The notes under the pieces: model-generated
Told to the model about the DNA's origin: nothing
Databases searched by the model: none
The model's input: only the letters and a program-made list of their open reading frames with translations
Program-made: the position numbers and the translations under genes
Origin: Puniceicoccales bacterium Verruco_01
Lineage (GTDB): Bacteria; Verrucomicrobiota; Verrucomicrobiia; Opitutales; Oceanipulchritudinaceae
Assembly: GCA_001604565.1 (NCBI GenBank)
Contig: LVBV01000017.1
Location: forward strand, 1 to 64,000
Length of the DNA stretch: 64,000 nt
Direction of reading: 5' to 3'
Part shown: in pieces, positions 1 to 64,000 of the stretch
How the letters are laid out: each line of letters opens with the position of its first letter
Position numbering within the stretch: the first letter of the stretch is position 1

Positions 1-45
1 CGCTCCCACGCGAACCGTCACAAGAAGCGTCTGTGGGGAGCCTAG
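1..45 (+). CDS. C-terminal tail of a gene cut by the left edge
   Basis: Frame 1 is open from the first base to a TAG at 43-45 and encodes a basic tail ending HKKRLWGA. Too little is present to name the product. The only support for it being real is the perfect rho-independent terminator on the same strand 113 bases further on, which needs an upstream + strand gene. Confidence 0.35.
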   Translation, partial: RSHANRHKKRLWGA

Positions 46-158
46 GCCGGGTCGTCCCGGTTTGGCGCCACCGCGATCGCGGGGGTTCGCCGCCGGGGAA
101 CTTTGACCACGCCCTTCAAATGCTTGTGTGACGCCCACGCGCTGGGAAATTTGCCCGA

Positions 159-188
159 CGGGCACCTTGAAAAAGGTGCCCGTTTTTT
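159..188 (+). terminator. Rho-independent terminator of the left-edge gene
   Basis: A perfect 10-bp stem (159-168 with 173-182), a GAAA loop and six T residues form a classical intrinsic terminator on the + strand. It ends the transcript that enters from the left edge. Confidence 0.85.
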
Positions 189-228
189 GTGCCCGTGCGC
201 TGCGGCGCCCCCTGGTCCCTGCCGCGTC

Positions 229-256
229 AAAAAAACGCCCCGGAAGACCGGGGCGT
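229..256 (-). terminator. Rho-independent terminator of the 258-aa gene
   Basis: An 8-bp GC stem (236-243 with 248-255) with a four-base loop is followed, on the minus strand, by seven T residues. It lies 28 bases past the stop of the gene at 284-1060 and is back to back with the + strand terminator at 159-188. Confidence 0.85.
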
Positions 257-283
257 GAAAGGCGTGCGGCACAAGGGGCCGGA

Positions 284-1060
284 TCAGTCGATGAAGGTGG
301 TCAGGGCGCTCCGCCACCATTCAAAGTACTCCCGCTCCAGCCGTTCGCGCGGCGGCAGCGGGTAGTAGAGCATGTCCTCGCCGTTGCCGACAAAGAATCC
401 GTTCTTGATCGTGCGGAAAAGGACCTGCCCCGACAGGGCGCGGTCCACCTGCTTGGTCGTCTTGTCCGTCTTGGCCTGCAATTCCATGAGGCAGTCGCGC
501 AGGTGCCCGATGTTGCGGTAGGGAAGATCGCCGATATCGCTCGCCTCCGGATCGTGCGCGAGCTTCTCCAGCATCAGTTCGCAGAAGACGATCTTCGGAA
601 CGGAAATGGCGTTGGCCGGGTTTGTGATCTGCCGGCAAAACTCCGACGGGTTCAGGCTGGACGCCACGCGCGGGGTCATCGGGCAGAACTCCTGGTACAG
701 GTGCAGCGTCCGCGCGAGGTCGCCGGGATAGTCCGCCTTGTCGATGCCGAGAACCCGTCCGTCGTCCGTGGCCAGATACAGCTTCTTCAGCGCCTCCATC
801 GGCACGCGTTCCAGCACGCGGTACACCGAAAGATACACGGACCGCTTGAGTCGCCCGTCCTCGTGCGGCACGGTGCGTCGCTCCATGACCTCCCAGGAAA
901 AACCGTCCGTGGGGAAACCGGGTTCCACCTCGAAGAACACGGCCTGCCCGCGCGAACGTTTGCGCGTGCCCACCGCGTAGTAGTTGCCGAATTCCTCCGG
1001 CGGAAGTTGCGAGGCGATCAGCGATTCCGGAATGAGGGAGAGATAGAGGTACTTGTCCAT
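284..1060 (-). CDS. Conserved-looking cytoplasmic protein of unknown function (258 aa)
   Basis: I do not recognise this protein. It has no signal peptide or membrane segment, mixed charge, and reads like a globular soluble protein. The start at 1060 was chosen over longer in-frame options because AGGAG sits 6 bases upstream, one of the few clear Shine-Dalgarno sites in this window, and the encoded N-terminus MDKYLYLSLIPESLIAS looks native. The gene stands alone, ending at its own strong terminator. Real coding status is well supported by the RBS, terminator and residue composition; function is open. Confidence 0.75.
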   Translation of the reverse strand: MDKYLYLSLIPESLIASQLPPEEFGNYYAVGTRKRSRGQAVFFEVEPGFPTDGFSWEVMERRTVPHEDGRLKRSVYLSVYRVLERVPMEALKKLYLATDDGRVLGIDKADYPGDLARTLHLYQEFCPMTPRVASSLNPSEFCRQITNPANAISVPKIVFCELMLEKLAHDPEASDIGDLPYRNIGHLRDCLMELQAKTDKTTKQVDRALSGQVLFRTIKNGFFVGNGEDMLYYPLPPRERLEREYFEWWRSALTTFID

Positions 1061-1206
1061 CCGTGCTCCTTTCGTGAGGGGGTTTCGGCGACGCGTGCTG
1101 CATCGCCCGCTCCTTAAAAATGAACGCATATCCCCGCGCTTGCAACAATTCGGCTTTTTCCCCCGCCAATGAAGGGCGTGTGGGCGGCAAATCAGATCGG
1201 GTATGC

Positions 1207-1252
1207 AAAAAGGGCAGGACGCCACGCTCACAAACAGCGCAACGTCCCGCCC
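1207..1252 (-). terminator. Terminator of the 63-aa gene
   Basis: On the minus strand a 10-bp stem with one mismatch (1243-1252 with 1212-1221) and a 21-base loop is followed by five T residues. It lies just past the stop of the small gene at 1276. Confidence 0.7.
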
Positions 1253-1275
1253 CTTCTGTCTATCGAAACCCAAGG

Positions 1276-1467
1276 CTACTTCTTCGAGCGGGAGGACTTA
1301 ACCTCCCGGAAGATCGCGCGCGCCTCAGGCGTCAGCTCCGCCTCGTCGATCGACTTGAGTTCGGTGTCGTTCATCTGGCTGTAGCGTTCGCGAAGGATGT
1401 CGGCGGTGGTCTCCTCTTCGAGGAAACCGCCGCGCAGGTTGTTGAGGAATTTGGTAAAGAAGCTCAT
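1276..1467 (-). CDS. Small acidic protein of unknown function (63 aa)
   Basis: The product begins MSFFTKFLNNLRGGFLEEE, is rich in Glu, and ends with a Lys/Arg/Ser tail. It has no membrane segment and no family I recognise; the middle reads like a short helical protein. No strong Shine-Dalgarno is visible before the ATG. The terminator immediately downstream supports a real transcript. It could be the last gene of a small minus-strand group with 1643-2011 and 2097-2540. Confidence 0.55.
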   Translation of the reverse strand: MSFFTKFLNNLRGGFLEEETTADILRERYSQMNDTELKSIDEAELTPEARAIFREVKSSRSKK

Positions 1468-1642
1468 AATTGCATGTCGTTATTTATTGGAATCCCGGCA
1501 TCCGGACGGGAAACCCGCCGCCGGGTGGAAATGGCCGCGGACAAAGCGCACGGGAACAACCCGGCGCGGATCGAGTGCGACAAAAAGCTGCGTTCCGGAG
1601 ATGCGGCAACTCTCCCGGGAACGCCATGCAGCCACGTCGCGA

Positions 1643-2011
1643 TTATCGGGATAATGGCGGCGGCGTTCTTCCGTGCCGCCCGGCCACGAGGCTCCAGCGG
1701 AGGATCGGTATCTCCAACAGGCCCGCCTCAGGAAGATGACGGGGCAGGACCACGGCGCGGATTTCCGGAATCAGGACCGGAATCGTGGCCACGAAGGGCA
1801 GAAGAAGAAGCGCCAGGCGACGCAACCCCCAGAAGAGCAGACCCGCGGGAGGCTCCCCCACTTCGGCCAGCACGCTCCCGCCGTTGCCGGCGACGATCGT
1901 CGCCTCGCGCGTCGGCGGCATGGGCTCGGCCTGCAACGAGGTCTCCACCCTCGCGCCCACAAAGAGGATCGCGAGGGCCAGAATCGCCAGAATCTTCGGC
2001 CACGGGTTCAT
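1643..2011 (-). CDS. Small membrane protein of unknown function (122 aa)
   Basis: The N-terminus (residues about 5-20) is a hydrophobic signal or anchor segment, and a second Leu/Ala-rich segment lies near residues 62-83, so the protein probably crosses the membrane twice with a short periplasmic loop between. The C-terminal tail is basic. I recognise no domain. It lies between two other small minus-strand genes that may be co-transcribed. Composition is compatible with a real gene, but the high G+C of the region makes spurious frames possible. Confidence 0.45.
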   Translation of the reverse strand: MNPWPKILAILALAILFVGARVETSLQAEPMPPTREATIVAGNGGSVLAEVGEPPAGLLFWGLRRLALLLLPFVATIPVLIPEIRAVVLPRHLPEAGLLEIPILRWSLVAGRHGRTPPPLSR

Positions 2012-2096
2012 GCGCTCCAGGGAATGTCTTTCAATACATTCGATAGGGAAAAGACCGGTTGGGACCGCCCTCTGTCAAGAGCAATTCCGCCGTCCG

Positions 2097-2540
2097 TCAC
2101 GGAGCGACGATCTCGAAAGACCCGCGCTGCATCGGCAGGGCGAGGTTCGCCGGGGCGCCCTCCGGGCGAGGTACGTCGAGGATGTAGGTTCCACCCGACG
2201 GACTTTTGAATGTGAAAAGGATCGTATAGCAATCCTGTCCCTTGCGTTCCCGCAGGATGAGAAGGCACATCGGAGCGGGAATTTCCGCCGCTCTCCACAC
2301 GCAGGGGATCACTCTGCCTCCGGCAAGACCGACGCGGGCGAGATCGCTGCGCGAATCCGCAATCTCGATCGCCCTGACGGTGTTTTCGCAAACCTCTCCG
2401 GAACAAGTCAGCGCAAAGGTTTTCCCCCGGAGATCCGGAATGGCGGGAAGCTCAGCCACCGCCCCGTCAACGCCCGCGAAGACGGGGACAAAAAAGAAAA
2501 ACGAAAGCAGCACAAGCCGCAGATACGAAGAACTCTTCAT
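2097..2540 (-). CDS. Small exported protein of unknown function (147 aa)
   Basis: Residues 1-28 form a textbook Sec signal peptide (charged start, a run of Leu/Ser/Phe, then small residues near the cleavage site). The mature part is a beta-rich 120-residue domain with four cysteines (around CSGEVCE, VIPCVW, PMCLL and QDCY) that could form disulfides in the periplasm. I do not recognise the family. No enzyme motif is visible. The gene is the first of a possible three-gene minus-strand set. Confidence 0.6.
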   Translation of the reverse strand: MKSSSYLRLVLLSFFFFVPVFAGVDGAVAELPAIPDLRGKTFALTCSGEVCENTVRAIEIADSRSDLARVGLAGGRVIPCVWRAAEIPAPMCLLILRERKGQDCYTILFTFKSPSGGTYILDVPRPEGAPANLALPMQRGSFEIVAP

Positions 2541-2618
2541 CCTTCTGCCTCCCCAACAAGGGGAACGCTCCCGCGGGTGTCTGTCAACGACTTGAGCGGA
2601 TCGCTCTCCGCCGGCTGC

Positions 2619-2669
2619 AAAAAAATCCCCGCGGACGGGATCAGGGAATGTCCTGTCCGTCCGCGGGGG
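2619..2669 (-). terminator. Terminator of the GH-A glycosidase gene
   Basis: A perfect 13-bp stem (2657-2669 with 2626-2638) followed on the minus strand by seven T residues. It lies 25 bases beyond the stop of the gene at 2694. Confidence 0.85.
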
Positions 2670-2693
2670 ATGTCGAAAGCACCGCCGGATACG

Positions 2694-5639
2694 CTATTTC
2701 CCAGTTGTGGGAAGCGCGTCGCCGAAGTCCAGCCAGTAGGCGGTCATGTCCTTGGTGAAGCACCACCAGCCCGCGCCCGGGATCACGTAGCCCCAGCCGT
2801 AGCTGGAGCAATCGGGCGTGTAATAGGCGATCCAGTAGCCCCGGTTTGTGGTGTCGGCGTTCACACCGGCGTAGAGATAGATCCAGTTCCAGTTGGTGTA
2901 GTTGAAGACCCACGGGAAGTAGGTGTCGTCCACCCATCCCAGATCCGTCCACTTGGCGCCGAGGGTATCCACGGGTGCGTACGCGGACCGCGTCTCGCCT
3001 TCGAGAATCTGGATCTCGTACCACAGGGTGGAAGCCGTCCCGAGGGTCAGGACGCTCGTGGAGGGGGTCACACCGGGGGCCGCGGACAGTTCGTGCAGCA
3101 CATTTCCCTGCGCGTCGAGGGAGCGGAAGCGCACGCGGGCCGGGGGCACCGGCAGGGTGATCGTGGCACCGACGCGCTCGACAAGGCTCGGGGCCGATCC
3201 CCAGTTGGAACCTACCGAGACACGGGCGGGACTCGTCCAGAGCATGTTCGTGTTGGCGGCGTTGCCGGTTGCAACGACAAGGAGCCGCGTGCCGCCGTAG
3301 AGAGCGTCCGCACTGCCGGAGGCGGCGGTCATCGCGATGGTGGACCAGCCCTGTTCCGTGGTGCCGGGCGTGAATTTGATCCCGTTGGAGAAGGTGTGCG
3401 TCTTGCCGTCGGTGAAGCCGATCCACGCCTTCGTGCGAGCCGTGTCAACCGACACGTTTCCGGAAGAGGCGCTCGTGAGGTCCCAGACGAGCTCCCCATT
3501 GTCGGAGGCGAAGGGAACCGACGAGGACGGCGCCTGCGGGGCCTGTGTGAGGCCCGTGGCCGAAGCGCCCACCGAGAGTGACACACGGCTTAATAGGGGC
3601 GTCGCGTTGTCGAGACCGAGTTTCTGTCCGTCGGCGATGCCCCACGCGTAACCCTTCGTGGCGACGATGCCGTGCTCGGTCTCTGGGTCGAACTTCATCG
3701 AATACTCCTGACGGGCCGGAGCCACGTCCTGGCGCAGGAACATGAGGGCGCCGACGAGGGCGTTCGCCATCTTGTTCGGGTGCCGATCCATGTCGAAATG
3801 GGAATTGAAGTAGTCGCGGTCCCAGTTGTGCGCGGCGTCGCCGTACTGGAAGAAGAAGACCCCGTCCCAGTCCTGCAGGCCCGCGTAGGCGCTGAGCAGC
3901 AGCGGCGCCTCGCTGCTGTAGGTGTTGGGCGAGCAATGCATGTATTCGGTGACGAAGAAGGGCTTCCCCTTCACCCTCTGCGCCGCCAGCGAGCCGAGGA
4001 TCCCGCCCCGGTTGTTCACCATGGAGGCGTTCTCCACCGTCCAGTTGGTCGTGCTCCAGTCGTTGTTGGGGAAAACCGGATGCGTCCAGTAGGAGTGGGA
4101 ATCGACCACGTCCATGTGGCTCTGGATGTTGGGCGTGCTCGTGGAAATGATGGTGCCGACGACAAGGCCTGGATAGCCGATGTCGTCGCGGATGTAGTTC
4201 TTCATTCCCACCCAGTAGGACGTTTCCAGTTCCTCAAGGAAGCGGTACCAGTCCGAACGCGCACCACTGGAGATGGTCGAACTGCGCGTGAGGTTCGGAA
4301 TCGCTCCGGAGGAGAGGGCGGTCGCCCCCGGCACTCCGCTGATGCTGCCGCCGGATTGCAGGCTGACCGAACTCAAGTAGATGTTGGAGATCGTGGCGCC
4401 CATTCCGTTCAGCACCACGCGCACGTTGTCGTCCGTCACCCCGGACTGGAACGGGACCTCGAAATACTTCCACGAGGTGTTCAGGCTGCAGGGATTCTCG
4501 AAAAGGGAGGACCACGGGTCGTGGGCGAGGCCCACCTGCATGTTCACCGTGATGGTGCTGTCGGCGCGCGCCCAGAAGGAAAGCGTGTACGTCTGTCCCT
4601 GCGTCACCGCAAGCCCCCCCTGGAGGAACTGGACATGCCAGTCCAGCGTGCCCGGCTTCGTCACACTGACGCGCGCGCTGGTGCGTCCTGAATACGTTCC
4701 GATCGTCACACTGGCTTCCGCGCCGTTGTGCACTTCCAGCGTCCAGGAGGCGGTGCCTTTTGCGAAGTTGCCGTTCGCGAGCATTTCCGTTCCAAGCGGG
4801 ATTTGGTCCACCTTCCACGCATTCAGAAGATCGGTCTGGGTTGCGTACCGCGCCTGAAGCCATGTGTTCCATTTGGCGCGCACCTCCTCGCGAAAAACGA
4901 GCGGCCACGTATCCATGCTGCCGTCCATCCACGTCTGGAGGATGCCGTTCTCGTTGCTGATTTCCACAACGGCCAGCGCCGGGTCCTGCGCCGGAGCAAG
5001 GCCAGTGTAGGGATTCACGGTCAGAAGAAGCTGGCGCGCGTACTCCTTTTGCAACTCGATCATGGCCGGATCGACCAGGGCGATGCCCTTCTGCGTGGTC
5101 CAGTCAACGGAGTCGATCGCCGCGGGAAGTCCGTCGGCGGAATGGAAGAGACGCGCCACGTGCAGGTTCAGGTCCCAGTAGATGCCGCGCTCTTTGAGCG
5201 CGTGCATGAAATACTGCAGGGCGTCGAGGGAAGAAGCCTGCAACGTCCGCGAGCCGCCGGAGGCGTAATCGGGAAGCGTGGGCAGCGACCACGTCTGGTC
5301 CAGATGATGGAAGCGCACGCAATTGAAGCCGAATTTGGCCATGCGCCCCGCGACGGCGTCCGCCTCGGCCTGCGAGGGGAAGTTCGCGGACGCAACGACG
5401 TTCACACCCCAGAAGCGCACGCGGCCATGATCGTTGGCCAGATGCCCGTTGGCGTCGGGAGTAATCCAGCCGTCCTTTCCCGCCGGAGCGCGCAAGAGGA
5501 AGGAGGCGTCCGTCTCGCTTGCCGAGGCGTCGTTCCAGGGCATTGTGAAGGACACCATCGTGGCCGACGCCCCGCAGGCACAGAACAGGGAAGCCAGTGC
5601 AAGAGCACCGCGAACCGAACCAGAGAGGGGTATTCTCAT
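2694..5639 (-). CDS. Exported GH-A clan (GH5-like) glycoside hydrolase with CBM insert and aromatic C-terminal module
   Basis: A 981-aa exported glycosidase. Residues 1-27 (start at 5639) are a signal peptide; the longer in-frame start would bury it. A TIM-barrel N-half (about 50-280) contains ISNENG with the likely acid/base Glu230 after Asn, as in clan GH-A. A jelly-roll carbohydrate-binding insert (about 285-440, CBM4/9/22-like) splits the barrel, which resumes and ends with VTEYMH holding the likely nucleophile Glu565. A beta-sandwich region follows, then a Trp/Tyr-rich module of about 80 residues that resembles the C-termini of the proteins at 11471 and 12633. Neighbouring GH130 and GPH genes suggest a beta-mannoside or related hemicellulose substrate, but the substrate cannot be read from the sequence. 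Confidence 0.8.
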   Translation of the reverse strand: MRIPLSGSVRGALALASLFCACGASATMVSFTMPWNDASASETDASFLLRAPAGKDGWITPDANGHLANDHGRVRFWGVNVVASANFPSQAEADAVAGRMAKFGFNCVRFHHLDQTWSLPTLPDYASGGSRTLQASSLDALQYFMHALKERGIYWDLNLHVARLFHSADGLPAAIDSVDWTTQKGIALVDPAMIELQKEYARQLLLTVNPYTGLAPAQDPALAVVEISNENGILQTWMDGSMDTWPLVFREEVRAKWNTWLQARYATQTDLLNAWKVDQIPLGTEMLANGNFAKGTASWTLEVHNGAEASVTIGTYSGRTSARVSVTKPGTLDWHVQFLQGGLAVTQGQTYTLSFWARADSTITVNMQVGLAHDPWSSLFENPCSLNTSWKYFEVPFQSGVTDDNVRVVLNGMGATISNIYLSSVSLQSGGSISGVPGATALSSGAIPNLTRSSTISSGARSDWYRFLEELETSYWVGMKNYIRDDIGYPGLVVGTIISTSTPNIQSHMDVVDSHSYWTHPVFPNNDWSTTNWTVENASMVNNRGGILGSLAAQRVKGKPFFVTEYMHCSPNTYSSEAPLLLSAYAGLQDWDGVFFFQYGDAAHNWDRDYFNSHFDMDRHPNKMANALVGALMFLRQDVAPARQEYSMKFDPETEHGIVATKGYAWGIADGQKLGLDNATPLLSRVSLSVGASATGLTQAPQAPSSSVPFASDNGELVWDLTSASSGNVSVDTARTKAWIGFTDGKTHTFSNGIKFTPGTTEQGWSTIAMTAASGSADALYGGTRLLVVATGNAANTNMLWTSPARVSVGSNWGSAPSLVERVGATITLPVPPARVRFRSLDAQGNVLHELSAAPGVTPSTSVLTLGTASTLWYEIQILEGETRSAYAPVDTLGAKWTDLGWVDDTYFPWVFNYTNWNWIYLYAGVNADTTNRGYWIAYYTPDCSSYGWGYVIPGAGWWCFTKDMTAYWLDFGDALPTTGK

Positions 5640-5772
5640 ACACTTAAGATAGAGGACTCTCCCGTGTCTCCACAAACCCTCAATTCACGGTCCGGCAATC
5701 GAGGAGACACTTTTTTTTGCTTTGCCCACACATCCCGCGATTCCCGCGCCTCATACGCGGCCTTGCGCGAAT

Positions 5773-5804
5773 GAAAAGGCGCGGCCCATGCAGGGGCCGC
5801 GCCT
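5773..5804 (-). terminator. Terminator of the GPH symporter gene
   Basis: An 11-bp perfect stem (5794-5804 with 5777-5787) with a six-base loop, followed on the minus strand by four T residues. It lies just past the symporter stop. Confidence 0.65.
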
Positions 5805-5831
5805 ATAGAAAACACAAGCCAACAGGAAAAA

Positions 5832-7334
5832 TCAGACCGTGCCGCGGCGCGCCTCCAGCTCGCGGCGGATCTCGTACACCCGCTGCTTGGTGAGCGGGAA
5901 GGTCAGGGCGAAACCGATGGCCAGCAAAAGTCCCGCCACCGGGATGAAGGCCAGGCACGAGCGGATCCAGAAGATCGTGTCCGCATCCTGCACCGCCTTG
6001 TTCGCGTCGAAGCCCGACCACGAGAGGATCGCCCCGCCGAGGAACATGCCAAAGGAATTGCCGAATTTGAGGATCCACGACATGAACGAGGCAAAGCCGC
6101 CCTCGCGCCGCGTGCCGGTGGAAAGTTCGTCGTAGTCCACGATGTCGGCGCCGATGGCGCTGTGGAGCATCCAGATGGACGCGCAGGAAAAGGCGATCAT
6201 GCCGGAGGCCAGAATCTGCAAATACGGGGCGGAGGGGCTGTACAGGAACCACGTTCCCGCAAAGGAAAGGATGCCGACGACGCTCGCCGTGATGATGGCA
6301 TTCACCTTGCCGAATTTCTGCGCCACAAGGTTGAAGACCGGCGGGCCGGAAAAGCCGAGGATCATGTAGCCAAAGCTCATGTAGAAGTTCCAGCTGTCGC
6401 CCGAGACGGTGTCGCCCGCGCAGACGTAATACACGGTGCAGTAGTAGCCGAGGGCTCCCACCATGCTGTTGGCCACCGAGAAGGAGATGCCGAACCAGAG
6501 CATCACCCGGTACGGCTTGCAGCCGAGCGTCTGCTTCATCGAAGTCCAGATGGAGAACTTCTTCTGCTTCGCCGCCACATTCTCGTAGTAGCGCTCCTTG
6601 AGGTTGAAGAACATGTACACCGCCGCGCAGATCATGATGAAGCCCAGGATGCACGTGTAGTAGCGGACGCCCAGAAGCGTGTTCTTCTGCGCGTTGGCTG
6701 TCGTGCCGTCCGCAAGGATCATCGGGGCGGAGATCACAAAGAGATTGGTGAACTTGAGGGCGTAGAAGTTGCCGACCTCGAAGATCTTCTGCATCGCGCT
6801 GCGGTAGGTCATGATCGAGGTGCGCTCGTTGTAGTCGGGCGTCATCTCGTTACTCAGGCTGTTGAAGGGCATGCTGAAGAGGCTCACGATCGGCAGGTAG
6901 ATCATGTTGGTGCCCATCATCCAGAGGAAGATGTAGTCCAGCCGCACGCTCCAGAAGCCGAGGTCCAGATCGAAGCCCTTGCCCGCCCAGCTTTCCGGGC
7001 ACATGAAAATGAGCGGCAGGCACACGCCCGCCAGAATGCCGGACAGCAGAATATAGGGGCGGCGCCTTCCCCATCGGCTGCGCGTATTGTCGGAAATCCA
7101 GCCACAGACCGGGTCCGCGAAGGCGTCGTAGATGCGCATGAACATCAGCGCGAAGCCGATGAGCATGGGATCCACCTTGAGGTAGATGTTGAACACCGCG
7201 AAGGCCACGCCCGGATAGAGCCAGAAGCCCCACATCTCGATCGCGGTGCCCAGCCCGTAGGCGGATTTCTCGCGGAAGGGCAGGCGGTCGCGATTCGTTT
7301 GCGTGACTGAGGGAGAGCCGGGATCCTGAGACAT
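5832..7334 (-). CDS. GPH-family sugar:cation symporter (MFS_2)
   Basis: A 500-aa inner-membrane carrier with about 12 hydrophobic helices. The signature DAFADPVCGWISDNTRSRWG, followed by RRRPYI (residues about 70-95), is the D-DP-G-D-R-GR-RP motif of the glycoside-pentoside-hexuronide:cation symporters, which move oligosaccharides or glycosides with H+ or Na+. The length matches the family. It lies downstream of the GH130 gene and upstream of the large exported glycosidase, all on the minus strand, but a hairpin sits in each gap, so the three may be partly independent transcripts. The likely role is inner-membrane uptake of the oligosaccharide that GH130 phosphorolyses. Substrate is inferred from context only. 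Confidence 0.88.
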   Translation of the reverse strand: MSQDPGSPSVTQTNRDRLPFREKSAYGLGTAIEMWGFWLYPGVAFAVFNIYLKVDPMLIGFALMFMRIYDAFADPVCGWISDNTRSRWGRRRPYILLSGILAGVCLPLIFMCPESWAGKGFDLDLGFWSVRLDYIFLWMMGTNMIYLPIVSLFSMPFNSLSNEMTPDYNERTSIMTYRSAMQKIFEVGNFYALKFTNLFVISAPMILADGTTANAQKNTLLGVRYYTCILGFIMICAAVYMFFNLKERYYENVAAKQKKFSIWTSMKQTLGCKPYRVMLWFGISFSVANSMVGALGYYCTVYYVCAGDTVSGDSWNFYMSFGYMILGFSGPPVFNLVAQKFGKVNAIITASVVGILSFAGTWFLYSPSAPYLQILASGMIAFSCASIWMLHSAIGADIVDYDELSTGTRREGGFASFMSWILKFGNSFGMFLGGAILSWSGFDANKAVQDADTIFWIRSCLAFIPVAGLLLAIGFALTFPLTKQRVYEIRRELEARRGTV

Positions 7335-7403
7335 GGGGTGTTTTTCCAGGGGTGGCAGTGGACACGCGGCGGGAAACCGCGCCAGAAAAGAGAAAACGAG
7401 AAG

Positions 7404-7432
7404 GCCGCGCGGGAGTCAACGTCCCGCGCGGC
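7404..7432 (-). terminator. Probable terminator of the GH130 gene
   Basis: An 11-bp perfect stem (7422-7432 with 7404-7414) followed on the minus strand by a broken T-rich run (CTTCTCGTTTTCTC). Partial read-through into the symporter gene is possible. Confidence 0.55.
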
Positions 7433-7444
7433 TAGGGAGGGGTG

Positions 7445-8428
7445 TCAGCGAAGTTCGTTTGTTTTCTTCACCCACTCGACGATCTCGTCGGCCTTGCAGA
7501 AGGCCATGGCGGTGTAGGTGTCCGCCGCGCCGTAATAGATCGCGATGCGGCCTGAGGGCGCGTCGCAGAGTGTGGCGCAGGGGAAGCACACGTTGGGAAC
7601 GAATCCCGTCGTCTCGTAGGACTTTTCCGGGGTGATGAGGTAATCCTCCGCGCGGGCGATCACCTTCCAAGGCTGCTCCAAGTCCAGCAGCGCGGCGCCG
7701 AAGCTATAGACGAAGCCGTTGCAGGTGCCCGACACGCCGTGGTAGAAGAGGAGCCAGCCCTCGGTCGTTTCGAGCGGAATCGGGCCCGCGCCGATCTTGA
7801 CGCCCTGCCACCAGCCCCTGCCGCCGGCGCGCATCACCATGCGGTGCTTGCCCCAGTAGGTGAGGTCGGGCGACTGCGAGAGCACGATGTCGCCAAAGGG
7901 CGTGTGCGCGCTGTCGGAAGGACGGGAGAAAAGGAAGTAATTGCCGTTGATCTTGCGGGGGAAGAGCACGCCGTTGCGGTTGAAGGGCATGCAGGGGTTT
8001 TCCATCGAATGGAAGGTCTTGAAGTCCTTCGTCCAGCCCATGCCGATTGAGGCGCCCGGAAAATCGTCGCACCAGGTGACGAGGTAGCGGTCCTCGATCT
8101 TCACGACGCGCGGATCGTAGGCGTAGCTGCGGGGCTTGGCCTTGCCGTCCTCGCCGATCCATTCGATGATCTTGTCTTCCACCTCGATGTGGATGCCGTC
8201 CTTGCTTTTACCCGCATGCAGGTTCGCGCGTCCATTCTTGCCGTCGGCGCGGAAGACGCCCGCGAAGGCGCCCTCGAAAGGCACCACGGCGCTATTGTAG
8301 ATGCGCGAGGTGGATGGCGTCGGGTTCCAGTCGATGAGCGGGTTCCCGCTGTAGCGCCACATGAGGGCGTCGCTGCCGGCGGGACGGTTTTCCCAGGGAA
8401 TGTTGGGGAGTGCTTGTCCGATGATCAT
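7445..8428 (-). CDS. GH130 family beta-mannoside phosphorylase/hydrolase
   Basis: A 327-aa soluble five-blade beta-propeller protein. Family features are NSAVVP (45-50), YDPRV with the likely proton donor Asp105, RPSDSAHTPFGD (169-180), KIGAGP (211-216) and FYHGV with His230, a position used for phosphate binding in phosphorylases. GH130 enzymes phosphorolyse or hydrolyse beta-1,4- or beta-1,2-mannosides; the absence of a signal peptide and the adjacent sugar symporter fit an intracellular phosphorylase giving mannose 1-phosphate. The subfamily, and so the exact acceptor (glucose, GlcNAc or mannose), cannot be decided by eye. Confidence 0.87.
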   Translation of the reverse strand: MIIGQALPNIPWENRPAGSDALMWRYSGNPLIDWNPTPSTSRIYNSAVVPFEGAFAGVFRADGKNGRANLHAGKSKDGIHIEVEDKIIEWIGEDGKAKPRSYAYDPRVVKIEDRYLVTWCDDFPGASIGMGWTKDFKTFHSMENPCMPFNRNGVLFPRKINGNYFLFSRPSDSAHTPFGDIVLSQSPDLTYWGKHRMVMRAGGRGWWQGVKIGAGPIPLETTEGWLLFYHGVSGTCNGFVYSFGAALLDLEQPWKVIARAEDYLITPEKSYETTGFVPNVCFPCATLCDAPSGRIAIYYGAADTYTAMAFCKADEIVEWVKKTNELR

Positions 8429-8710
8429 GGCTGTTGTGAAACGCAGTTGAGGAAGCCAGCCTAGGCGGGTTTTCCGGAGAGAGGCGAGCGCTTACCCACG
8501 TAAAAACCACCGGTTTTTTCACTTTTTGGTCGTTTTCGCGTTCTTTTTCACGAAATTCCACCCCGGAGTGAAAAAATCCTCAAATCCGCCGCGCAAAATT
8601 GATTTTCCCGGGCGGAACGGAAAAACCGCAGGGAAATTTGCGCCGTCAAGAGGCGTCTGTCATGCTGGAATACCTCGGGAGACGCTTTCTCCCACGACGG
8701 AGGAAGATTG
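8429..8710. promoter_or_regulatory. Divergent control region with operator-like palindromes
   Basis: This 282-bp gap separates divergent GH130 (-) and Old Yellow Enzyme (+) genes. It holds a 7+7 palindrome (AAAAACC at 8502-8508, GGTTTTT at 8512-8518) and, just left of it, a TAAGCGCT half-site read on the minus strand near 8485-8494 that looks like a LacI-type operator half. A GGAGG at 8699-8703 serves the + strand gene. No confident -35/-10 pair was found. Confidence 0.35.
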
Positions 8711-9778
8711 ATGACACATTTTACGGACGCAGCGCAGCTCGGAAAACTCAAACTCAGAAACAGGGTGGTGATGAGTCCCCTCACGCGCTGCCGCGCACCG
8801 GGACGCGTTCCCACGCCCCTCATGGCCGAGTATTACCGCCAGAGGGCTTCTGCGGGCCTCATCATTGCCGAGGCGACCGCCGTGACGGACATGGGAGTGG
8901 GCTATCCCGACACGCCCGGGATCTGGTCCGACGCGCAGGTGCAGGGCTGGAAGGCCGTGACCAAGGCCGTGCACGACGAGGGCGGGACGATTGTCCTGCA
9001 ACTCTGGCACGTGGGCCGAATTTCCGACCCCGAGTATCTCGACGGTCGCCAGCCCGTCGCCCCGAGCGCGATAGCGGCGGAGGGCCATGTGAACCTCCTG
9101 CGCCCGCTGCGTCCCTTCCCGGTGCCGCGCGCTCTGGAAACGGAGGAAATTCCGGAAATTGTCGAGTGCTACCGCAAGGGCGCGGAGAACGCGAAGAAGG
9201 CAGGTTTCGACGGCGTGGAAATCCACTGCGCGAACGGGTATCTGCCCGACCAGTTCCTTGAGGACAACTCCAACCACCGCACGGACCGCTACGGCGGCTC
9301 GCTCGAAAACCGCCTGCGCTTCCCGCTCGAATGCGTCGATGCGGCGGTCTCCGTCTGGGGACCGCAGCGCGTGGGCGTCCATCTGTCCCCGCGCGGGGAA
9401 AAGCACTCGATGGCCGATTCCAACCGCGAGGCCACCTTCGGCGCCTTTGCAAAAGCCCTTGGCGAACGGCGCCTTGCGTTCCTTTTCATCCGCGATCCAT
9501 TCAACGGAGGCAAACGGATCACGCCACTTCTGAAGGAGGAGTTCGGCGGCCCCGTGATCGCCAACGACGGCCTCTCCCCCGCTCAGGCTGCGGGGCTCCT
9601 TGCGAGCGGCGAGGCAGACGCCGCGGCTTGGGGCACGCTCTTCATCGCCAATCCGGACCTGCCCGCGAGGCTCTTTGCGGGCGCACCTCTCGCCAAGCCC
9701 GATCCGGACACGTTTTATTACAAGGGCACCGGCCCCGTCGAAAAGGGCTACACCGACTATCCGGCATTTCGACCGTAA
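8711..9778 (+). CDS. Old Yellow Enzyme family FMN-dependent ene-reductase
   Basis: A 355-aa TIM-barrel flavoprotein of the NADH:flavin oxidoreductase/OYE family, which reduces activated C=C bonds of enones, maleimides or nitro-compounds with NAD(P)H. Visible motifs are SPLTRCRA near the N-terminus (FMN contact), LQLWHVGR, the substrate-anion pair in EIHCANGYLPDQF, DNSNHRTDRYGGS, and the C-terminal FMN-phosphate site ending FIANPDLPARL. The start at ATG 8711 follows GGAGG with a 7-base gap; a TTG three bases earlier is in frame but less likely. The gene stands alone. The residue usually Arg before PFIANPDL reads WGTLFIANPDL here, a small departure. Confidence 0.9.
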   Translation: MTHFTDAAQLGKLKLRNRVVMSPLTRCRAPGRVPTPLMAEYYRQRASAGLIIAEATAVTDMGVGYPDTPGIWSDAQVQGWKAVTKAVHDEGGTIVLQLWHVGRISDPEYLDGRQPVAPSAIAAEGHVNLLRPLRPFPVPRALETEEIPEIVECYRKGAENAKKAGFDGVEIHCANGYLPDQFLEDNSNHRTDRYGGSLENRLRFPLECVDAAVSVWGPQRVGVHLSPRGEKHSMADSNREATFGAFAKALGERRLAFLFIRDPFNGGKRITPLLKEEFGGPVIANDGLSPAQAAGLLASGEADAAAWGTLFIANPDLPARLFAGAPLAKPDPDTFYYKGTGPVEKGYTDYPAFRP

Positions 9779-9818
9779 TAATGCCGGGGAACCGGGCGAC
9801 GGACCGCAACGCCCCACC

Positions 9819-10271
9819 CTACCGCGCGATATCCTGCTGACAGAGGATCCGGAAGCCGTGGGCGAAGAGCACCTGCGAGGCCAGATCGTTGTCGTCCACG
9901 CACATGGCCAGGCCGCTCTTGCCGCCTGGCCTCATGAGGAAGGAATAGGCGTAAAGGACGTTGATCTCCGCCTCGGTCATCGCAGCGGTGATCTCGGAGA
10001 GGACCTGTTCGCTAGCGATCTCCACGGCGAAGATGCGGTGTTCCGAAAACGGATAGCCCCCGTCCTCCAGCGCCCGGCGCGCCGCCTCGGGATAGTTCAC
10101 CACCATCCGCAGGAGCACGGCCTCGCTCGTATCGACGGTGGAAAACGCCGCCAGATGCACGCCGCTGGAGGAAAGCACCTGCAATAGCTCGTTCAGCTTG
10201 CCGATGCGGTTGGACAAAAAGACCGAGAACTGCGTGACGGGCGTAAAACGTTGGGAGGGCGCAAGGTCCAT
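9819..10271 (-). CDS. Tandem ACT-domain protein
   Basis: A 150-aa cytoplasmic protein made of two ACT-like ligand-binding repeats: the first begins QFSVFLSNRIGKLNELLQVL, and the second covers the region around ITAAMTEAEINVLYAYSF. ACT tandems bind amino acids and regulate enzymes or act alone as sensors; there is no fused catalytic part here. It ends 40 bases from the convergent Old Yellow Enzyme gene and lies 43 bases downstream of gcvH on the same strand, so it may be co-transcribed with gcvH. The ligand is unknown. Confidence 0.8.
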   Translation of the reverse strand: MDLAPSQRFTPVTQFSVFLSNRIGKLNELLQVLSSSGVHLAAFSTVDTSEAVLLRMVVNYPEAARRALEDGGYPFSEHRIFAVEIASEQVLSEITAAMTEAEINVLYAYSFLMRPGGKSGLAMCVDDNDLASQVLFAHGFRILCQQDIAR

Positions 10272-10314
10272 GGGAATGCGCGGAATACCGCCGTGAATGA
10301 CGCGGAGGCGTCAG

Positions 10315-10695
10315 TTACACCAACGCACGGTATTCGTCCGCTGTCAAAAGGCCGGAAAAGTCCGCAGCGTTGTCCGGGGAAATCCGGATCATCCAGCCCG
10401 CGCCGTAGGGGGCGGAATTGATCGCGCCCGGGTCGTCCTCCAGGGCGGAATTCACCTCCGTCACCGTCCCGGCAACCGGCATGTACACGTCGCTCGCCGC
10501 CTTGACGGACTCCACGACGCCCAGCGACGCGCCCGCATCCAGATGCGCACCCTTTTCCGGCAGTTCCACAAAGGTCACGTCGCCAAGGGTCGTCTGCGCG
10601 TAGTCGGTGATGCCGATCGTGGCGGTGCCGTCCGCCTCCGGCTTCAGCCATTCGTGGTCCTTGGTGAACTTGAGGTCAGCGGGGATGTTGCTCAT
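10315..10695 (-). CDS. gcvH: Glycine cleavage system H protein
   Basis: A 126-aa lipoyl carrier that shuttles the aminomethyl group between P, T and L proteins of the glycine cleavage system. It opens with KFTKDHEWLKPE and carries the lipoylation motif GVVESVKAAS with Lys65, both diagnostic. Length is normal. The start at 10695 gives the standard N-terminus; the longer frame adds 24 residues that overlap untranslated sequence. No gcvT or gcvP lies in this window, so the rest of the system must be elsewhere. No glycine riboswitch was seen upstream. Confidence 0.96.
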   Translation of the reverse strand: MSNIPADLKFTKDHEWLKPEADGTATIGITDYAQTTLGDVTFVELPEKGAHLDAGASLGVVESVKAASDVYMPVAGTVTEVNSALEDDPGAINSAPYGAGWMIRISPDNAADFSGLLTADEYRALV

Positions 10696-10803
10696 GCAAA
10701 AATGAAAAGCGAAAAGGCGCGCGGACGGAAGAAAATTATCGCGCGGAGGAATGTCGCGCCCGTGCAAGTGCCCCCGTCAGCGCCGCAAACCGATCGAAAA
10801 CGG

Positions 10804-10885
10804 TGCCCGGAACAGGGGTCGAACCTGCACTCCTTTCGGAACTGGATCCTAAGTCCAGCGCGTCTGCCAATTCCGCCATCCGGGC
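10804..10885 (-). tRNA. tRNA-Leu (anticodon UAG)
   Basis: The minus strand folds into a class II tRNA: a 7-bp acceptor GCCCGGA/TCCGGGC, a D-arm with GGCGGAATTGGCAGACGC, an anticodon stem CTGGA/TCCAG with loop CTTAGGA giving anticodon TAG, a short variable arm, and the T-loop GGTTCGACCCC. Discriminator is A. The CCA end is not fully encoded (CCG follows). The gene lies 108 bases upstream of gcvH on the same strand. Confidence 0.96.
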
Positions 10886-11061
10886 ATTTGCCGCCGGGGT
10901 CGGCGGATGCACCAACATACGGCGAGGCGCCGAAGCGGCAAGAAAATCAGGAATCGGAGAGGCATTCCTCCAGCCTCAAGAATCCGGCGGGACGTAGTGA
11001 AGAATATTGAGGACGAAGAACGAGAACGCCTTTGCCGACTGCCTGCCGATGGCCGGACCGC

Positions 11062-11164
11062 ATGAGTGGGACGGGTTTTCGCCTGAAAGACCGGAACGAG
11101 GGACGGCGTGAATCCGAATTCATCGGCCCGACACGAAGGTTTTGCGCCGGAAAGACTCACGCAA
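11062..11164. repeat. Intergenic repeat, copy 1
   Basis: The block is bounded by imperfect inverted ends (GCATGAGT at 11062-11069, ACTCACGC at 11157-11164). Its core (ACGGG, GGTTTTCG, GTGAATCCG, GGTTTTGCGCCGGAAA) recurs in the same order near 37540-37640. Identity by eye is only moderate, about two bases in three. It could be a REP- or MITE-like family or a conserved intergenic RNA. Confidence 0.45.
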
Positions 11165-11250
11165 TCCCACCAGACAACGAAAAGTCCCCGGCACGACGGT
11201 TTCAGAATTCTGGCGCTGGCGGAGCCTCAAATTCGTTACTTCAAGTATGA

Positions 11251-11344
11251 GGGAGCGTCTGCACATCGGACTCCCTTGGCAGCGGGCGCGTGTTCTCCGG
11301 AAGACCTTCCCGCCTTCCATCCTCAGCCCACTGCAGACGCTTCC
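11251..11344. repeat. Long inverted repeat in the leader of the 11471 gene
   Basis: GGGAGCGTCTGCA (11251-11263) is the reverse complement, with one bulge, of TGCAGACGCTTCCC (11332-11345). The arms are about 68 bases apart and could fold into a long hairpin in the 5' leader, 126 bases before the ATG. Within it is a smaller palindrome GGAAGACCTTCC. Function is unknown. Confidence 0.4.
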
Positions 11345-11470
11345 CGGGGCGTTCCATTCGCGGCAGCGAACGATACACCCCGCTTCCGATTACCCCAATT
11401 CTGCTCCCGGTTCCGCCACCCTTCCCCTCTCGCGGAATCTCATACCAATCAGAAACCACACACAGACAAA

Positions 11471-12577
11471 ATGAACAAATGGATACTTGATACGTGTCTG
11501 TTTGCCGTCGGCATCTCCGTGTCGTCCGCCGCAACGGTGAACATCGAACCCGTATTCACGGCTTCCGGAGCCTCCTTCTCCGCGATGCCGGCCAACCGCT
11601 TCGGCATGATCGCCTCTCCCGGCGATAAAAGCGCCGTGACCGACCTGATCACGGGCCCGCTCCAAACCGTGGGCCCCGCCGAACGCTCCTGGATCGGCGC
11701 CCGTTATGTGGGCATCCATTCGTCCGACACGACCTTTACCGTGCTGGAGGAGGGCGTCGCTGCCTTTCAGCTTGCCGCTCCGTACAACCGCATTCTTGCG
11801 GGAGGCGCCCTCGCCACCGACATGGCCGCCGTGATTCCCCGCTCCGGTTCGTGGAGCACGGTTTCCACAGTCCCGGCAGGTTCACCTCTTGCCGGTGCCT
11901 CCGGAACGGCGACCGCCACCGACCTTTCGATCAACATCGCCCTCGGGGGCCTGTCCCTCTCCGGCAGCATCGGTTACTCCGTGGAGGACGACACCCACAT
12001 CCGGCTCGCCCCCTTCGTCCTTGCGGGCGGCGCGGCGAGCCACTCCTTCAGCGAGGGCTGGCTGGATCCCGACGACAGCGGAGGGTACTCGGGGCTGATC
12101 GTGAGCGCCAATCCCGCCAGCTTCGACTCCATCGCCTACGTGATTCACCTCACGGGCATGCCCGATGCCGATAGCGACGGAAACCCGGACCTGACCGACC
12201 GCGCCAGCCCCGTCTGGTACGCCCCCTACTCCATCGTGGACGACGGCGTGGTGGAAAGCCGGTGGTTCGGCTCCTTCCGTTTGTACGGCAGTGACGTGAT
12301 CTTCCACGACGCCCTGCACTGGCTCTACTGCACCTCGCAGGGAAGCTGGCTCATCGCCTACGACTTTAACGGCATCGGCTGGCTGGCGACATGCTCCGCG
12401 GCCTACCCCTACGTCTATCTCTACGACGTTCCTTCCACTGACGGACGGATCACGGAATCGGGCTGGGCCTACGTCTCTGAAGGTAACGGCGACGGCCACA
12501 CCTGGCTCTTCTTCTTCGGCGGCTCCCGCGCCCAGTCCGGCACCTATCCCGAATACCGGGGCTGGTGGCGGTTCTAA
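11471..12577 (+). CDS. Exported protein with aromatic-rich C-terminal module, unknown function (368 aa)
   Basis: Residues 1-21 are a signal peptide (MNKWILDTCLFAVGISVSSA). The middle, about 22-235, is Ala/Gly/Ser/Thr-rich beta-type sequence without a recognised fold. DADSDGNPDLTD near 237-248 looks like a single calcium-binding DxDxDG repeat. The last 120 residues form a Trp/Tyr/Phe-rich module (SRWFGSFRLYG, WLIAYDF, YPYVYLYDVPS, TWLFFFGG, GWWRF) shared almost entirely with the next gene and more loosely with the glycosidase at 2694. The three + strand genes 11471, 12633 and 13605 are 55 and 45 bases apart and likely one operon. The module might hold the protein at the surface or bind glycan; this is a guess. 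Confidence 0.75.
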   Translation: MNKWILDTCLFAVGISVSSAATVNIEPVFTASGASFSAMPANRFGMIASPGDKSAVTDLITGPLQTVGPAERSWIGARYVGIHSSDTTFTVLEEGVAAFQLAAPYNRILAGGALATDMAAVIPRSGSWSTVSTVPAGSPLAGASGTATATDLSINIALGGLSLSGSIGYSVEDDTHIRLAPFVLAGGAASHSFSEGWLDPDDSGGYSGLIVSANPASFDSIAYVIHLTGMPDADSDGNPDLTDRASPVWYAPYSIVDDGVVESRWFGSFRLYGSDVIFHDALHWLYCTSQGSWLIAYDFNGIGWLATCSAAYPYVYLYDVPSTDGRITESGWAYVSEGNGDGHTWLFFFGGSRAQSGTYPEYRGWWRF

Positions 12578-12632
12578 ACTTTTCTGTAAGCACCACAAAA
12601 AACACAAACAAAAAACCATCCCCAAACCACCC

Positions 12633-13559
12633 ATGAAATACGCACTCTCGGCACTCATTCTCGCGACGCTTGTCCCCGCCACCGCAAAGGCGGACTACGT
12701 TCTCAACGACTTCGAAACGGACAAGGCGCCCTGGAGCACAGGAACCATCAGCACCTCTTTCGCGACGAGCGGCACGCACTCCCTGCGGCTGGCCCTGCCC
12801 GCCTCGGACATGTGGTACTGCAGCAGCACAATTATCGACGTGACCCAGTACACGACCGAACAGCGGCAGGCCGCCTTCACCAACGCGACCAAGCTCATGC
12901 TCGACTTCACCGTCGGCAACTACACGGCCGACTGGATGAGCGACGCCCACGTGGGCTTCATCCTGCAGGGGACCGGCGCGGGGAACGACTGGGTACCACT
13001 CGGCACCCAGAAATGGAACGGCCTTGCCGTGACCACAACGGCGGAAATCCCAATCACGCCCGCCCAGGCCGCCATCCTCGCCAGCGACCCCGCGGCCAAG
13101 CTGTTCCTCTACGCGGACTACGGCAACGGTAGCAGCAAGGGCATCAATCTCTTCGTGGACACCTTCCGCACTGACGCCAGCAGCTCTACAACCCCCTGGT
13201 ATGCCCCGTATTCCACTCTGGAAAACGGCATGATCCGGAGCGAATGGTTCGGCTCCTTCCGCCTGTATGAGGGTGATTTCGCCTTCCACAACGACCTGAA
13301 GTGGCTCTACTGCGCTCCGCAGGAGGGTTGGCTCATCGCCTACGACTTTAGCGACATCGGATGGCTGGCGACCAGTTCCACCACCTATCCGTACATCTAT
13401 CTCTACGAAGTGCCCTCCGCGGACGGCCAGAGCACGGAATCGGGCTGGGCCTGCGTCTGCGAAAGCAACGGCGACGGCTACACTTGGCTCTTCTTCTTCG
13501 GCGGTTCCCGCGCACTGTCCGGCACCTATCCCGAATACCCGGGCTGGTGGCGGTTCTAA
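12633..13559 (+). CDS. Exported two-module protein: CBM-like N-module joined to aromatic C-module (308 aa)
   Basis: After a 20-residue signal peptide, residues 21-185 form a jelly-roll-like module (VLNDFETDKAPWSTG, ending NLFVDTFRTDAS) nearly identical to residues 21-185 of the GH44 enzyme that follows. The last 120 residues are the Trp/Tyr-rich module of the preceding gene, ending GWWRF. The protein is therefore a mosaic of its two neighbours with no catalytic domain. An attractive but unproven idea is a glycan-binding surface protein working with GH44. No Shine-Dalgarno is visible before the ATG. A 75-bp stretch at 13094-13168 is identical to one in GH44. Confidence 0.8.
   Translation: MKYALSALILATLVPATAKADYVLNDFETDKAPWSTGTISTSFATSGTHSLRLALPASDMWYCSSTIIDVTQYTTEQRQAAFTNATKLMLDFTVGNYTADWMSDAHVGFILQGTGAGNDWVPLGTQKWNGLAVTTTAEIPITPAQAAILASDPAAKLFLYADYGNGSSKGINLFVDTFRTDASSSTTPWYAPYSTLENGMIRSEWFGSFRLYEGDFAFHNDLKWLYCAPQEGWLIAYDFSDIGWLATSSTTYPYIYLYEVPSADGQSTESGWACVCESNGDGYTWLFFFGGSRALSGTYPEYPGWWRF
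13094..13168 (+). repeat. Exact 75-bp direct repeat, copy 1
   Basis: Identical at every base to 14066-14140. It encodes AKLFLYADYGNGSSKGINLF and the following residues of the shared N-module. The surrounding module is less similar at DNA level, so this block points to recent duplication or gene conversion. Confidence 0.9.
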
Positions 13560-13604
13560 AACCCGTCGCGACAGCGAAAGGAAGACAACACCCATTCATT
13601 TCAT

Positions 13605-16397
13605 ATGAAATACACTCTTTCACCCCTGCTCCTGCTGGCGCTGGCGCCGGCAGCGGCAAGGGCGGACTATGTCCTCAACGACTTCGAAACGGACAAGGCG
13701 CCTTGGAGCACCGGAAGCCTCAGCACTTCCAACGCGACGAGCGGCACGCATTCCCTGAGGCTGGCACTGCCCGCCTCGGACATGTGGTACTGCAGCAGTA
13801 CGATCATCGACGTAACCCAGTACACCGCCGAGCAAAGGCAGGCCGCCTTCGCCACCGCGACCAAGCTCATCATCGACTTCACAGTGGGCACCTATACCGC
13901 CAGCTGGATGAACGATCATCACGTGGGCTTCATCCTGCAGGGGACCGGTGCGGAAAACGACTGGGTTTCGCTCGGCAGCCAGAAATGGAACGGTCTTGGC
14001 GTGCTGACGACTGCGGAAATCCCTCTCACGCCCGCCCAGGCCGCCATTCTCGCCAGCGACCCCAAGGCCAAGCTGTTCCTCTACGCGGACTACGGCAACG
14101 GTAGCAGCAAGGGCATCAATCTCTTCGTGGACACCTTCCGTACCGACGCCAGCGGTTCGTTCAGCCTGCCGCTCGCCCTCAAGGGGGCGCACATCGAGTC
14201 CGCCACGACAATCGCGCTGCTTTGCGACGACGACGTGGATGTGGACGCCTCCGCCGGTGCAACGATCACCCTTCAACCGACCTCCGGCGGCACCGCACAG
14301 CCGCTGACCCTCGTCGGCAACGGCGACAAACCGGAGATCGTGCTCCTTGGGACGACCTCCGCCCTGTCCGCCGGAACGAGTTACACCCTGACTGTGTCCG
14401 GCCTCAAGGGGAAGGGCAATGTCAGTCAGAAGGAGCAAGTGCAGTTCACCGTCACCATGGGCGCGGACGTGAACCTCTCGGTTGACTCGCTCGCCTCCGA
14501 CCACCGCATCTCGCCCTACATCTACGGGCTCTCCTTCGCCCCCTCGCCGGAATACATGCGGCGCGCGGGCTTCACGGTGAACCGCTGGGGTGGCAACGCC
14601 GTCTCCGCCTTCAACTGGAAACTGAACGCCACCAACCGGGCCGCCGATTGGTACTTCCTGAACTCCGGTATGACCGCGCCGGAGACGTATATCTCCGACA
14701 ACGCCGCAGGCGGCGCCCTCACGCAGTGGACGCTTCCCTGCCTGCCCTGGGTGGCCAAGGACACGACCTCCTACTGCTTCTCCGTAGCCAAGTACGGTGC
14801 CCAACAGGCAGTGAATCCTTACAACAGCGACGCAGGCAATGGAAAGACAACCAGTGGTGCAAGAATCCTGAATGACTTCACCGACGCACTGGTGCCCAAC
14901 AAGCCCTCCCCCGCCGCCGGTGACAACGCCACCACCATCTATCAGGACGAGTTCCTGCGTTCCATGGATGAAAAGCTCGGCGGGTTCACGCGAAAAGTTC
15001 CCTTCATCGCGATGGACAACGAGGTGGACATCTGGGACGGCACCCATGCCGAGGCGATGCACGACAAGATGTCCTACGACTCGATCGTAAGCAACTTCAC
15101 GTCCTTCGCCTCCATGACGCGGCAGGAGATCCCGGACGCGCAGATCTTCGGCCCCGTCAGCACCGGCTGGTATTACTACTGGAATTCCGCCAAGGGCGGA
15201 GAGCGCGCAAGTCACGACGGCCTCGGCTTTCTGCCGTGGTTCCTCAAGCAGGTGAAGGCGTTTGACGATTCCTTCGGCAAGCGGACCCTGGACGTTCTGG
15301 ACCTGCACTTCTATCCGGAAGCCTGCACCACGAGCAACGGGGACGCCACCATCGACGCCTGGCGCATGAGGGCCACCCGCGAGCTCTGGGATCCCTCCTA
15401 CACGGCGGAAGGCAGCATCGGCAAGGATAGCTTCTGGGCCGCCGGAGAACCCGACCAGTACAAGCCCAAGCTGATTCCCCGCATGAAGGGACTCATCAGC
15501 ACCTATTACCCGGGCACGAAGCTCGCCTTCACGGAATGGACCTACGGCGACGGCCTGTCGGGGGCTCTCGCCGACGCCGACGCGCTGGGAATCTTCGGCA
15601 AGTACGGAGTGTATTACAGCACGATCTGGTCCACTCCCGCGACGAACGAACCGGGTTACCAGACCTACTGTCTCTACCGCAATCCCGACGACAGCGGACG
15701 CGCCTTCGGCTCGCTCTATCTGCCCGCCTCCTCGCCCAATCTCGATTCGGTCAGCATCTTCGCCAGTCTCGACAGCAAGGGCGATTGCCTCAATGTCATC
15801 CTGATCAACAAGAACAAGGGCAACAGCCGCCGCTGCACCGTGCAACTGCCGTCGGTGACACTGGCCGGAACCCCCGAGGCCTTCCGCTTCGACGAGTTCT
15901 ACACCGACCGCGTTGTCACCCTGCCCTCGGACGCCGTGAGTGTTTCGAGCGGAAGCATGACCGTGGTTCTGCCGCCGTTTGCGGCCATCCGCGTGATCAT
16001 TCCGATCGTGCCTACGGATTCCGACAACGACGGCATGGCCGACGTGTGGGAAAACCTCTATTCCACGGCTTCGGGAAGCTCCGCCGCCCTCAATCCGGCG
16101 AAGAACGACGCCGACGCGGACAACGACAACGACGGTTACACCAACAAGGAGGAATTCCTCGCTGGCACCAATCCGCAGGACGCGGGCAGCCATCCGCAGT
16201 TCTTCATCACCACCAAGTCCGACGGGCGTCTGCTCCTCTGCGCCTTCGCCCCGTACGACCGCACGGTGGAGATTCAGAAGTCCCCCGACGCACAGACCTG
16301 GGAGACGATCAAAACGTTCGCGGGATCGGACGGCTGGATCGAAATGCCCTACGACTACCCGACCGCCGGCGAATTCTACCGGGCGGTGATCCGGTAA
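13605..16397 (+). CDS. Exported GH44 endoglucanase/xyloglucanase, multidomain (930 aa)
   Basis: Signal peptide 1-20; CBM-like jelly roll 21-185 shared with the gene at 12633; an Ig-like domain about 186-287; GH44 TIM barrel about 290-690; a beta domain to about 800; a DxDxDG calcium-binding region (DSDNDGMADVWE, DADADNDNDGYTNKEEF) about 806-860; and a C-terminal beta domain ending FYRAVIR. GH44 is shown by RWGGNAVSAFNW, DNEVDIWDGTH with the likely acid/base Glu473, and FTEWTYGDG with the likely nucleophile Glu644. GH44 enzymes cut beta-1,4-glucan chains and several prefer xyloglucan. The enzyme is probably extracellular. It is the last gene of a three-gene set and ends at a strong terminator. 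Confidence 0.9.
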   Translation: MKYTLSPLLLLALAPAAARADYVLNDFETDKAPWSTGSLSTSNATSGTHSLRLALPASDMWYCSSTIIDVTQYTAEQRQAAFATATKLIIDFTVGTYTASWMNDHHVGFILQGTGAENDWVSLGSQKWNGLGVLTTAEIPLTPAQAAILASDPKAKLFLYADYGNGSSKGINLFVDTFRTDASGSFSLPLALKGAHIESATTIALLCDDDVDVDASAGATITLQPTSGGTAQPLTLVGNGDKPEIVLLGTTSALSAGTSYTLTVSGLKGKGNVSQKEQVQFTVTMGADVNLSVDSLASDHRISPYIYGLSFAPSPEYMRRAGFTVNRWGGNAVSAFNWKLNATNRAADWYFLNSGMTAPETYISDNAAGGALTQWTLPCLPWVAKDTTSYCFSVAKYGAQQAVNPYNSDAGNGKTTSGARILNDFTDALVPNKPSPAAGDNATTIYQDEFLRSMDEKLGGFTRKVPFIAMDNEVDIWDGTHAEAMHDKMSYDSIVSNFTSFASMTRQEIPDAQIFGPVSTGWYYYWNSAKGGERASHDGLGFLPWFLKQVKAFDDSFGKRTLDVLDLHFYPEACTTSNGDATIDAWRMRATRELWDPSYTAEGSIGKDSFWAAGEPDQYKPKLIPRMKGLISTYYPGTKLAFTEWTYGDGLSGALADADALGIFGKYGVYYSTIWSTPATNEPGYQTYCLYRNPDDSGRAFGSLYLPASSPNLDSVSIFASLDSKGDCLNVILINKNKGNSRRCTVQLPSVTLAGTPEAFRFDEFYTDRVVTLPSDAVSVSSGSMTVVLPPFAAIRVIIPIVPTDSDNDGMADVWENLYSTASGSSAALNPAKNDADADNDNDGYTNKEEFLAGTNPQDAGSHPQFFITTKSDGRLLLCAFAPYDRTVEIQKSPDAQTWETIKTFAGSDGWIEMPYDYPTAGEFYRAVIR
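14066..14140 (+). repeat. Exact 75-bp direct repeat, copy 2
   Basis: This is the second copy of the block at 13094-13168, within the N-module of the GH44 gene. The 972-bp spacing equals the distance between corresponding positions of the two genes. Confidence 0.9.
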
Positions 16398-16431
16398 CGA
16401 CGGCTCCCGGAAACTCCGAGGCTCGTTTCAG

Positions 16432-16483
16432 GCGGCCCTTTGCCCAAGGAGTGAAATCCTTAGCGGCGAAGGGCCGCTTTTTT
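16432..16483 (+). terminator. Terminator of the GH44 operon
   Basis: A perfect 9-bp outer stem (16432-16440 with 16469-16477) encloses a second small stem (AAGGA/TCCTT) and is followed by six T residues. It lies 35 bases past the GH44 stop. Confidence 0.85.
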
Positions 16484-16584
16484 GTACCCGAGCACCTCCT
16501 TCCATCACCCGTACAACAAGCACCCCCACCGCCGCTATGGCGACAGGGGCGCGGAAGGCCGAGCTTCCCCTGAAGAGGAGGCAA

Positions 16585-19176
16585 TCACCGGGTCACGGTG
16601 ACGGTCTGACGGATGTCGGCGGAGGAGGCACCGGCGCGGAGGGTCCACTCCCCTTCGGGAATGAAATACGTCTTTTGCGCGTCGCTCCAGCGGCGCAAGG
16701 CCGACGCGGGAACGGCGATCTCCACGTTCTTCGACTCCCCGACGGCCAGATGAACACGGGCGAAGCCGCACAGCGCCTCCTTCTCGCGCGGGTGGGAAGC
16801 CTGCGGCGGGACGGCATAGATCTGGACGACCTCGTCGCCGTCGCGAGTGCCGACGTTCGCCACATTGACGCGGACGGTAAAGCCGCCCTTTGCCGACTTT
16901 TCCGCCGCCAGCTTCAAGTAGCGGAACTGCGTGTAGGAAAGTCCGTGACCGAAGGGATAGAGCGCCTTGCCGTCAAAATAGCGGTACGTGCGGCCCGCCA
17001 TGTTGTAGTTGAGGAAGTCCGGTAGGTCCTCCGTCGCGCGGTAAAAGGTGACGGGGAGGCGGCCCGAGGGGTTGTAACGGCCAAGGAGCACGTCCGCCAC
17101 GGCTGTGCCGCCCTCCTGCCCCGGATACCACGCCTGCAGGACGGCCTTCGCGCGAGCGTCCGCCGTCGCAAGACCCACGGCGCTGCCGGAAAGGTTCACC
17201 ATCACGACCGGTTTGCCCGTGTCGCAAAGCTCGTTCAGCAGCTTTTCCTGAAGCGCGGGCAGTTCGATCCGCGTGCGATCGCCGCCGGAAAAGCCGACGT
17301 AGTCCACGGCCATTTCCTCGCCCTCCAGCTGGGCCGTGAGGCCGCCGACAAACACGATCGCGTCCGCCTGCTTTGCAAGGTCGAGCGCTTCGCCAAGCAT
17401 CGAGTCGGGCTCCGGCGTCCGCCATTCCAGGGCCAGGGTCACCGCGCCGTCGCCCTGCGTGTATTCAAGGCGGATCGGGACCGAGGCGTTTTCCGGCAGG
17501 GAGCAGGAACCCTCCAACTCGCGAATCCCGGCACTTTCCGCCGCGGAGGGCGCCCATGCGTCGATGACGGTCTTTCCGTCGAGCGACAGGCGGAAGCCGC
17601 CGCGCGCGCGGACGCGGAAGCGGTAGGTCCCAGCGGCGGTCGTCGTCAGCTCGCCGTTCCAGCGCACGGAGACGCCGCGCTCCGGCAGACCGGCGGGCAT
17701 GCCTCCGGAAGTGGAGAAACCTAGGCCGCATTCAAAGCAGATGGGCCTTTCCGTGCGCTTTTCAAAAGGTTCGCCCGCAAGGTCGGGATTGGCGAAGTAC
17801 TCGCCGCGGAACCACGGCTGGGGGATCGACCTCCAGGCGTCGGGCCGCCACGCGTAGTCGCAGCCGTAGGCGTAATCCACGCTCACGCCCTTCGCCTCCA
17901 GCGCCGCCTTCAGGCCCGCCAGAACCGTCACGGGATGGGAGGGTTCGCCGCAGTAATTGCCGGTGAGGGCGGGAACGGAGTTCGCGTTCGGCCCCACGAT
18001 GAGAACGCGGCGGAGCGCCTTGGTATCGAGGGGCAGGATGCCGTCGTTCTTGAGCAGGACGAGGCTCTCCCGAGCGGCGACAAGCGACAGGGCGCCGTGC
18101 TCCGCGGTGTCGTTTTCGGACGGGGCGATGGCGTTGAAGGGAACGGACTCCTTCGGATCGAAGAAGCCGAGCCGGAACATCGTGCGCAAAAGCGGCGCGA
18201 GCCGGGCGTTTACCGTGTCTTCGGTCAGCAGACCGGCATGCACGGCGCGGACGATCTCGGAAGTCTCCGTCCCGCAGCAGACGTTCATCCCGGCGTTCAG
18301 GACCAGCGCGCTGGCCTCCGCTGCGTCCGCCGCCTTCTTGTAGGAATGGATGAGGTCGCCCACCGAACCGCAGTCGCTCGTCACGTGGCCGTCGAACTTC
18401 CAGTCCTTCAAAAGCCCGTAAAGGAGCGGGTCGATCGAGCAGGGCGTGCCGTCGATGGCGTTGTAGGCGGTCATGACCACCTCCACGTGCGCGTCCTTCA
18501 CAAGGGCCTCGAAGGCGGGCAGGTAGGTCTCGTGCAGGTCCGCGTCGGAGATCACCGCGTCGAACCCGTGGCGGAGGCTTTCGGGGCCGCTGTGCACGGC
18601 AAAGTGCTTCGCGCAGGCGGCGGCCTTGAGATAATCGGGGTTATTGCCCTGAAGGCCCTTCACGAAAGCCGTGCCGAGGGTTGCCGTCAAAAAGGGATCT
18701 TCACCATAGGTTTCCTGCCCCCGGCCCCAGCGGGGATCGCGAAAGATGTTCACGTTGGGCGACCAGAAGGTCAGGCCGCGGAAAATCTCGCCTTCCTCGG
18801 GCGTTCCCTTGTAGCCGTTGAACTTGGCGCGGCCCTCGATTCCGACGACCCCAGCGATCTCCTCTTGGAGCGGCGCGTCCCACATCGCCGCAAGGCCGAT
18901 CGCCTGCGGGAAGACCGTGGCATGACCCGCGTTCGCAACGCCGTGAAGCGCCTCGCTCCACCAGTTGTATTTCGGGATGCCAAGGCGCGGCACTCCGGGG
19001 GTGGAATTCTGCATCAGGGAGGCCTTTTCCTCCAGCGTCATGCGGGAGACGAGGTCCTCGATGCGGACCTCACGGGAAAGCGACGGATCCTGATACGGGA
19101 GCGGCTCCCCTGACAACGAAGCCGAAGACAGGGCGGTCACGGCGGCCAGACAAGGCAGGAGTGAGTACAGTTTCAT
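16585..19176 (-). CDS. Exported GH3 beta-glucosidase/xylosidase with PA14 insert (863 aa)
   Basis: Signal peptide 1-23. The GH3 N-terminal barrel contains WWSEALHGVAN, DPRWGRGQETYGEDP, AKHFAVHSGPE and the nucleophile motif VTSDCGSV with Asp268. The GH3 C-domain starts near ESLVLLKNDGILPL and is interrupted by a PA14 domain (about 450-580, RGEYFANPDLAGEPFEK to the Gly/Val beta core), then continues with LEGEEM, where the acid/base Glu is expected, and VDYVGFSGGDRT. A fibronectin-III-like end finishes the protein. This layout is typical of periplasmic beta-glucosidases and beta-xylosidases; specificity cannot be read by eye. It has its own upstream region behind the receptor's terminator and probably trims oligosaccharides from GH44. 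Confidence 0.92.
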   Translation of the reverse strand: MKLYSLLPCLAAVTALSSASLSGEPLPYQDPSLSREVRIEDLVSRMTLEEKASLMQNSTPGVPRLGIPKYNWWSEALHGVANAGHATVFPQAIGLAAMWDAPLQEEIAGVVGIEGRAKFNGYKGTPEEGEIFRGLTFWSPNVNIFRDPRWGRGQETYGEDPFLTATLGTAFVKGLQGNNPDYLKAAACAKHFAVHSGPESLRHGFDAVISDADLHETYLPAFEALVKDAHVEVVMTAYNAIDGTPCSIDPLLYGLLKDWKFDGHVTSDCGSVGDLIHSYKKAADAAEASALVLNAGMNVCCGTETSEIVRAVHAGLLTEDTVNARLAPLLRTMFRLGFFDPKESVPFNAIAPSENDTAEHGALSLVAARESLVLLKNDGILPLDTKALRRVLIVGPNANSVPALTGNYCGEPSHPVTVLAGLKAALEAKGVSVDYAYGCDYAWRPDAWRSIPQPWFRGEYFANPDLAGEPFEKRTERPICFECGLGFSTSGGMPAGLPERGVSVRWNGELTTTAAGTYRFRVRARGGFRLSLDGKTVIDAWAPSAAESAGIRELEGSCSLPENASVPIRLEYTQGDGAVTLALEWRTPEPDSMLGEALDLAKQADAIVFVGGLTAQLEGEEMAVDYVGFSGGDRTRIELPALQEKLLNELCDTGKPVVMVNLSGSAVGLATADARAKAVLQAWYPGQEGGTAVADVLLGRYNPSGRLPVTFYRATEDLPDFLNYNMAGRTYRYFDGKALYPFGHGLSYTQFRYLKLAAEKSAKGGFTVRVNVANVGTRDGDEVVQIYAVPPQASHPREKEALCGFARVHLAVGESKNVEIAVPASALRRWSDAQKTYFIPEGEWTLRAGASSADIRQTVTVTR

Positions 19177-19627
19177 GGTAGATCAGATGTTGGTTGGTTT
19201 GAAAGGGGTAAGGAGCTCACCGGAGAGCTCGCCAACTCGCACAAGGCCGCCTCGAACAACTGATTTCATCGCGAGAACGAGGATTTGCGGAGGGTTGCAA
19301 GGCTTTGGAAGTGAGCCGTATTGAAGAAAACCCAGCGAACTTCCCAAACGCTGCCAGCCGCCGCAAAGACCGTTCGTAGAAGATATCAAAGTGATTCGAG
19401 ATGGCCACTATTACCCCGATTGGTAAAAGGGAAGCTGTCAAGCGAACTTGGCACAAAATTAAACAATTCAGTGGGCGGGACAAAAAACAAGGGGGCCCGG
19501 ACCATCAGGTCCGGGCCCCGACACTTCTCCGCACCGTTCAAGGGCCCACTCCACAGGAACGGTTAAGCGGACCAAACTCGATCCTCAAAGGGGAAAATCC
19601 CCCGGGGATCCTCATTAATCCTCAGAA
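19177..19627. other. Intergenic region between receptor and GH3 genes
   Basis: No gene is visible in these 451 bases. The left part is the presumed GH3 promoter region and the right part holds the receptor terminator (19482-19519). A minus-strand TTGACA occurs at 19436-19441 but no -10 element lies at the proper spacing. Confidence 0.5.
19482..19519 (-). terminator. Terminator of the TonB-dependent receptor gene
   Basis: A perfect 12-bp GC stem (19508-19519 with 19492-19503) and ATCA loop, followed on the minus strand by TTGTTTTTT. It is among the strongest hairpins in the window. Confidence 0.88.
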
Positions 19628-22600
19628 CTAGAACATGAACTTCATGCTCAGATCCCAACTCATACCACTAACAATTCTCTGCTGGGCAACCGTGCCGTCG
19701 GGCTCAACGGCGACCGTGACCAGATGGGTGCTCTCACCAACGTTGCGGAGATTGAGCTGGACACGCCAGTCAATCTTGTCCGTAAGCTTGTGCTGGTAAC
19801 CGACCCACAGGTCGAAGTGAGAATCGGACGAACCGTAGATCGGCTGGTCGACGTCATACACCCACGCCTTGTTGCCGTACACCTCGCCCTCTTTGATGCC
19901 GTAGCCTACAATCTGTTTCGAAGCCCAGCGGAAGGCACCGCCGAAGTTCAGGCCCTTCACGATACCATCGTCGAAGGTGTAGTTGGAGATGAGCTTGAAG
20001 TTCCACTTACGAACCTCGGGCTGATCTGAGCCAGACAGCGAGATCTGGGTGAGATACGGAGCCCAGAGACCGCTCATGAACTCGTTCTTCACAGGTCCGT
20101 TATAGTTTCCCCATTCCGGCGTCAGTCCGATGTCGGTGCCAAGATACAGATCCGCCATGCCGTTCAGGAAGTCGGCGGCGCTCTGCCCGAGCGAGGTCTG
20201 CTTGGCCTCCACCTTGGAAGCGTTGAAGGTGACGTCCCAGTTCTTGACGGGACGCACCGTGGCTTCGAGTTCGAAGCCCTTAGACTCCAGATTCTGGTCG
20301 ATGATCGGGGAGGTGCCGTGAATCAAGTGGGTGTTGGCGATGTTCCACGGAATGGGCGAGGCGCCCGTGGTGAGAACATGGAGCCAGTCTCCCTTCTTGA
20401 TCGCGTCCACGCTGACCGGAATGCCGTACTGATCCCAGTAGGTCTGGGGATACATCTTGATGAAGTCGCTCTGGAGGGAGGCCTTGAGCTTGCTGACAAG
20501 CTCTGGGTGATCGTTGATCCAGCCCCAAAGCCAGCTGTTGTTCTTTAGGTCGTCCGGGAGTGCACTGGGTGTTTCATAGGCCGCGATGGCAGACGCAGCG
20601 AAACCGAGCGTCCAGCAGGGCAGCGAGTCGATCAACCAGCTCTTGCCGCCGAGCGGATTGCTGTAGCCGAGTTGCGCGTGCTTGTCTTCGGTCTTGAAGT
20701 AACCCAGACGCATGGTGACCATACCGTCGAAACCGTCGTACTGGATGCTGAAGTCGTCCGTCTGGCCTTCCTCGTTGGGAATTTCGTTGCCGTCGAGTCC
20801 ATAGCGAACCCTCGGGGTCTGATTGCTACCATGGAAGTAGTAGAGGCTGACATCGTGCCCCTTGGGAAGGATGCCCTTGAACATCTTCGCCATGTGCGCC
20901 GCCACGCCGTAGCTGATGGACGTGGTGTACATCACCACGCCGGGATCATCCATCGTGTAGTTCATGGAAGCGACATTTGTGTCGCTGTTCTTGGGGGCAA
21001 CAGTGCCCTGCTGGCGGACCTTGTCGCGACGAATGCCAACCGAGGGAACGATCGCATCATCCCAGAAATAACCCTGGTAGAGGAAGGCAGCCGAAGTCAG
21101 AGTCTGGCGCTTCTTGTCACCCGAGGTGTAAAGCTGGTCGCTGTCGCGCCAGTTGATGACCGACGCCGCATAGTTGCGGTAGCCCTTGTAATTGGCCGGG
21201 TTGTCGAGCTCGGTCAGATACAGGTCGCCGTTCGGAACGGGATCGATCCATTCCGCAGCCGGATCGACATCGCTGGCCGCGGTCCAAGTGCCGTCCCACA
21301 TTCTGACGGGCCCGGAAGTCGGGGTGATGGTGTTACCGATGTTGCTCAAGTTGGCGCCTGCGAGCGAGGTCCTGCTGGCAAGCGAACCGCCGAGGTAGGC
21401 AACCCAATTGATGGCGCTGTTGCCGACCTGATTGCCGAGGTTTGTCTCTTGGGCAAAGGCGAGATCAGTGCGATACTGCTGGAAGCTGCGGTCTTCCTGA
21501 TTGGTGATGTACTGGCCGAGCAGTCCCGTGAAATCCTGATGTCCCAGAATGCGGGTCAGCAGGCTTTCCTCCATGATGTCGCTGAAACGGAGCGAATACG
21601 CGGCGGTGAACTGGAAGTTGTCGTGCTTGTAGAAGGTTTCGCTACCATTGTTATAGGTGCCCGCGATGAACGGACGGCCCACGTTCGGATTGGCCTCGTA
21701 ACCACTCTGCCAAGTCGGATAAGCCGCCGTGTTGTAGGCGTTCATGTCCACCGAGATGTACGGCGTGCCGACCGCGCCTTCCTGCCCGTTGCTGTACTCT
21801 TCGTGCGTTGCGACGAACTGGAGGTTCAGCGCGTAGTTGAACAGGCTCTGGACCACGCTCAGATTGTAGGCGTTCCAGTTCTGCCACTCGTGCTTGTTGT
21901 TACCGTCGATGAGCTTGTTGTAGAAGTCGAAGACCGATGTGTCGCTCAGCGTCTTGTCGAGGTAGGTGACCGTCCTGTCGTACGCGCCCGGATACTTGCT
22001 GGAGTCGGCGTAATTCGTGGCGATAGCGTAGTGCTGGAATCCGGTCGTGTACAGGTTGTAGGCGTTTTCGACCACGTTGAAACCGGGGAGATACTTTCCG
22101 TCCGACTTCCTCGTGCCGCCAAGTCCCGCCTGGCCCGCCTTCATGAGCTGGCCGGTCGTGCCGTCAAACCAGTAGGTGGCGTTGCTGCCCCATGCGTAGA
22201 GGATGTCCTCATTGGTCACCCACGGCGAACCGGTGGGATCCACATTGGCCGAGTTGGCATCGTACGTGTAGGGGTTGTAACCGCCCTTGTTCGTCTTTGC
22301 GTCGAAGTAGCCGGAGATGTAGTCCATCGGCGGCAGCGTGCGCGGATTGTTGGAATCCACCTCGCCGTTCTCGAAGTTGAACTCGATCTTCAGGTGGCTC
22401 GAGGGCGTGTTGAAGAACTCCGGATCGTAACGAAGCGCCGAGTAAATGCGCTTGGAGTTATTGTACGCAGGCTTCTGCTGGTAGAGTTCGCGGTTGTCCA
22501 CGAGGTCCACTCTCACGGCCAACTCGTTGTCAATCAGCATCCGGTTGTAGTCGAGGGTGCCTCGGGTGGTTCCGTAACTGCCGTAGTGTGCCTCGACCGA

Positions 22601-23203
22601 ACCGGAATTCGAGAAGCTGGCGTTGTTGGTCGATACGTTGGAGATGCCGGAGGGGCTGCCGACGCCGAACAAGAAGGAGTTCGGGCCGCGGGAAATATCC
22701 ACGCGGCTGATGTTGTAGCCGTCCCAAGGAATCTCACTCTGGAAGTAGTTCCTCGCGTTGTCCATGGCCGTGAGGCCGCGCGAGCGATTGATGGCGTTCG
22801 GGTTGATCAGGCGCGCACCCTCACCACTCGTGCCGAAACCGCGTGTGGCGACGCCGGAAAAGCTTCCGTTGACGCCCGCGATGTCGGTGTTGGTGGTATA
22901 GACCAGAAGATCCTGGGCGTCGGTGACGTTCAGGTCCTGCATCAGCTTGGTGTTGATGACGGAAAGGGCCGCCGCCGTGTCGGCCAGTTCGGTGCGGACG
23001 CGCGATCCGCCGAGGGTATCGACCACCTTGTATCCGCCCGATTCCGACGTGACGGTGAAGGGGTCCATCAGGAAGACTTCGTCTTCGGTTTTCAACGGAT
23101 CCACATCATTCGGGGCCGCTGGTGTTTGCGACCATGACGATGCGCTTCCGAGTGTCAGTGCCGACACCATTGTCAGCACGTTGCGACTGAGCATCCTTTT
23201 CAT
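19628..23203 (-). CDS. TonB-dependent outer-membrane receptor (1191 aa)
   Basis: A signal peptide (1-24, ending SSWSQ) is followed by VFLMDPFTVTSE, close to the short N-terminal motif found in many receptors of Verrucomicrobiota, which may serve as the TonB box. A plug domain spans about 45-190 (ADTAAALSVINTKLMQD, TRGFG, RVDISRGPNSFLFG), followed by a long beta-barrel ending in aromatic MSWDLSMKFMF, as expected for BAM-inserted barrels. No carboxypeptidase-like N-domain and no SusD gene are present, so it is not a classical SusCD pair. Lying between fucosidase and GH3 genes, it probably imports oligosaccharides, but an iron-chelate role cannot be excluded. Start 23203 was chosen because it places the signal peptide at the N-terminus. 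Confidence 0.92.
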   Translation of the reverse strand: MKRMLSRNVLTMVSALTLGSASSWSQTPAAPNDVDPLKTEDEVFLMDPFTVTSESGGYKVVDTLGGSRVRTELADTAAALSVINTKLMQDLNVTDAQDLLVYTTNTDIAGVNGSFSGVATRGFGTSGEGARLINPNAINRSRGLTAMDNARNYFQSEIPWDGYNISRVDISRGPNSFLFGVGSPSGISNVSTNNASFSNSGSVEAHYGSYGTTRGTLDYNRMLIDNELAVRVDLVDNRELYQQKPAYNNSKRIYSALRYDPEFFNTPSSHLKIEFNFENGEVDSNNPRTLPPMDYISGYFDAKTNKGGYNPYTYDANSANVDPTGSPWVTNEDILYAWGSNATYWFDGTTGQLMKAGQAGLGGTRKSDGKYLPGFNVVENAYNLYTTGFQHYAIATNYADSSKYPGAYDRTVTYLDKTLSDTSVFDFYNKLIDGNNKHEWQNWNAYNLSVVQSLFNYALNLQFVATHEEYSNGQEGAVGTPYISVDMNAYNTAAYPTWQSGYEANPNVGRPFIAGTYNNGSETFYKHDNFQFTAAYSLRFSDIMEESLLTRILGHQDFTGLLGQYITNQEDRSFQQYRTDLAFAQETNLGNQVGNSAINWVAYLGGSLASRTSLAGANLSNIGNTITPTSGPVRMWDGTWTAASDVDPAAEWIDPVPNGDLYLTELDNPANYKGYRNYAASVINWRDSDQLYTSGDKKRQTLTSAAFLYQGYFWDDAIVPSVGIRRDKVRQQGTVAPKNSDTNVASMNYTMDDPGVVMYTTSISYGVAAHMAKMFKGILPKGHDVSLYYFHGSNQTPRVRYGLDGNEIPNEEGQTDDFSIQYDGFDGMVTMRLGYFKTEDKHAQLGYSNPLGGKSWLIDSLPCWTLGFAASAIAAYETPSALPDDLKNNSWLWGWINDHPELVSKLKASLQSDFIKMYPQTYWDQYGIPVSVDAIKKGDWLHVLTTGASPIPWNIANTHLIHGTSPIIDQNLESKGFELEATVRPVKNWDVTFNASKVEAKQTSLGQSAADFLNGMADLYLGTDIGLTPEWGNYNGPVKNEFMSGLWAPYLTQISLSGSDQPEVRKWNFKLISNYTFDDGIVKGLNFGGAFRWASKQIVGYGIKEGEVYGNKAWVYDVDQPIYGSSDSHFDLWVGYQHKLTDKIDWRVQLNLRNVGESTHLVTVAVEPDGTVAQQRIVSGMSWDLSMKFMF

Positions 23204-23550
23204 TTTGGTTCGTGTAGCTTGTGTGTGGGATTGATCCGCCCCCACTGCCTGTGAAAGGCCGTGAAAACGAATCAGGAGAGTGCCTGGGATAAAAACGCCT
23301 CTAACGGCCTAGGATGAGGCCGGCGGGGGAATCGAAAATGGGGAAAGGGGTATGGAAGAAACTACGGGGTGCCCAGTAGGCGGATCGCCCCACAATTCGA
23401 ATCAACGTATTCCCCCCGGAAAACCCGCCACAAAAATGCAGGCCCCGCCATCCGCACGGGGGAGCGACCATGCAACTGGCCACAACGCCCCCTCGGCAGG
23501 AGGGCGCTGCGATCGTCCACACATTTCCCGTCCCGGCGGAACGCCGGGCG
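23204..23550. other. Intergenic region upstream of the receptor gene
   Basis: These 347 bases separate the GH29 stop from the receptor start. A 7-bp hairpin (23532-23538 with 23542-23548) lies three bases past the GH29 stop on the minus strand but lacks a T-run, so it is only a possible terminator. No gene or confident promoter was seen. Confidence 0.4.
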
Positions 23551-25806
23551 CTACCTCGCTCCCGCCGCCGGCAGAACGGAGATCTCGGCGGCACTCATTC
23601 CCTCCGCATCTCCGGGCTTCCGGATTGCCGTGAAGCGGAAGAAGCGGGCCTTCACCGGGGCAAAGGCCGCCTCCTGAAGAACGGGATTGTTCCGGATGTT
23701 GCCGAAACGTCCGCCCTCCACGTCCGTCACCCAGTCCGTCCCATTGACGCTGGTTTCAAAACGGAAATGCTCCACGAGTCCCCCGGAATTGCCATCCTGG
23801 CGGGGAAGGTAGGTGAAGCCTCTGATTTCGAGCACCCGCTCCATATCCACGGTGATGTTGGCCTGCCCGCCGGAAATCCACACCGTGGAGGGATCCCCGT
23901 CGATGGCGGAAGCGGCGTCCGCCGGAGAGAGCACGCTCCACCCCGAGGGGATAAGTCCCGCGTAGTAGCGCGAGGCGATCATTCCGAGCCGACCCTCGTC
24001 GGTCCGCACCGCCGCCTGAAGGGTGCCGCCGCTCGGCAGGGAAATGGGCGTGCGGTACACCGCCGAATCAGGGGTCGGCAAAGTTCCGTCCGTCGTGTAC
24101 ACAACGGTTTTCCCCTCGGCAGTGACGATCGTCACGCGGCCCTCGCCATCGCGGGCGGAAAGAACCGGCGCGGGAACGGGCATCGCCTGTCGGTAAAGGC
24201 CCACCTCGGCGAGCGTCGGCTCCGTGCGGGAGGAAAGAATGCGGATGCGCACCTTGTCCGTCGTCACCGGGGAATCCAGCCGCAGGAGCCGCTTGTGCCC
24301 CACGGTCGTCTGGGTGTCGAGAGTCGCCCACACATCGCCGACCCATGCCTCGACGACAAAGGATTCGATCCTCTGGCCGCGATGATCCACCGCCTCCTGA
24401 AGGGAGAGGACGTCGAAGGTCACTGCGGAGGGGAAGGAAAGCGTGAAGACAGCCGTGGACTGACCGGGAGCGGCCTCCCACCATGTGTCGGGATCGCCGT
24501 CCAGCGCAAGGGCCGGAGCGTTTTCCGGGTTGTTCGAGTTCGCATCCGGCGCGCAACCGTCCGCGAGATTCTTCGCAAAGGTATCGTTGATCACCTGCGC
24601 CATGGCGCTTAGCGAGGCAAGCTGGTCGTCGGGAATCAGGCCGCGCGTATCGGGCGGTAGGTTCAGCAGCATGTTGCCGTTGCGTCCTACGGATGAATAA
24701 TAAAAGTCGATCAGTTCCGATGCTGTCTTGACGCGGTTGCCCGGCGCCCAGAACCAGCCGGAGAGGATGGAGGTGTTGACCTCGGCGGGATACCACCAAA
24801 GGTGCGAACCGGGCACGAGTTTGGCGCGACTGCCAAGATCGTCGCCATACAAATCCGGCCATTTACAATCCTCCGGGGCCACCGGAAGAGGAATGACGCT
24901 CCATTCCATGAGGCGTCCCACGCCACCCTCGTTGCCCACCCAGCGGGTGTCCGGCCCCTTGACGGAGATGACCGCCTGCGGCTGGAGCTTGTGGATGAGG
25001 TCGTACCAGGTGTTATAGTCGTAGGTCTCTTCGACGCTCGGGTCTGGGTTCGCCCCGTCGAACCAGACGACGGAGATCGGCCCGTACTGTGTGAGCAGTT
25101 CGTAGAGCTGGTTGAGGAAGTAGCGGTTGTAATCGTCCACCTCGTAGGTGAAACTGCCGACTCCGGGGGCAGGTTCGCGTCCCTTCGAGGGGTCGGACTG
25201 AAAGGAGGCGGGATCGGTCGGGATCGTGGAGAGAACCTTCTTGCTGCCGTTGCCGTACAGGCCCGCCGGATTGACCGGGTTGGTCCGGAGCTGGTACAGG
25301 TCCGCCGGGGAAAGATAAACGCCGAGCTTCAGGCCCTGCGCCCGCGCCGCGTCGGACACCTCGCGCACGAGGTCGCCCTTTCCCTCCCGCCACGGGCTGG
25401 CCGCCACGGAATGCGCCGTGTAGCGCGTCGGCCACATGCAGAAACCGTCGTGGTGCTTGGTGACGAGAATCATCATTTTCCCGCCCGCGTTCTTCATCGC
25501 GCCCACCCACTGTTTCGCATCGAGGGAGCTGGGGTTGAAGATCGAGGGATCCTCACGCCCGCTGCCCCACTCCACTCCGTTGAAGGTGTTCATGCCCAGG
25601 TGCAGGAAGAAGGTGCGCTCCAGCCGCATCCATGCGGTCTGGTTGGGCCTCGGGAGGACCTTCGCCGCCTTTTCCGCGATCGTGTCGGGTGAATCGTCGC
25701 TGGTGACGATCTGCATCGGGGCATACTCCGCGGCGGAGAGTCCCGCGCCGGGAAGGGCTAGGAGGGAAAGCGGGAGCAGGCGGAGGACGGAGGGAATGGT
25801 TTTCAT
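23551..25806 (-). CDS. Exported GH29 alpha-L-fucosidase with two F5/8-type domains (751 aa)
   Basis: After a signal peptide (1-25) comes the GH29 barrel: RTFFLHLGMNTFNGVEW, VTKHHDGFCMWPT and VVWFDGANP with the likely nucleophile Asp250. Then come a discoidin-like F5/8 domain (about 450-570), a chitobiase/hexosaminidase C-terminal-type beta domain (VVYTTDGTLPTPDS, about 575-640) and a second F5/8 domain (about 645-751). GH29 enzymes release alpha-linked L-fucose from glycans such as fucosylated xyloglucan or mucin. The gene follows GH2 by 35 bases and GH43 before it, so one transcript is likely. No fucose catabolic genes are in the window. Confidence 0.9.
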   Translation of the reverse strand: MKTIPSVLRLLPLSLLALPGAGLSAAEYAPMQIVTSDDSPDTIAEKAAKVLPRPNQTAWMRLERTFFLHLGMNTFNGVEWGSGREDPSIFNPSSLDAKQWVGAMKNAGGKMMILVTKHHDGFCMWPTRYTAHSVAASPWREGKGDLVREVSDAARAQGLKLGVYLSPADLYQLRTNPVNPAGLYGNGSKKVLSTIPTDPASFQSDPSKGREPAPGVGSFTYEVDDYNRYFLNQLYELLTQYGPISVVWFDGANPDPSVEETYDYNTWYDLIHKLQPQAVISVKGPDTRWVGNEGGVGRLMEWSVIPLPVAPEDCKWPDLYGDDLGSRAKLVPGSHLWWYPAEVNTSILSGWFWAPGNRVKTASELIDFYYSSVGRNGNMLLNLPPDTRGLIPDDQLASLSAMAQVINDTFAKNLADGCAPDANSNNPENAPALALDGDPDTWWEAAPGQSTAVFTLSFPSAVTFDVLSLQEAVDHRGQRIESFVVEAWVGDVWATLDTQTTVGHKRLLRLDSPVTTDKVRIRILSSRTEPTLAEVGLYRQAMPVPAPVLSARDGEGRVTIVTAEGKTVVYTTDGTLPTPDSAVYRTPISLPSGGTLQAAVRTDEGRLGMIASRYYAGLIPSGWSVLSPADAASAIDGDPSTVWISGGQANITVDMERVLEIRGFTYLPRQDGNSGGLVEHFRFETSVNGTDWVTDVEGGRFGNIRNNPVLQEAAFAPVKARFFRFTAIRKPGDAEGMSAAEISVLPAAGAR

Positions 25807-25841
25807 GGGAAAAAGTGGGGAAAGAAGGGTTCGCGCGGGGT

Positions 25842-28286
25842 TCACAGCCCCGTACCGGGGACCTTGGCGCTCAGGAGCAGACGGAAGGGTTTGAGCCCCG
25901 AGGACTCGGCCAGAATCTCCACCGTTCCCGTCTCATTCGTCGTCTGGACGAGCGCCTGCGCAAGTCCGTTGAAGGCCGAGCGGCTGCTCCCCTTGTCGGG
26001 TTCGTGACAGCTCGGATCACCGTTGCCAACGCCGATCAGCCGACCCGGACCCCGGACGGTGAAGGAAACCTTGTTGCCCGCCACGGGAACGACGCGTTCC
26101 TGCGCATCGACGATCTCGACCCGCACGACGGCGAGGTCCGCGCCATCCGCAACGAGGTCGCTGCGGTCGGCGTAAAGACGTACGGCAAAGGGCGCACCGG
26201 TGGTCTCGCGGGTGTCCACGACTTCACGGCCCTTGTAAACGCCCTTCGCCACCAGCGTTCCGGGGGCGTATTTCACCTTCCACTCCAGATGGTGCAGGGG
26301 CTGCACCGTCTGAACTCCGAGGGAAACGCCGTTCAGGAAGAGTTCCACCTTCTCGCAGTTGGTCTGCACCCAGACGGGGATCTCCTCGCCCTCTTTGCCC
26401 TGCCAGTTCCAGTGCGGGAAGAGGTGCAGCACCGGATCGTCGGTCCAGCACGCCTTGTAATAGTAATAGCTGTCCTTGGGGAAGCCGCAAAGGTCCATGA
26501 AGCCGTAGTGGCTGTTGACGACGGGCCAGTCGAAGGGCCGGGGCTCGCCCTTGTAATCAAAGGCAGTCCAGACGAACCCGCCCGCGACGTATTCCCGGGA
26601 GGCCACCGGCGGCCATGCCGCCTCCACCACCTGCCCCGGCGAACCAGCATTGATGCTGTAGGCCGCAAGGTATCCCTTCTCCGGATCGCCCCAAAACTGA
26701 TCCCAGTGTTTCGTGGAGTACTCGCCGCGCGTGCCCTGCTCGCTGGCGATTTCCGAGGCGACGATCGGCGCGTTCGGGAAGAGAGCGTGCACGGAATCGT
26801 ACACGTCCGGATGGTAGTTGATGCCGATGACGTCGAGCGAACCGGCCATGCCCGACGGACTGTCGAAGCCGCCGTTCATCGCCGCCGTCACCGGACGCGA
26901 GGGATCGAGCCCGCGCACGCACTGCCGCATCGCCGCGGCCCGCGCACCCGCCTCGGGAGTGCCTTGGATCCACTGCTCGTTGCAGAGGGACCAGAGGATG
27001 ATGCTCGGGTGATTGCGGTCGCGCAGGACCAGGGACTTGAGGTCGGTGTTCTCCACTGCGGGGGTGTCGCGCGAGGTCTGGTCCTCGTACGTGTCGCCAA
27101 AATGGCGGTTCTCCGCGATGACGAGGAAGCCGAGCCGGTCGCACTCGTCCAGAAGGAAGGGCTCCACCGGGTTGTGCGACATGCGGATGGCGTTGCAGCC
27201 CATCTCCTTCAGGCGCTCTAGGCGCCATGTGAAAAGCCGGTCCGGCACGGCCACGCCCACGCCCGCGTGGTCCTGATGCATGTTGACGCCCTTGATCTGC
27301 ACCCTTTTTCCGTTGAGGAAGAATCCGCGCTCCGCGTCGAAGCGGATCTGCCTCACGCCGAAATTCGTCGTCACCTGGTCAACGATCTTCCCGGATACGA
27401 AAAGCGTGCTGCGGAGCCGGTACAGGAACGGGCGTTCCGGCGACCACAAATCGGCGCGGGAAAGGCTCATTTTCCGGACCATTTTCTCCCCCGCGCCCGT
27501 GCGGAGGACCACGGCGGAGGAATCGGCGGCGAGAATCCGGCCTTCGCCGTCGAGAATCTCGCTCAGGAGCGTCGCACTCACGTCGCAGGCGCCCTCGTTG
27601 ACAAGACCCGTATCCACGGTGACGGCGGCATCGGCGGATTGCCCGTCTCCGGCATCGTTCACCTCGGGCATCACGAAGACCCCGTCGGGGGCGATGTGCA
27701 CCGTGTCCAGTATCACCATCCGGACGTGGCGGTAGATACCGCCGCCCTCGTACCACCATCCGTCGTAGCGCGGATCGACCTGCACGACGAGTAGGTTGCC
27801 CGTGCCGAATTTGACGGCGCCGGTGACATCGAAGCGCGAGCGCGAGTATGCGCTGTACTGACGGCCCACCTCCATGCCGTTGAGCCAGTAGCGGCTATTG
27901 CTGCACACTCCGTCGAACTCCAGCCAGACGCGGCGGCCCGCCGCGGCGGCGGGAATGTCCAGCACCTTCCGGTACACGGCGGGCTGCACGGGCAGGAAGG
28001 CGTGCTGGGAATACCAGGCGGTGTTCATGCCCGGATACACGCGGGGATTCGTCTGGCTGAAGCGGCCCTCGATCACGTAATCGTGAGGCACGTTCACCGT
28101 GCGCCACCCTGCGTCGTCGAATTCCGGCGCCACCGCCGTGGCCACGTCGCCGAGGTGGAAACGCCAGCCCCGGTCAAGCGGAACAACCGTCCGGGGCGAG
28201 GCGTCGGCGGCTCCGGCGACACAGGGCAATGCGGCAAGCAGCGGGAGGCCGAGGAAGCGAACGACGGGGATGAGTAAGGATTTCAT
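25842..28286 (-). CDS. Exported GH2 beta-galactosidase-type glycosidase (814 aa)
   Basis: Signal peptide 1-26, then the GH2 sugar-binding jelly roll (LDRGWRFHLGD, NVPHDYVIEG, YRKVLDIP), an Ig-like domain, and the TIM barrel with IRMSHNPVEP, ILWSLCNEQW (acid/base Glu437) and IVASEIASEQGTRGEY (likely nucleophile Glu512). A DUF4982-like and an Ig-like domain make up the C-terminus (RLIGVGNGDPSCHEPDKG), as in many Bacteroidota and Verrucomicrobiota beta-galactosidases. The spacing of the two Glu fits the family. It is the middle gene of GH43-GH2-GH29 with gaps of 44 and 35 bases. Removal of beta-galactose side chains is the likely role; beta-glucuronidase or mannosidase activity is less likely. 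Confidence 0.9.
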   Translation of the reverse strand: MKSLLIPVVRFLGLPLLAALPCVAGAADASPRTVVPLDRGWRFHLGDVATAVAPEFDDAGWRTVNVPHDYVIEGRFSQTNPRVYPGMNTAWYSQHAFLPVQPAVYRKVLDIPAAAAGRRVWLEFDGVCSNSRYWLNGMEVGRQYSAYSRSRFDVTGAVKFGTGNLLVVQVDPRYDGWWYEGGGIYRHVRMVILDTVHIAPDGVFVMPEVNDAGDGQSADAAVTVDTGLVNEGACDVSATLLSEILDGEGRILAADSSAVVLRTGAGEKMVRKMSLSRADLWSPERPFLYRLRSTLFVSGKIVDQVTTNFGVRQIRFDAERGFFLNGKRVQIKGVNMHQDHAGVGVAVPDRLFTWRLERLKEMGCNAIRMSHNPVEPFLLDECDRLGFLVIAENRHFGDTYEDQTSRDTPAVENTDLKSLVLRDRNHPSIILWSLCNEQWIQGTPEAGARAAAMRQCVRGLDPSRPVTAAMNGGFDSPSGMAGSLDVIGINYHPDVYDSVHALFPNAPIVASEIASEQGTRGEYSTKHWDQFWGDPEKGYLAAYSINAGSPGQVVEAAWPPVASREYVAGGFVWTAFDYKGEPRPFDWPVVNSHYGFMDLCGFPKDSYYYYKACWTDDPVLHLFPHWNWQGKEGEEIPVWVQTNCEKVELFLNGVSLGVQTVQPLHHLEWKVKYAPGTLVAKGVYKGREVVDTRETTGAPFAVRLYADRSDLVADGADLAVVRVEIVDAQERVVPVAGNKVSFTVRGPGRLIGVGNGDPSCHEPDKGSSRSAFNGLAQALVQTTNETGTVEILAESSGLKPFRLLLSAKVPGTGL

Positions 28287-28330
28287 GGATGCAAGCGTGC
28301 CGGCATTGGTTGAAAGAAGAAGTGCCGCCC

Positions 28331-30025
28331 CTAGGGGGCTGAGTTTTCCGGTTCGTAGTCGAACCAGTCGAAATCCGCAGGGGCGGTGGACTCCGCGCCG
28401 TTTCCCGTTGCATAGACGCCGATCATCATGCCGGTGAAGCACATCACGCCTCCGTTACTCCACGACGCCTCGACGGAAAGCCTTTCCGACGGAATTTCGC
28501 CAACGGTTTTCTCAGGTCCGTCCCCTGATTTCCACACAAAACGGTACCGGTCGCGATCGGCGTGGACGGCGAGCTGCGCCGGTCCGGCAGGGATCGGAGC
28601 CTCGCCAAGCCGCACGACGCCCCCGGGCTCCACAAGGCGCAGGATCAGGCGACGCACCCCATTCTCGCGGACGACGCAGAAATCGGCGTGCAGCTCGTCG
28701 GTCTGGCGCAGGACGAGCCCCGCCTCTTCGCCGTCGCGGACGGGATTGAAATCCAAAAAAGTGGCGAAGCGCACGGAAAAATCCCTCTGGCGGCGGACTA
28801 GCGCCGTCTGAGGAGCGTGGTCGCAGAGCGTCGCCGCCGCACCCTTCAGGCGAAGCCAGCCGGGCCGCTCGCCAAGGCGATATCGCGCAGGATCGGGATT
28901 GCGGACGTAATTCCATTCAAGACCCGGCGAGGGCGCGTCGAACTCGTCGCGAACCGGCTGCGCGACGGCTCTGCCCCGAGGCAGGGCGGGACCGGGGCCC
29001 TCCATGAGCACGCGGCGCCGGTCACCCATGACGGGCCAACCGTCCCGAGTCCATTCGACGGGCATAAGGAAACTCTCGCGGCCAAGGGGACTGACGCCAT
29101 TCCGGGGCCGGACCCCAAGGCAGACGCCCCACCAGGAGCCGTCGGGAAGCTGCACCATGTCCGCATGCCCCGTGGCGGAAATGGGATTGTCCGGGAGGTC
29201 GCGGTGGGTGAGAACCGGGTTGTTCTCGAAAGGCATGTAGGGGCCCCAGGGGGAATCGCTGACGGCTACGGTCTCGCGATGGTCGCCGCCGGTGCCGCCC
29301 TCGGCGATCATGAGGTAATAGAGCCCGTTGATTTTATAAAGGTGCGGACCCTCGGGATACTGGCCGCCCGTGCCCGTCCAGATCAGGCGCCCGGGCAGCT
29401 TCTGCCCCGGCGTGTAGGCCCCCTTGGCCAGATCCAGTTCCATGAGGTAGATCATTCCCGTGCCGAAGCCCCCGCCGGCGGGATGAACCACGTAGGTTTT
29501 GCCGTCGTCGTCAAAAAGGAGAGAGGGATCCGCGCTTGCGGAATGCAGCCAAACCGGCTCCGACCACGGCCCGCGAGGATCCTTCGCGGTGACGTAGAAT
29601 TCGCCGCCCTCGGCGAAGTTCGTCGTGATCATGTAGAAGAGGCCGTCGTGGTAACGGATCGTGGGGGCATAGATCCCGGAAGAACTGCGGCAGCCTCCGA
29701 GCGGGAGTTGCGAGGGAGTGGTAAGGCAGTATGAGATGAGCTCCCAGTTCACCAGATCGCGGCTGTGGTACACGGGGACGCCTGGAAAGTATTCGAAGGA
29801 GCTGCACACCATGTAATAGTCCGTCCCCGCCCGGCAGATGCTGGGATCCGGGGAGAAACCGGTCACGACCGGATTGCGGAAATCCGCCCCACGGGCCGAA
29901 AGGGTGGTCGGTTGTTCCGGCAGGGAGAATCCCGGCAGCGCGCCATTGGAAGGGGAAGCGGGTGCGGAGAACGCCGCAAATGCCGGAATCGTTGCCATAC
30001 CGATCAATATATTGAAGGCTCGCAT
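28331..30025 (-). CDS. Exported GH43 glycosidase (xylosidase/arabinofuranosidase-type, 564 aa)
   Basis: A signal peptide (1-20) is followed by a five-bladed GH43 propeller with the three acidic residues in order: GFSPDPSICR (Asp60, base), SADPSLLFDDDG (Asp166) and GQYPEGPHLYK (Glu225, acid). From about 365 a beta-sandwich of the GH43 C2/DUF1349 type follows, as in XynB-like enzymes. The start at 30025 exposes the signal peptide; the longer frame would hide it. It is the first gene of the GH43-GH2-GH29 set, so its upstream region carries the promoter. It could release arabinofuranose or xylose; the C2-like domain points to a beta-xylosidase or alpha-arabinofuranosidase. Confidence 0.88.
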   Translation of the reverse strand: MRAFNILIGMATIPAFAAFSAPASPSNGALPGFSLPEQPTTLSARGADFRNPVVTGFSPDPSICRAGTDYYMVCSSFEYFPGVPVYHSRDLVNWELISYCLTTPSQLPLGGCRSSSGIYAPTIRYHDGLFYMITTNFAEGGEFYVTAKDPRGPWSEPVWLHSASADPSLLFDDDGKTYVVHPAGGGFGTGMIYLMELDLAKGAYTPGQKLPGRLIWTGTGGQYPEGPHLYKINGLYYLMIAEGGTGGDHRETVAVSDSPWGPYMPFENNPVLTHRDLPDNPISATGHADMVQLPDGSWWGVCLGVRPRNGVSPLGRESFLMPVEWTRDGWPVMGDRRRVLMEGPGPALPRGRAVAQPVRDEFDAPSPGLEWNYVRNPDPARYRLGERPGWLRLKGAAATLCDHAPQTALVRRQRDFSVRFATFLDFNPVRDGEEAGLVLRQTDELHADFCVVRENGVRRLILRLVEPGGVVRLGEAPIPAGPAQLAVHADRDRYRFVWKSGDGPEKTVGEIPSERLSVEASWSNGGVMCFTGMMIGVYATGNGAESTAPADFDWFDYEPENSAP

Positions 30026-30747
30026 CTTAAAATTCAGAAAGTAAATTGAACTGCCCGATTCTTTTAGATAGAACCCGGCATCAGTTGACTGGCACGCGTA
30101 GAAAAAAGACAGCGGCACCAATGAAAGGGTTCACATAGGGTGATGAACGGAATTCCGGGGCGTATTCCGCCAAGAAATCGGAAGGATATCGCGATGCGCC
30201 CGGGTACCGGTCACGGAAGAGGCCGGCGCGCTCCCTTTGAAGACCGACGCGGCCATGAGCCGTGCTGTGCCTCCAAGTCATTGACCCATTGGGCATGAAA
30301 CCGAAGGCACACCCATTCCATCAGCGCATTCCGGCATTCCACGGCCTTGCGCCACCATTCCTCCGCCTCGCAGCGATCCTCAAAACCACCCCGGAGGCGG
30401 CGCCGTGACGAATGCCCGGCGGGCCTGCTTTTCCGCGAACGATCCAACCCACGTTCCCCGCTCTCCCGCATCGCCAATGCCTCCAGTGTTTCGCCCGATC
30501 CGCAAGCGGATTTTCCCGTAATAACTAGCTATACAGGGCGAAAATCATAGACATAAAAAATACCTCCGGATCGCAAATCGGGAATCGCTCCCGGCGAAAT
30601 TCGGAACCTGAAACAAAAGCTTGATGAGGAATATCTCATCTCTTATCAACGCATTCAGGCGGCAAACCCCGCCATCCTTTTTTCTTCGACACAACGCAAC
30701 GACCGTCCCCGAAGGATGAAACCCGCCGAAGCGCTGGAGGGAGCCCG
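30026..30747. other. Divergent regulatory region between GH43 and the sigma factor gene
   Basis: This 722-bp gap is the AT-rich part of the window between 30520 and 30660. It has a 6+6 palindrome with a GAATAT centre (GATGAG at 30624-30629, CTCATC at 30636-30641) and a looser inverted pair (GATTTTC at 30510-30516, GAAAATC at 30541-30547). A small minus-strand frame lies within it (30211-30477). No promoter could be assigned with confidence. Confidence 0.4.
30211..30477 (-). CDS. Doubtful small ORF or gene remnant (88 aa)
   Basis: The central part of the encoded peptide (EDRCEAEEWWRKAVECRNAL, then MEWVCLRFHAQWVNDLEAQH) has an amphipathic, Trp- and Cys-containing look unlike the Arg/Pro-rich shadows elsewhere, so part of it may once have been coding. 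Both ends are Arg-rich and look random. No RBS or family is recognisable. It may be the remains of a decayed gene. Confidence 0.25.
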   Translation of the reverse strand: MAMRESGERGLDRSRKSRPAGHSSRRRLRGGFEDRCEAEEWWRKAVECRNALMEWVCLRFHAQWVNDLEAQHGSWPRRSSKGARRPLP

Positions 30748-31320
30748 TTGCACGGCAACATGAGTGAGAACCGCACAGATCCGCCCCATCCGTCACAGGA
30801 ATTCGACGGCTCCAGAAATCTGAATCTGGAAGTGTACGCGGAACTGAGGAAACTCGCCGCGCGGCGGATGGCGCAGCAGGCCGCCGGGGGAACGCTCCAG
30901 CCGACGATCCTCGTGCACGAGGCGTGGCTGCGGATGTCGGCCAAGGGCGGCAAGTGGAAGGACCGGAATCACTTTCTGGCCACGGCGGCCCTCACGATGC
31001 GGCACATCCTGATCGACAACGCCCGGCGCAAGGCGAGCCTCCGCCACGGAAAGGGCCTCGTGCGGACGGAGACGGGCCGTCTGGGATCGCTCGCCGCCCC
31101 TACTCCCGACGACGACATCCTGCGCATCGACGAGGGCGTGCGGGAGCTGGAGAAGGTCAATCCCCTCCGTGCGCAGATCGTCGTGGCCCGCTTCTTCGGC
31201 GGGCTCTCGAACGCCGAAATCGCGGGAGGGCTGGACATCGGCGAACGCAGTGTGGAGCGCCACTGGGCGGCGGCCAAGCTGTGGCTCTACCGCTGGATGC
31301 AAACGACGGGGAGGCCATGA
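30748..31320 (+). CDS. ECF-type RNA polymerase sigma factor (TIGR02999-like, 190 aa)
   Basis: Region 2 is seen in NLEVYAELRKLAARRMAQQA, QPTILVHEAWLRM and RNHFLATAALTMRHILIDNA; region 4 is the helix-turn-helix in LSNAEIAGGLDIGERSVERH near the C-terminus, ending in the conserved-type WAAAKLWLYR. This pattern is that of the sigma-70-like family common in Planctomycetes and Verrucomicrobiota. A TTG start at 30748 is preferred because GGAGG (30736-30740) is 7 bases upstream; the ATG at 30760 would be 19 bases away. The stop overlaps the kinase start (ATGA), so the two are translationally coupled and the kinase probably controls or responds with the sigma factor. Confidence 0.88.
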   Translation: MHGNMSENRTDPPHPSQEFDGSRNLNLEVYAELRKLAARRMAQQAAGGTLQPTILVHEAWLRMSAKGGKWKDRNHFLATAALTMRHILIDNARRKASLRHGKGLVRTETGRLGSLAAPTPDDDILRIDEGVRELEKVNPLRAQIVVARFFGGLSNAEIAGGLDIGERSVERHWAAAKLWLYRWMQTTGRP

Positions 31321-33422
31321 GCGGCGAAGAGACAAAAGACCGGTCCGACCGCGCCGAGGAGATCTTCCTCGGCGCTCTGGAGTGCCCCGACGCCGCGCAG
31401 CGCGAGATTTTCCTTAGGGATTGCTGTGGGACGGATGCCCAGCTGCGCCGTATTGTGGAGGGGATGCTGGAGGACCTGCCCAAGGCGACGACGTTCTTCG
31501 AGACGACCTCGCAGAACCTCTCGCTGCCGCAGGGTTTTCACATCGAGGACGATCTTGAGGAGGGCGCGCTCATCGGCCCGTACCGCATCGTCCGCCTCCT
31601 CGGCGAAGGTGGCAGCAGCCGGGTGTACGAGGCCGAACAGGACGTTCCCGTCCGCAGAAGGGTGGCCGTCAAGATCCTCAAGCCGGGAATGGACACAGCG
31701 GCGGTGATCGCCCGTTTCGAGGCGGAACGGCAGACGCTGGCCGTGCTGGAACATCCCAACATCTCCCGCGTGTTCGACGCCGGGGCGACGGTCACGGGCC
31801 GGCCCTATTTCGTGATGGAGCTCGTGCACGGGACGAGGATCACCGACTACTGCTTTGCCAACCATCTGCCGCTGGAGGAACGGCTGCGTCTGGCGTGTCA
31901 GGTCTGCCGGGCTCTCCAGCACGCGCACAACAAGGGCATCGTCCACAGGGACATCAAGCCCTCGAACATCCTGATCTCCGTGATCGACTCCGTTGCGGTG
32001 CCCAAGCTCATCGACTTCGGCATCGCCAAGGCGATCGACACTCCCGCCGCCAGCGGGCAGACGATTCAGGGGCAGCCCATCGGCACGCCCGCTTACATGA
32101 GTCCCGAGCAGATCGGCGGCGGGCAGGACATCGACACCCGGAGCGACGTGTACAGCCTTGGCGTCGTCCTCTACGAGCTGATCGCGGGAAAGCCTCCTTT
32201 CGACAACGACGCCCTGATCCAGGGCGGGTTCGAGACAATGCGGCAGCGCCTCCTCTACGAGATTCCCGCGCGGCCCTCCTCACAGGCGGGGACAAAGGAC
32301 CTCCACCGGCGCAAGGAGCTGGACTGGATCGTGATGAAGGCGATCGAAAAGGACCGCGAGAAACGCTATTCGACCGCGCACGCCCTCGCGGCGGATCTGG
32401 AAAACTACCTCAGGAACGAACCGGTCAGGGCTCATCCGCCCAGCCGCTTCTATCGGCTGAAGAAGCTGTTTCTGCGGAACCGCATCGCATCGGCGTCCGT
32501 CGCGTTTGCGGCGGTAGCTCTCTTGACCGGCTTCACGGCGTCCACCTTCCTGTATCTGCGCACCCGTGCCGCGGAACAGCAGCAGACGCTCCTGCGCAAG
32601 GCGGCGGAGGAGCGCGCACATGTGACAAAAGCCGCCATCCTCATTCTGGAGGAAAAGCCCGCCGAGGCCGACGCGGAGATCCGCCTCATGGGCGGAGATC
32701 TCACCCAGCCCTCGGTGGAGGCGACCAACGTCTTCAGAACCCTCGCCATCTGGAGTGCCCGCAACGGCGACTGGAAGACCTCTGCGGACCGCTGGCTGGC
32801 CATGTCCCGCGTCAGCCGTTACGACGAAAACGACATGACCGACAAGGTCACGAGGGATCTGCTCCCCATCGCGCCCACCCTCGTCATGACCTGCGATTTC
32901 GCACGGTATCGGCAATTCCAGCAGTTTCTGATCCAGAGGCTCGGCAACACCACTTTTCCCTTCGCGGCGGAACACCTGCTCAAGCTGTGTCTTTTGACAC
33001 CCGCGTCCCCCGCCCTGCTGGTCCAGCTCCAGCACGCCGCGGCGCTCGCGGAACAGTCGATGCCGGGCAACGCCTCCACCACACCCACTGACTGGATGGA
33101 GGCATGGCGCTGCGTGGCAATCGGCCTGTGGTATTATCGGAGCGGTTCGCCCGAAAAGGCGATTGTCTGGTGCAGCCGCTCGCTTTTGCGGCGCGACTGG
33201 GAGGAGGCCCGCGCGATGCAGGCGCTCCTCATCCGCGCCATGTCGCGCAAGACCACGGGGGACATCGAGGGAGCGTTGACGGATCTGGAAGCCGCCCGCA
33301 CATCCATCAAACAACATCTCCTTCAGCCGCTGGACGAAATGAAGGACGGCTACTTTCACGACTGGCTGAACGCCAGCATCCTCCTCGGCGAGGCGGAGCG
33401 CTCGGTGCTCGAAGCAAGGTGA
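31317..33422 (+). CDS. Membrane-anchored Ser/Thr protein kinase (701 aa)
   Basis: An N-terminal helical region (1-85) precedes a Hanks-type kinase domain (about 89-370): GEGGSSRVYEA glycine loop, VAVKILK with Lys119, HRDIKPSN with catalytic Asp212, DFG with Asp233 and GTPAYMSPEQ. A single membrane helix follows (about 391-414), and a C-terminal helical part of about 285 residues that resembles TPR-like repeats, probably outside the membrane as a sensor. All catalytic residues are intact. It begins inside the stop of the ECF sigma gene. Such kinase-sigma pairs are known in this group of bacteria; the signal and the regulon are not visible here. Confidence 0.9.
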   Translation: MSGEETKDRSDRAEEIFLGALECPDAAQREIFLRDCCGTDAQLRRIVEGMLEDLPKATTFFETTSQNLSLPQGFHIEDDLEEGALIGPYRIVRLLGEGGSSRVYEAEQDVPVRRRVAVKILKPGMDTAAVIARFEAERQTLAVLEHPNISRVFDAGATVTGRPYFVMELVHGTRITDYCFANHLPLEERLRLACQVCRALQHAHNKGIVHRDIKPSNILISVIDSVAVPKLIDFGIAKAIDTPAASGQTIQGQPIGTPAYMSPEQIGGGQDIDTRSDVYSLGVVLYELIAGKPPFDNDALIQGGFETMRQRLLYEIPARPSSQAGTKDLHRRKELDWIVMKAIEKDREKRYSTAHALAADLENYLRNEPVRAHPPSRFYRLKKLFLRNRIASASVAFAAVALLTGFTASTFLYLRTRAAEQQQTLLRKAAEERAHVTKAAILILEEKPAEADAEIRLMGGDLTQPSVEATNVFRTLAIWSARNGDWKTSADRWLAMSRVSRYDENDMTDKVTRDLLPIAPTLVMTCDFARYRQFQQFLIQRLGNTTFPFAAEHLLKLCLLTPASPALLVQLQHAAALAEQSMPGNASTTPTDWMEAWRCVAIGLWYYRSGSPEKAIVWCSRSLLRRDWEEARAMQALLIRAMSRKTTGDIEGALTDLEAARTSIKQHLLQPLDEMKDGYFHDWLNASILLGEAERSVLEAR

Positions 33423-33437
33423 CGTCCGCCGGCCCGG

Positions 33438-34439
33438 CTACCGGGACGGATTGCGCGCGAGATAATCCTTCGCGTAGGCCTCGACGCCCTCCGCCGTGGA
33501 AATCGCGGGGGAGTAGCCGAGGTCGGCGCGGGCGCTCGATATGTCGAACCAGTGGCTCGTGGCGAGCTCCAAGGCGGAAAAGCGCGTCAGGGGCGGCTCG
33601 CCGCGCAGGGCGAAAAGCCGCCACGCCCCCTCCATCGCCGCGCCCGCGAATCCCGCAAGCGGTGCGGGAACATGCCCCGTGACCTCTGGCACGCCGATCC
33701 GAGCGAGAAGCGCGTTGATCCACGGCCAGAGGAGGACCGGCTCGCCCTGACTGATGAAGTAGGCCCGTCCGCAGCCCCGGCCCGCCGCGAGGGCGTCCAG
33801 AGCCAGCACGTGTGCGAGGGCCGCGCTTTCCACATGCGTCACGTCCACCCTATTTTTTCCATTCCCGACGATCCGGAACCTTCCCGCCTTCGCCGCAGCG
33901 ATCACCCTTGGGAGCAGATGCGGGTCCCCCACCCCGAAGATGAGGTGGGGCCTTAGCGCGCAGACCGAGAGGACGCCCGGAGCGTCCGCCAGAAGCGCCT
34001 CCCGCTCGGCGATGACCTTGGTGGCCACGTAGGCGTTCGGGGCCTTCGCGCAAAGGGGAAGGGCTTCATTCCCGCCCTCGATATCGAGGCCGTTATAGAC
34101 CACGCTGGGCGTGCTCGTGTGGACGAGGAGGTGCACGCCCTGCGCCCGGCAGGCGGCGATCACATTGCGCGTACCGGTCACATTCGCGGCATAGTAGTCC
34201 TCATACCGGCCCCACACCCCGGCCTTCGCGGCGGTGTGGATCACCCCGTCCATTCCCCGGCAGGCCTCGCACACGGCGGAAAAGTCCGCCACATCGCCCC
34301 GGGTGAAGAGGACGCCGAGTTTCTCCAGCTCCGGCTGGGGAGAGCGCCCGAGGCCAAAGACCTCGTCCCCGCGTTCCAAAAGCCGCCGCACGACGGCCCT
34401 GCCGAGAAATCCGCCCGCACCTGTGACCAGAATCCTCAT
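33438..34439 (-). CDS. oleD: OleD-like NAD(P)-dependent reductase (3-beta-HSD/SDR family)
   Basis: A 333-aa extended SDR: TGAGGFLG NAD(P)-binding motif (6-13), the STPSVV segment (109-114), Tyr137 and Lys141 in NAYVATK, and RAYFISQGEPV further on. The overall pattern is that of OleD, which reduces the 2-alkyl-3-ketoacid made by OleA in long-chain olefin synthesis. Sterol dehydrogenase-like proteins have the same fold, so the name rests mainly on its sharing an apparent operon with an OleC-like ligase. It is the last gene of oleC-like, symporter, oleD-like, 35 bases after the symporter stop. No oleA or oleB lies nearby. Confidence 0.78.
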   Translation of the reverse strand: MRILVTGAGGFLGRAVVRRLLERGDEVFGLGRSPQPELEKLGVLFTRGDVADFSAVCEACRGMDGVIHTAAKAGVWGRYEDYYAANVTGTRNVIAACRAQGVHLLVHTSTPSVVYNGLDIEGGNEALPLCAKAPNAYVATKVIAEREALLADAPGVLSVCALRPHLIFGVGDPHLLPRVIAAAKAGRFRIVGNGKNRVDVTHVESAALAHVLALDALAAGRGCGRAYFISQGEPVLLWPWINALLARIGVPEVTGHVPAPLAGFAGAAMEGAWRLFALRGEPPLTRFSALELATSHWFDISSARADLGYSPAISTAEGVEAYAKDYLARNPSR

Positions 34440-34474
34440 ACGAAGCTGGGGTGTATCCCGCCGGGGGCCTCCGT

Positions 34475-35785
34475 TCAATTCCCTTTTTCCGACGGGGCGC
34501 CGTAAACGGACTCGCCCTCCATCCGCGCGACGATCACCGCGCCGCAGGTGTCGCTATAGACGTTCACGGCGGTACGGCACATGTCGAGGATGCGGTCCGT
34601 CACCCAGACGAGGGCCACGGCCTCAATCGGCAGCCCGACAAAACCTAGGATCATCGCGATGGCGACAAGGCTCGCCGAGGGGATGCCCGCGACGCCCACG
34701 CTCGTCAGAAGCGCGAGGATCACGACCTTCATCTGCGTGAAAAAGCCGATCTCGAAGCCCTGCATCGCCCCGTAGAACTGCGCGACGAAGATCACGACGA
34801 CGCACTCGTAGAGCGCCGTGCCGTCCATGTTCACCGTGGCTCCCAGCGGCAGCGTGAAGCCGCAGATGCGGTTGGAGACGCCCGTCTTTTCCACGGTCTC
34901 GATCGTCACCGGGAGCGTGGCACTGCTGGAGGAGCTGGAAAACGCCGTGAGAAGGACGGGCAGCATCGCCCGCTGGTGGGTGAGCGGGTTCACCCGCCCG
35001 AAGCGCCAAAGAAAGAGCGAAAGCGTCCCAAAGAGGTGCAGGCAGAGCCCCAGCATCACCGTGAGGAAAAAGAGGGCCAGAGGCACCACAAGGCCAAACC
35101 CCGTCCGCACGACAACCGGCAGGACCAAGCCGAAGACGCCGATCGGCGCAAAGGCGATGATCCAGCCGGTGAGCCGCAGCATCACGGCGTTCAGACTCGT
35201 CCAAAGCTTTTCCTGAAAGGTGCGCGCCTCGCCGGTCAGGCGGCTGATGAAAAAACCGAAGCAGAGGCAGAAGAAGATGATCCCAAGGAGGTTCCCGTTG
35301 TCGGTGGCGGCGGTGACGATATTGTCGGGAACCATGCGGGAGAAAAAGCCCGTCATGTCCGAGAGGCTCGCGCCCGAGAGCTTCGCGGCGAGGTCCGGCG
35401 CGGCGCCCGCCTGCCCGACGATCGCCTCCGCCGTGACCGCGTCCACGTGACCGGGCTTGAAGAGGTTGACGAAGAAGAGCCCTCCGAGGATCGCGAAGAG
35501 ACCCGTGGCCGCATAATAGACAAAAACGCGCAGTCCGATCCGCCCGAAATGCCGGTCGCCGCCGAGGCTCAGCATCCCGCTTACGATCGAGGTGGCGACA
35601 AGCGGGACGATGACCATCTTGAGGGCCCGCATGAAGAGGTTCCCCACAAAGTCCGCCACGCCGAGGAGCCCTTTGGCGAAGGCGCCCTCCCCCGCGCCGG
35701 AAAGACCGAGCCCCGCCGCCAGAAGCACGGCCAAGGCGATGGAAAGGAGCATCTGCCAGTGGAACTTCCAGCGGAGGGGATTCAT
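34475..35785 (-). CDS. Dicarboxylate/amino acid:cation symporter (DAACS family)
   Basis: A 436-aa membrane protein with eight membrane helices and two re-entrant loops in family style: SSSSSATLPVT (the serine-rich hairpin 1 motif) and GATVNMDGTALYE (the substrate and Na+ site). MVIVPLVATSIVSGM in the first third is also typical. These carriers import glutamate, aspartate or C4-dicarboxylates with Na+ or H+. It sits between the ole-like genes with gaps of 15 and 35 bases, so it is probably on the same transcript. Why a dicarboxylate carrier is there is unclear. The residue after the NMDGTALYE motif that distinguishes amino acid from dicarboxylate carriers cannot be judged. Confidence 0.92.
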   Translation of the reverse strand: MNPLRWKFHWQMLLSIALAVLLAAGLGLSGAGEGAFAKGLLGVADFVGNLFMRALKMVIVPLVATSIVSGMLSLGGDRHFGRIGLRVFVYYAATGLFAILGGLFFVNLFKPGHVDAVTAEAIVGQAGAAPDLAAKLSGASLSDMTGFFSRMVPDNIVTAATDNGNLLGIIFFCLCFGFFISRLTGEARTFQEKLWTSLNAVMLRLTGWIIAFAPIGVFGLVLPVVVRTGFGLVVPLALFFLTVMLGLCLHLFGTLSLFLWRFGRVNPLTHQRAMLPVLLTAFSSSSSSATLPVTIETVEKTGVSNRICGFTLPLGATVNMDGTALYECVVVIFVAQFYGAMQGFEIGFFTQMKVVILALLTSVGVAGIPSASLVAIAMILGFVGLPIEAVALVWVTDRILDMCRTAVNVYSDTCGAVIVARMEGESVYGAPSEKGN

Positions 35786-35800
35786 GGGGAGGGATGGGGA

Positions 35801-37441
35801 TTACGTGCCGTCGGAAAAGCGCCGCGCGAGGGCGAGGCGGTGGATCTTCGCGTTGTGGCGCACGTCCACCGGAAAGTGGCGGACAAAGAAGAAAGTCTCG
35901 ATCCCGCGCGTTCCCTCGTAGCCCTGAGCGAGGACCATGAGCTCCTCGGCAAGGTCGTCCTTCGCCCTGGCGGTGAGGGGGAATTTTCCCTTCTTCGGCT
36001 CCACGGCGAGGGCAGGGACCGTCCGTCCCTTGCGCCGGATGCCTAGGAGCGCCGTGCGGTTCACTTCCGGGTGCGTGAGGAAGACGCCCTCGCAGCAGTC
36101 CGTGTACAGGACGCGCTCCGGCAGAATCACCCTCTCGGCCTTGCGCCCGCAGAACCAGAGCCGTCCCGCGGAATCGAGGCGGCCAAGGTCGCCCATCCGG
36201 TGCCACACGCGGCCCTCCGCATCCACCATCTTGGCGGCGGCGGTGGCCTCCGGGAGGGCGTCGTACTCCAGTGTCACCACCGGACCCGTCGCGACAATCT
36301 CGCCCACCTGACCCGCAGGGAGGCGCAGGATCGGCGAAAACGTGCCGATCGGCCCCTCCACGACGCGGATGACCGCGATCTCCACCTCCGGCGCCGCGCG
36401 GCCCACGCAGGAGCCCGCGCCGAAGTGCTGGGCGCTCTCCTCCTTGAGGATTTCCTCCCCCGCGATGCTCGCCAGCGGCAGGCCCTCCGTCGCGCCGTAC
36501 GGGGTGTAACACTCGCCATTGGGGGCCACCGTCTTCATCCGCCGGACAAGCTCCGCCGGGACGCTCGCTCCCGCCATGAGGATTGTGCGCAAGGAAGGCA
36601 GGACGATCTCGCGCTTCTGGCAATAGTCGGCCACCTTGCGCCACAAGACGGGCGAGCCGAAGGAGTTCGTCACCTTGTTCTGGAGCAGGGCCGCGACGAG
36701 CTTTTCCGGGTCGGCCTTCGCGGGGTGCGAGGGGTCGAGCTCCGGGATCACGCTCGCCATGCCGAAGGCGGGGTTGAAGAGCGCGAAGACCGGCAGCATC
36801 GGCAGGTTCACCTCGCCCGGGACAAAGTGGTAGAGTTTGTCGAGCAGCCGCAACTGGCTCTCGAACATCCCGTGAAGGTAGCGCACGCCCTTGGGCGCGC
36901 CGGTGGACCCGCTCGTGAAAAGAATCGCCGCGAGGTCCTCCGCGCGCGTGTCCGCCATCGGGAAGAGTTCCGCGCTCGTCCGCTCCGCAAGAAGGCGCGG
37001 GAAGGCCGTCCCGTCCACCTTGAGCCGCACCCGGACCCCCGCGAAGCTCCTGCGGAACACGCGGGAAAGGAGAATCGCAACCGGGATGCCGACGAGCGCC
37101 TCGGGCCGCGTCCGCTTCACGCATTTGAGGAAACTACGCAAGCCCATGCCCGGGTCGATCACCACGGGCACGGCGCCGATTTTCATCAGGGCAAAGACCA
37201 CGCAGATGAGGTCCGCGCCCTGCCGCACCATGAGAAGAACGCGCATCCCGCGCACAACGCCCTTCTCCGTCATCAGGCGCGCGCAGGCGTCCACACGCCC
37301 ATCCAGCTCCGCGAAGGAGTAATCGCGGTAGGCGATCTCCCCATCCGTCACGCCGAGGGGCACGCGCAGGGCCGTCATGCCGGGATTGGCCCGCGCCTGA
37401 AGGACGAGGTGACGCGCAACGTTGGAGGAAGGCAGTTCCAT
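35801..37441 (-). CDS. oleC: OleC-like AMP-dependent ligase (beta-lactone synthetase-type)
   Basis: A 546-aa adenylate-forming enzyme with the phosphate loop LFTSGSTGAPKG (174-185), the YGATEG motif, and the hinge part MGDLGRLDSAGRLWFCGRK. Several OleC-type signatures are present: NSFGSPVLW, LYTDCCEGVFLTHPEVNRTA and HFPVDVRHNAKIHR at the C-terminus. OleC converts beta-hydroxy acids to beta-lactones using ATP, the step before olefin release. The start at 37441 places the SNVARHL region at the N-terminus; earlier in-frame starts fall inside a repeat element. It is the first gene of the three-gene set with the symporter and oleD-like gene. Confidence 0.8.
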   Translation of the reverse strand: MELPSSNVARHLVLQARANPGMTALRVPLGVTDGEIAYRDYSFAELDGRVDACARLMTEKGVVRGMRVLLMVRQGADLICVVFALMKIGAVPVVIDPGMGLRSFLKCVKRTRPEALVGIPVAILLSRVFRRSFAGVRVRLKVDGTAFPRLLAERTSAELFPMADTRAEDLAAILFTSGSTGAPKGVRYLHGMFESQLRLLDKLYHFVPGEVNLPMLPVFALFNPAFGMASVIPELDPSHPAKADPEKLVAALLQNKVTNSFGSPVLWRKVADYCQKREIVLPSLRTILMAGASVPAELVRRMKTVAPNGECYTPYGATEGLPLASIAGEEILKEESAQHFGAGSCVGRAAPEVEIAVIRVVEGPIGTFSPILRLPAGQVGEIVATGPVVTLEYDALPEATAAAKMVDAEGRVWHRMGDLGRLDSAGRLWFCGRKAERVILPERVLYTDCCEGVFLTHPEVNRTALLGIRRKGRTVPALAVEPKKGKFPLTARAKDDLAEELMVLAQGYEGTRGIETFFFVRHFPVDVRHNAKIHRLALARRFSDGT

Positions 37442-37751
37442 TTGCGAAAACGCCACTGTAGCCGCGCGGGAGCCCGGCGCAACGCGCGAGTGTCGCAATC
37501 GCATCCCTGGGCCGTGTTCACGAATTGGCGGACCGAGGGGACGGGATGGGTTTTCGAGCGAAACACCGATTCGTGAGACGAGGTGAATCCGGATTCTCCG
37601 AGTCAAACGGGGCAGTTTTGCGCCGAAAAAACGCCCGTTACCCGACGGGAGTCCGATTCGTGAACACGACCCTGTCTCCTCGCGGAACGGAAAACCTTTC
37701 GCTCTTTGCCCTTTTCACAACCCTAGCCGCCGCCTATCCTGCGAAATTGCG
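37442..37751. other. Divergent intergenic region holding a repeat element
   Basis: These 310 bases lie between divergent oleC-like and mutS genes and consist mainly of repeat copy 2 (37513-37668). No independent gene is supported. The remaining 83 bases before mutS contain no clear Shine-Dalgarno. Confidence 0.5.
37513..37668. repeat. Intergenic repeat, copy 2, with 13-bp terminal inverted repeats
   Basis: Perfect inverted ends CGTGTTCACGAAT (37513-37525) and ATTCGTGAACACG (37656-37668) enclose 130 bases. Inside are the 12-bp palindrome GAATCCGGATTC (37585-37596) and elements (GGTTTTCG, GTGAATCCG, GTTTTGCGCC) in the same order as in copy 1 at 11062-11164. The size and the inverted ends suit a non-coding MITE or a palindromic RNA element; no transposase is present. 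Confidence 0.6.
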
Positions 37752-40343
37752 ATGCCTGGCGACGCGGAAAATCCCGAAAAGCTCACCCCCATGATGCAGC
37801 AGTATCTGGAGGTGCGCGGGACGCTGCCGGAAAATTCGCTTCTTCTCTATCGCCTCGGCGACTTCTACGAGATGTTCGGAGCGGACGCCCGGCGGGGCTC
37901 GGAACTGCTCGGCCTCACCCTCACGCGGCGCGCGGGCCAGCCGATGGCGGGCATCCCCCATCACGCCGCCCCCGCCTACGTGCAGAAGATCCTCGCCGCG
38001 GGTGTCAAGGTGGCGATCTGCGACCAGATGGAAACGCCCACCCCGGGCCGGATGATCCGCCGGGAGCTCACGCGCATCCTCACCCCCGGCACGGCGCTGG
38101 AGGAGGGCCAGCTGGAGGCGCGCCACGGCAACTACCTCGCGGCGCTGGACTTCTTCCGCGCGCCCGGCACGAGCGAGCCCTGCCTTGCCGCCGCGTGGAT
38201 CGACCTTTCGAGCGGGCATTTCCAAATCGCGACGGAATCGCGCCCGGCAAACCTTGCGGCGATTCTCGCCGCGCTTGCGCCGCGCGAGGTGATCCTTCCG
38301 GCAAACGGCGTCAAACGCTGGAGGACAGAGCCGGACATCGCGGCGCAGTTCGCTCTGCTGGAGCCCCTTCTGTCCACTGCGGCGCAAAGCCCGGTGAGCG
38401 ATTATTACTTTGACCAGCGGGGCGGTGCGCGGAGCGTCTCGGAGGCCCTCTCCGTGGCCAACCTTGAGGGCTTCGGCATCGGCAAATGGGACGAGGGCCT
38501 CGGCCCGGCGGCGGCGCTACTACGCTATGCGGAGGAAAACCTACGCTGCCATCCCGCGAACCTGCGCTCCATCAGTCGTTACAACAGCGGCGGGACGCTC
38601 CTCATGGACCCCGCCACGCAGAAGAGCCTCGAAATCCTGCACTCCTTTTCCGGCGCGCGGGAGGGAAGCCTGCTGGATGCCCTCGACGGCACCCTCACCG
38701 CCCCCGGCGCGCGGCTCTTGGAGCGCTACCTCGCCGCACCGACGACGGACCTTGCCGAAATCCGGCGCCGTCAGGGCTGCGTGGCGGAATTCCTGGAAGC
38801 GCCCGGCGCCGCGGCGGAATTGCACCGCGCCTTCTCGGGCGTCCGCGATCTACCGCGCGTCCTGGCGCGTTTGCAGAACAAGCTGCGCCGCCCCCGGGAA
38901 CTCGGCGCCGTGCGGGACACCCTGCGGAAGATTCCGGAAATTGTCTCGATGCTCGCGCAGTTCGAGGGCTGGTATCTCGGCCAGTACGCCACGCGGATCA
39001 CGGACCTGCCGGAGTTGCGTGACCTGCTGGAAAAGGGCCTCGCGGACGAACTGCCCGCCGACCTCGACGAGCCGGGCGCGATCCGCGACGGCTTCGACGA
39101 GAAGCTGGACAAGCTCCGCGCCTTCGGGAAGGACTCGCGCCAGTGGATGGCCGCCTTCGAGGCCTCCGAGCAGGAGAAAACCGGCATCAAAAACCTCCGC
39201 GTCCGCTTCAACAACGCCTTTGGCTACTACATCGAGGTCACCAAATCGAACCTCGCCAAAGTCCCGCCGGAATACCTGCGCAAGCAGACGACCGTGGGCG
39301 CGGAACGCTTCACCACCGCCGAACTGCGCGAGAAGGAGCGCGAGATGAGCCACGCCGACGAGCGCATGATGCTCTGCGAGCGGGAGCTCTTTTCGCAACT
39401 GGTCGAGGCGGCGCTCCAACACTCGCGCGAACTGGAAGCGGCGGCGGCGGCGCTGGCGGAGCTGGATGTGTATCTCGGCTGGGCGGAAATCGCCCGCCAG
39501 TGGGACTATTGTCAGCCCGAGGTGGACGATTCGAGCATCCTTGAAATCGTCGAGGGACGCCACCCCATCGTGGAGCGTACCCTGCGCGGGGCGGGCGGCT
39601 TCGTTCCGAACGATCTTTCCCTCGACGCCGAAAACAAGCAGATCGCCATCCTCACCGGCCCGAACATGGCGGGCAAGAGCACGTACATCCGGCAGGCGGC
39701 CCTGATCGCCCTGATGGCGCAGGTCGGCAGCTTCGTCCCGGCAAAGAGCGCGCACGTGGGCCTCATGGACCGGATTTTCTCCCGCGTGGGCGCGAGTGAC
39801 GACCTCGCGAAGGGCAATTCCACCTTCATGGTGGAGATGAACGAAACGGCCAACATCCTGAACAACGCCACCGCGAAGAGCCTTGTGATCCTCGACGAGA
39901 TCGGACGCGGCACCTCCACCTACGACGGCCTTTCCATCGCGTGGGCCGTGGTGGAGGACCTGCATGGGGCGATTCCCGACCCCGAGGGTCAGGGCGGACG
40001 TTTTGCGGAGAAGGGCCCGCGCACGCTCTTTGCCACCCATTACCACGAACTGACGCAGATCGCCCTGCAACTCAAGCGCGTGCGGAACTTCCGCGTGGCG
40101 GTGAAGGAGTGGAACGATCGTATCGTCTTCGTCCGGCAGGTGGTTGCGGGCGCGGCGGACAAGAGCTACGGCATTCAGGTCGCGCGCCTGGCGGGCATCC
40201 CGCACTGCGTGGTGGAGCGGGCCAAGCAGGTGCTCGCCAAACTGGAAGCCGACGATTCCAGCCACAACATCCTGCGCCGCCGCATGAAGACCATCCGTCA
40301 GGCCGAGGAAACCGGCGAAGACCCGCAACTGGAGATGTTCTAG
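37752..40343 (+). CDS. mutS: DNA mismatch repair protein MutS
   Basis: An 863-aa mismatch-recognition ATPase. The N-terminus has MMQQYLEVR, LLYRLGDFYEMFGADA with the mismatch-stacking Phe-x-Glu type motif (FYEMF), followed by connector, lever and clamp domains. The ATPase has Walker A GPNMAGKST (636-644), the signature around STFMVEMNETANIL, Walker B LVILDEIGRGTST and LFATHYHEL. Length is normal for MutS1. The start ATG at 37752 gives a typical N-terminus. It stands alone, convergent with the DUF151 gene. No mutL is in the window. Confidence 0.97.
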   Translation: MPGDAENPEKLTPMMQQYLEVRGTLPENSLLLYRLGDFYEMFGADARRGSELLGLTLTRRAGQPMAGIPHHAAPAYVQKILAAGVKVAICDQMETPTPGRMIRRELTRILTPGTALEEGQLEARHGNYLAALDFFRAPGTSEPCLAAAWIDLSSGHFQIATESRPANLAAILAALAPREVILPANGVKRWRTEPDIAAQFALLEPLLSTAAQSPVSDYYFDQRGGARSVSEALSVANLEGFGIGKWDEGLGPAAALLRYAEENLRCHPANLRSISRYNSGGTLLMDPATQKSLEILHSFSGAREGSLLDALDGTLTAPGARLLERYLAAPTTDLAEIRRRQGCVAEFLEAPGAAAELHRAFSGVRDLPRVLARLQNKLRRPRELGAVRDTLRKIPEIVSMLAQFEGWYLGQYATRITDLPELRDLLEKGLADELPADLDEPGAIRDGFDEKLDKLRAFGKDSRQWMAAFEASEQEKTGIKNLRVRFNNAFGYYIEVTKSNLAKVPPEYLRKQTTVGAERFTTAELREKEREMSHADERMMLCERELFSQLVEAALQHSRELEAAAAALAELDVYLGWAEIARQWDYCQPEVDDSSILEIVEGRHPIVERTLRGAGGFVPNDLSLDAENKQIAILTGPNMAGKSTYIRQAALIALMAQVGSFVPAKSAHVGLMDRIFSRVGASDDLAKGNSTFMVEMNETANILNNATAKSLVILDEIGRGTSTYDGLSIAWAVVEDLHGAIPDPEGQGGRFAEKGPRTLFATHYHELTQIALQLKRVRNFRVAVKEWNDRIVFVRQVVAGAADKSYGIQVARLAGIPHCVVERAKQVLAKLEADDSSHNILRRRMKTIRQAEETGEDPQLEMF

Positions 40344-40442
40344 AAAGCGCCGCCCCAAGAGTCCGACACCGACAGTCGCCCCTATTTCCGAAGCGCCGCA
40401 AGGCGCGTCCGCCAATAGCCATGGCGGAAGCCGTGGGGGACT

Positions 40443-40892
40443 TTATTCCGGCGCGCCGCCCTCGCGGATGCGGGTGAGAAGGTCCGTCATGTCCTCCGCC
40501 TCGTCCAGAACGTGCCGCGCCACGTAGATGGGCCGCTTCGCCTGAAGGGCCAGCACGATGCCGTCGCTGGGTCTCGCGTCGATCTCCACGAGCTTGGTGT
40601 CCACTTCGTTCGCCATCCGCAGGACAAGGCGCGCATAAAAGGCGTCCTCGTCGCGGTTGTTGATGACGAGCCGCTCAACGGAGATGCCGAATCCCGCGAA
40701 GATCGACCCGACGAGCTCGTGCGTCACGGGTCTTGGAAACCGCTTACCCGTCATGGCGTAGTGCATCGCCTTGCCGGTGGCCTCGTCCACGTGGATGAGG
40801 AAGGTCTTCTCCTCCGGACCGAGGAAGACGGCCACGCCGCCGCGCACCGGCATGAGCCCCTTGACCGAAATTTCGACAAGCTCCCTCTTCAT
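40443..40892 (-). CDS. Bifunctional nuclease-domain (DUF151) protein
   Basis: A 149-aa protein matching the BFN/DUF151 fold: VFLGPEEKTFLIHVDEATGKA at the start, RPVTHELVGSIFAGFG, NRDEDAFYARLVL and the RPSDGIVLALQAKRPIYV region, where the SDG(I/L)ALA core is the family hallmark. Some family members have nuclease activity, but the cellular role is poorly known. The gene lies 43 bases downstream of trxB and may be co-transcribed. The start at 40892 gives the family N-terminus; longer frames extend into unrelated sequence. Confidence 0.88.
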   Translation of the reverse strand: MKRELVEISVKGLMPVRGGVAVFLGPEEKTFLIHVDEATGKAMHYAMTGKRFPRPVTHELVGSIFAGFGISVERLVINNRDEDAFYARLVLRMANEVDTKLVEIDARPSDGIVLALQAKRPIYVARHVLDEAEDMTDLLTRIREGGAPE

Positions 40893-40935
40893 CGTTGTGT
40901 CTGTGGATACTCCGCCGGAAGGCTCGGGGCAAGTG

Positions 40936-41874
40936 CTAGCCGCGCTCGTTTGCCCAGCGCTCGGCCTCGATGGCGGCCTGACAGCCCATCCCCGCGGCGG
41001 TGATCGCCTGACGGTAGTGGGGGTCCGCGCAGTCGCCCGCCACATACACGCCGGGAACCTTCGTCTTCACGTGGCTGCCGGGGAGCGGGACGAGGTAGCC
41101 CTCGCCGTCCGTGTCCAGGTTTGCGGCAAAGGGTTTGGTGTTCGGCACGTGGCCGATGGCAAGGAAGATGCCCTGGCAGGGCAGATCGCGGAGCGAGTTG
41201 TCGCGCACGTCCTTGAGACGGATGGCGCGCACCTTGCCCTTTTCGTCGCCGAGCATCGCCTCCACGACCGAGAACCACGCCACCGCCACCTTCGGGTGCT
41301 CCACCACCCTCTTCGCCATGATGGGCGAGGCGCGCAGCTCCCCGCGCCGGTGGACGAGCGTCACCTTCGTGGCAAAGCGGGTGAGGAAGAGCGCCTCCTC
41401 CGCCGCGCTGTCGCCCCCGCCGATGACGACGACCTCCTTGCCCCGGTAAAAAGCGCCGTCGCAGGTGGCGCAGCTACTGACGCCATTGCCGCCGAACATC
41501 TCCCTCTCGCCCGGGACGCCGAGGAATCGCGGCGAGGCGCCGGTTGCGATGACGAGCGACTTGCACTCGTACTTTTCGCTCCCGCAATCGAGCAGGTTCG
41601 CGCCCTCGGCAAGGGACGCCGCCTTCACCTCCGCGAAGGCGAAGCGCGCGCCGAAGCGTTCGGCCTGCTTGCGCATGCGGTCGGTGAGTTCGAAGCCGTC
41701 CACGCCCTCCGGGAAGCCCGGGAAATTCTCCACCTCGCTCGTCGTCGTCAGCTGGCCGCCGGGCTGCACGCCCTCCAGCACCAGCGGGGAAAGGTTCGCG
41801 CGCGCGGCATAGATGGCGGCGGTGAGGCCCGCGCAGCCGCTTCCGAGGATGATGAGGTTCTCCATTTGCCCCAT
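40936..41874 (-). CDS. trxB: Thioredoxin reductase
   Basis: A 312-aa FAD/NADPH disulfide reductase that reduces thioredoxin. Motifs are [16 protein letters not shown] (FAD site), [16 protein letters not shown], the redox centre SCATCDG with Cys135 and Cys138, [17 protein letters not shown] with HRR at [11 protein letters not shown] (NADPH), and [16 protein letters not shown] at the C-terminus. Length is standard. The start at 41874 or an ATG three codons on (41865) are both possible. It is followed by the DUF151 gene on the same strand. Confidence 0.96.
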
Positions 41875-42181
41875 GAAAAACGCCCTCCAGCGGCCACGCA
41901 AGCGCAACCGCTCCGCCCTGTGCCGATCCGGTGACAAATGGGTGAAGATCCCAGCAAATCGCTGCTTGTCAGAAAGCTGTAAATTCGGGTAGGAATTTCC
42001 ATCCGTTCTTGCACCTCCGCCCCACGGATGGAGAATGATAGGCACCGCAGTGTCCGGCTCTTCTCCCTTTCTCCCAACAAATCCCAAACAGCGGTGGAAA
42101 TTTTGTCATCCGAATGCCGTTTTAGTACACCCGAGTGCGTCCATCCGCACGCACGCGGATGCGTTGGCAAGCCGTAGCCCG
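41875..42181. other. Divergent intergenic region trxB / histidine kinase
   Basis: No gene is supported in these 307 bases. A perfect 7-bp inverted repeat, CCATCCG (41999-42005) and CGGATGG (42025-42031), might be a regulatory hairpin or operator; an in-frame extension of the kinase back to 42035 is unlikely as the translation is low-complexity. Confidence 0.4.
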
Positions 42182-43348
42182 ATGCTCGAACCCCTCACAG
42201 AAATCCCGGCGGACCAGCCGGAGCGCCGCAGCGGCGGCGATGAAGAACGTCTTCTGCGCGAAAAGACGATCGGCAGGGAAATTCTCGAAGGCGCGGTCAC
42301 GAGTCTCTGGGAGTGGTATCCGGACGAAAACCGTGGCGAATTCTCCCCCGGATTCTCCCGGGCGCTAGGCTATCCCGGCGAAACGCGCGTGATGACGCGT
42401 GAAGAGTGGATGAGCCTGCTGGACCCCGACGACGTGCCGCGCGCGAACATGGCGATGCGGAACCACTTATCCTCCGGCGGACGCATGCCCTACAAGATCG
42501 AGGTGCGCTACCGGCACAAGGGAGGCGGCACCGTGTGGATGCTCTCCAGCGCCCGCACGGTGGAAAAATCCGCCGACGGACGCCCCCTGCGCATTGTGGG
42601 AACGCATCTGGACATTTCGGACCGTAAGCGGCTGGAGGAGAGCCTGCGCTCGGTCATGGAGGCGCTCGACTCCCGCAACGAGGAGCTGGCGAGCTACTCC
42701 TTCATCACCGCGCACGACCTGCGCAGCCCCGTGACGAGCATCGTGGGCCTGATGGACCTCTACAACGCCGATCCCTCCCACGAGAACGCCCAGTTCGTCC
42801 TGGACAGCATCGGCGGCCTCGCGCACGACCTTCTGGACACGCTCGACACGCTGAACGAGGTGCTGAACGTCAAGCGCCGGCCTGATGTCGTCATGCAGCC
42901 GGTGTCGTTGGCCTTGGTCTTCGACAGCGTGCGGGAAACCTTCTCGCGCAGGATCGAGGCGGAAAAGGCGCTCGTGGAATCCTCCTTTGCCTCCTGCCCG
43001 ACGATTCCGGCGTACGCGCCGTATCTGGAGAGCATCTTCCGGAACCTTCTTTCCAACGCCCTACGCTTCCGCTCGCCGGACCGCCAGCCGTTCATCCGCA
43101 TCGAGAGCGAACAGTTCAAGAGCCATTATCTCATCCGTTTCGCCGACAACGGCGTCGGCATTGACATGGCGCGAAACGGACGCAAATTGTTCGGTCTCAA
43201 GCAGCGTTTTCACCATGCCGAGGGCTGCCGCGGCGTGGGACTTTTCATGATCAAGGCGCAGGTGGAGGCCATGAAGGGCACCATCACCGTCAGCTCAAGG
43301 GTTGACGAGGGCACGATCTTCACAATTTATCTTCCCAACAACTCGTGA
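42182..43348 (+). CDS. Soluble PAS-domain sensor histidine kinase (388 aa)
   Basis: A PAS_3 fold spans about 33-150 (GAVTSLWEWYPDENRG, RALGYPGE, WMSLLDPDD, YRHKGGGTVWMLSSA, GTHLDISDRKR), then a HisKA helix with SFITAHDLRSP and the phospho-accepting His178, and an ATPase domain with NLLSNALRF (N box), DNGVGID and GVGLFMIK (G boxes). No membrane helix exists, so the kinase senses a cytoplasmic signal through the PAS domain. The start at 42182 was chosen because the upstream extension is not protein-like. Its stop overlaps the next gene by four bases (GTGA), so the two form a cognate pair. Confidence 0.88.
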   Translation: MLEPLTEIPADQPERRSGGDEERLLREKTIGREILEGAVTSLWEWYPDENRGEFSPGFSRALGYPGETRVMTREEWMSLLDPDDVPRANMAMRNHLSSGGRMPYKIEVRYRHKGGGTVWMLSSARTVEKSADGRPLRIVGTHLDISDRKRLEESLRSVMEALDSRNEELASYSFITAHDLRSPVTSIVGLMDLYNADPSHENAQFVLDSIGGLAHDLLDTLDTLNEVLNVKRRPDVVMQPVSLALVFDSVRETFSRRIEAEKALVESSFASCPTIPAYAPYLESIFRNLLSNALRFRSPDRQPFIRIESEQFKSHYLIRFADNGVGIDMARNGRKLFGLKQRFHHAEGCRGVGLFMIKAQVEAMKGTITVSSRVDEGTIFTIYLPNNS

Positions 43349-43773
43349 GTGCGGAAAACGACATAGTCGCCATCATTGACGATGACCGAGTGTTCCAGAA
43401 AATCACCTGGATGAAGATCACGCGCAAAAACTATGCGCGCAAGGTCCTCATGTTTTCCGACGGCGATCAGGCCATCCGCTTCTTCGAGCAGAACGCGGCC
43501 TCTCCCGAGGAACTGCCGGACATCATCCTGTTGGACCTCAACATGCCCATCATGGACGGATGGGACTTCATGGACGCCTTCGTCCGGATGCGTCCGCGCA
43601 TCGGCAAGAAGATCAACATCTTCATCGCGACAAGCTCCGTGAACCCCGAGGACCAGCGCCGCGCCTCCGAAATTTCGGCGGTGAGCGACTACGTGATCAA
43701 GCCGATGTCCGACGCCAGTCTCTCGCGGCTCTTCGCCCCGCTCTGCGACAAGGACGGCGAGAGTCAGGGCTAG
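43345..43773 (+). CDS. Single-domain response regulator (142 aa)
   Basis: A stand-alone receiver domain with acidic pocket IDDD (Asp12-14), phospho-acceptor Asp64 in LLDLNMP, Thr96 in FIATSSV and Lys119 in YVIKPM. It has no output domain, so it probably acts by protein contact, in the manner of CheY or Rcp1. The GTG start overlaps the kinase stop as GTGA. Its pairing with a PAS kinase suggests a small signalling unit of unknown target. Confidence 0.88.
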   Translation: MSAENDIVAIIDDDRVFQKITWMKITRKNYARKVLMFSDGDQAIRFFEQNAASPEELPDIILLDLNMPIMDGWDFMDAFVRMRPRIGKKINIFIATSSVNPEDQRRASEISAVSDYVIKPMSDASLSRLFAPLCDKDGESQG

Positions 43774-43818
43774 GAGATCTCCCCGCGCTCCGCCGGTATC
43801 GGATGAGGCTGCGTCAGC

Positions 43819-44283
43819 CTACTTGCGCCGCACGGCAATGCGGAAGGGATCGTCCCCCACCACCACGACCGCCGCGCCCTCCTCGATCAGGCCGTCGCGC
43901 GAAATTGCCTCAAGGGAGCGTCCCTGCACGAGGACCAGCCCCGAGGGATTGAGCCGCGTGGCCGCCACGCCCTCCGTGCCCGGCGCGATGCCACCGGAAC
44001 TCTGGGAGGATGTCGGCGGGGTCTTCGCATCGAGGAAGAACCAGCGGGCGAGCGGTCCCTTGCGCATGAGACGCACTTCAAGGAAGAAGAGGACGAGCCC
44101 CACGAACATCGTCCCGACGATTGAGGCCAGTCCCCACGTGGTGCCGTGCTGAATCCAGACCTGCCCGGAAAAGACGAGAAGGCAGATGGCCCCGATCGTC
44201 CCGGGAACACCGCCGGGAAGAATGATTTCCGCGGCCATGAGAAGCAGGCCCGCAACCAGCAGGGTGATCGCCATCGTGCTCAT
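43819..44283 (-). CDS. NfeD-family membrane protein (154 aa)
   Basis: Membrane helices near residues 5-27, 30-45 and 50-72 are followed by a short OB-fold region in the last 55 residues (EGVAATRLNPSGLVLVQGRS, IEEGAAVVVVGDDPFRIAV), which is the NfeD arrangement. NfeD proteins often pair with stomatin-like proteins or a ClpP-like protease at the membrane; neither is seen here. It follows prmC by 64 bases on the same strand. Confidence 0.85.
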   Translation of the reverse strand: MSTMAITLLVAGLLLMAAEIILPGGVPGTIGAICLLVFSGQVWIQHGTTWGLASIVGTMFVGLVLFFLEVRLMRKGPLARWFFLDAKTPPTSSQSSGGIAPGTEGVAATRLNPSGLVLVQGRSLEAISRDGLIEEGAAVVVVGDDPFRIAVRRK

Positions 44284-44347
44284 TGCAGGCGAAAATAAAA
44301 GAGCGGACGCGTCCGCGCGAGGAGAAACCGCAGATCTTGTCGCGTCT

Positions 44348-45190
44348 TCAGGGTTTGCGGGCGTAAAAGTGGCGGGGCCGTCCGGAAAGGTCGCTCCGGC
44401 ACTCGATATCGCGGTAGCCGATCTTCTCCGCAAGGGCCCGGAGCGCCGCGTGCTGGGCAATGCCGGTTTCAAGAGCCAGAAGCCCGTCGTGGGCTAGGCG
44501 CGCAAAGGCTCCCGCCACGATCTTGGCAAGGTCCGCAAGGCCTCCGTCCTCCGCCACGAGGGCGCCCTGCGGCTCCCAGTCCCGCACCTCCGGCTCCGCC
44601 TGCGCCCATTCCTCCCGCGTGAGGTACGGCGGATTGGAGACGATCGCCCCATAGCCCTCCCCGGCGGCGGCAAACCAGTCCGAGACGATGAACTTCACCC
44701 TTTCCGCAAGAGCGTTCGACGCGGCGTTCTCGCGGGCAAGGGCCAGCGCCTCCTCCGAAACGTCGAACGCTTCCAACGCGCAGCCCGGCCACGCCTTGGC
44801 GAGGGAGAGGGCGATGGCCCCGGTGCCGGTGCCAAGGTCCAGCGCCTTGGCGGGGGGCTCCTTCATCCGCTCCAGCACCCCGGCGACGAGTTCCTCCGTC
44901 TCGGGCCGCGGGATCAGCGCGCGAGGATCGCACCGGAGCTTCAAATCCATGAACTGCCAGTTCCCCAAGACATACTGGAGCGGCTCGCGTGCGGCACGGC
45001 GGCGGACGAGGGGCCGGATCTTCGCGAGGATCCCCTCCTCCATCGGCTTGTCGAAACGCAAAAACAGGTCCAGCCGCCGGCATCCGAGAGCCTCCGCGAG
45101 GATCCACTCCGCCTGAAGGCGCGGCTGCGGTACGCCCTTTTGCGCAAAGTAATCCGCCGTCTTGTTCAGTATCTCCAGAAGGGAGAGCAT
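44348..45190 (-). CDS. prmC: Peptide chain release factor N5-glutamine methyltransferase
   Basis: A 280-aa SAM enzyme that methylates the GGQ glutamine of release factors. The helical N-domain ends near GNWQFMDLKLRCDPRALIPRPET; the Rossmann domain has LDLGTGTGAIALSLA (SAM motif) and IVSNPPY, the NPPY that binds glutamine. Length fits. The start at 45190 (MLSLLEILNKTADYFAQKGV) gives the normal N-terminus. The region between it and thiD (45191-45277) is divergent and only 87 bp long. Confidence 0.94.
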   Translation of the reverse strand: MLSLLEILNKTADYFAQKGVPQPRLQAEWILAEALGCRRLDLFLRFDKPMEEGILAKIRPLVRRRAAREPLQYVLGNWQFMDLKLRCDPRALIPRPETEELVAGVLERMKEPPAKALDLGTGTGAIALSLAKAWPGCALEAFDVSEEALALARENAASNALAERVKFIVSDWFAAAGEGYGAIVSNPPYLTREEWAQAEPEVRDWEPQGALVAEDGGLADLAKIVAGAFARLAHDGLLALETGIAQHAALRALAEKIGYRDIECRSDLSGRPRHFYARKP

Positions 45191-45277
45191 CCGTCCATGC
45201 TTCGGGTTGAAGGGCGCCGTGTCGAGGCCAAGTTGCCGCGCTTGACGCAAAGCCGCGCTTCCGGCCAGTATCGCAAT

Positions 45278-46108
45278 ATGAAGACAGACCCCGTTCTCAG
45301 AGGAAACATGCCGGTTGCCATGACGGTCGCTGGGTCGGACAGCGGGGCGGGCGCCGGAATTCAGGCGGATCTGCTCAGCTTCGCGGCGCTGGGGGTCTTC
45401 GGCGTCACAGCGATCACCTGCCTCACGGCGCAGAATCCGGGCGGCGTCAAGTCCGTCCACGCCGCGCCGCCACAGTTCGTGGCGGACGAGCTGACGCAGC
45501 TTTCCTCCTACTTTTCGATCGGCGCCCTCAAGACGGGCATGCTCTACGACGAGGGCATCATCGCCGTCGTCTGCGCCTTTCTCGAAAAACACCGGGGGAT
45601 CGCGGCGGTCGTCGATCCCGTCATGGTGGCGACGAGCGGCGCCGCGCTTCTCCGGCCCGAGGCGGCGACCCTCGTGAAAAAGCGCCTTCTGCCGCTGGCG
45701 GCCCTCGTGACGCCGAACCTCGACGAAGTGGCGGCCCTGACGGGCAGCCGCCCGCACGACGCGGCCACCATGCGACTTGCCGCAAAACAGATTCACGAGG
45801 ACTGCGGCGCGGCGGTGCTCGTCAAGGGCGGGCACCTCGCCGATCCGGACAAGGTGACGGACATCCTCTACACGCGGGAGGGCCTCTGCCTTGCCTTCGA
45901 GGATGCGCGCCAGCCGGGCGTGAACACCCACGGGAGCGGCTGCACCCTCTCCGCCGCCATAGCGGCATTCCTCGCACGGGAAGAGCCTCTGGAGGAGGCC
46001 GTGGCCCTCGCGCGGCGGTATCTTCTGAAGGGCATGGCGCACCCCATCGTTCTCGGCAGGGAACGCTTTATTTCGCACCTGCCGGAGGCGCCGGAACTAT
46101 CCTTGTAG
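45278..46108 (+). CDS. thiD: Hydroxymethylpyrimidine kinase / phosphomethylpyrimidine kinase
   Basis: A 276-aa ribokinase-fold kinase that makes HMP-pyrophosphate in thiamine synthesis. Motifs are VAGSDSGAGAGIQADL at the start, TAITCLTAQN, KTGMLY, VVDPVMVATSG, VTPNLDEVAALTG and the anion-hole region NTHGSGCTLSAAIAAFLA. An ATG ten codons on could also be used. It ends in a 12-bp overlap with the convergent coaB gene. No TPP riboswitch and no other thi genes were seen. Confidence 0.94.
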   Translation: MKTDPVLRGNMPVAMTVAGSDSGAGAGIQADLLSFAALGVFGVTAITCLTAQNPGGVKSVHAAPPQFVADELTQLSSYFSIGALKTGMLYDEGIIAVVCAFLEKHRGIAAVVDPVMVATSGAALLRPEAATLVKKRLLPLAALVTPNLDEVAALTGSRPHDAATMRLAAKQIHEDCGAAVLVKGGHLADPDKVTDILYTREGLCLAFEDARQPGVNTHGSGCTLSAAIAAFLAREEPLEEAVALARRYLLKGMAHPIVLGRERFISHLPEAPELSL

Positions 46109-46744
46109 GCGTTCGCGAATCGCCGCGACGATTTCTTCGGCAATCTCGGTCTTCGGCGCGGGGCCGATTTCCCGGCGGGCTCCGTCGCGAAAGAGGAGCG
46201 TCACAGTGTTCTCCTCGCTCATGAAGCCGCCGGTGGGGCCACCGACGCGGTTGGCCACCATCATGTCGCAATTCTTGGCCCTCATCTTGCCTTCCGCGTA
46301 GGCGACGACGTCGCCCGTCTCCGCCGCGAAGCCCACGACGAACTGCCCCGGCTTCTTGCGCGCGGCGACACTCTTCAGGATGTCCACCGTCGGCTCCATC
46401 TCGATCGTCATGGAAAGCTCCCCCTTCTTCACCTTGTGATCGGCCCTCTCCTTCGGGCGATAGTCGCTCACGGCGGCGCTCATGACGAGGAGGTCGGCCC
46501 CGTCGAAGGCTTCGTCCACCGCGCGGAACATCTCGGCGGCGCTTGTTACGTCCACGCGCGTCACGCCCTCCGGTGTCGGCAGGGACACGGGCCCGGCGAC
46601 GAGCGTCACGGCCCAGCCGGTCCTCGCGGCGGCGGCGGCCACGGCAAAGCCCATCCTCCCGCTCGAAGGATTGCTCACGAAGCGGACGGGATCGAAGAAC
46701 TCGCGGGTGGGGCCCGCGGTGACAAGACAGCGGAGAGGCTTCAT
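46097..46744 (-). CDS. coaB: Stand-alone phosphopantothenate-cysteine ligase domain protein
   Basis: A 215-aa DFP-domain protein: [19 protein letters not shown] at the start, [22 protein letters not shown] and GFAAETGD are the ligase motifs for CTP or ATP binding and condensation of phosphopantothenate with cysteine. The flavin decarboxylase half (CoaC), usually fused at the N-terminus, is missing; it should be elsewhere if the pathway is complete. The stop overlaps the end of thiD by 12 bases on the other strand. It follows the acyltransferase-like gene by 7 bases and is likely co-transcribed. Confidence 0.88.
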
Positions 46745-46751
46745 GGGAAAG

Positions 46752-47516
46752 TCAGCGGTTACCAGTTTCGCCGGGAGCCTCCGCAGCTTTCGCAAGGGAG
46801 GCCTCTGCCGCGGCTTTTTCGGCGGCGAGGCGACGCTCTTTCGCGCAGCGGGGCGGCTCGGGCAGGTCGCTTGTCAGTTCCAGCATCGCCTTCCGCAGGA
46901 ATTCCGCACATTCGGCACGGTCCTTCGGCAGCTCCGCTCGGGTGAAGCGCCTCCCGCGCATCTCCACGACCGAGAAGGGCGCGGGCAGGTAGAAGCCGTC
47001 CCAGGAGTTGAAGCGCAGGGCGTGTCTGGGATTGGCCTGAAGAAGGATCACCGGCGCGTTCGCCATGCGGGCCAGTGCCGCAGCGCCCTCGTGAAAGGTG
47101 TAGAGAGGCCCGCGCGGACCGTCCGGAGTGATGGCGATGTCATGGCCCTCCTTGAGGCATTGGAGCAGTTCCAAGGCCACGGCGGAGGCGCGTTTGGACG
47201 AGGAACCCCTGCGGGAGCGGATGCCCAGCATCCCGATGAAGGCCGAGATGAGCGAGCCGTCGCGGCTGGAGCTGATCGCGGCGTAGATGCGGCGCGTTCG
47301 GCGGTATTTCCAGCGCATCTTGGGGGAGAAAAGGATGCGGTTGTGCCAGATGACGAGGACCGAGGGCACGGAGCAGTCCGAAAGGGCCGCGATCTCGCCC
47401 TCCGGCGCGCGGTAACGCAGGGTGAGGTAATACGCCCGAGCAAAGAGCGAGAGAACCCACAGCAGCGCCTTCTCGAAAAACCCGAGCCTGTGCACTGCTC
47501 TTTCCGTCCCGCTCAT
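46752..47516 (-). CDS. DUF374/LPLAT-family acyltransferase-like membrane protein (254 aa)
   Basis: An N-terminal hydrophobic segment precedes a DUF374-type core: [13 protein letters not shown] (His), [41 protein letters not shown] and a following [14 protein letters not shown]. The HN and PDGPRGP motifs are those of lysophospholipid acyltransferase-like proteins of unknown substrate, thought to act in lipid A or phospholipid modification. The C-terminus is Ala/Glu-rich. It is seven bases upstream of coaB. Confidence 0.86.
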
Positions 47517-47579
47517 GGAATCATCCTGCCAAAATCGCGTGACATGCACAAGCCGCACCTTGCCGGTCGTCACAAACCG

Positions 47580-48638
47580 TCATTGCGGACGGCTGGGGGC
47601 CAGGAGCCGGATTTCCTCCACCAGTTCCCGCAGAACGGGACGCACCTCGTCCGCAAGGGTGGCATTCGCATAGGCCACCCAGCAGACCGGATACGTGGTG
47701 TTCATCGGCCCGGCGACGGCGCCGCGCAGCGGATGCTCCACGATGCAGCCGGCCTCGCGCGCGAGCATCTCGGTGCAGATGTCGTAGGGGTGGCAGACGA
47801 GGGTTGTCTCCAGTCCCAGCGCGCGCAGGGCGTAGGGCCGCAGGTCCCCCACCAGGCGGTCGTGCCCGCACATGATCTCGTAGAGCTGGCCGCCCGTGCT
47901 GATGTACTGGTCGTCGAAAATGACGGGGCTCGGCGAGGTACCAAGGCCCACGATGCGCTCCCAGAGGGATTCCTCCAGCTGCGCGGTCATCACGCGGCCC
48001 TCCGGGAAGAACTTGGAAAAGGAGGCAAAGCCGTGGCGGAAATCCAGCGCCCGCGAAGGCGTGAGGGTGACGCGTTCCGGCGGCAGGGCGGAACTACGCA
48101 CGTCAAAGCACTCCGCGACGAGTCCCCTGCCCTTCACGGCGCTCAATTGATCGCTCCGCCATTGCCGGGTTGTCGGCAGCTCCGTCATCGCGGCGACGCA
48201 GATGTTCTCGATCCGCGCGACCGACGCATCCCCCGGGGCCACGCCCGCGAGACTCCATGCGGAGCGTTTGTCGTACATCAGGCCCCTCGTGCCGTCCACG
48301 GGGTCGATGATGCAGGTCAGAAGGGCCGGTCCCTTCGCGCGCGAGGGCAGCAAAACCGGGGAGATTTCGTCGAGGCCCTCCATCACGAGGTGCACGGGCC
48401 ACTCCTCGGGCCAATTCGCCTCGAACCACTCAAGAAGCGGCTTCTCCACCATCTTGTCGATGCGGTAGATCGTGTCGGAGGGCGTTTGCTCCGCCACGTC
48501 GGCAAGCTCACCGCCGCGCGAACGATCGCGGCCAGAGAGGAGATGCTCGCGCAAATCCTTCTGCAGGGCGCAGAGGAGAAGGCGGATCCTCTCCAGATCG
48601 ACGTGATCGGGAAAGTCGGGATGGGGAATGTCGGGCAT
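47580..48638 (-). CDS. Inositol monophosphatase-family phosphatase (352 aa)
   Basis: The FIG-superfamily metal site is present: Glu87 in [16 protein letters not shown] with Asp112 and Asp115, and a late glycine-rich region GGQLYEIM. The protein is longer than bacterial SuhB (about 270 aa), with extra sequence around 50-85 and 140-230. It may hydrolyse inositol 1-phosphate, fructose 1,6-bisphosphate or 3'-phosphoadenosine 5'-phosphate; the residues that decide this are not clear. It lies 63 bases upstream of the acyltransferase gene on the same strand. Confidence 0.82.
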
Positions 48639-48835
48639 GGGGCGAAGCCGGGCACGACGAGTGCCGGTGTGGTTTCCGGCAGAGGGGGCGGGGCTGTGTT
48701 ACACTTCAGAGAAGAATCGACTCAGTTTCAATCAAGGTTAGGGGGAAAACTCTATTTTTTAGTCCGCAAGCCGGAAAAGCAACTCAAGATGCGAAAAAAG
48801 CGGACAACACGCCCCCGGAATGCCATGAACCACTC

Positions 48836-49003
48836 ATGTTCAAACTCCTGATCTTCGTCGGCATGACGGTGGGCGGCTGGGCCGGATGGTGGCTGGGGGA
48901 GCAGTTTTCGGACGGTCTCGGCCTTCCCCTTTTCCTCTCGGGAATCGGAACCCTGGCCGGAATTGTGGCAGGATGGTGGCTTGCGAAGAAGATCGAGGAG
49001 TGA
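48836..49003 (+). CDS. Small two-helix membrane protein with AGWWL repeats (55 aa)
   Basis: The frame [20 protein letters not shown] ... [16 protein letters not shown] encodes two Gly/Trp-rich membrane helices joined by a short loop [11 protein letters not shown], with a charged C-terminal tail. The motifs GWAGWWL and VAGWWLA look like an internal duplication. It is 34 bases upstream of gmk on the same strand and may be co-transcribed. No Shine-Dalgarno is seen. I recognise no family. Confidence 0.65.
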
Positions 49004-49037
49004 GAAACTCTCCCGCGAACTTTCCTTTCGACACCCC

Positions 49038-49658
49038 ATGAACGACATGCCCGCGGACAGGCACAGCCTCCTCCTCATCGTTTCCGGCCCCGCCGGCAGC
49101 GGCAAAACCACGCTCTGCGACCGCCTTCTGGCGGAATTCGCCCCGAGGCTGCGCCGCGTGGTGACGGCCACGAGCCGCGCGCCGCGTCCCGGCGAGATCG
49201 ACGGGGTGGATTACTTCTTCCTTTCCGACGAGGACTTTGTGGCGCGGGTGAAGGCGGGGGCCTTTTACGAGCACGCCCGCGTGCACTCGGCCCGCTACGG
49301 CGTCCTGCGCTGCGCGGTGCTGGAGGATCTGGCCGCTTCGCGCGATCTGCTCTTAAACATCGACGTGCAGGGCGCGGCCACCTTCCGCGGGGCGGCCCTC
49401 GTGGACCCGCGCATGGCCGGACGCCTCGCCTCGGTTTTCATCATGCCCCGCTCCATCGACCAGATCCGCGAGCGTCTGCAAAAGCGCGGCAGCGACGACA
49501 CCGCCGAAATCAACCGGCGTCTGGAAACGGCGAAGGTGGAGATGGGTGTCTGGAAAAGTTATGACTATACGATCGAAAGCGGCTCTCGCGAGGAGGATTA
49601 CGAGGCGATCCGCTCGATCTACCTCGCCGAGACGCTGCGCTCGGTCCGCCGGGGATAA
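49038..49658 (+). CDS. gmk: Guanylate kinase
   Basis: A 206-aa enzyme phosphorylating GMP to GDP. Motifs are the P-loop GPAGSGKTT, TSRAPRPGEIDGVDYFF (GMP site), FYEHARVHSARYG and the LNIDVQGAATFRG region. Length is normal. The start at 49038 follows the small membrane-protein gene. It converges with the ADP-ribosylglycohydrolase gene. Confidence 0.94.
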   Translation: MNDMPADRHSLLLIVSGPAGSGKTTLCDRLLAEFAPRLRRVVTATSRAPRPGEIDGVDYFFLSDEDFVARVKAGAFYEHARVHSARYGVLRCAVLEDLAASRDLLLNIDVQGAATFRGAALVDPRMAGRLASVFIMPRSIDQIRERLQKRGSDDTAEINRRLETAKVEMGVWKSYDYTIESGSREEDYEAIRSIYLAETLRSVRRG

Positions 49659-49667
49659 ACGGCACGG

Positions 49668-50594
49668 TCAGCTCCGCCCGAGCCACCGTTCGAGGATCGG
49701 GACGAAGAGCTGCTTGCCGCGCAGGGACTTCCACCACCGCTCCGGGATGCCCTGCACGCCGTGGCGCGCCCCCGCCACCGCTCCGGCAAGCGCCGCGTTC
49801 GTGCCCGCGTCGTTGCCGAAGAGCACGGCCCGGCGCGCGATCCTTTCGTAATCGGGCTCCTCCGCCGCACGTCGCGCGGCGTGCAGGCAGGCCGGGGCGC
49901 CCTCCCGGGGCGAATTTGTGCCCAGAATGGCGTCCAGCTCGCGCCGCAGGGGACCTCCCGGGTGGATTTCCCGGAGTGATTCCGCCGCCCGCTCGAATGC
50001 GTGGTCCGCGCCCTCCAGCTCCCGGCGCACCCACAGGGCGTACATCGACGAGGAAACAAGGGCCGCGGGATGTGCGTGGGTCAGGAGCGACTGCTTCTCT
50101 GCCGCCTCCGCCAGCGAGGCATCGTCCCCCCGCCAGAGAAGCGGCAGGGGCAGAACCCGCATGAGCGAGCCGGGGCCCGCGCCCTCGGGTCCGGCAAGAC
50201 CCGATTTCTCCGCCGGAACGCCCGCCTTGAAATTCGTCAGCGCCTCGCTCTCGGTGCCGCCCACGTCGAAGGGCCGGGAATCCACGGCCATGTAGCCGCC
50301 GCCCATCCACGCCAGAAGCCGCTGGCCGAAGTCGTCCAAATCCAGCCCGCCGCACTCCCAGAGGGACGCGAAGAGGCAGAGCGCCTGCGAGCCGTCGTCC
50401 GACCACGTCCCCGGCGGAACGCTCCCGTGATGACTGTGGAAAGACGCCGGAGGGCGCATCTCGATGGCCTCCGCGGCGGGCAGCTCGGAGGGTTTCCGTA
50501 GCTCGTAGGGCACGCCCAGGGCGTCACCCACGAGGAAGCCCACGAGGGCTCCCTCCAATCTTTCGCGGCGCGTCACTTTGTTCTGGCTTTCCAT
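49668..50594 (-). CDS. ADP-ribosylglycohydrolase-family protein with altered metal ligands (308 aa)
   Basis: The fold is recognisable from LVGFLVGDALGVPYE, TWSDDGSQALCLFASL, PGSLMRVLPL, LLTHAHPAAL and GNDAGTNAALAGAVAGA. In canonical family members the metal site is TDDT near the N-terminus and DxDT near the C-terminus. Here they read SDDG (65-68) and DAGT (262-265), so two Thr and the second Asp are replaced. It may bind metal poorly or have changed activity. It is convergent with gmk and downstream of galM. Confidence 0.82.
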   Translation of the reverse strand: MESQNKVTRRERLEGALVGFLVGDALGVPYELRKPSELPAAEAIEMRPPASFHSHHGSVPPGTWSDDGSQALCLFASLWECGGLDLDDFGQRLLAWMGGGYMAVDSRPFDVGGTESEALTNFKAGVPAEKSGLAGPEGAGPGSLMRVLPLPLLWRGDDASLAEAAEKQSLLTHAHPAALVSSSMYALWVRRELEGADHAFERAAESLREIHPGGPLRRELDAILGTNSPREGAPACLHAARRAAEEPDYERIARRAVLFGNDAGTNAALAGAVAGARHGVQGIPERWWKSLRGKQLFVPILERWLGRS

Positions 50595-50685
50595 GCTGGC
50601 GTGATCGTTCCGCCATGAAGCATGTTGCATTCCCGGCGGCGCGTCTTGCGGACAATTGCTTCATGCCGCGCTTTCTGTACGCAAG

Positions 50686-50710
50686 GCGGCGCGGGGATCA
50701 CCCGCGCCGC
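50686..50710 (-). terminator. Possible terminator hairpin of galM
   Basis: A 10-bp GC stem (50701-50710 with 50686-50695) lies 30 bases beyond the galM stop. There is no T-run on the minus strand, so it may not be intrinsic. Confidence 0.35.
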
Positions 50711-50739
50711 TGGAAATCGGAAAAAGAGCCGCCCGGAGG

Positions 50740-51894
50740 CTACTTCACGAAGAAATGCAGGACCGTCACGCTCGAATAGAGCTTGCCGGGCTGGAGGATC
50801 GTGGAGGGGAAGTTCGGGTGGTTCGGACTGTCCGGATAGTGTTGCGTCTCAAGGCACAGGCCATGACGCCTGGCCAGCGGGATGCCGTTCTTGCCGGTCG
50901 GCTCGTTCAGGGCGTTGCCGGAGTAGAACTGCACGGCGGGCTCGGTGGTGGAAATCTCCATCGCGCGTCCGCTTTCCGGATCGAAAAGCTCGATCTGTTT
51001 CTTGAGCGTGCCGTCGCTCGAAGTGAAGACGAAGTTGTGGTCGTAACCGCCGCCGAGCTTGAGCTGCGCGTCGGCATCGTCCACGCGGGCGCCGACGGTG
51101 GTGGGTTTGCGGAAGTCAAAGGGCGTGCCCTCCACGGAGGTCACCTGTCCCGTCGGAATGAGCTGGGCGTTCACGGGGGTGATGCGGTCGGCATCCATCG
51201 TCAGGACGTTGCCGAGGATGTCCTTCTTGGGATCGCCCGAAAGGTTGTAATACATGTGGTGCGTGAGGTTCACCGGCGTCGCCTTGTCGGTGCGGGCCTC
51301 GTAGCTGATGACGAGCGAGTTGTCCGCCGTCACCCTGAAGGTCATGGAGACTTCGAGATTGCCGGGATAGCCGTTTTCGCCGTCCGGGGAGAGGCGGGTC
51401 ATCTTCACCCCCGCGCAGTCCTTGCAGCAGAGTTTCTCGCCCTTCCACATCACCTTGTCGTAACCGGGCTTGCCGCCGTGGAGGCTGTTGCCGTTCTCGT
51501 TGGCGGTGACGTGGTACGTCGTCCCGTCGATCGTGAAGGAAGATCCGCCGATGCGGTTGCCATAGCGTCCGATGCCCGCGCCCTGATAGGAGGAGCAGGC
51601 CGCGTAGCCCGAGGGATCGTCGAAGCCGAGGACGAGGTCCGCGAGCTTGCCGTTTTTGTCGGGAGCCACGATCGAGACCACGGTTGCGCCGTAGGTGGCC
51701 ACGCTGACGGAGAAGCCCGTGCCGTTGGACAGGGTGTAGAGTTCGACGGGGCTGCCGTCGGGGGCCGTGCCCCAAGGTTTCACGCTTACATTCATCGATT
51801 GACTGTCACAGGTTTGTTTGTCGCAGGCGCCCTGGGCCGCGTACGGCACGCACAGCGCACAGGCCACTCCCGCAAGTAATGTCATGCTCTTCAT
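50740..51894 (-). CDS. galM: Exported aldose 1-epimerase (galactose mutarotase)
   Basis: A 384-aa periplasmic mutarotase with a signal peptide (1-22). Catalytic residues are His213 in VNLTHHMYYNL and Glu349 in CLETQHYPDSPNHPN; the RYGNRIGGSSF and GGYDHNFV motifs match the family. It interconverts alpha and beta sugar anomers, speeding galactose or arabinose uptake after GH2 action. It starts 5 bases after the GH2 stop and is the last gene of the arabinose/galactoside operon. Oddly it carries a cysteine cluster (Cys24, Cys29, Cys100, Cys156, Cys157, Cys160) not usual for GalM. Confidence 0.93.
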   Translation of the reverse strand: MKSMTLLAGVACALCVPYAAQGACDKQTCDSQSMNVSVKPWGTAPDGSPVELYTLSNGTGFSVSVATYGATVVSIVAPDKNGKLADLVLGFDDPSGYAACSSYQGAGIGRYGNRIGGSSFTIDGTTYHVTANENGNSLHGGKPGYDKVMWKGEKLCCKDCAGVKMTRLSPDGENGYPGNLEVSMTFRVTADNSLVISYEARTDKATPVNLTHHMYYNLSGDPKKDILGNVLTMDADRITPVNAQLIPTGQVTSVEGTPFDFRKPTTVGARVDDADAQLKLGGGYDHNFVFTSSDGTLKKQIELFDPESGRAMEISTTEPAVQFYSGNALNEPTGKNGIPLARRHGLCLETQHYPDSPNHPNFPSTILQPGKLYSSVTVLHFFVK

Positions 51895-51899
51895 GCTGT

Positions 51900-54464
51900 C
51901 TATTCCTTTTTTTCGTCGTTCGCGGGCATGTCCACTTCGACGAGGACGGGGACAGGCGACGCGTTATGGGGTTCCGTGAGTGAAAGAACGGGGACGGAGG
52001 GCTTGAGGGGACAAGTGGCGGCGGCGATTTCCACGCGGGCCGGGGCAAGACCCTCCGCAGTGGCGGAAAGGGCGATTTTGCCGGGCTCGCCGCGCCGGGT
52101 TTTCACGATCACCTGCGCGAGGCCGTTGAAGAGGCTGCGCTGCCAGACCATGCCCTCGGGAAACTGGTCGGCCTCGTGGCTCACGGGCGAGCCGTTGCCG
52201 ACGCCGACGATCCTGCCGGGGCCGGAAAGCGCGAAACGGACGAGGGTGTCCGCATCCGGAACAGCGCGGCCCTGCGCGTCTAGGACCTCCACCGTCACGA
52301 GCGAGACATCGTCGCCGTCGGCGGCAAGGGTCGTCTTGCGCGGAGTCAGGCGCACGGACGCGGGAGCGCCGGTGGTCTCCACAAAGTCCTCCATCACGGC
52401 CTTGCCGCCCACGTAGCCCCTCGCGAGGAGCTTGCCGGGTGCGAAGGGGACGGACCATTCCAGATGCCCGAATTTCTCCATCGTCTTTTTCCCGAGGCTT
52501 TTGCCGTTGAGGAACAGTTCCACCTCCTCGGCGTTGGAGAACACCCAGACCTCGATGGGCCTACCCTCGGATCCCTTCCAGTTCCAGTGCGGAAAAACGT
52601 GGATCACACTCTCTTTCGTCCACCACGCCTTGTAGTAAAAATACGTATCCTTGGGGAAGCCGCAGGTGTCCATGACGCCGAAGCCGCTCGCGATCGCGGG
52701 CCAGCCGAAGGGCGAAGGCTCGCCCCGGTAGTCGAAGCCCGTCCAGCGGAAGGCTCCGGCGGCCCACTTGCGCGCCTCGTAGTGCGGGACGGATTCCCCC
52801 GCAAGAACGAACCACTTCTCCTTGTAGCGGTCGTATGCGGGAAGCAGGCAGGCGGCCATGTCCTGCACGTAGATCCCGCGCGTGCAGCAGCCCGCGCCCT
52901 CCTCGGTGCCCACGGTGGGCTTGTCCGGGAACTGTGCGTGGAAGGAGTCCATGTCGCCGTGGTTGAAGTAGTTGAAGCCCATGACCTCGGTGGTCGTGGA
53001 GCTGCCAACGCCCCAGCCGCCGCTGATCGCCACGGTGAAGGGGCGCGTGTCGTCGAAGAGCCGTCCGTAATCCTGCATCCGGCGCGTGACGAGCTCCCCC
53101 TTGGGATTGCCCTCCAGCGCCCATTCCTCGTTGCCGACGCTCCAGAGGATGACGCTCGGGTGGTTGCGGTCGCGTAGGATCATCTCCCGCAGGTCGCCAA
53201 GCTCCTTCTCGTTCACGCCAGTCTCGCGCGTCTCGTCCAGAACGAGCATTCCCAGCTCGTCGCAGGCGTCCAGAACCTCCGGGGTCGGCGGGTTGTGGCT
53301 CGTGCGCAGGGCGTTGCAGCCCATTTCCTTGAGAAGGCGGATGCGCTCGTAGTTCAGGGAATCGCCGATCGCCGCGCCCACGCCCGCGTGGTCCTGATGG
53401 TTGTTCGTGCCGTTGATCTGCACGCGCTTGCCGTTCAGGTGAAAGCCATCGTTGGCCGTCCACTCGATCTTGCGGATGCCAAGGCGCGTCTCCACGCGGT
53501 CGATCTCCTTGCCGCTCGCGACGACGATCGTCGCAAGACGGTAAAGGTTCGGATGTTCGATATCCCAGAGCGCGGGCCCCTTCACGGGGATGGCGCTCTC
53601 GAAAGTGGCCTCCGCCGCCGGGGCGAGGACGGCGGGAACCGTCTCGGCCTGCGCGACAACCTCTCCCTTCGGGGAATACAGGACGCTGCGGACCAGAAGC
53701 ACCGCCTCCGCGGGCGAGTCGTTCCGCACCGTGGCGGACGCCTTCACCGTCGCGACGGCAAGATCTGCGGAAAGGTCGCTGCGGACAAAGACGCCGTGGC
53801 GGGCGACGTGGACGGGGGCGGTCTTGAGGAGCCACACATTGCGGTAGATCCCCGCGCCCTCATAGAACCAGCCCTCCTCAAGCGTCGCGTCGGCGCGCAC
53901 GACAATCGTGTTTTCCCCGCCGTAGTTGAGGTACTCGGTCATGTCGTAGGCGAAGGAGGCGTAGCCGCTCTCCTTCGTCCCAAGGTAAAATCCGTTCACC
54001 CACACCCGCGAGTCGCGGAAGATCCCGTCGAACTCCACAAAAATGCGGCGCCCGAGGTCCTCCTGCGGAACGACGAATTTGCGCCGGTACCAGCCGACGC
54101 TGTTCTCGGGAAAGAGTTTGCCGAGGGCCTTGTAGCCGTGGGAGTGGCTCCCGCGCGCGTCGAAGGGCAGCGCCACCGCCCAGTCGTGCGGCAGGGTGAC
54201 CTCCTGCCACTGCGAATCGTCGAATTTCTCCGCCGCCGCGCCCTCCGCGCGGCCCGCCTTGGAAAAGTAGTTGAAGGCCGTGCCCACGGGCACCGCGTCA
54301 AAATCGCGCGTCCCGCCCCGGGAATCGCCTAGGGCAAAACGCCAGCCCTCGTTCAGGAGCAGGCGCTCCCTTCCGGGGGTACCTTCCGCGGCGGACAGGG
54401 AGGCGGGAAGCAGCGGCAGCAGGGCCGCCGCGGTGAGAATCAGTGTGTGGAGGGGACGGATCAT
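51900..54464 (-). CDS. Exported GH2 beta-galactosidase-type glycosidase (854 aa)
   Basis: Signal peptide 1-25, jelly roll (LNEGWRFALGD, VTLPHDWAVALPF), Ig-like domain, and barrel with LRTSHNPPTPEVLDACDELG, VILWSVGNEEWA (acid/base Glu446) and TVGTEEGAGCCTRG (likely nucleophile Glu521). A C-terminal DUF4982-like and Ig-like part ends with a Ser/Pro-rich stretch and KKE. Compared with the GH2 at 25842 it shares domain order but is a distinct sequence. The gene lies between the SSS symporter and galM, so it probably releases galactose outside the cytoplasm. Confidence 0.9.
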   Translation of the reverse strand: MIRPLHTLILTAAALLPLLPASLSAAEGTPGRERLLLNEGWRFALGDSRGGTRDFDAVPVGTAFNYFSKAGRAEGAAAEKFDDSQWQEVTLPHDWAVALPFDARGSHSHGYKALGKLFPENSVGWYRRKFVVPQEDLGRRIFVEFDGIFRDSRVWVNGFYLGTKESGYASFAYDMTEYLNYGGENTIVVRADATLEEGWFYEGAGIYRNVWLLKTAPVHVARHGVFVRSDLSADLAVATVKASATVRNDSPAEAVLLVRSVLYSPKGEVVAQAETVPAVLAPAAEATFESAIPVKGPALWDIEHPNLYRLATIVVASGKEIDRVETRLGIRKIEWTANDGFHLNGKRVQINGTNNHQDHAGVGAAIGDSLNYERIRLLKEMGCNALRTSHNPPTPEVLDACDELGMLVLDETRETGVNEKELGDLREMILRDRNHPSVILWSVGNEEWALEGNPKGELVTRRMQDYGRLFDDTRPFTVAISGGWGVGSSTTTEVMGFNYFNHGDMDSFHAQFPDKPTVGTEEGAGCCTRGIYVQDMAACLLPAYDRYKEKWFVLAGESVPHYEARKWAAGAFRWTGFDYRGEPSPFGWPAIASGFGVMDTCGFPKDTYFYYKAWWTKESVIHVFPHWNWKGSEGRPIEVWVFSNAEEVELFLNGKSLGKKTMEKFGHLEWSVPFAPGKLLARGYVGGKAVMEDFVETTGAPASVRLTPRKTTLAADGDDVSLVTVEVLDAQGRAVPDADTLVRFALSGPGRIVGVGNGSPVSHEADQFPEGMVWQRSLFNGLAQVIVKTRRGEPGKIALSATAEGLAPARVEIAAATCPLKPSVPVLSLTEPHNASPVPVLVEVDMPANDEKKE

Positions 54465-54505
54465 GAGGAAGAATGCGGAGGGGTTGGCAACTTCGATGAG
54501 AACTG

Positions 54506-54565
54506 AAAAAGGTTCCCGGACGGTTCTCCCTCCGGCAACCGTAATACCGGTCACCGGAGGGAGAA
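54506..54565 (-). terminator. Intercistronic hairpin upstream of GH2, possible attenuator
   Basis: A perfect 12-bp stem (54554-54565 with 54524-54535) with an 18-base loop occurs between the symporter stop and the GH2 start. A five-T run follows only after 13 bases. It might reduce, rather than stop, transcription into GH2 and galM. Confidence 0.4.
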
Positions 54566-54612
54566 TTTCCCGGAGACACATGAAAAGCCCGACGGACGCG
54601 AATGCGTCCTGG

Positions 54613-56295
54613 CTAGGAAAGCCAGAAGCTGAAGTAGAGATACATGCAGGCGACAAGGCCCAGCACGACGCACGCAAGGACCGTATTGGTGGTGTCCCAG
54701 CTCGCCTTGACCTCCGGGTCGTTGGCGACGGTGCTGTAGGTGAGGCCCTTCGTCTTCTCCTCGGAGGGGGGCTGCGTGAGGAAGCTGGCGGCGATGATGA
54801 TCGCCGAACTCAGGACCAGCAGGACGCCCGTCGCATACAGGAAGTTGAAGTCGCCGATGGCGGCCAGCCACGAGGGATCGTGGATCTTGCCCGCCTCCGC
54901 GCCGAAGAAGGTCTGGATGGCGAGCTTGGCCATGCCGAGGACGAAGCCCGCGCCGAGGCCCCACACCGCGCCGTGGGCGTTGATGCGCTTCCAGAAAAGG
55001 CCCAGGACGAAGACCGCGCAGATCGGCGGGGCCATGTAGCCCTGCACGCTCTGGAGGTACTGGTAGAGGCCGCCTTCGGAGACGGACTTCATGACCGGGA
55101 TCCAGAGGATGCCAAGGCCCACGACAACCGCCGTGGCGATGCGTCCGATGAAGACGTAATGCTCCGACGTGCGCCCCGGCTTGAGCTTCTCGTACACGTC
55201 CACCGTGAAGAGGGTGGCGCTGGAGTTGAAGAGCGAGGCGAGCGAGCTCATGAGCGCGGCGAGCAAGCACGCGACGATCAGGCCGCGGATGCCGGTCGGC
55301 AACAGGCTCGTGACGAGCGTCGGGAACACCATGTCGCCGTTCACCACGCTGGAGCCGTCCGCAAGAACCTTCATCGGGATGTGGATCAGGCCCTTTTCAT
55401 TGAGGGCCCAGCCGATGAGTCCGGGGACGAGGAAGATGAGGACCGGTGTCACCTTGAAGAGGCCGCCGAGGAGCGCGCCGCGACGAGCCTGTGTAAGGTT
55501 CTTCGCCGCAAGGGTGCGCTGGACGATGTACTGGTCGGTGCACCAGTACCACACGCCGATGATGGGCGAGGCGATGAGGACGCCAAGCCACGGGAAGCCC
55601 GGATCGGAAAGCGGGCGCCAGAGGGCAAACTGCTCTGCATGGGGCTTGGCCATCGCAACGAGTTCACCCCAGCCGCCGAGCATCGAAAGTCCGTAGAAGG
55701 AGATGAAGCAGGCGCCGAGGATCATGAGGATGGCCTGCGGGGCCTCCGTGTACATAACTGCTCTCATGCCACCGACAATCGTGTAGATGCCGGTGAGGAT
55801 GACCGTGAGGAAGGCGCCCACCCAGAAGGCCGCCTCGGGGCTGCCGAAGGTGTCCGGAAGCAGCGCGCTGAAGACGAGCGCGCCCGCGTACACCGTGACG
55901 GACACCTTGGTGAAGACGTAGGCCACGAGCGACACGATGGAAAGGATCCACCGCGCCTTGGGGCTGAAGCGCCGCTCCAGATATTCCGGCATCGTGAAGA
56001 CGCCGCTCTTGTAATAGAAGGGGACGAAGAAGTACGCCAGGAGCACCAGCACCCACGCGTGAAGTTCCCAGTGCGCCATCGCAAGGCCCGTCGTCGCGCC
56101 CTGCCCGGCAAGGCCCACGACGTGTTCCGAGCCGATGTTCGAGGAGAAGATGGAAGCGCCGATGAGGAAGAAACCGGCGTTGCGGCCCGCGAGAAAATAA
56201 TCCGCGGTGTTCTTGAGATGCCTGCTGCACCAGAGGGCGATGCCCGCGATGATGCCGAAATATACGGCGATAATGGACCAGTCGAGCCAGGTCAT
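54613..56295 (-). CDS. Sodium:solute symporter (SSS family), probable arabinose or galactose uptake
   Basis: A 560-aa inner-membrane carrier with about 14 helices. SSS features are NTADYFLAGRNAGFFLIGAS and SSNIGSEHVVGLAGQGA near the N-terminus, GGMRAVMYTEAPQAILM and the SSLASLFNSSATLFTVDVYE region. The start at 56295 (MTWLDWSIIAVYFGI) gives the usual first helix. The gene follows araD by 70 bases within the ara set, so L-arabinose, galactose or a galactoside are likely substrates, moved with Na+. The exact sugar is inferred. Confidence 0.92.
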   Translation of the reverse strand: MTWLDWSIIAVYFGIIAGIALWCSRHLKNTADYFLAGRNAGFFLIGASIFSSNIGSEHVVGLAGQGATTGLAMAHWELHAWVLVLLAYFFVPFYYKSGVFTMPEYLERRFSPKARWILSIVSLVAYVFTKVSVTVYAGALVFSALLPDTFGSPEAAFWVGAFLTVILTGIYTIVGGMRAVMYTEAPQAILMILGACFISFYGLSMLGGWGELVAMAKPHAEQFALWRPLSDPGFPWLGVLIASPIIGVWYWCTDQYIVQRTLAAKNLTQARRGALLGGLFKVTPVLIFLVPGLIGWALNEKGLIHIPMKVLADGSSVVNGDMVFPTLVTSLLPTGIRGLIVACLLAALMSSLASLFNSSATLFTVDVYEKLKPGRTSEHYVFIGRIATAVVVGLGILWIPVMKSVSEGGLYQYLQSVQGYMAPPICAVFVLGLFWKRINAHGAVWGLGAGFVLGMAKLAIQTFFGAEAGKIHDPSWLAAIGDFNFLYATGVLLVLSSAIIIAASFLTQPPSEEKTKGLTYSTVANDPEVKASWDTTNTVLACVVLGLVACMYLYFSFWLS

Positions 56296-56365
56296 AGGGG
56301 TGGAGTTTGGAGTTACGGGGAGGAGACTATTGTAGTCGTTGAATGGTTCGGGAAGCAAGGCGCGT

Positions 56366-57091
56366 TCAGCCTTGCGGGGAGGCGCCGGCGCCGCCGCTCT
56401 GGCCGTAGTAGGCCTTCGCGCCGTGCTTGCGCAGGAAATGTTTGTCGATGAGGTGATCCGGGGCCGGAGTGGCCCGGGGGTTGAGGGAAAGGGTGCGCAG
56501 GGCCATGTCCGCCACGATTTCGAGGGCCTGTGCGTATTCGACGGCCTTGAGGCCGGTCGTGTTCCAGACGAAGGGCCCGTGATTGCGGACGAGAACGGCG
56601 GGCATGTCAAGTGGATCGAGCGACGCGAAGCACTCCGCGATGACGTTACCCGTCTCCCACTCGTAATCGCCCGCGACCTCCACCGGACTCATGGCACGAG
56701 TGACGGGCACGGGGCCGTGGAAGTGGTCCGCGTGCGTCGTGCCCAAGCAGGGGATGTCCGCACCCGCCTGCGCGAAGGCCACCGCCGCACGCGAGTGCGT
56801 GTGCACCACGCTGCGGACGCCCCTCGATCCGAAGGCGAGGAAGAGGCGCCGATGCGTCGGCGTGTCGGAAGAGGGCCGCAGGCTCCCGCTCACGATCTTG
56901 CCGTCAAGATCCACGACCACCATGTCCTCCGCGCGGAGCTTCTCGTAGGGAACGCCGCTCGGCTTGATCGCGAAGACGCCTGCCGCCGCGTCGAACACGC
57001 TGACGTTGCCGAAGGTGAGGTCCACAAGGCCCGTCTTCGGGAGCAGGAGGTTCGCGGCGAGGGCTTCCTCGCGGATGGCGGCGTATTGCAT
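56366..57091 (-). CDS. araD: L-ribulose-5-phosphate 4-epimerase
   Basis: A 241-aa class II aldolase-fold enzyme converting L-ribulose 5-phosphate to D-xylulose 5-phosphate. Motifs are TFGNVSVFD, AIKPSGVPYEKL, SSDTPTHRRLF, the zinc ligands VVHTHS and THADHFHGP, and VRNHGPFVW. Length is normal. It follows araA by two bases. Confidence 0.95.
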   Translation of the reverse strand: MQYAAIREEALAANLLLPKTGLVDLTFGNVSVFDAAAGVFAIKPSGVPYEKLRAEDMVVVDLDGKIVSGSLRPSSDTPTHRRLFLAFGSRGVRSVVHTHSRAAVAFAQAGADIPCLGTTHADHFHGPVPVTRAMSPVEVAGDYEWETGNVIAECFASLDPLDMPAVLVRNHGPFVWNTTGLKAVEYAQALEIVADMALRTLSLNPRATPAPDHLIDKHFLRKHGAKAYYGQSGGAGASPQG

Positions 57092-57093
57092 GG

Positions 57094-58605
57094 CTAGAAA
57101 ATCCCCTTGAGGCCGTAGTACGCCTCGTTCCAGCGAAGTTGGCTGCGGAGTGCGGCAACGTCGGTCGCCCCGTCGATCGTGACGAGCTCCACGCCGGCCA
57201 TGGAGGCGAAGTCCTCCAGATGTTCGGCGGTGACGGAGTAGGAAAAGGCGGTGTGGTGGCCGCCGCCCGCGTAAATCCAAGCTGCCGCGCCCTTTTTCAG
57301 GTCCGGGAGAGGCTTCCAGAGGATGCGCGAAACCGGCAGCTTCGGCAGGTCCTGTTCCGGCTCCACGGCTTCCACGGCGTTCGCCACGATGCGGAAACGA
57401 TTGCCCATGTCCACGAGGGCCGCCGCCATCGCGGGGCCGCTCTTGCCGCTAAACACAAGGCGCACCGGGTCGGCCTTGCCGCCGATGCCAAGGGGATGGA
57501 TCTCGCAGGAAGGCTTCGCACTGGCGATGGAGGGGCAGACCTCCAGCATGTGCGCGCCGAGGATCATCGGGCCCTTCGGGTCGAGATGGTAGGTGTAGTC
57601 CTCCATGAAGCTCGTGCCCTTGTCGATGCCCTGCGCCATCACCTTGCAGACACGGACCATCGCCGCCTGCTTCCAGTCGCCCTCCGCGCCAAAGCCGTAG
57701 CCCTGCGCCATGAGCCTCTGCGAGGCGATGCCGGGGAGCTGCGCGAGGCCCCAGAGGTCCTCGAAAGTATCCGTGTAGGCATGGTAGCCGCCCGCTTCAA
57801 GGAAGGCGCGCAGGCCCAGCTCGATCCTCGCCGCCGTGACGAGACTCGCGCGCTTTTCGCCGCCCTTCCTGAGCGACGGCTGCATGACGTAGCTTGCCTC
57901 ATACTCGGCGCAGAGTTTTTCCGCCTCGGCGTCGGAAATGGAGTTCACCACCTTCACGAGGTCGCCCACGGCATGGAAATTCACGTTCATGCCGAAGCGG
58001 ATCGCCGCCTCCACCTTGTCGCCGTCCGTCACGGCCACGTAGCGCATGTTGTCGCCGAAGCGGCAGAGCTTGAGGTTGCGGAACTCGTAAAGGCCCAGCG
58101 CCGCGCGGGTCCACACGCCGATGCGCTCCGCCACTTCCGGGTCCTCCCAGTGGCCGACGACGACCTTTCTCTCCAGCCGCATGCGCGACATGGCGTAGCC
58201 GAACTCGCGGTCGCCGTGCGCGGACTGGTTGAGGTTCATGAAATCCATGTCGATCGTCGCCCACGGGATGTCGCGGTTGAACTGCGTGTGCAGGTGGCAA
58301 AGGGGCTTCTTGAGGATCGAAAGGCCGTTCACCCACATCCTCGCAGGCGAGAACGTGTGCATCCAAGCGACGATGCCCACGCACTTCTTCGATGCATTGG
58401 CCTCGGTGCAGAGGGTCGTGATGGCGTCCGGGGTCGTGAGGACCGGCTTGAAGACGACCTTCACCGGGATCGCCTTCGAGGCGCCTAGGTGCGCGGCGAT
58501 CTTCGCCGAGTGTTCGTCCACGGTCTTGAGGACCGCCTCGCCATACAGGTGCTGGCTGCCCGTCACAAACCAGATTTCGAGGTCTTTTTCAAAAATACCG
58601 CTCAT
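57094..58605 (-). CDS. araA: L-arabinose isomerase
   Basis: A 503-aa enzyme converting L-arabinose to L-ribulose. [13 protein letters not shown] at the N-terminus, [24 protein letters not shown] and [12 protein letters not shown] are all diagnostic; length is that of bacterial AraA. It is located between araB (51 bases upstream) and araD (two bases downstream). Confidence 0.97.
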
Positions 58606-58656
58606 ATTGAAATTGTTGCAGGTAAATGATTTGAATGTTGTACGGAGGAATGCGTC

Positions 58657-60345
58657 CTAGGCGGCGCTCTGCTCCTTCTGGATCTTGATAAGTTCCTTCA
58701 TGATGCCCGAGAGGTCCTCCGTCTTCACCCCGCCGAAGGCATCGTGCAGCTTGCGGTAGAGCTCGAAGAGCCGGTTGTAGACGGCGTGGTTTTCCGGAAT
58801 CGGCTTGTACACCACATCCTTCACACCCGTCATGGCCTTCATCGCGTCCGCAAAGCTGTCGTGTCCTCCATTGGCTTTGCCCGCCATGACCGCCGCGGCC
58901 ACCGCCGCGCCGAGGGCGCAGGCCTGACCGGAGCGCGCGACGCGCATCTCGCGTCCCGTCACGTCGGCATACACCTGCATGAGGAAGGGATCCTTCTCGG
59001 CAATGCCGCCGCAGCAGACAATCGTGTCCACCGGCACGCCGTACTCGGCGATGCGCTCCACAATCATCCGCGCGCCGAAGGCCGTGGCCTCGATCAGCGC
59101 CCGGTAAATCTCCGCCTGCGTGGTGCGGAGCGTCTGCCCGACGAGAAGGCCGCTCAGAAGCTGGTCCACGAGGATCGTGCGGTTCCCGTTGTTCCAGTCG
59201 AGGGCGAGGAGACCGCTCTGGCCGGGTTTCTGACCGCGAATCTCGGCGGAAAGCCGCGCGTGATCGGCGCCCGAGCCCTTCAGGACCACCTCCACCCACC
59301 AGCGGAAAATGTCGCCCACGGCGCTCTGGCCCGCCTCGATGCCGAAGCATCCCGGCAGGATCGAGCCGTTCACGATGCCGCAGATGCCGGGGATGTCCGC
59401 CACCTTGCGACCCGCGCCCGCCACCGTGCAGTCGCACGTGGAGGTGCCGATGGCCTTGACGACCACGCCCTCGCGCACGCCCGAGCCGATCGCCCCGTAG
59501 TGCACGTCGAACTGGCCGATCGCGATCGGGATGCCGACTTCAAGGCCGAGCTTTTCCGCCCACTCGGAGCAAAGTTCGCCTGCCTTGTGCGAAGCGTCGT
59601 ACGCCTTCGTGTAAAGATGCGGGAGAAGCTCCGCGAGACGGGGATCGAGTTTTGAAAGAAACTCCGCATCCGGCAGACCGCCCCAGTCCTCCGAATAAAA
59701 CGCCTTGTGCCCGGCGGCGCAGGCGCCCCGGCGGATTTCGCGCGGGTTCTTCACGCCCGCCAGAACCGAGGGCACCCAGTCCGCCAGCTCCACCCAGCTC
59801 CACGCCGCCGCGAAGACCTCCGGGGAGGTGCGCGCGCAGTGAAGAATCTTGCTCCACCACCACTCCGACGAATACGTGTTGCCACACTTGGCGACGTATT
59901 GGGGGCGGATTTGCCGCGCCAGCGCCGTGATCTCAGCGGCTTCGGCGGAGGAGGTGTGGTCCTTCCAGAGCCAGCAGAGCGCCGCCTTGTTTCCCGCAAA
60001 GCGGGGATCGGAGGAGAGCGCGCGGTTCTTGGCGTCCACCGGGATCGGCGAGGAACCGGTCGTGTCCACGCCGATACCGATCACGTTCGAAAGGGAGAAA
60101 TCCGGGTGCGTCTTCTTCGCCTTCGCGAAGGCGAGAGTCAGGGACTCCGAAAGGCCCGCGAGATAGTCGGCGGGGTTCTGCCGCGCAAGGTGGGGATCGC
60201 CAGCGTCATAGACGACGCCCGCCTCGCCGGTCGGGTAGTTGAACACACCCGAGCCCAGCTCCTCGCCGTTTGTAGGGTTGACGAGGAGAGCGCGGACGGA
60301 ATTGGTGCCGTAGTCAAAACCAAGGGTAGCCAGCATCGCGCCCAT
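58657..60345 (-). CDS. araB: Ribulokinase
   Basis: A 562-aa FGGY-family kinase phosphorylating L-ribulose. It has GFDYGTNSVRALL (phosphate 1), DTTGSSPIPVD, GQFDVHYGAIGSG, GTSTCDCTV and CCGGIAEKDPFLMQVYAD. The start at 60345 (MGAMLATLGFDYG) was chosen; a GTG just upstream and an ATG three codons in are also possible. It is the first gene of araB-araA-araD-symporter-GH2-galM, and a palindrome lies 41 bases upstream. Confidence 0.96.
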   Translation of the reverse strand: MGAMLATLGFDYGTNSVRALLVNPTNGEELGSGVFNYPTGEAGVVYDAGDPHLARQNPADYLAGLSESLTLAFAKAKKTHPDFSLSNVIGIGVDTTGSSPIPVDAKNRALSSDPRFAGNKAALCWLWKDHTSSAEAAEITALARQIRPQYVAKCGNTYSSEWWWSKILHCARTSPEVFAAAWSWVELADWVPSVLAGVKNPREIRRGACAAGHKAFYSEDWGGLPDAEFLSKLDPRLAELLPHLYTKAYDASHKAGELCSEWAEKLGLEVGIPIAIGQFDVHYGAIGSGVREGVVVKAIGTSTCDCTVAGAGRKVADIPGICGIVNGSILPGCFGIEAGQSAVGDIFRWWVEVVLKGSGADHARLSAEIRGQKPGQSGLLALDWNNGNRTILVDQLLSGLLVGQTLRTTQAEIYRALIEATAFGARMIVERIAEYGVPVDTIVCCGGIAEKDPFLMQVYADVTGREMRVARSGQACALGAAVAAAVMAGKANGGHDSFADAMKAMTGVKDVVYKPIPENHAVYNRLFELYRKLHDAFGGVKTEDLSGIMKELIKIQKEQSAA

Positions 60346-60386
60346 CACATTGACAAACGGAAATGAACCGATAAAGCCGCCAGCGA

Positions 60387-60399
60387 CTTTACAGTAAAG
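60387..60399. promoter_or_regulatory. Operator-like palindrome upstream of araB
   Basis: CTTTAC-A-GTAAAG is a perfect 13-bp inverted repeat centred at 60393, 41 bases before the araB start. Position and symmetry suit a repressor site, but no regulator gene is near. Confidence 0.4.
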
Positions 60400-60444
60400 C
60401 GGGCTGTCGTGCTCTTCACACGCGGCATTCGTGCGGGAGCCGGA

Positions 60445-60819
60445 CTATCCGACCGTGCCGTCCTTGCGGTGATGCAGGCCGAGGCGGTTTCCGTCGGGAT
60501 CGAGGAAGCCCGCCATCTCGCACACCGGGGTGTCCACCGGGCCGAAGACCACTTGCACTCCCTTGGCAAGGAGATGTTCCACGGCGCTCTGCACGCTCGC
60601 CACGGCAATGTAGAGCATGCCGCTCGGCAGAGGATCGCGCCCCTCGCTCTTCTTGGGGGCATAGAGGGCCAGGGTCGTCTGGTTGAGATCGAATTCCGCC
60701 CAGCCGAATTCGTCGTTCTTCCACAACAATTTGAGTCCCAGCACGTCGCGGTAGAATTCCACGCTGCGGTCGAGGTCGCTCACCTCGTAGGAGACAAAGT
60801 CCGTTCCCTTGATTTGCAT
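60445..60819 (-). CDS. VOC-family (glyoxalase/dioxygenase fold) protein (124 aa)
   Basis: The paired beta-alpha-beta-beta-beta fold is shown by FVSYEVSDLDRSVEFYRDVL, LGLKLLWKN and FLDPDGNRLGLHHR at the C-terminus. Metal ligands usual for glyoxalase I are only partly clear. Function may be lyase, isomerase or resistance. ATG at 60819 is preferred; a TTG six codons earlier is also in frame. It ends 99 bases upstream of araB and is separate from that operon. Confidence 0.85.
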   Translation of the reverse strand: MQIKGTDFVSYEVSDLDRSVEFYRDVLGLKLLWKNDEFGWAEFDLNQTTLALYAPKKSEGRDPLPSGMLYIAVASVQSAVEHLLAKGVQVVFGPVDTPVCEMAGFLDPDGNRLGLHHRKDGTVG

Positions 60820-60902
60820 GGCGGAAGCGAATTTCAATTACTTTCAGGGTGAACGCAAGTTCATATTACAAATTTTCCCGCGCTGCTTCGGGAGAAGCCG
60901 CC

Positions 60903-62318
60903 TTACAAAAGAACCGATCCTTCCGCGACCGGCGGAACCTCCCCGGCCTTCGCGCGGCGGACGAATTCCTCCTCGGTGTCGGCAAAGAGGGGCGAGACCT
61001 CCCAGAAGGGCGGCTTTTGCGCGGCAGGGAGCGGTACACCCGCAGCCTTCGCCCACCTTTCCCACGCCAGAAGCTGATCCTTCGCGCAGGTGGCGGGAGA
61101 ATCCACGCCCTCGGCATTCTTGATCGGCGAGAATTCATCCTCGCGGCGGCCCTCGACGATCACGGGATTCTTCGCGGCGGGAAGGGCGTCGAAAACGAAC
61201 ATCTCGAACTTGTAGCTGTTGGGCTTTGCGGGCTTCACGGGGCGGCCCGCCTCGTCCACACAGTCGATCTTCTTGTGCGCGACGTGGAAGGGCAGGCGCT
61301 CGGCGCTCGTGCCACCCATCTTCTCCACGAAGCGGCGGTCGAAGATGTGGATCGCCACGCTCCCGGCGAGGAAGCGTAGCTTTCCGTCCGCCGTGCGCTC
61401 CTGTTGCATCTCGGCGGGAAGGTCGCTGTACTCGATGACGAGCTGACGCCCGTTCTGGGTGCAGAAGTGCCCCACCCTTTCCAGCGGATAGGCCTTGGGG
61501 ATCATCTTGCTCGACATTTCCGACCCCGAAAGGACGTGGAAGCCGAGGAAGGCGGGATCCACGATGTGCACGAGGGGATTGTCCACCTGCCAGTAGCTGA
61601 TCGCGTCGATGCCGCGCTCCTCAAGGAGCTTCGTCGCGCCGCTTTCCACCATTGCGCGGAGGCTTCCGCCGTGGCCGTTCGGGCTCATGGCGAGGCTGGA
61701 GGGACTCGCGAGGAGGATTTTTCCCTTCTCGTCCACCGCGCACATGCGGCCCTGCGGGAAAAAGATCACATCCCTTTCCGGCAGGCCGAAAAAATGATTC
61801 TCCTCGAAGAATCGGCGCGTGGCCGCGTCGTTCTGGCGGCTGGTCATGATCATCCAAGGGATGGACCTGCCGTACCGTTTCGAGGCCGCGCGGAGTTTTT
61901 CCGCAAACACCTGAAAAAGGGAAGCCCTGCGCACCGGTGTCGCCGGATAGACGCCCTTGGGGCCGTCGTAGCCGAGCCGCGTCCCCTGCCCTCCCGCGAC
62001 GACAAAGGCAGCGACGCGTCCCGCGGCAAGGGCTTCCTCGCCCGCGGCTCGTGCCTCCTTCCACTTCGCCGCGTCACCCCCGTTTTCCGGAAGCGGCACG
62101 TACGGCGCGGGCCCGAGACCTTCCAGCGAGACGCCGGAAATTTCCGAGGCCTTCCCCGCAACCACCATCGCAGAGAGTTCCTTCAGCTCCGCTAGATTCA
62201 CCTCCGCCGCCTCGGCAAGAAGCGCCGCGCGGGAAGTCTCGTCCAGTTGGTCCCAAAAACGGAAGACCTGGCCCTGACCGGCCTTCTCGAAGGATTCGCG
62301 CAAACAAGCGGGATTCAT
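60903..62318 (-). CDS. UTP-dependent sugar-1-phosphate uridylyltransferase (UDPGP family)
   Basis: A 471-aa nucleotidyltransferase with AAFVVAGGQGTRLGYDGPKG, RRFFEENHFFGL, MSPNGHGG, YWQVDNPLVHIVDP and KPNSYKFEMFVFDALP. These fit UDP-N-acetylglucosamine pyrophosphorylase of the eukaryote-like type, which makes UDP-GlcNAc (or UDP-Gal/UDP-Glc in some members). It is larger than bacterial GlmU, whose LxGG motif differs. The start at 62318 gives the usual N-terminal helix. It lies on the minus strand 68 bases from infA. Confidence 0.88.
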   Translation of the reverse strand: MNPACLRESFEKAGQGQVFRFWDQLDETSRAALLAEAAEVNLAELKELSAMVVAGKASEISGVSLEGLGPAPYVPLPENGGDAAKWKEARAAGEEALAAGRVAAFVVAGGQGTRLGYDGPKGVYPATPVRRASLFQVFAEKLRAASKRYGRSIPWMIMTSRQNDAATRRFFEENHFFGLPERDVIFFPQGRMCAVDEKGKILLASPSSLAMSPNGHGGSLRAMVESGATKLLEERGIDAISYWQVDNPLVHIVDPAFLGFHVLSGSEMSSKMIPKAYPLERVGHFCTQNGRQLVIEYSDLPAEMQQERTADGKLRFLAGSVAIHIFDRRFVEKMGGTSAERLPFHVAHKKIDCVDEAGRPVKPAKPNSYKFEMFVFDALPAAKNPVIVEGRREDEFSPIKNAEGVDSPATCAKDQLLAWERWAKAAGVPLPAAQKPPFWEVSPLFADTEEEFVRRAKAGEVPPVAEGSVLL

Positions 62319-62386
62319 GAAGCACACTTCTGCACGGGGAACGCGCCCCGGTCAAGACGCGGCGCATCCTGCGCATCCGCCAGCAA

Positions 62387-62662
62387 TCAGCGCCTGCGGT
62401 TCTGATACCCGCCCTGCGGACGCGGACTGGCAAATGAATCGGTGTTCCGCAGGCGGAAGGTGATGCGCGCCTTTTCCAGATCGTGGGTGTTCATCTCCAT
62501 CTTGACCATGTCGCCCACCGTGATGCGGATAAAGTGCTTGCGGAGTTTGCCCGAAATGTGGGCCAGGACCTGGTGTCCGTTCGAGAGTTCGACACGGAAC
62601 ATCGTGCCGGGCAGGACGGCGACAATCTTTCCTTCCACTTCTACGGTATCTTGATCGGGCAT
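62387..62662 (-). CDS. infA: Translation initiation factor IF-1 with basic tail
   Basis: The S1/OB-fold core is clear: VEVEGKIVAVLPGTMFRVEL, NGHQVLAHISGKLRKHFIRI and VGDMVKMEM, with ITFRLR at residue 72. A further 19 residues ending RPQGGYQNRRR extend beyond the normal 71-73 residue length. The start at 62662 gives the core N-terminus. IF-1 blocks the A site during initiation; the tail may add RNA contacts. Confidence 0.93.
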   Translation of the reverse strand: MPDQDTVEVEGKIVAVLPGTMFRVELSNGHQVLAHISGKLRKHFIRITVGDMVKMEMNTHDLEKARITFRLRNTDSFASPRPQGGYQNRRR

Positions 62663-62952
62663 ATTGATGGAGACGTTTCTTGCGCGCGTCGGGGGATGAG
62701 GCTCCAACGCATCCTCTCACAATTGCGCCAAATCGCGGAAACGCAAGCGCCGATGACGCCATAGGCGAAAAAACGGTCCTCCGCGGAGCCCGGCGCACAG
62801 GAATCGGGTTGCCGCGAGGCTCCCGTGGGGGAAGGATGCCGACAGCAATTGCGAACCCGTCGGAAACCTTCCCGCGCGGGTGCAGTCCAAACGCTCCGAC
62901 GAATCCGATTCGCCCCGCTCCGACAACTTCGCTGTGCGGGACGACGCTAGCC
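62663..62952. other. Divergent intergenic region infA / VWA gene
   Basis: I see no gene, terminator or clear promoter in these 290 bases. It is GC-rich with short palindromes such as CGAATCCGATTCG (62900-62912). Confidence 0.4.
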
Positions 62953-64000
62953 ATGCATTTCGAGAGTCCAGTCTGGTTTTCCCTCCTCGGCCTGATCCCG
63001 TTTCTGTGGCTTCTGGCATGGGCCTCGCGGCGCCGGGCGGAAGGAAGGCTCCGCCTTCTCGCCGCGCCGGGCCTGCTCCCGATGCTTTTCGGCAGCGCGC
63101 GCTGGCCGGGGGTTCTGCGCCTTGCCCTGTGCTCGGCGGGAATCGCCCTTGCGGCGGCGGCGCTGGCGCAGCCCGCCCTCGGCTACCGTCTGCGGGAAAT
63201 CCAAAGTGCGGGAAGCTCCACGATCCTCGCGATCGACATATCGGACAGCATGCTCTGCACGGACGAGACCCCGGACCGTCTGACGAGGGCGAAGCTCGCC
63301 GCGCGGGACATCCTTGTCGCCGCGAAAGGACAGCGGATGGGGGTCGTCCTCTTCGCGGGGGAGGCCTTCCTCGAATGCCCGCTGACGCAGGACGTCGGAG
63401 CCCTCGCCGCCGCGATCGACGCCGCCTCGCCTTCTTCCGTGCCGCGCAAGGGCACCGACCTCGCCAAGGCCATTGCCGAGGCGCGCGCCGCCTTCGGGAG
63501 CGGCGACGGGGCAAAAACCCTCGTCCTTTTCACCGACGGCGAGGATCTGGAGGGCGCGGGGCTGCGCGAGGCGCGCGCCGCAACGGGGATCAGGATCGTG
63601 ACCGTGGGCGTGGGCAGCCGCGAGGGCGCGCCCGTCCCCGAACCCGGGGGCACCGGCTACCGGCGCGACAGCTCGGGCCGCGTCGTCACGAGCCGTCCGG
63701 ACTTTGCGGCGCTTGCGGCGATCGCGGAGGCCTCCGGAGGGTTTTCCGAGCCGATCGGAGCGCCCTTCCTCGCGGAAAGAGTCGCGGCGCTTGCGGACGG
63801 GCCGGGCGGCGCGAAGCGGGAAAGCACGGTCCGCATCCCCCTGATTCGCTACCGCTGGCCCCTCGCGGCGGCGCTGCTCTTCTTCGCGGCGGAGGCGTTC
63901 GTCCCGGCGGCGCGGCGCAGGGCGGCGCCACTGGCGGCACTGCTCGTTCTTTTCCTGCCACTTTCCCCGGAAGGCGCACGCGCCGCAACGGAACAGGCCG
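62953..64000 (+). CDS. VWA-domain membrane protein (BatA/BatB-like), cut by right edge
   Basis: The first 350 residues are present. Two N-terminal membrane helices (FSLLGLIPFLWLLAW and LALCSAGIALAAAALAQP) precede a von Willebrand A domain whose metal site is ILAIDISDSM (DxSxS), with VLFAGEAFLECPLT, RKGTDLAKAI and LVLFTDGEDLEG. A third helix lies near 300-315 (PLAAALLFFAAEAFV). This is the layout of Bat (Bacteroides aerotolerance) proteins, often in MoxR-BatABCDE operons. The open frame runs off the end, perhaps into TPRs. Confidence 0.85.
   Translation, partial: MHFESPVWFSLLGLIPFLWLLAWASRRRAEGRLRLLAAPGLLPMLFGSARWPGVLRLALCSAGIALAAAALAQPALGYRLREIQSAGSSTILAIDISDSMLCTDETPDRLTRAKLAARDILVAAKGQRMGVVLFAGEAFLECPLTQDVGALAAAIDAASPSSVPRKGTDLAKAIAEARAAFGSGDGAKTLVLFTDGEDLEGAGLREARAATGIRIVTVGVGSREGAPVPEPGGTGYRRDSSGRVVTSRPDFAALAAIAEASGGFSEPIGAPFLAERVAALADGPGGAKRESTVRIPLIRYRWPLAAALLFFAAEAFVPAARRRAAPLAALLVLFLPLSPEGARAATEQA

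Follow-up and report, generated by a model that had tools for sequence, protein, structure and literature searches.

The locus raises two questions: how P0002, an exported protein that resembles both of its neighbours, arose between them, and what it does beside a GH44 enzyme. The window analysed here is a stretch of 64,000 nucleotides from the draft genome G000, which is 94.7% complete; all counts from genome searches given below are lower bounds.

Organization of the three-gene locus

P0001, P0002 and P0003 are encoded by co-directional genes that are separated by spacers of 55 and 45 bp (Table 1). P0001 consists of a signal peptide, a family-specific N-domain (aa 20-240), an Asp-rich TSP3-like linker (DADSDGNPDLTD) and a C-module. 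P0003 is arranged as a signal peptide, an N-module, a weak Big_5 Ig-like domain, the GH44 catalytic domain, TSP3 repeats and a C-terminal beta domain. The signal peptides, called by eye and with a crude script, end in SSA, AKA and ARA, and as read from the sequence none has a lipobox. A consensus search revealed no promoter at the locus.

Table 1. Features of the three-gene locus (positions in the window).
Feature	Position	Strand	Description or basis
P0001 gene	11471..12577	+	368 aa
Tandem repeat unit 1	12214..13181	+	P0001 C-module, spacer, P0002 signal peptide and N-module; blastn self-match
P0001 C-module	12215..12574	+	WYAPYS...GWWRF; profile A1 and comparison with P0002
P0002 gene	12633..13559	+	308 aa; GH44-type N-module (aa 1-185) and P0001-type C-module (aa 189-308)
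P0002 N-module	12693..13187	+	predicted beta-sandwich; jelly-roll fold matches, all weak
Tandem repeat unit 2	13196..14153	+	P0002 C-module, spacer, P0003 signal peptide and N-module
P0002 C-module	13197..13556	+	likeness to P0001 C-module, profile, AlphaFold model
P0003 gene (GH44)	13605..16397	+	930 aa
P0003 N-module	13665..14159	+	likeness to P0002 N-module
GH44 catalytic region of P0003	14457..16004	+	alignment with solved GH44 enzyme 3ii1
Terminator-like hairpin and T run, 3´ of P0003	16462..16483	+	consensus match only

P0003 is a GH44 enzyme (PF12891, E 1.7e-52). It can be aligned with the xyloglucanase/endoglucanase members of this family (3ii1, 2yih) over the whole catalytic domain, including both catalytic Glu motifs, DNEV and TEW, which match DNEP and TEY of 3ii1. 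In contrast to these enzymes, P0003 has an unclassified N-module and TSP3 repeats, and a chimera is supplied by its neighbours. No catalytic domain was detected in P0001 or P0002, and the parts that they share with other proteins of the locus match no Pfam or NCBIfam family. P0001 as a whole also matches neither collection. Exported, apparently non-catalytic proteins thus lie beside GH44, as a sequence-only reading of this DNA had stated.

P0002 and a tandem duplication across the gene boundary

The signal peptide and N-module of P0002 share 85% amino acid identity with residues 1-185 of P0003 (E 3e-100), and its C-module shares 71% identity with residues 249-368 of P0001 (E 5e-63). Both values are far above chance, which bears out the earlier claim that P0002 combines the GH44 enzyme's N-module with the P0001 C-module. 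That claim had been explained by swapping of modules between neighbours. A single junction-spanning tandem duplication explains P0002 better, since the spacer is duplicated as well. The blastn self-match revealed two direct copies of about 0.97 kb across the P0001/GH44 boundary (968 columns, 81.4% nucleotide identity), each of which holds the 3´ part of a P0001-type gene, the spacer and the 5´ part of a GH44-type gene, with the chimera between them. Both modules and the spacer form one contiguous tandem repeat, which the sequence-only reading had missed.

Judged by this repeat, P0002 is a product of duplication. An ancestral P0001-GH44 pair would have undergone a single tandem duplication of about 0.97 kb that began where the P0001 C-module begins, took in the intergenic spacer and stopped where the GH44 N-module ends, and the extra copy would have created in one step an in-frame middle gene with a signal peptide, the GH44 N-module and the P0001 C-module. 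Known chimeric genes formed by tandem duplication likewise join the 5´ end of one gene to the 3´ end of its neighbour in one event; here, in contrast, the pair is bacterial and free of introns, the product is kept in two species, and the N-module copies evolve in concert. P0002 would represent a new exported bacterial protein that arose when one duplication crossed the boundary between two genes, and both of these source genes still flank it.

Among related genomes, the same three genes were found in the congener G001, and the arrangement is neither strain-specific nor confined to a single assembly. The gene order, the 308-aa length of P0002 and the junction residues are all identical to those in G000, which indicates that the duplication predates the split of the two species. 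No genome was found in which the P0001-GH44 pair lacks P0002; the pair is known only in G000 and G001. In G001 the three genes adjoin a GH31 enzyme gene.

Concerted evolution and purifying selection

The N-module copies of P0002 and P0003 appear to evolve in concert. The within-genome tree is strongly preferred and the orthologue tree is rejected (AU p = 1.6e-5); 40 site patterns are concerted and 3 orthologous, and identity at 4-fold sites (72% versus 35-43%) favours the within-genome copies. The signal is weaker for the C-module, which shows the same trend without significance (AU p = 0.09; 22 concerted, 9 orthologous and 10 cross patterns). Closer similarity of paralogues within a genome than of orthologues is likewise described for prokaryotic paralogues in concerted evolution (PMC6053082), although modules of two different genes are involved here rather than whole genes. 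After the duplication, gene conversion or unequal crossing over would keep the copies alike within each genome; parallel duplications at the same junction could also have generated this similarity.

The greater closeness of copies within a genome would also be expected had separate genes recombined or undergone gene conversion to form the chimera, or had each species formed it on its own. This origin is very improbable, however, given that one 968-bp repeat takes in the non-coding spacer and that gene order and junction residue are the same in both species.

Compared with its G001 orthologue, P0002 has a dN/dS of 0.17 over all 308 codons, with synonymous divergence near saturation, and neither species shows a frameshift or stop. 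By these measures P0002 is kept by purifying selection. A duplication by itself yields an intact reading frame, and P0002 might on that ground be a functionless by-product; the low dN/dS across two species and the unbroken frame make this hardly credible.

The C-module is a widespread, mostly C-terminal domain

Neither Pfam nor NCBIfam has a family matching the C-module, and no description of it was found in the literature. G000 contains at least 23 matches, of which 22 are intact, one per protein; 20 of these 22 are C-terminal, with the stop no more than 25 aa away. The congeners have 10 and 13 copies, so that G000 shows only a modest excess, and 15 other genomes of the taxonomic family have 5-54 matches each. 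A scan of genome contigs with P0002 as query returned no named relatives, whereas a consensus query found relatives in two Opitutales/Opitutia genomes and one Candidatus Eremiobacterota genome. Carriers include GH26, VWA, reprolysin-like metalloprotease, DUF4465, FG-GAP and InlB-repeat proteins. Across loci, 65 of 75 distinct C-modules are C-terminal and the other 10 are N-terminal or internal, which fits a processed C-terminal signal poorly and a binding domain better. This exposes a common protein tail that is absent from the curated protein families.

The C-module is a highly aromatic, hairpin-rich beta module. The AlphaFold model of P0002 reaches a pLDDT of about 90 over the C-module and is poor over the N-module; that of P0001 is mediocre. 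Foldseek searches of the PDB with both models gave nothing at E < 0.001, the top matches being mostly jelly-roll proteins, and PDB profile searches based on alignments of the C-module, the N-module and P0001 yielded chance matches only. No structure match points to a ligand for either module. We take the C-module to resemble the aromatic cell-wall binding repeats (choline-binding and GW type), as a small aromatic beta-hairpin unit that occurs singly at the end of many exported proteins. However, its hosts are Gram-negative, and none of 24 C-module sequences matched the choline-binding or cell-wall binding repeat families in Pfam.

A probable surface-retention tail

PEP-CTERM tails (PMC1569441) are, like the C-module, present in many copies per genome at the C-terminus of diverse signal-peptide proteins. 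The passengers are of the same kinds for both tails, and in one case orthologues carry one tail or the other: at a syntenic locus with a DUF4465 gene and, after it, one for a TonB receptor, the tail of the DUF4465 protein is the C-module in G000 and PEP-CTERM in G001 and G002. An N-module relative in G219 also ends in a PEP-CTERM tail. In contrast to PEP-CTERM (PMC1569441), the C-module is a folded aromatic domain of about 90 residues that has no Pro-Glu-Pro motif, membrane helix, basic end or TIGR02595 match, is sometimes N-terminal or internal, and occurs in a genome without detectable exosortase. Exosortase (PF09721) is present in 15 of 17 genomes of the taxonomic family, with one in each of the congeners G001 and G002, and was not found in G000. 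PEP-CTERM proteins above the cut-off number over 20 in G001, about 20 in G002 and none in G000, where six C-module proteins match TIGR04393 (T5SS/PEP-CTERM-associated repeat) above the cut-off. The C-module is not simply a substitute for exosortase everywhere, as the two systems occur side by side in most genomes of the family; the excess of copies in G000 over its congeners is also no more than modest.

From these sequence comparisons, the C-module is probably an exosortase-independent surface-retention tail, and P0002 would then be a surface-displayed copy of the enzyme N-module. This uncatalogued module would hold exported proteins at the cell surface without exosortase and, in G000, would occupy the place of the congeners' PEP-CTERM tails. 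G000 offers a natural example of a species that lacks the PEP-CTERM system and puts another tail on an orthologous protein. P0002 shares its N-module with the secreted GH44 enzyme. Should this module bind glycan, P0002 could keep the enzyme substrate close to the cell; should it self-associate, P0002 could dock the enzyme instead. Taken together, the duplication origin and the surface-tail function of the C-module form the best explanation, to which we give a probability of roughly two in three. If the tail does hold proteins at the surface, a location is predicted for dozens of unannotated Verrucomicrobiota proteins, and a short surface-display tag becomes testable.

More tentatively, and at somewhat below even odds, the C-module may mark a system for surface display in Opitutales and relatives (Verrucomicrobiota) that works without exosortase and has gone unrecognised. 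This system would have about 50 clients per genome at most, would have replaced the lost PEP-CTERM/exosortase in G000 and would gain new clients, such as P0002, by tail transfer. The aromatic, hairpin-rich composition of the C-module, its occasional non-C-terminal position and its presence on GH26 would also suit an ordinary carbohydrate-, cell-wall- or exopolysaccharide-binding module for external glycan with no special retention role. We consider this possible but rather unlikely, because the carriers are mostly not glycan-breakdown enzymes (repeat proteins, proteases, VWA, DUF4465), and the exchange of this tail with PEP-CTERM in one set of orthologues suggests a role in placement.

Relationship to the GH44 enzyme

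The sequence-only reading had cast P0001 and P0002 as non-catalytic partners of GH44 for glycan binding or surface docking, possibly a SusD/SusE-like solution. A surface role is plausible; a dedicated partnership with GH44 is not supported, nor is the SusD/SusE-like reading. The shared strand, the short spacers, the N-module common with the enzyme, the arrangement kept in a second species and the GH31 neighbour in G001 all speak for a partnership, as do the weak N-module likenesses to CBM28 and CBM6 jelly-rolls (E about 0.03-0.05, low TM), which come from a low-confidence model and have no counterpart in sequence matches to CBM families. However, 12 of the 17 genomes in the taxonomic family encode a member of the P0001 family, and only 2 of these have GH44 above the cut-off. 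In other genera, five loci have the P0001-family gene upstream of a MoxR-DUF58-transglutaminase cluster instead. The C-module is likewise general, and among 373 genomes of the order no GH44 locus outside G000 and G001 has C-module neighbours: they are missing from all eight further GH44 loci detected, as well as from the second GH44 locus of G000 and of G001. Neither P0001 nor P0002 matches any Pfam family at E up to 10, SusD and SusE/F included, and the absence of a lipobox and of an adjacent co-directional SusC also argues against a SusD/SusE-like system. A dedicated partnership is accordingly improbable. The nearest Plug-domain receptor is encoded at 19628-23245 on the opposite strand, past a GH3 gene.

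Origin of the P0002 chimera

Three co-directional genes, P0001, P0002 and P0003, lie together in the window. P0003 encodes a GH44 glycoside hydrolase (PF12891, E = 1.7e-52): solved GH44 structures matched across the whole domain, and both Glu motifs align with solved GH44 enzymes, the aligned residues being the GH44 catalytic pair. In P0003 Pfam also found TSP3 repeats and, weakly, an Ig-like Big_5 domain; neither P0001 nor P0002 matched any Pfam or NCBIfam model. Residues 1–185 of P0002 share 85% identity with residues 1–185 of P0003, and residues 189–308 share 71% identity with residues 249–368 of P0001, which confirms the sequence-only reading that P0002 joins the N-module of the GH44 enzyme (the segment after its signal peptide) to the C-terminal segment of P0001 (the C-module). 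Judged from sequence, the mosaic is a real feature with a simple and well-supported origin.

Coordinates of genes, repeat units and loci
Feature	Location	Remarks
P0001	11471-12577 (+)	368 aa
P0002	12633-13559 (+)	308 aa
P0003 (GH44)	13605-16397 (+)	930 aa
Repeat unit 1	12214-13181	
Repeat unit 2	13196-14153	
Upstream glycan genes	2694-8428	CBM_4_9 protein, MFS_2 sugar transporter, GH130
Downstream glycan genes	16585-30121	GH3 with PA14, TonB plug receptor, alpha-L-fucosidase, GH2, GH43
DUF4465 orthologue, G000 (window's genome)	L135:4442-7536 (G000:C14)	
DUF4465 orthologue, G001 (congener)	L050:2214-5109 (G001:C29)	
DUF4465 orthologue, G002 (congener)	L242:355-1164	
P0001 family by MoxR-DUF58-TgpA/transglutaminase	L173, L175, L178, L180, L182	other genera
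Degraded C-module copy	L048:1715-2113 (G000:C61:62475-62684)	TAG stop
C-module gene clusters	L135 (G000:C14); L136/L144 (G000:C56)	
Eremiobacterota C-module protein	L165:3533-4942	
Second GH44 gene, G000	L073 (G000:C46:79955-80638)	
Second GH44 gene, G001	L074:7810-9702 (G001:C32)	

Self-comparison of the locus revealed a single contiguous direct repeat (968 aligned columns, 81% identical). Each unit runs C-module, stop codon, intergenic spacer, signal peptide and N-module, with its left edge at the C-module start and its right edge at the N-module end. From an ancestor of the form [P0001 N-domain + C]–spacer–[N + GH44], tandem duplication of the C–spacer–N segment would produce exactly the present gene order, the middle gene (N + C) arising in frame at the duplication junction, which would make a separate module swap unnecessary.

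Age and maintenance of the chimera

The same trio is present in the congener G001, where P0002 also has 308 residues and an identical junction between residues 185 and 189; the duplication therefore most likely predates the split of the two genomes. Neither GH44 nor an N-module was found in the congener G002. Module copies from one genome resemble one another more than they do their orthologues. The N-module shows 72% agreement at 4-fold degenerate sites within G000 versus 35–43% between species, 40 concerted site patterns stand against 3 orthologous ones, and an AU test rejects the orthologue tree (p = 1.6e-5). The C-module points in the same direction without significance (AU p = 0.09; 22 concerted, 9 orthologous, 10 cross), and the signal peptides do not share this similarity (4-fold sites 2/9 versus 53/74, Fisher p = 0.006). 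This within-genome likeness is most naturally read as gene conversion or unequal crossing over between the two repeat units; concerted evolution is documented in prokaryotes (PMC6053082). The full-length dN/dS of P0002 between G000 and G001 is 0.17, which indicates that it is maintained as a protein.

The C-module and its exchange with PEP-CTERM

Of greater interest is the C-module itself, an uncatalogued tail that has been exchanged with PEP-CTERM. A 24-sequence profile gave the consensus WFGxF...YH..GWLY...YD..LGWLxT...YPYxY...W...RxF, and AlphaFold modelled the module as an all-beta domain (pLDDT about 90). Searches of Pfam, NCBIfam and PDB sequences gave nothing above chance, and Foldseek with the whole P0002 model returned no match passing E 0.001. 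G000 has 23 copies, of which 22 are intact, and in 20 of these 22 the carrier protein stops no more than 25 residues past the module. Across all distinct loci gathered, each protein has one module, at the C-terminus in 65 of 75 cases. Its partners vary: GH26, VWA with Ig-like domains, a reprolysin-like protease, DUF4465, and FG-GAP, InlB-type and T5SS/PEP-CTERM-associated repeats. Of 17 Oceanipulchritudinaceae genomes, 16 contain the module (5 to 54 per genome); it is rare beyond, in few other genomes of the phylum, with named matches in Opitutales/Opitutia. Outside Verrucomicrobiota, one Candidatus Eremiobacterota MAG protein has an internal C-module. G000 also contains a degraded additional copy of the P0001/P0002 type, and at two loci three C-module genes cluster within about 6–10 kb.

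Of the 17 genomes, 15 encode exosortase (PF09721), both congeners among them; G001 has over 20 PEP-CTERM proteins and G002 about 20. G000 (94.7% complete) yielded no exosortase PF09721 and no PEP-CTERM proteins above cut-off; this loss is probably real, since twenty dispersed genes could not plausibly all sit in the missing 5%. The clean case of tail exchange concerns a DUF4465 gene, which in G000 and G001 precedes a TonB-receptor gene: the DUF4465 protein ends in a C-module in G000, and in PEP-CTERM in the syntenic G001 orthologue and the G002 protein. TIGR04393, a repeat whose name reflects association with tails of PEP-CTERM or autotransporter type, is above cut-off in six G000 C-module proteins, whose congener relatives end in PEP-CTERM, although this similarity is repeat-based (24–37%) and so does not prove orthology. 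Among N-module relatives, one in genome G219 ends in PEP-CTERM (TIGR02595, 19.1 bits against a cut-off of 16), and a second, from G586, has autotransporter repeats. Depending on lineage, then, differing surface-type tails are attached to N-modules and to other passengers, and mainly for this reason we infer that the C-module is a surface-retention tail.

PEP-CTERM is defined by a PEP motif, a membrane helix and a basic end (PMC1569441). In contrast, the C-module has none of these features and is present where no exosortase was found, which rules it out as a PEP-CTERM protein. The 13% of C-modules that lie away from the C-terminus suggest that binding is non-covalent and that no cleaved signal is involved.

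Relation to GH44

The P0001 N-domain family, reading frames of 330–430 aa, most of which carry a DxDxDG linker plus a C-module or a divergent version of one, occurs in 12 of the 17 genomes and 7 of 9 genera, whereas GH44 is above cut-off in only two of those genomes. At five loci a family member immediately precedes or lies near a MoxR ATPase–DUF58–TgpA/transglutaminase cluster, and a functional link is possible. P0001 therefore existed independently and came beside GH44 in this genus. The proposal that P0001 and P0002 are glycan-binding or docking partners of GH44, possibly SusD/SusE-like, is not borne out.

The glycoside hydrolase-rich surroundings, with a GH31 gene adjoining the trio in G001, make a role of GH44 on plant glycans plausible. 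The N-module common to enzyme and chimera is a predicted beta-sandwich whose likeness to CBM28 and CBM6 is weak and comes from a low-confidence AlphaFold model. Presumably exported by its signal peptide, P0002 would display the enzyme's N-module at the cell surface, where it could retain substrate or dock the GH44 enzyme. Module identity, duplication, conservation, selection, the distribution of the tail and the lack of a detectable exosortase are established here; export, surface location and any binding are predictions. A second GH44 gene in both G000 and G001 has no N-module or C-module neighbours.
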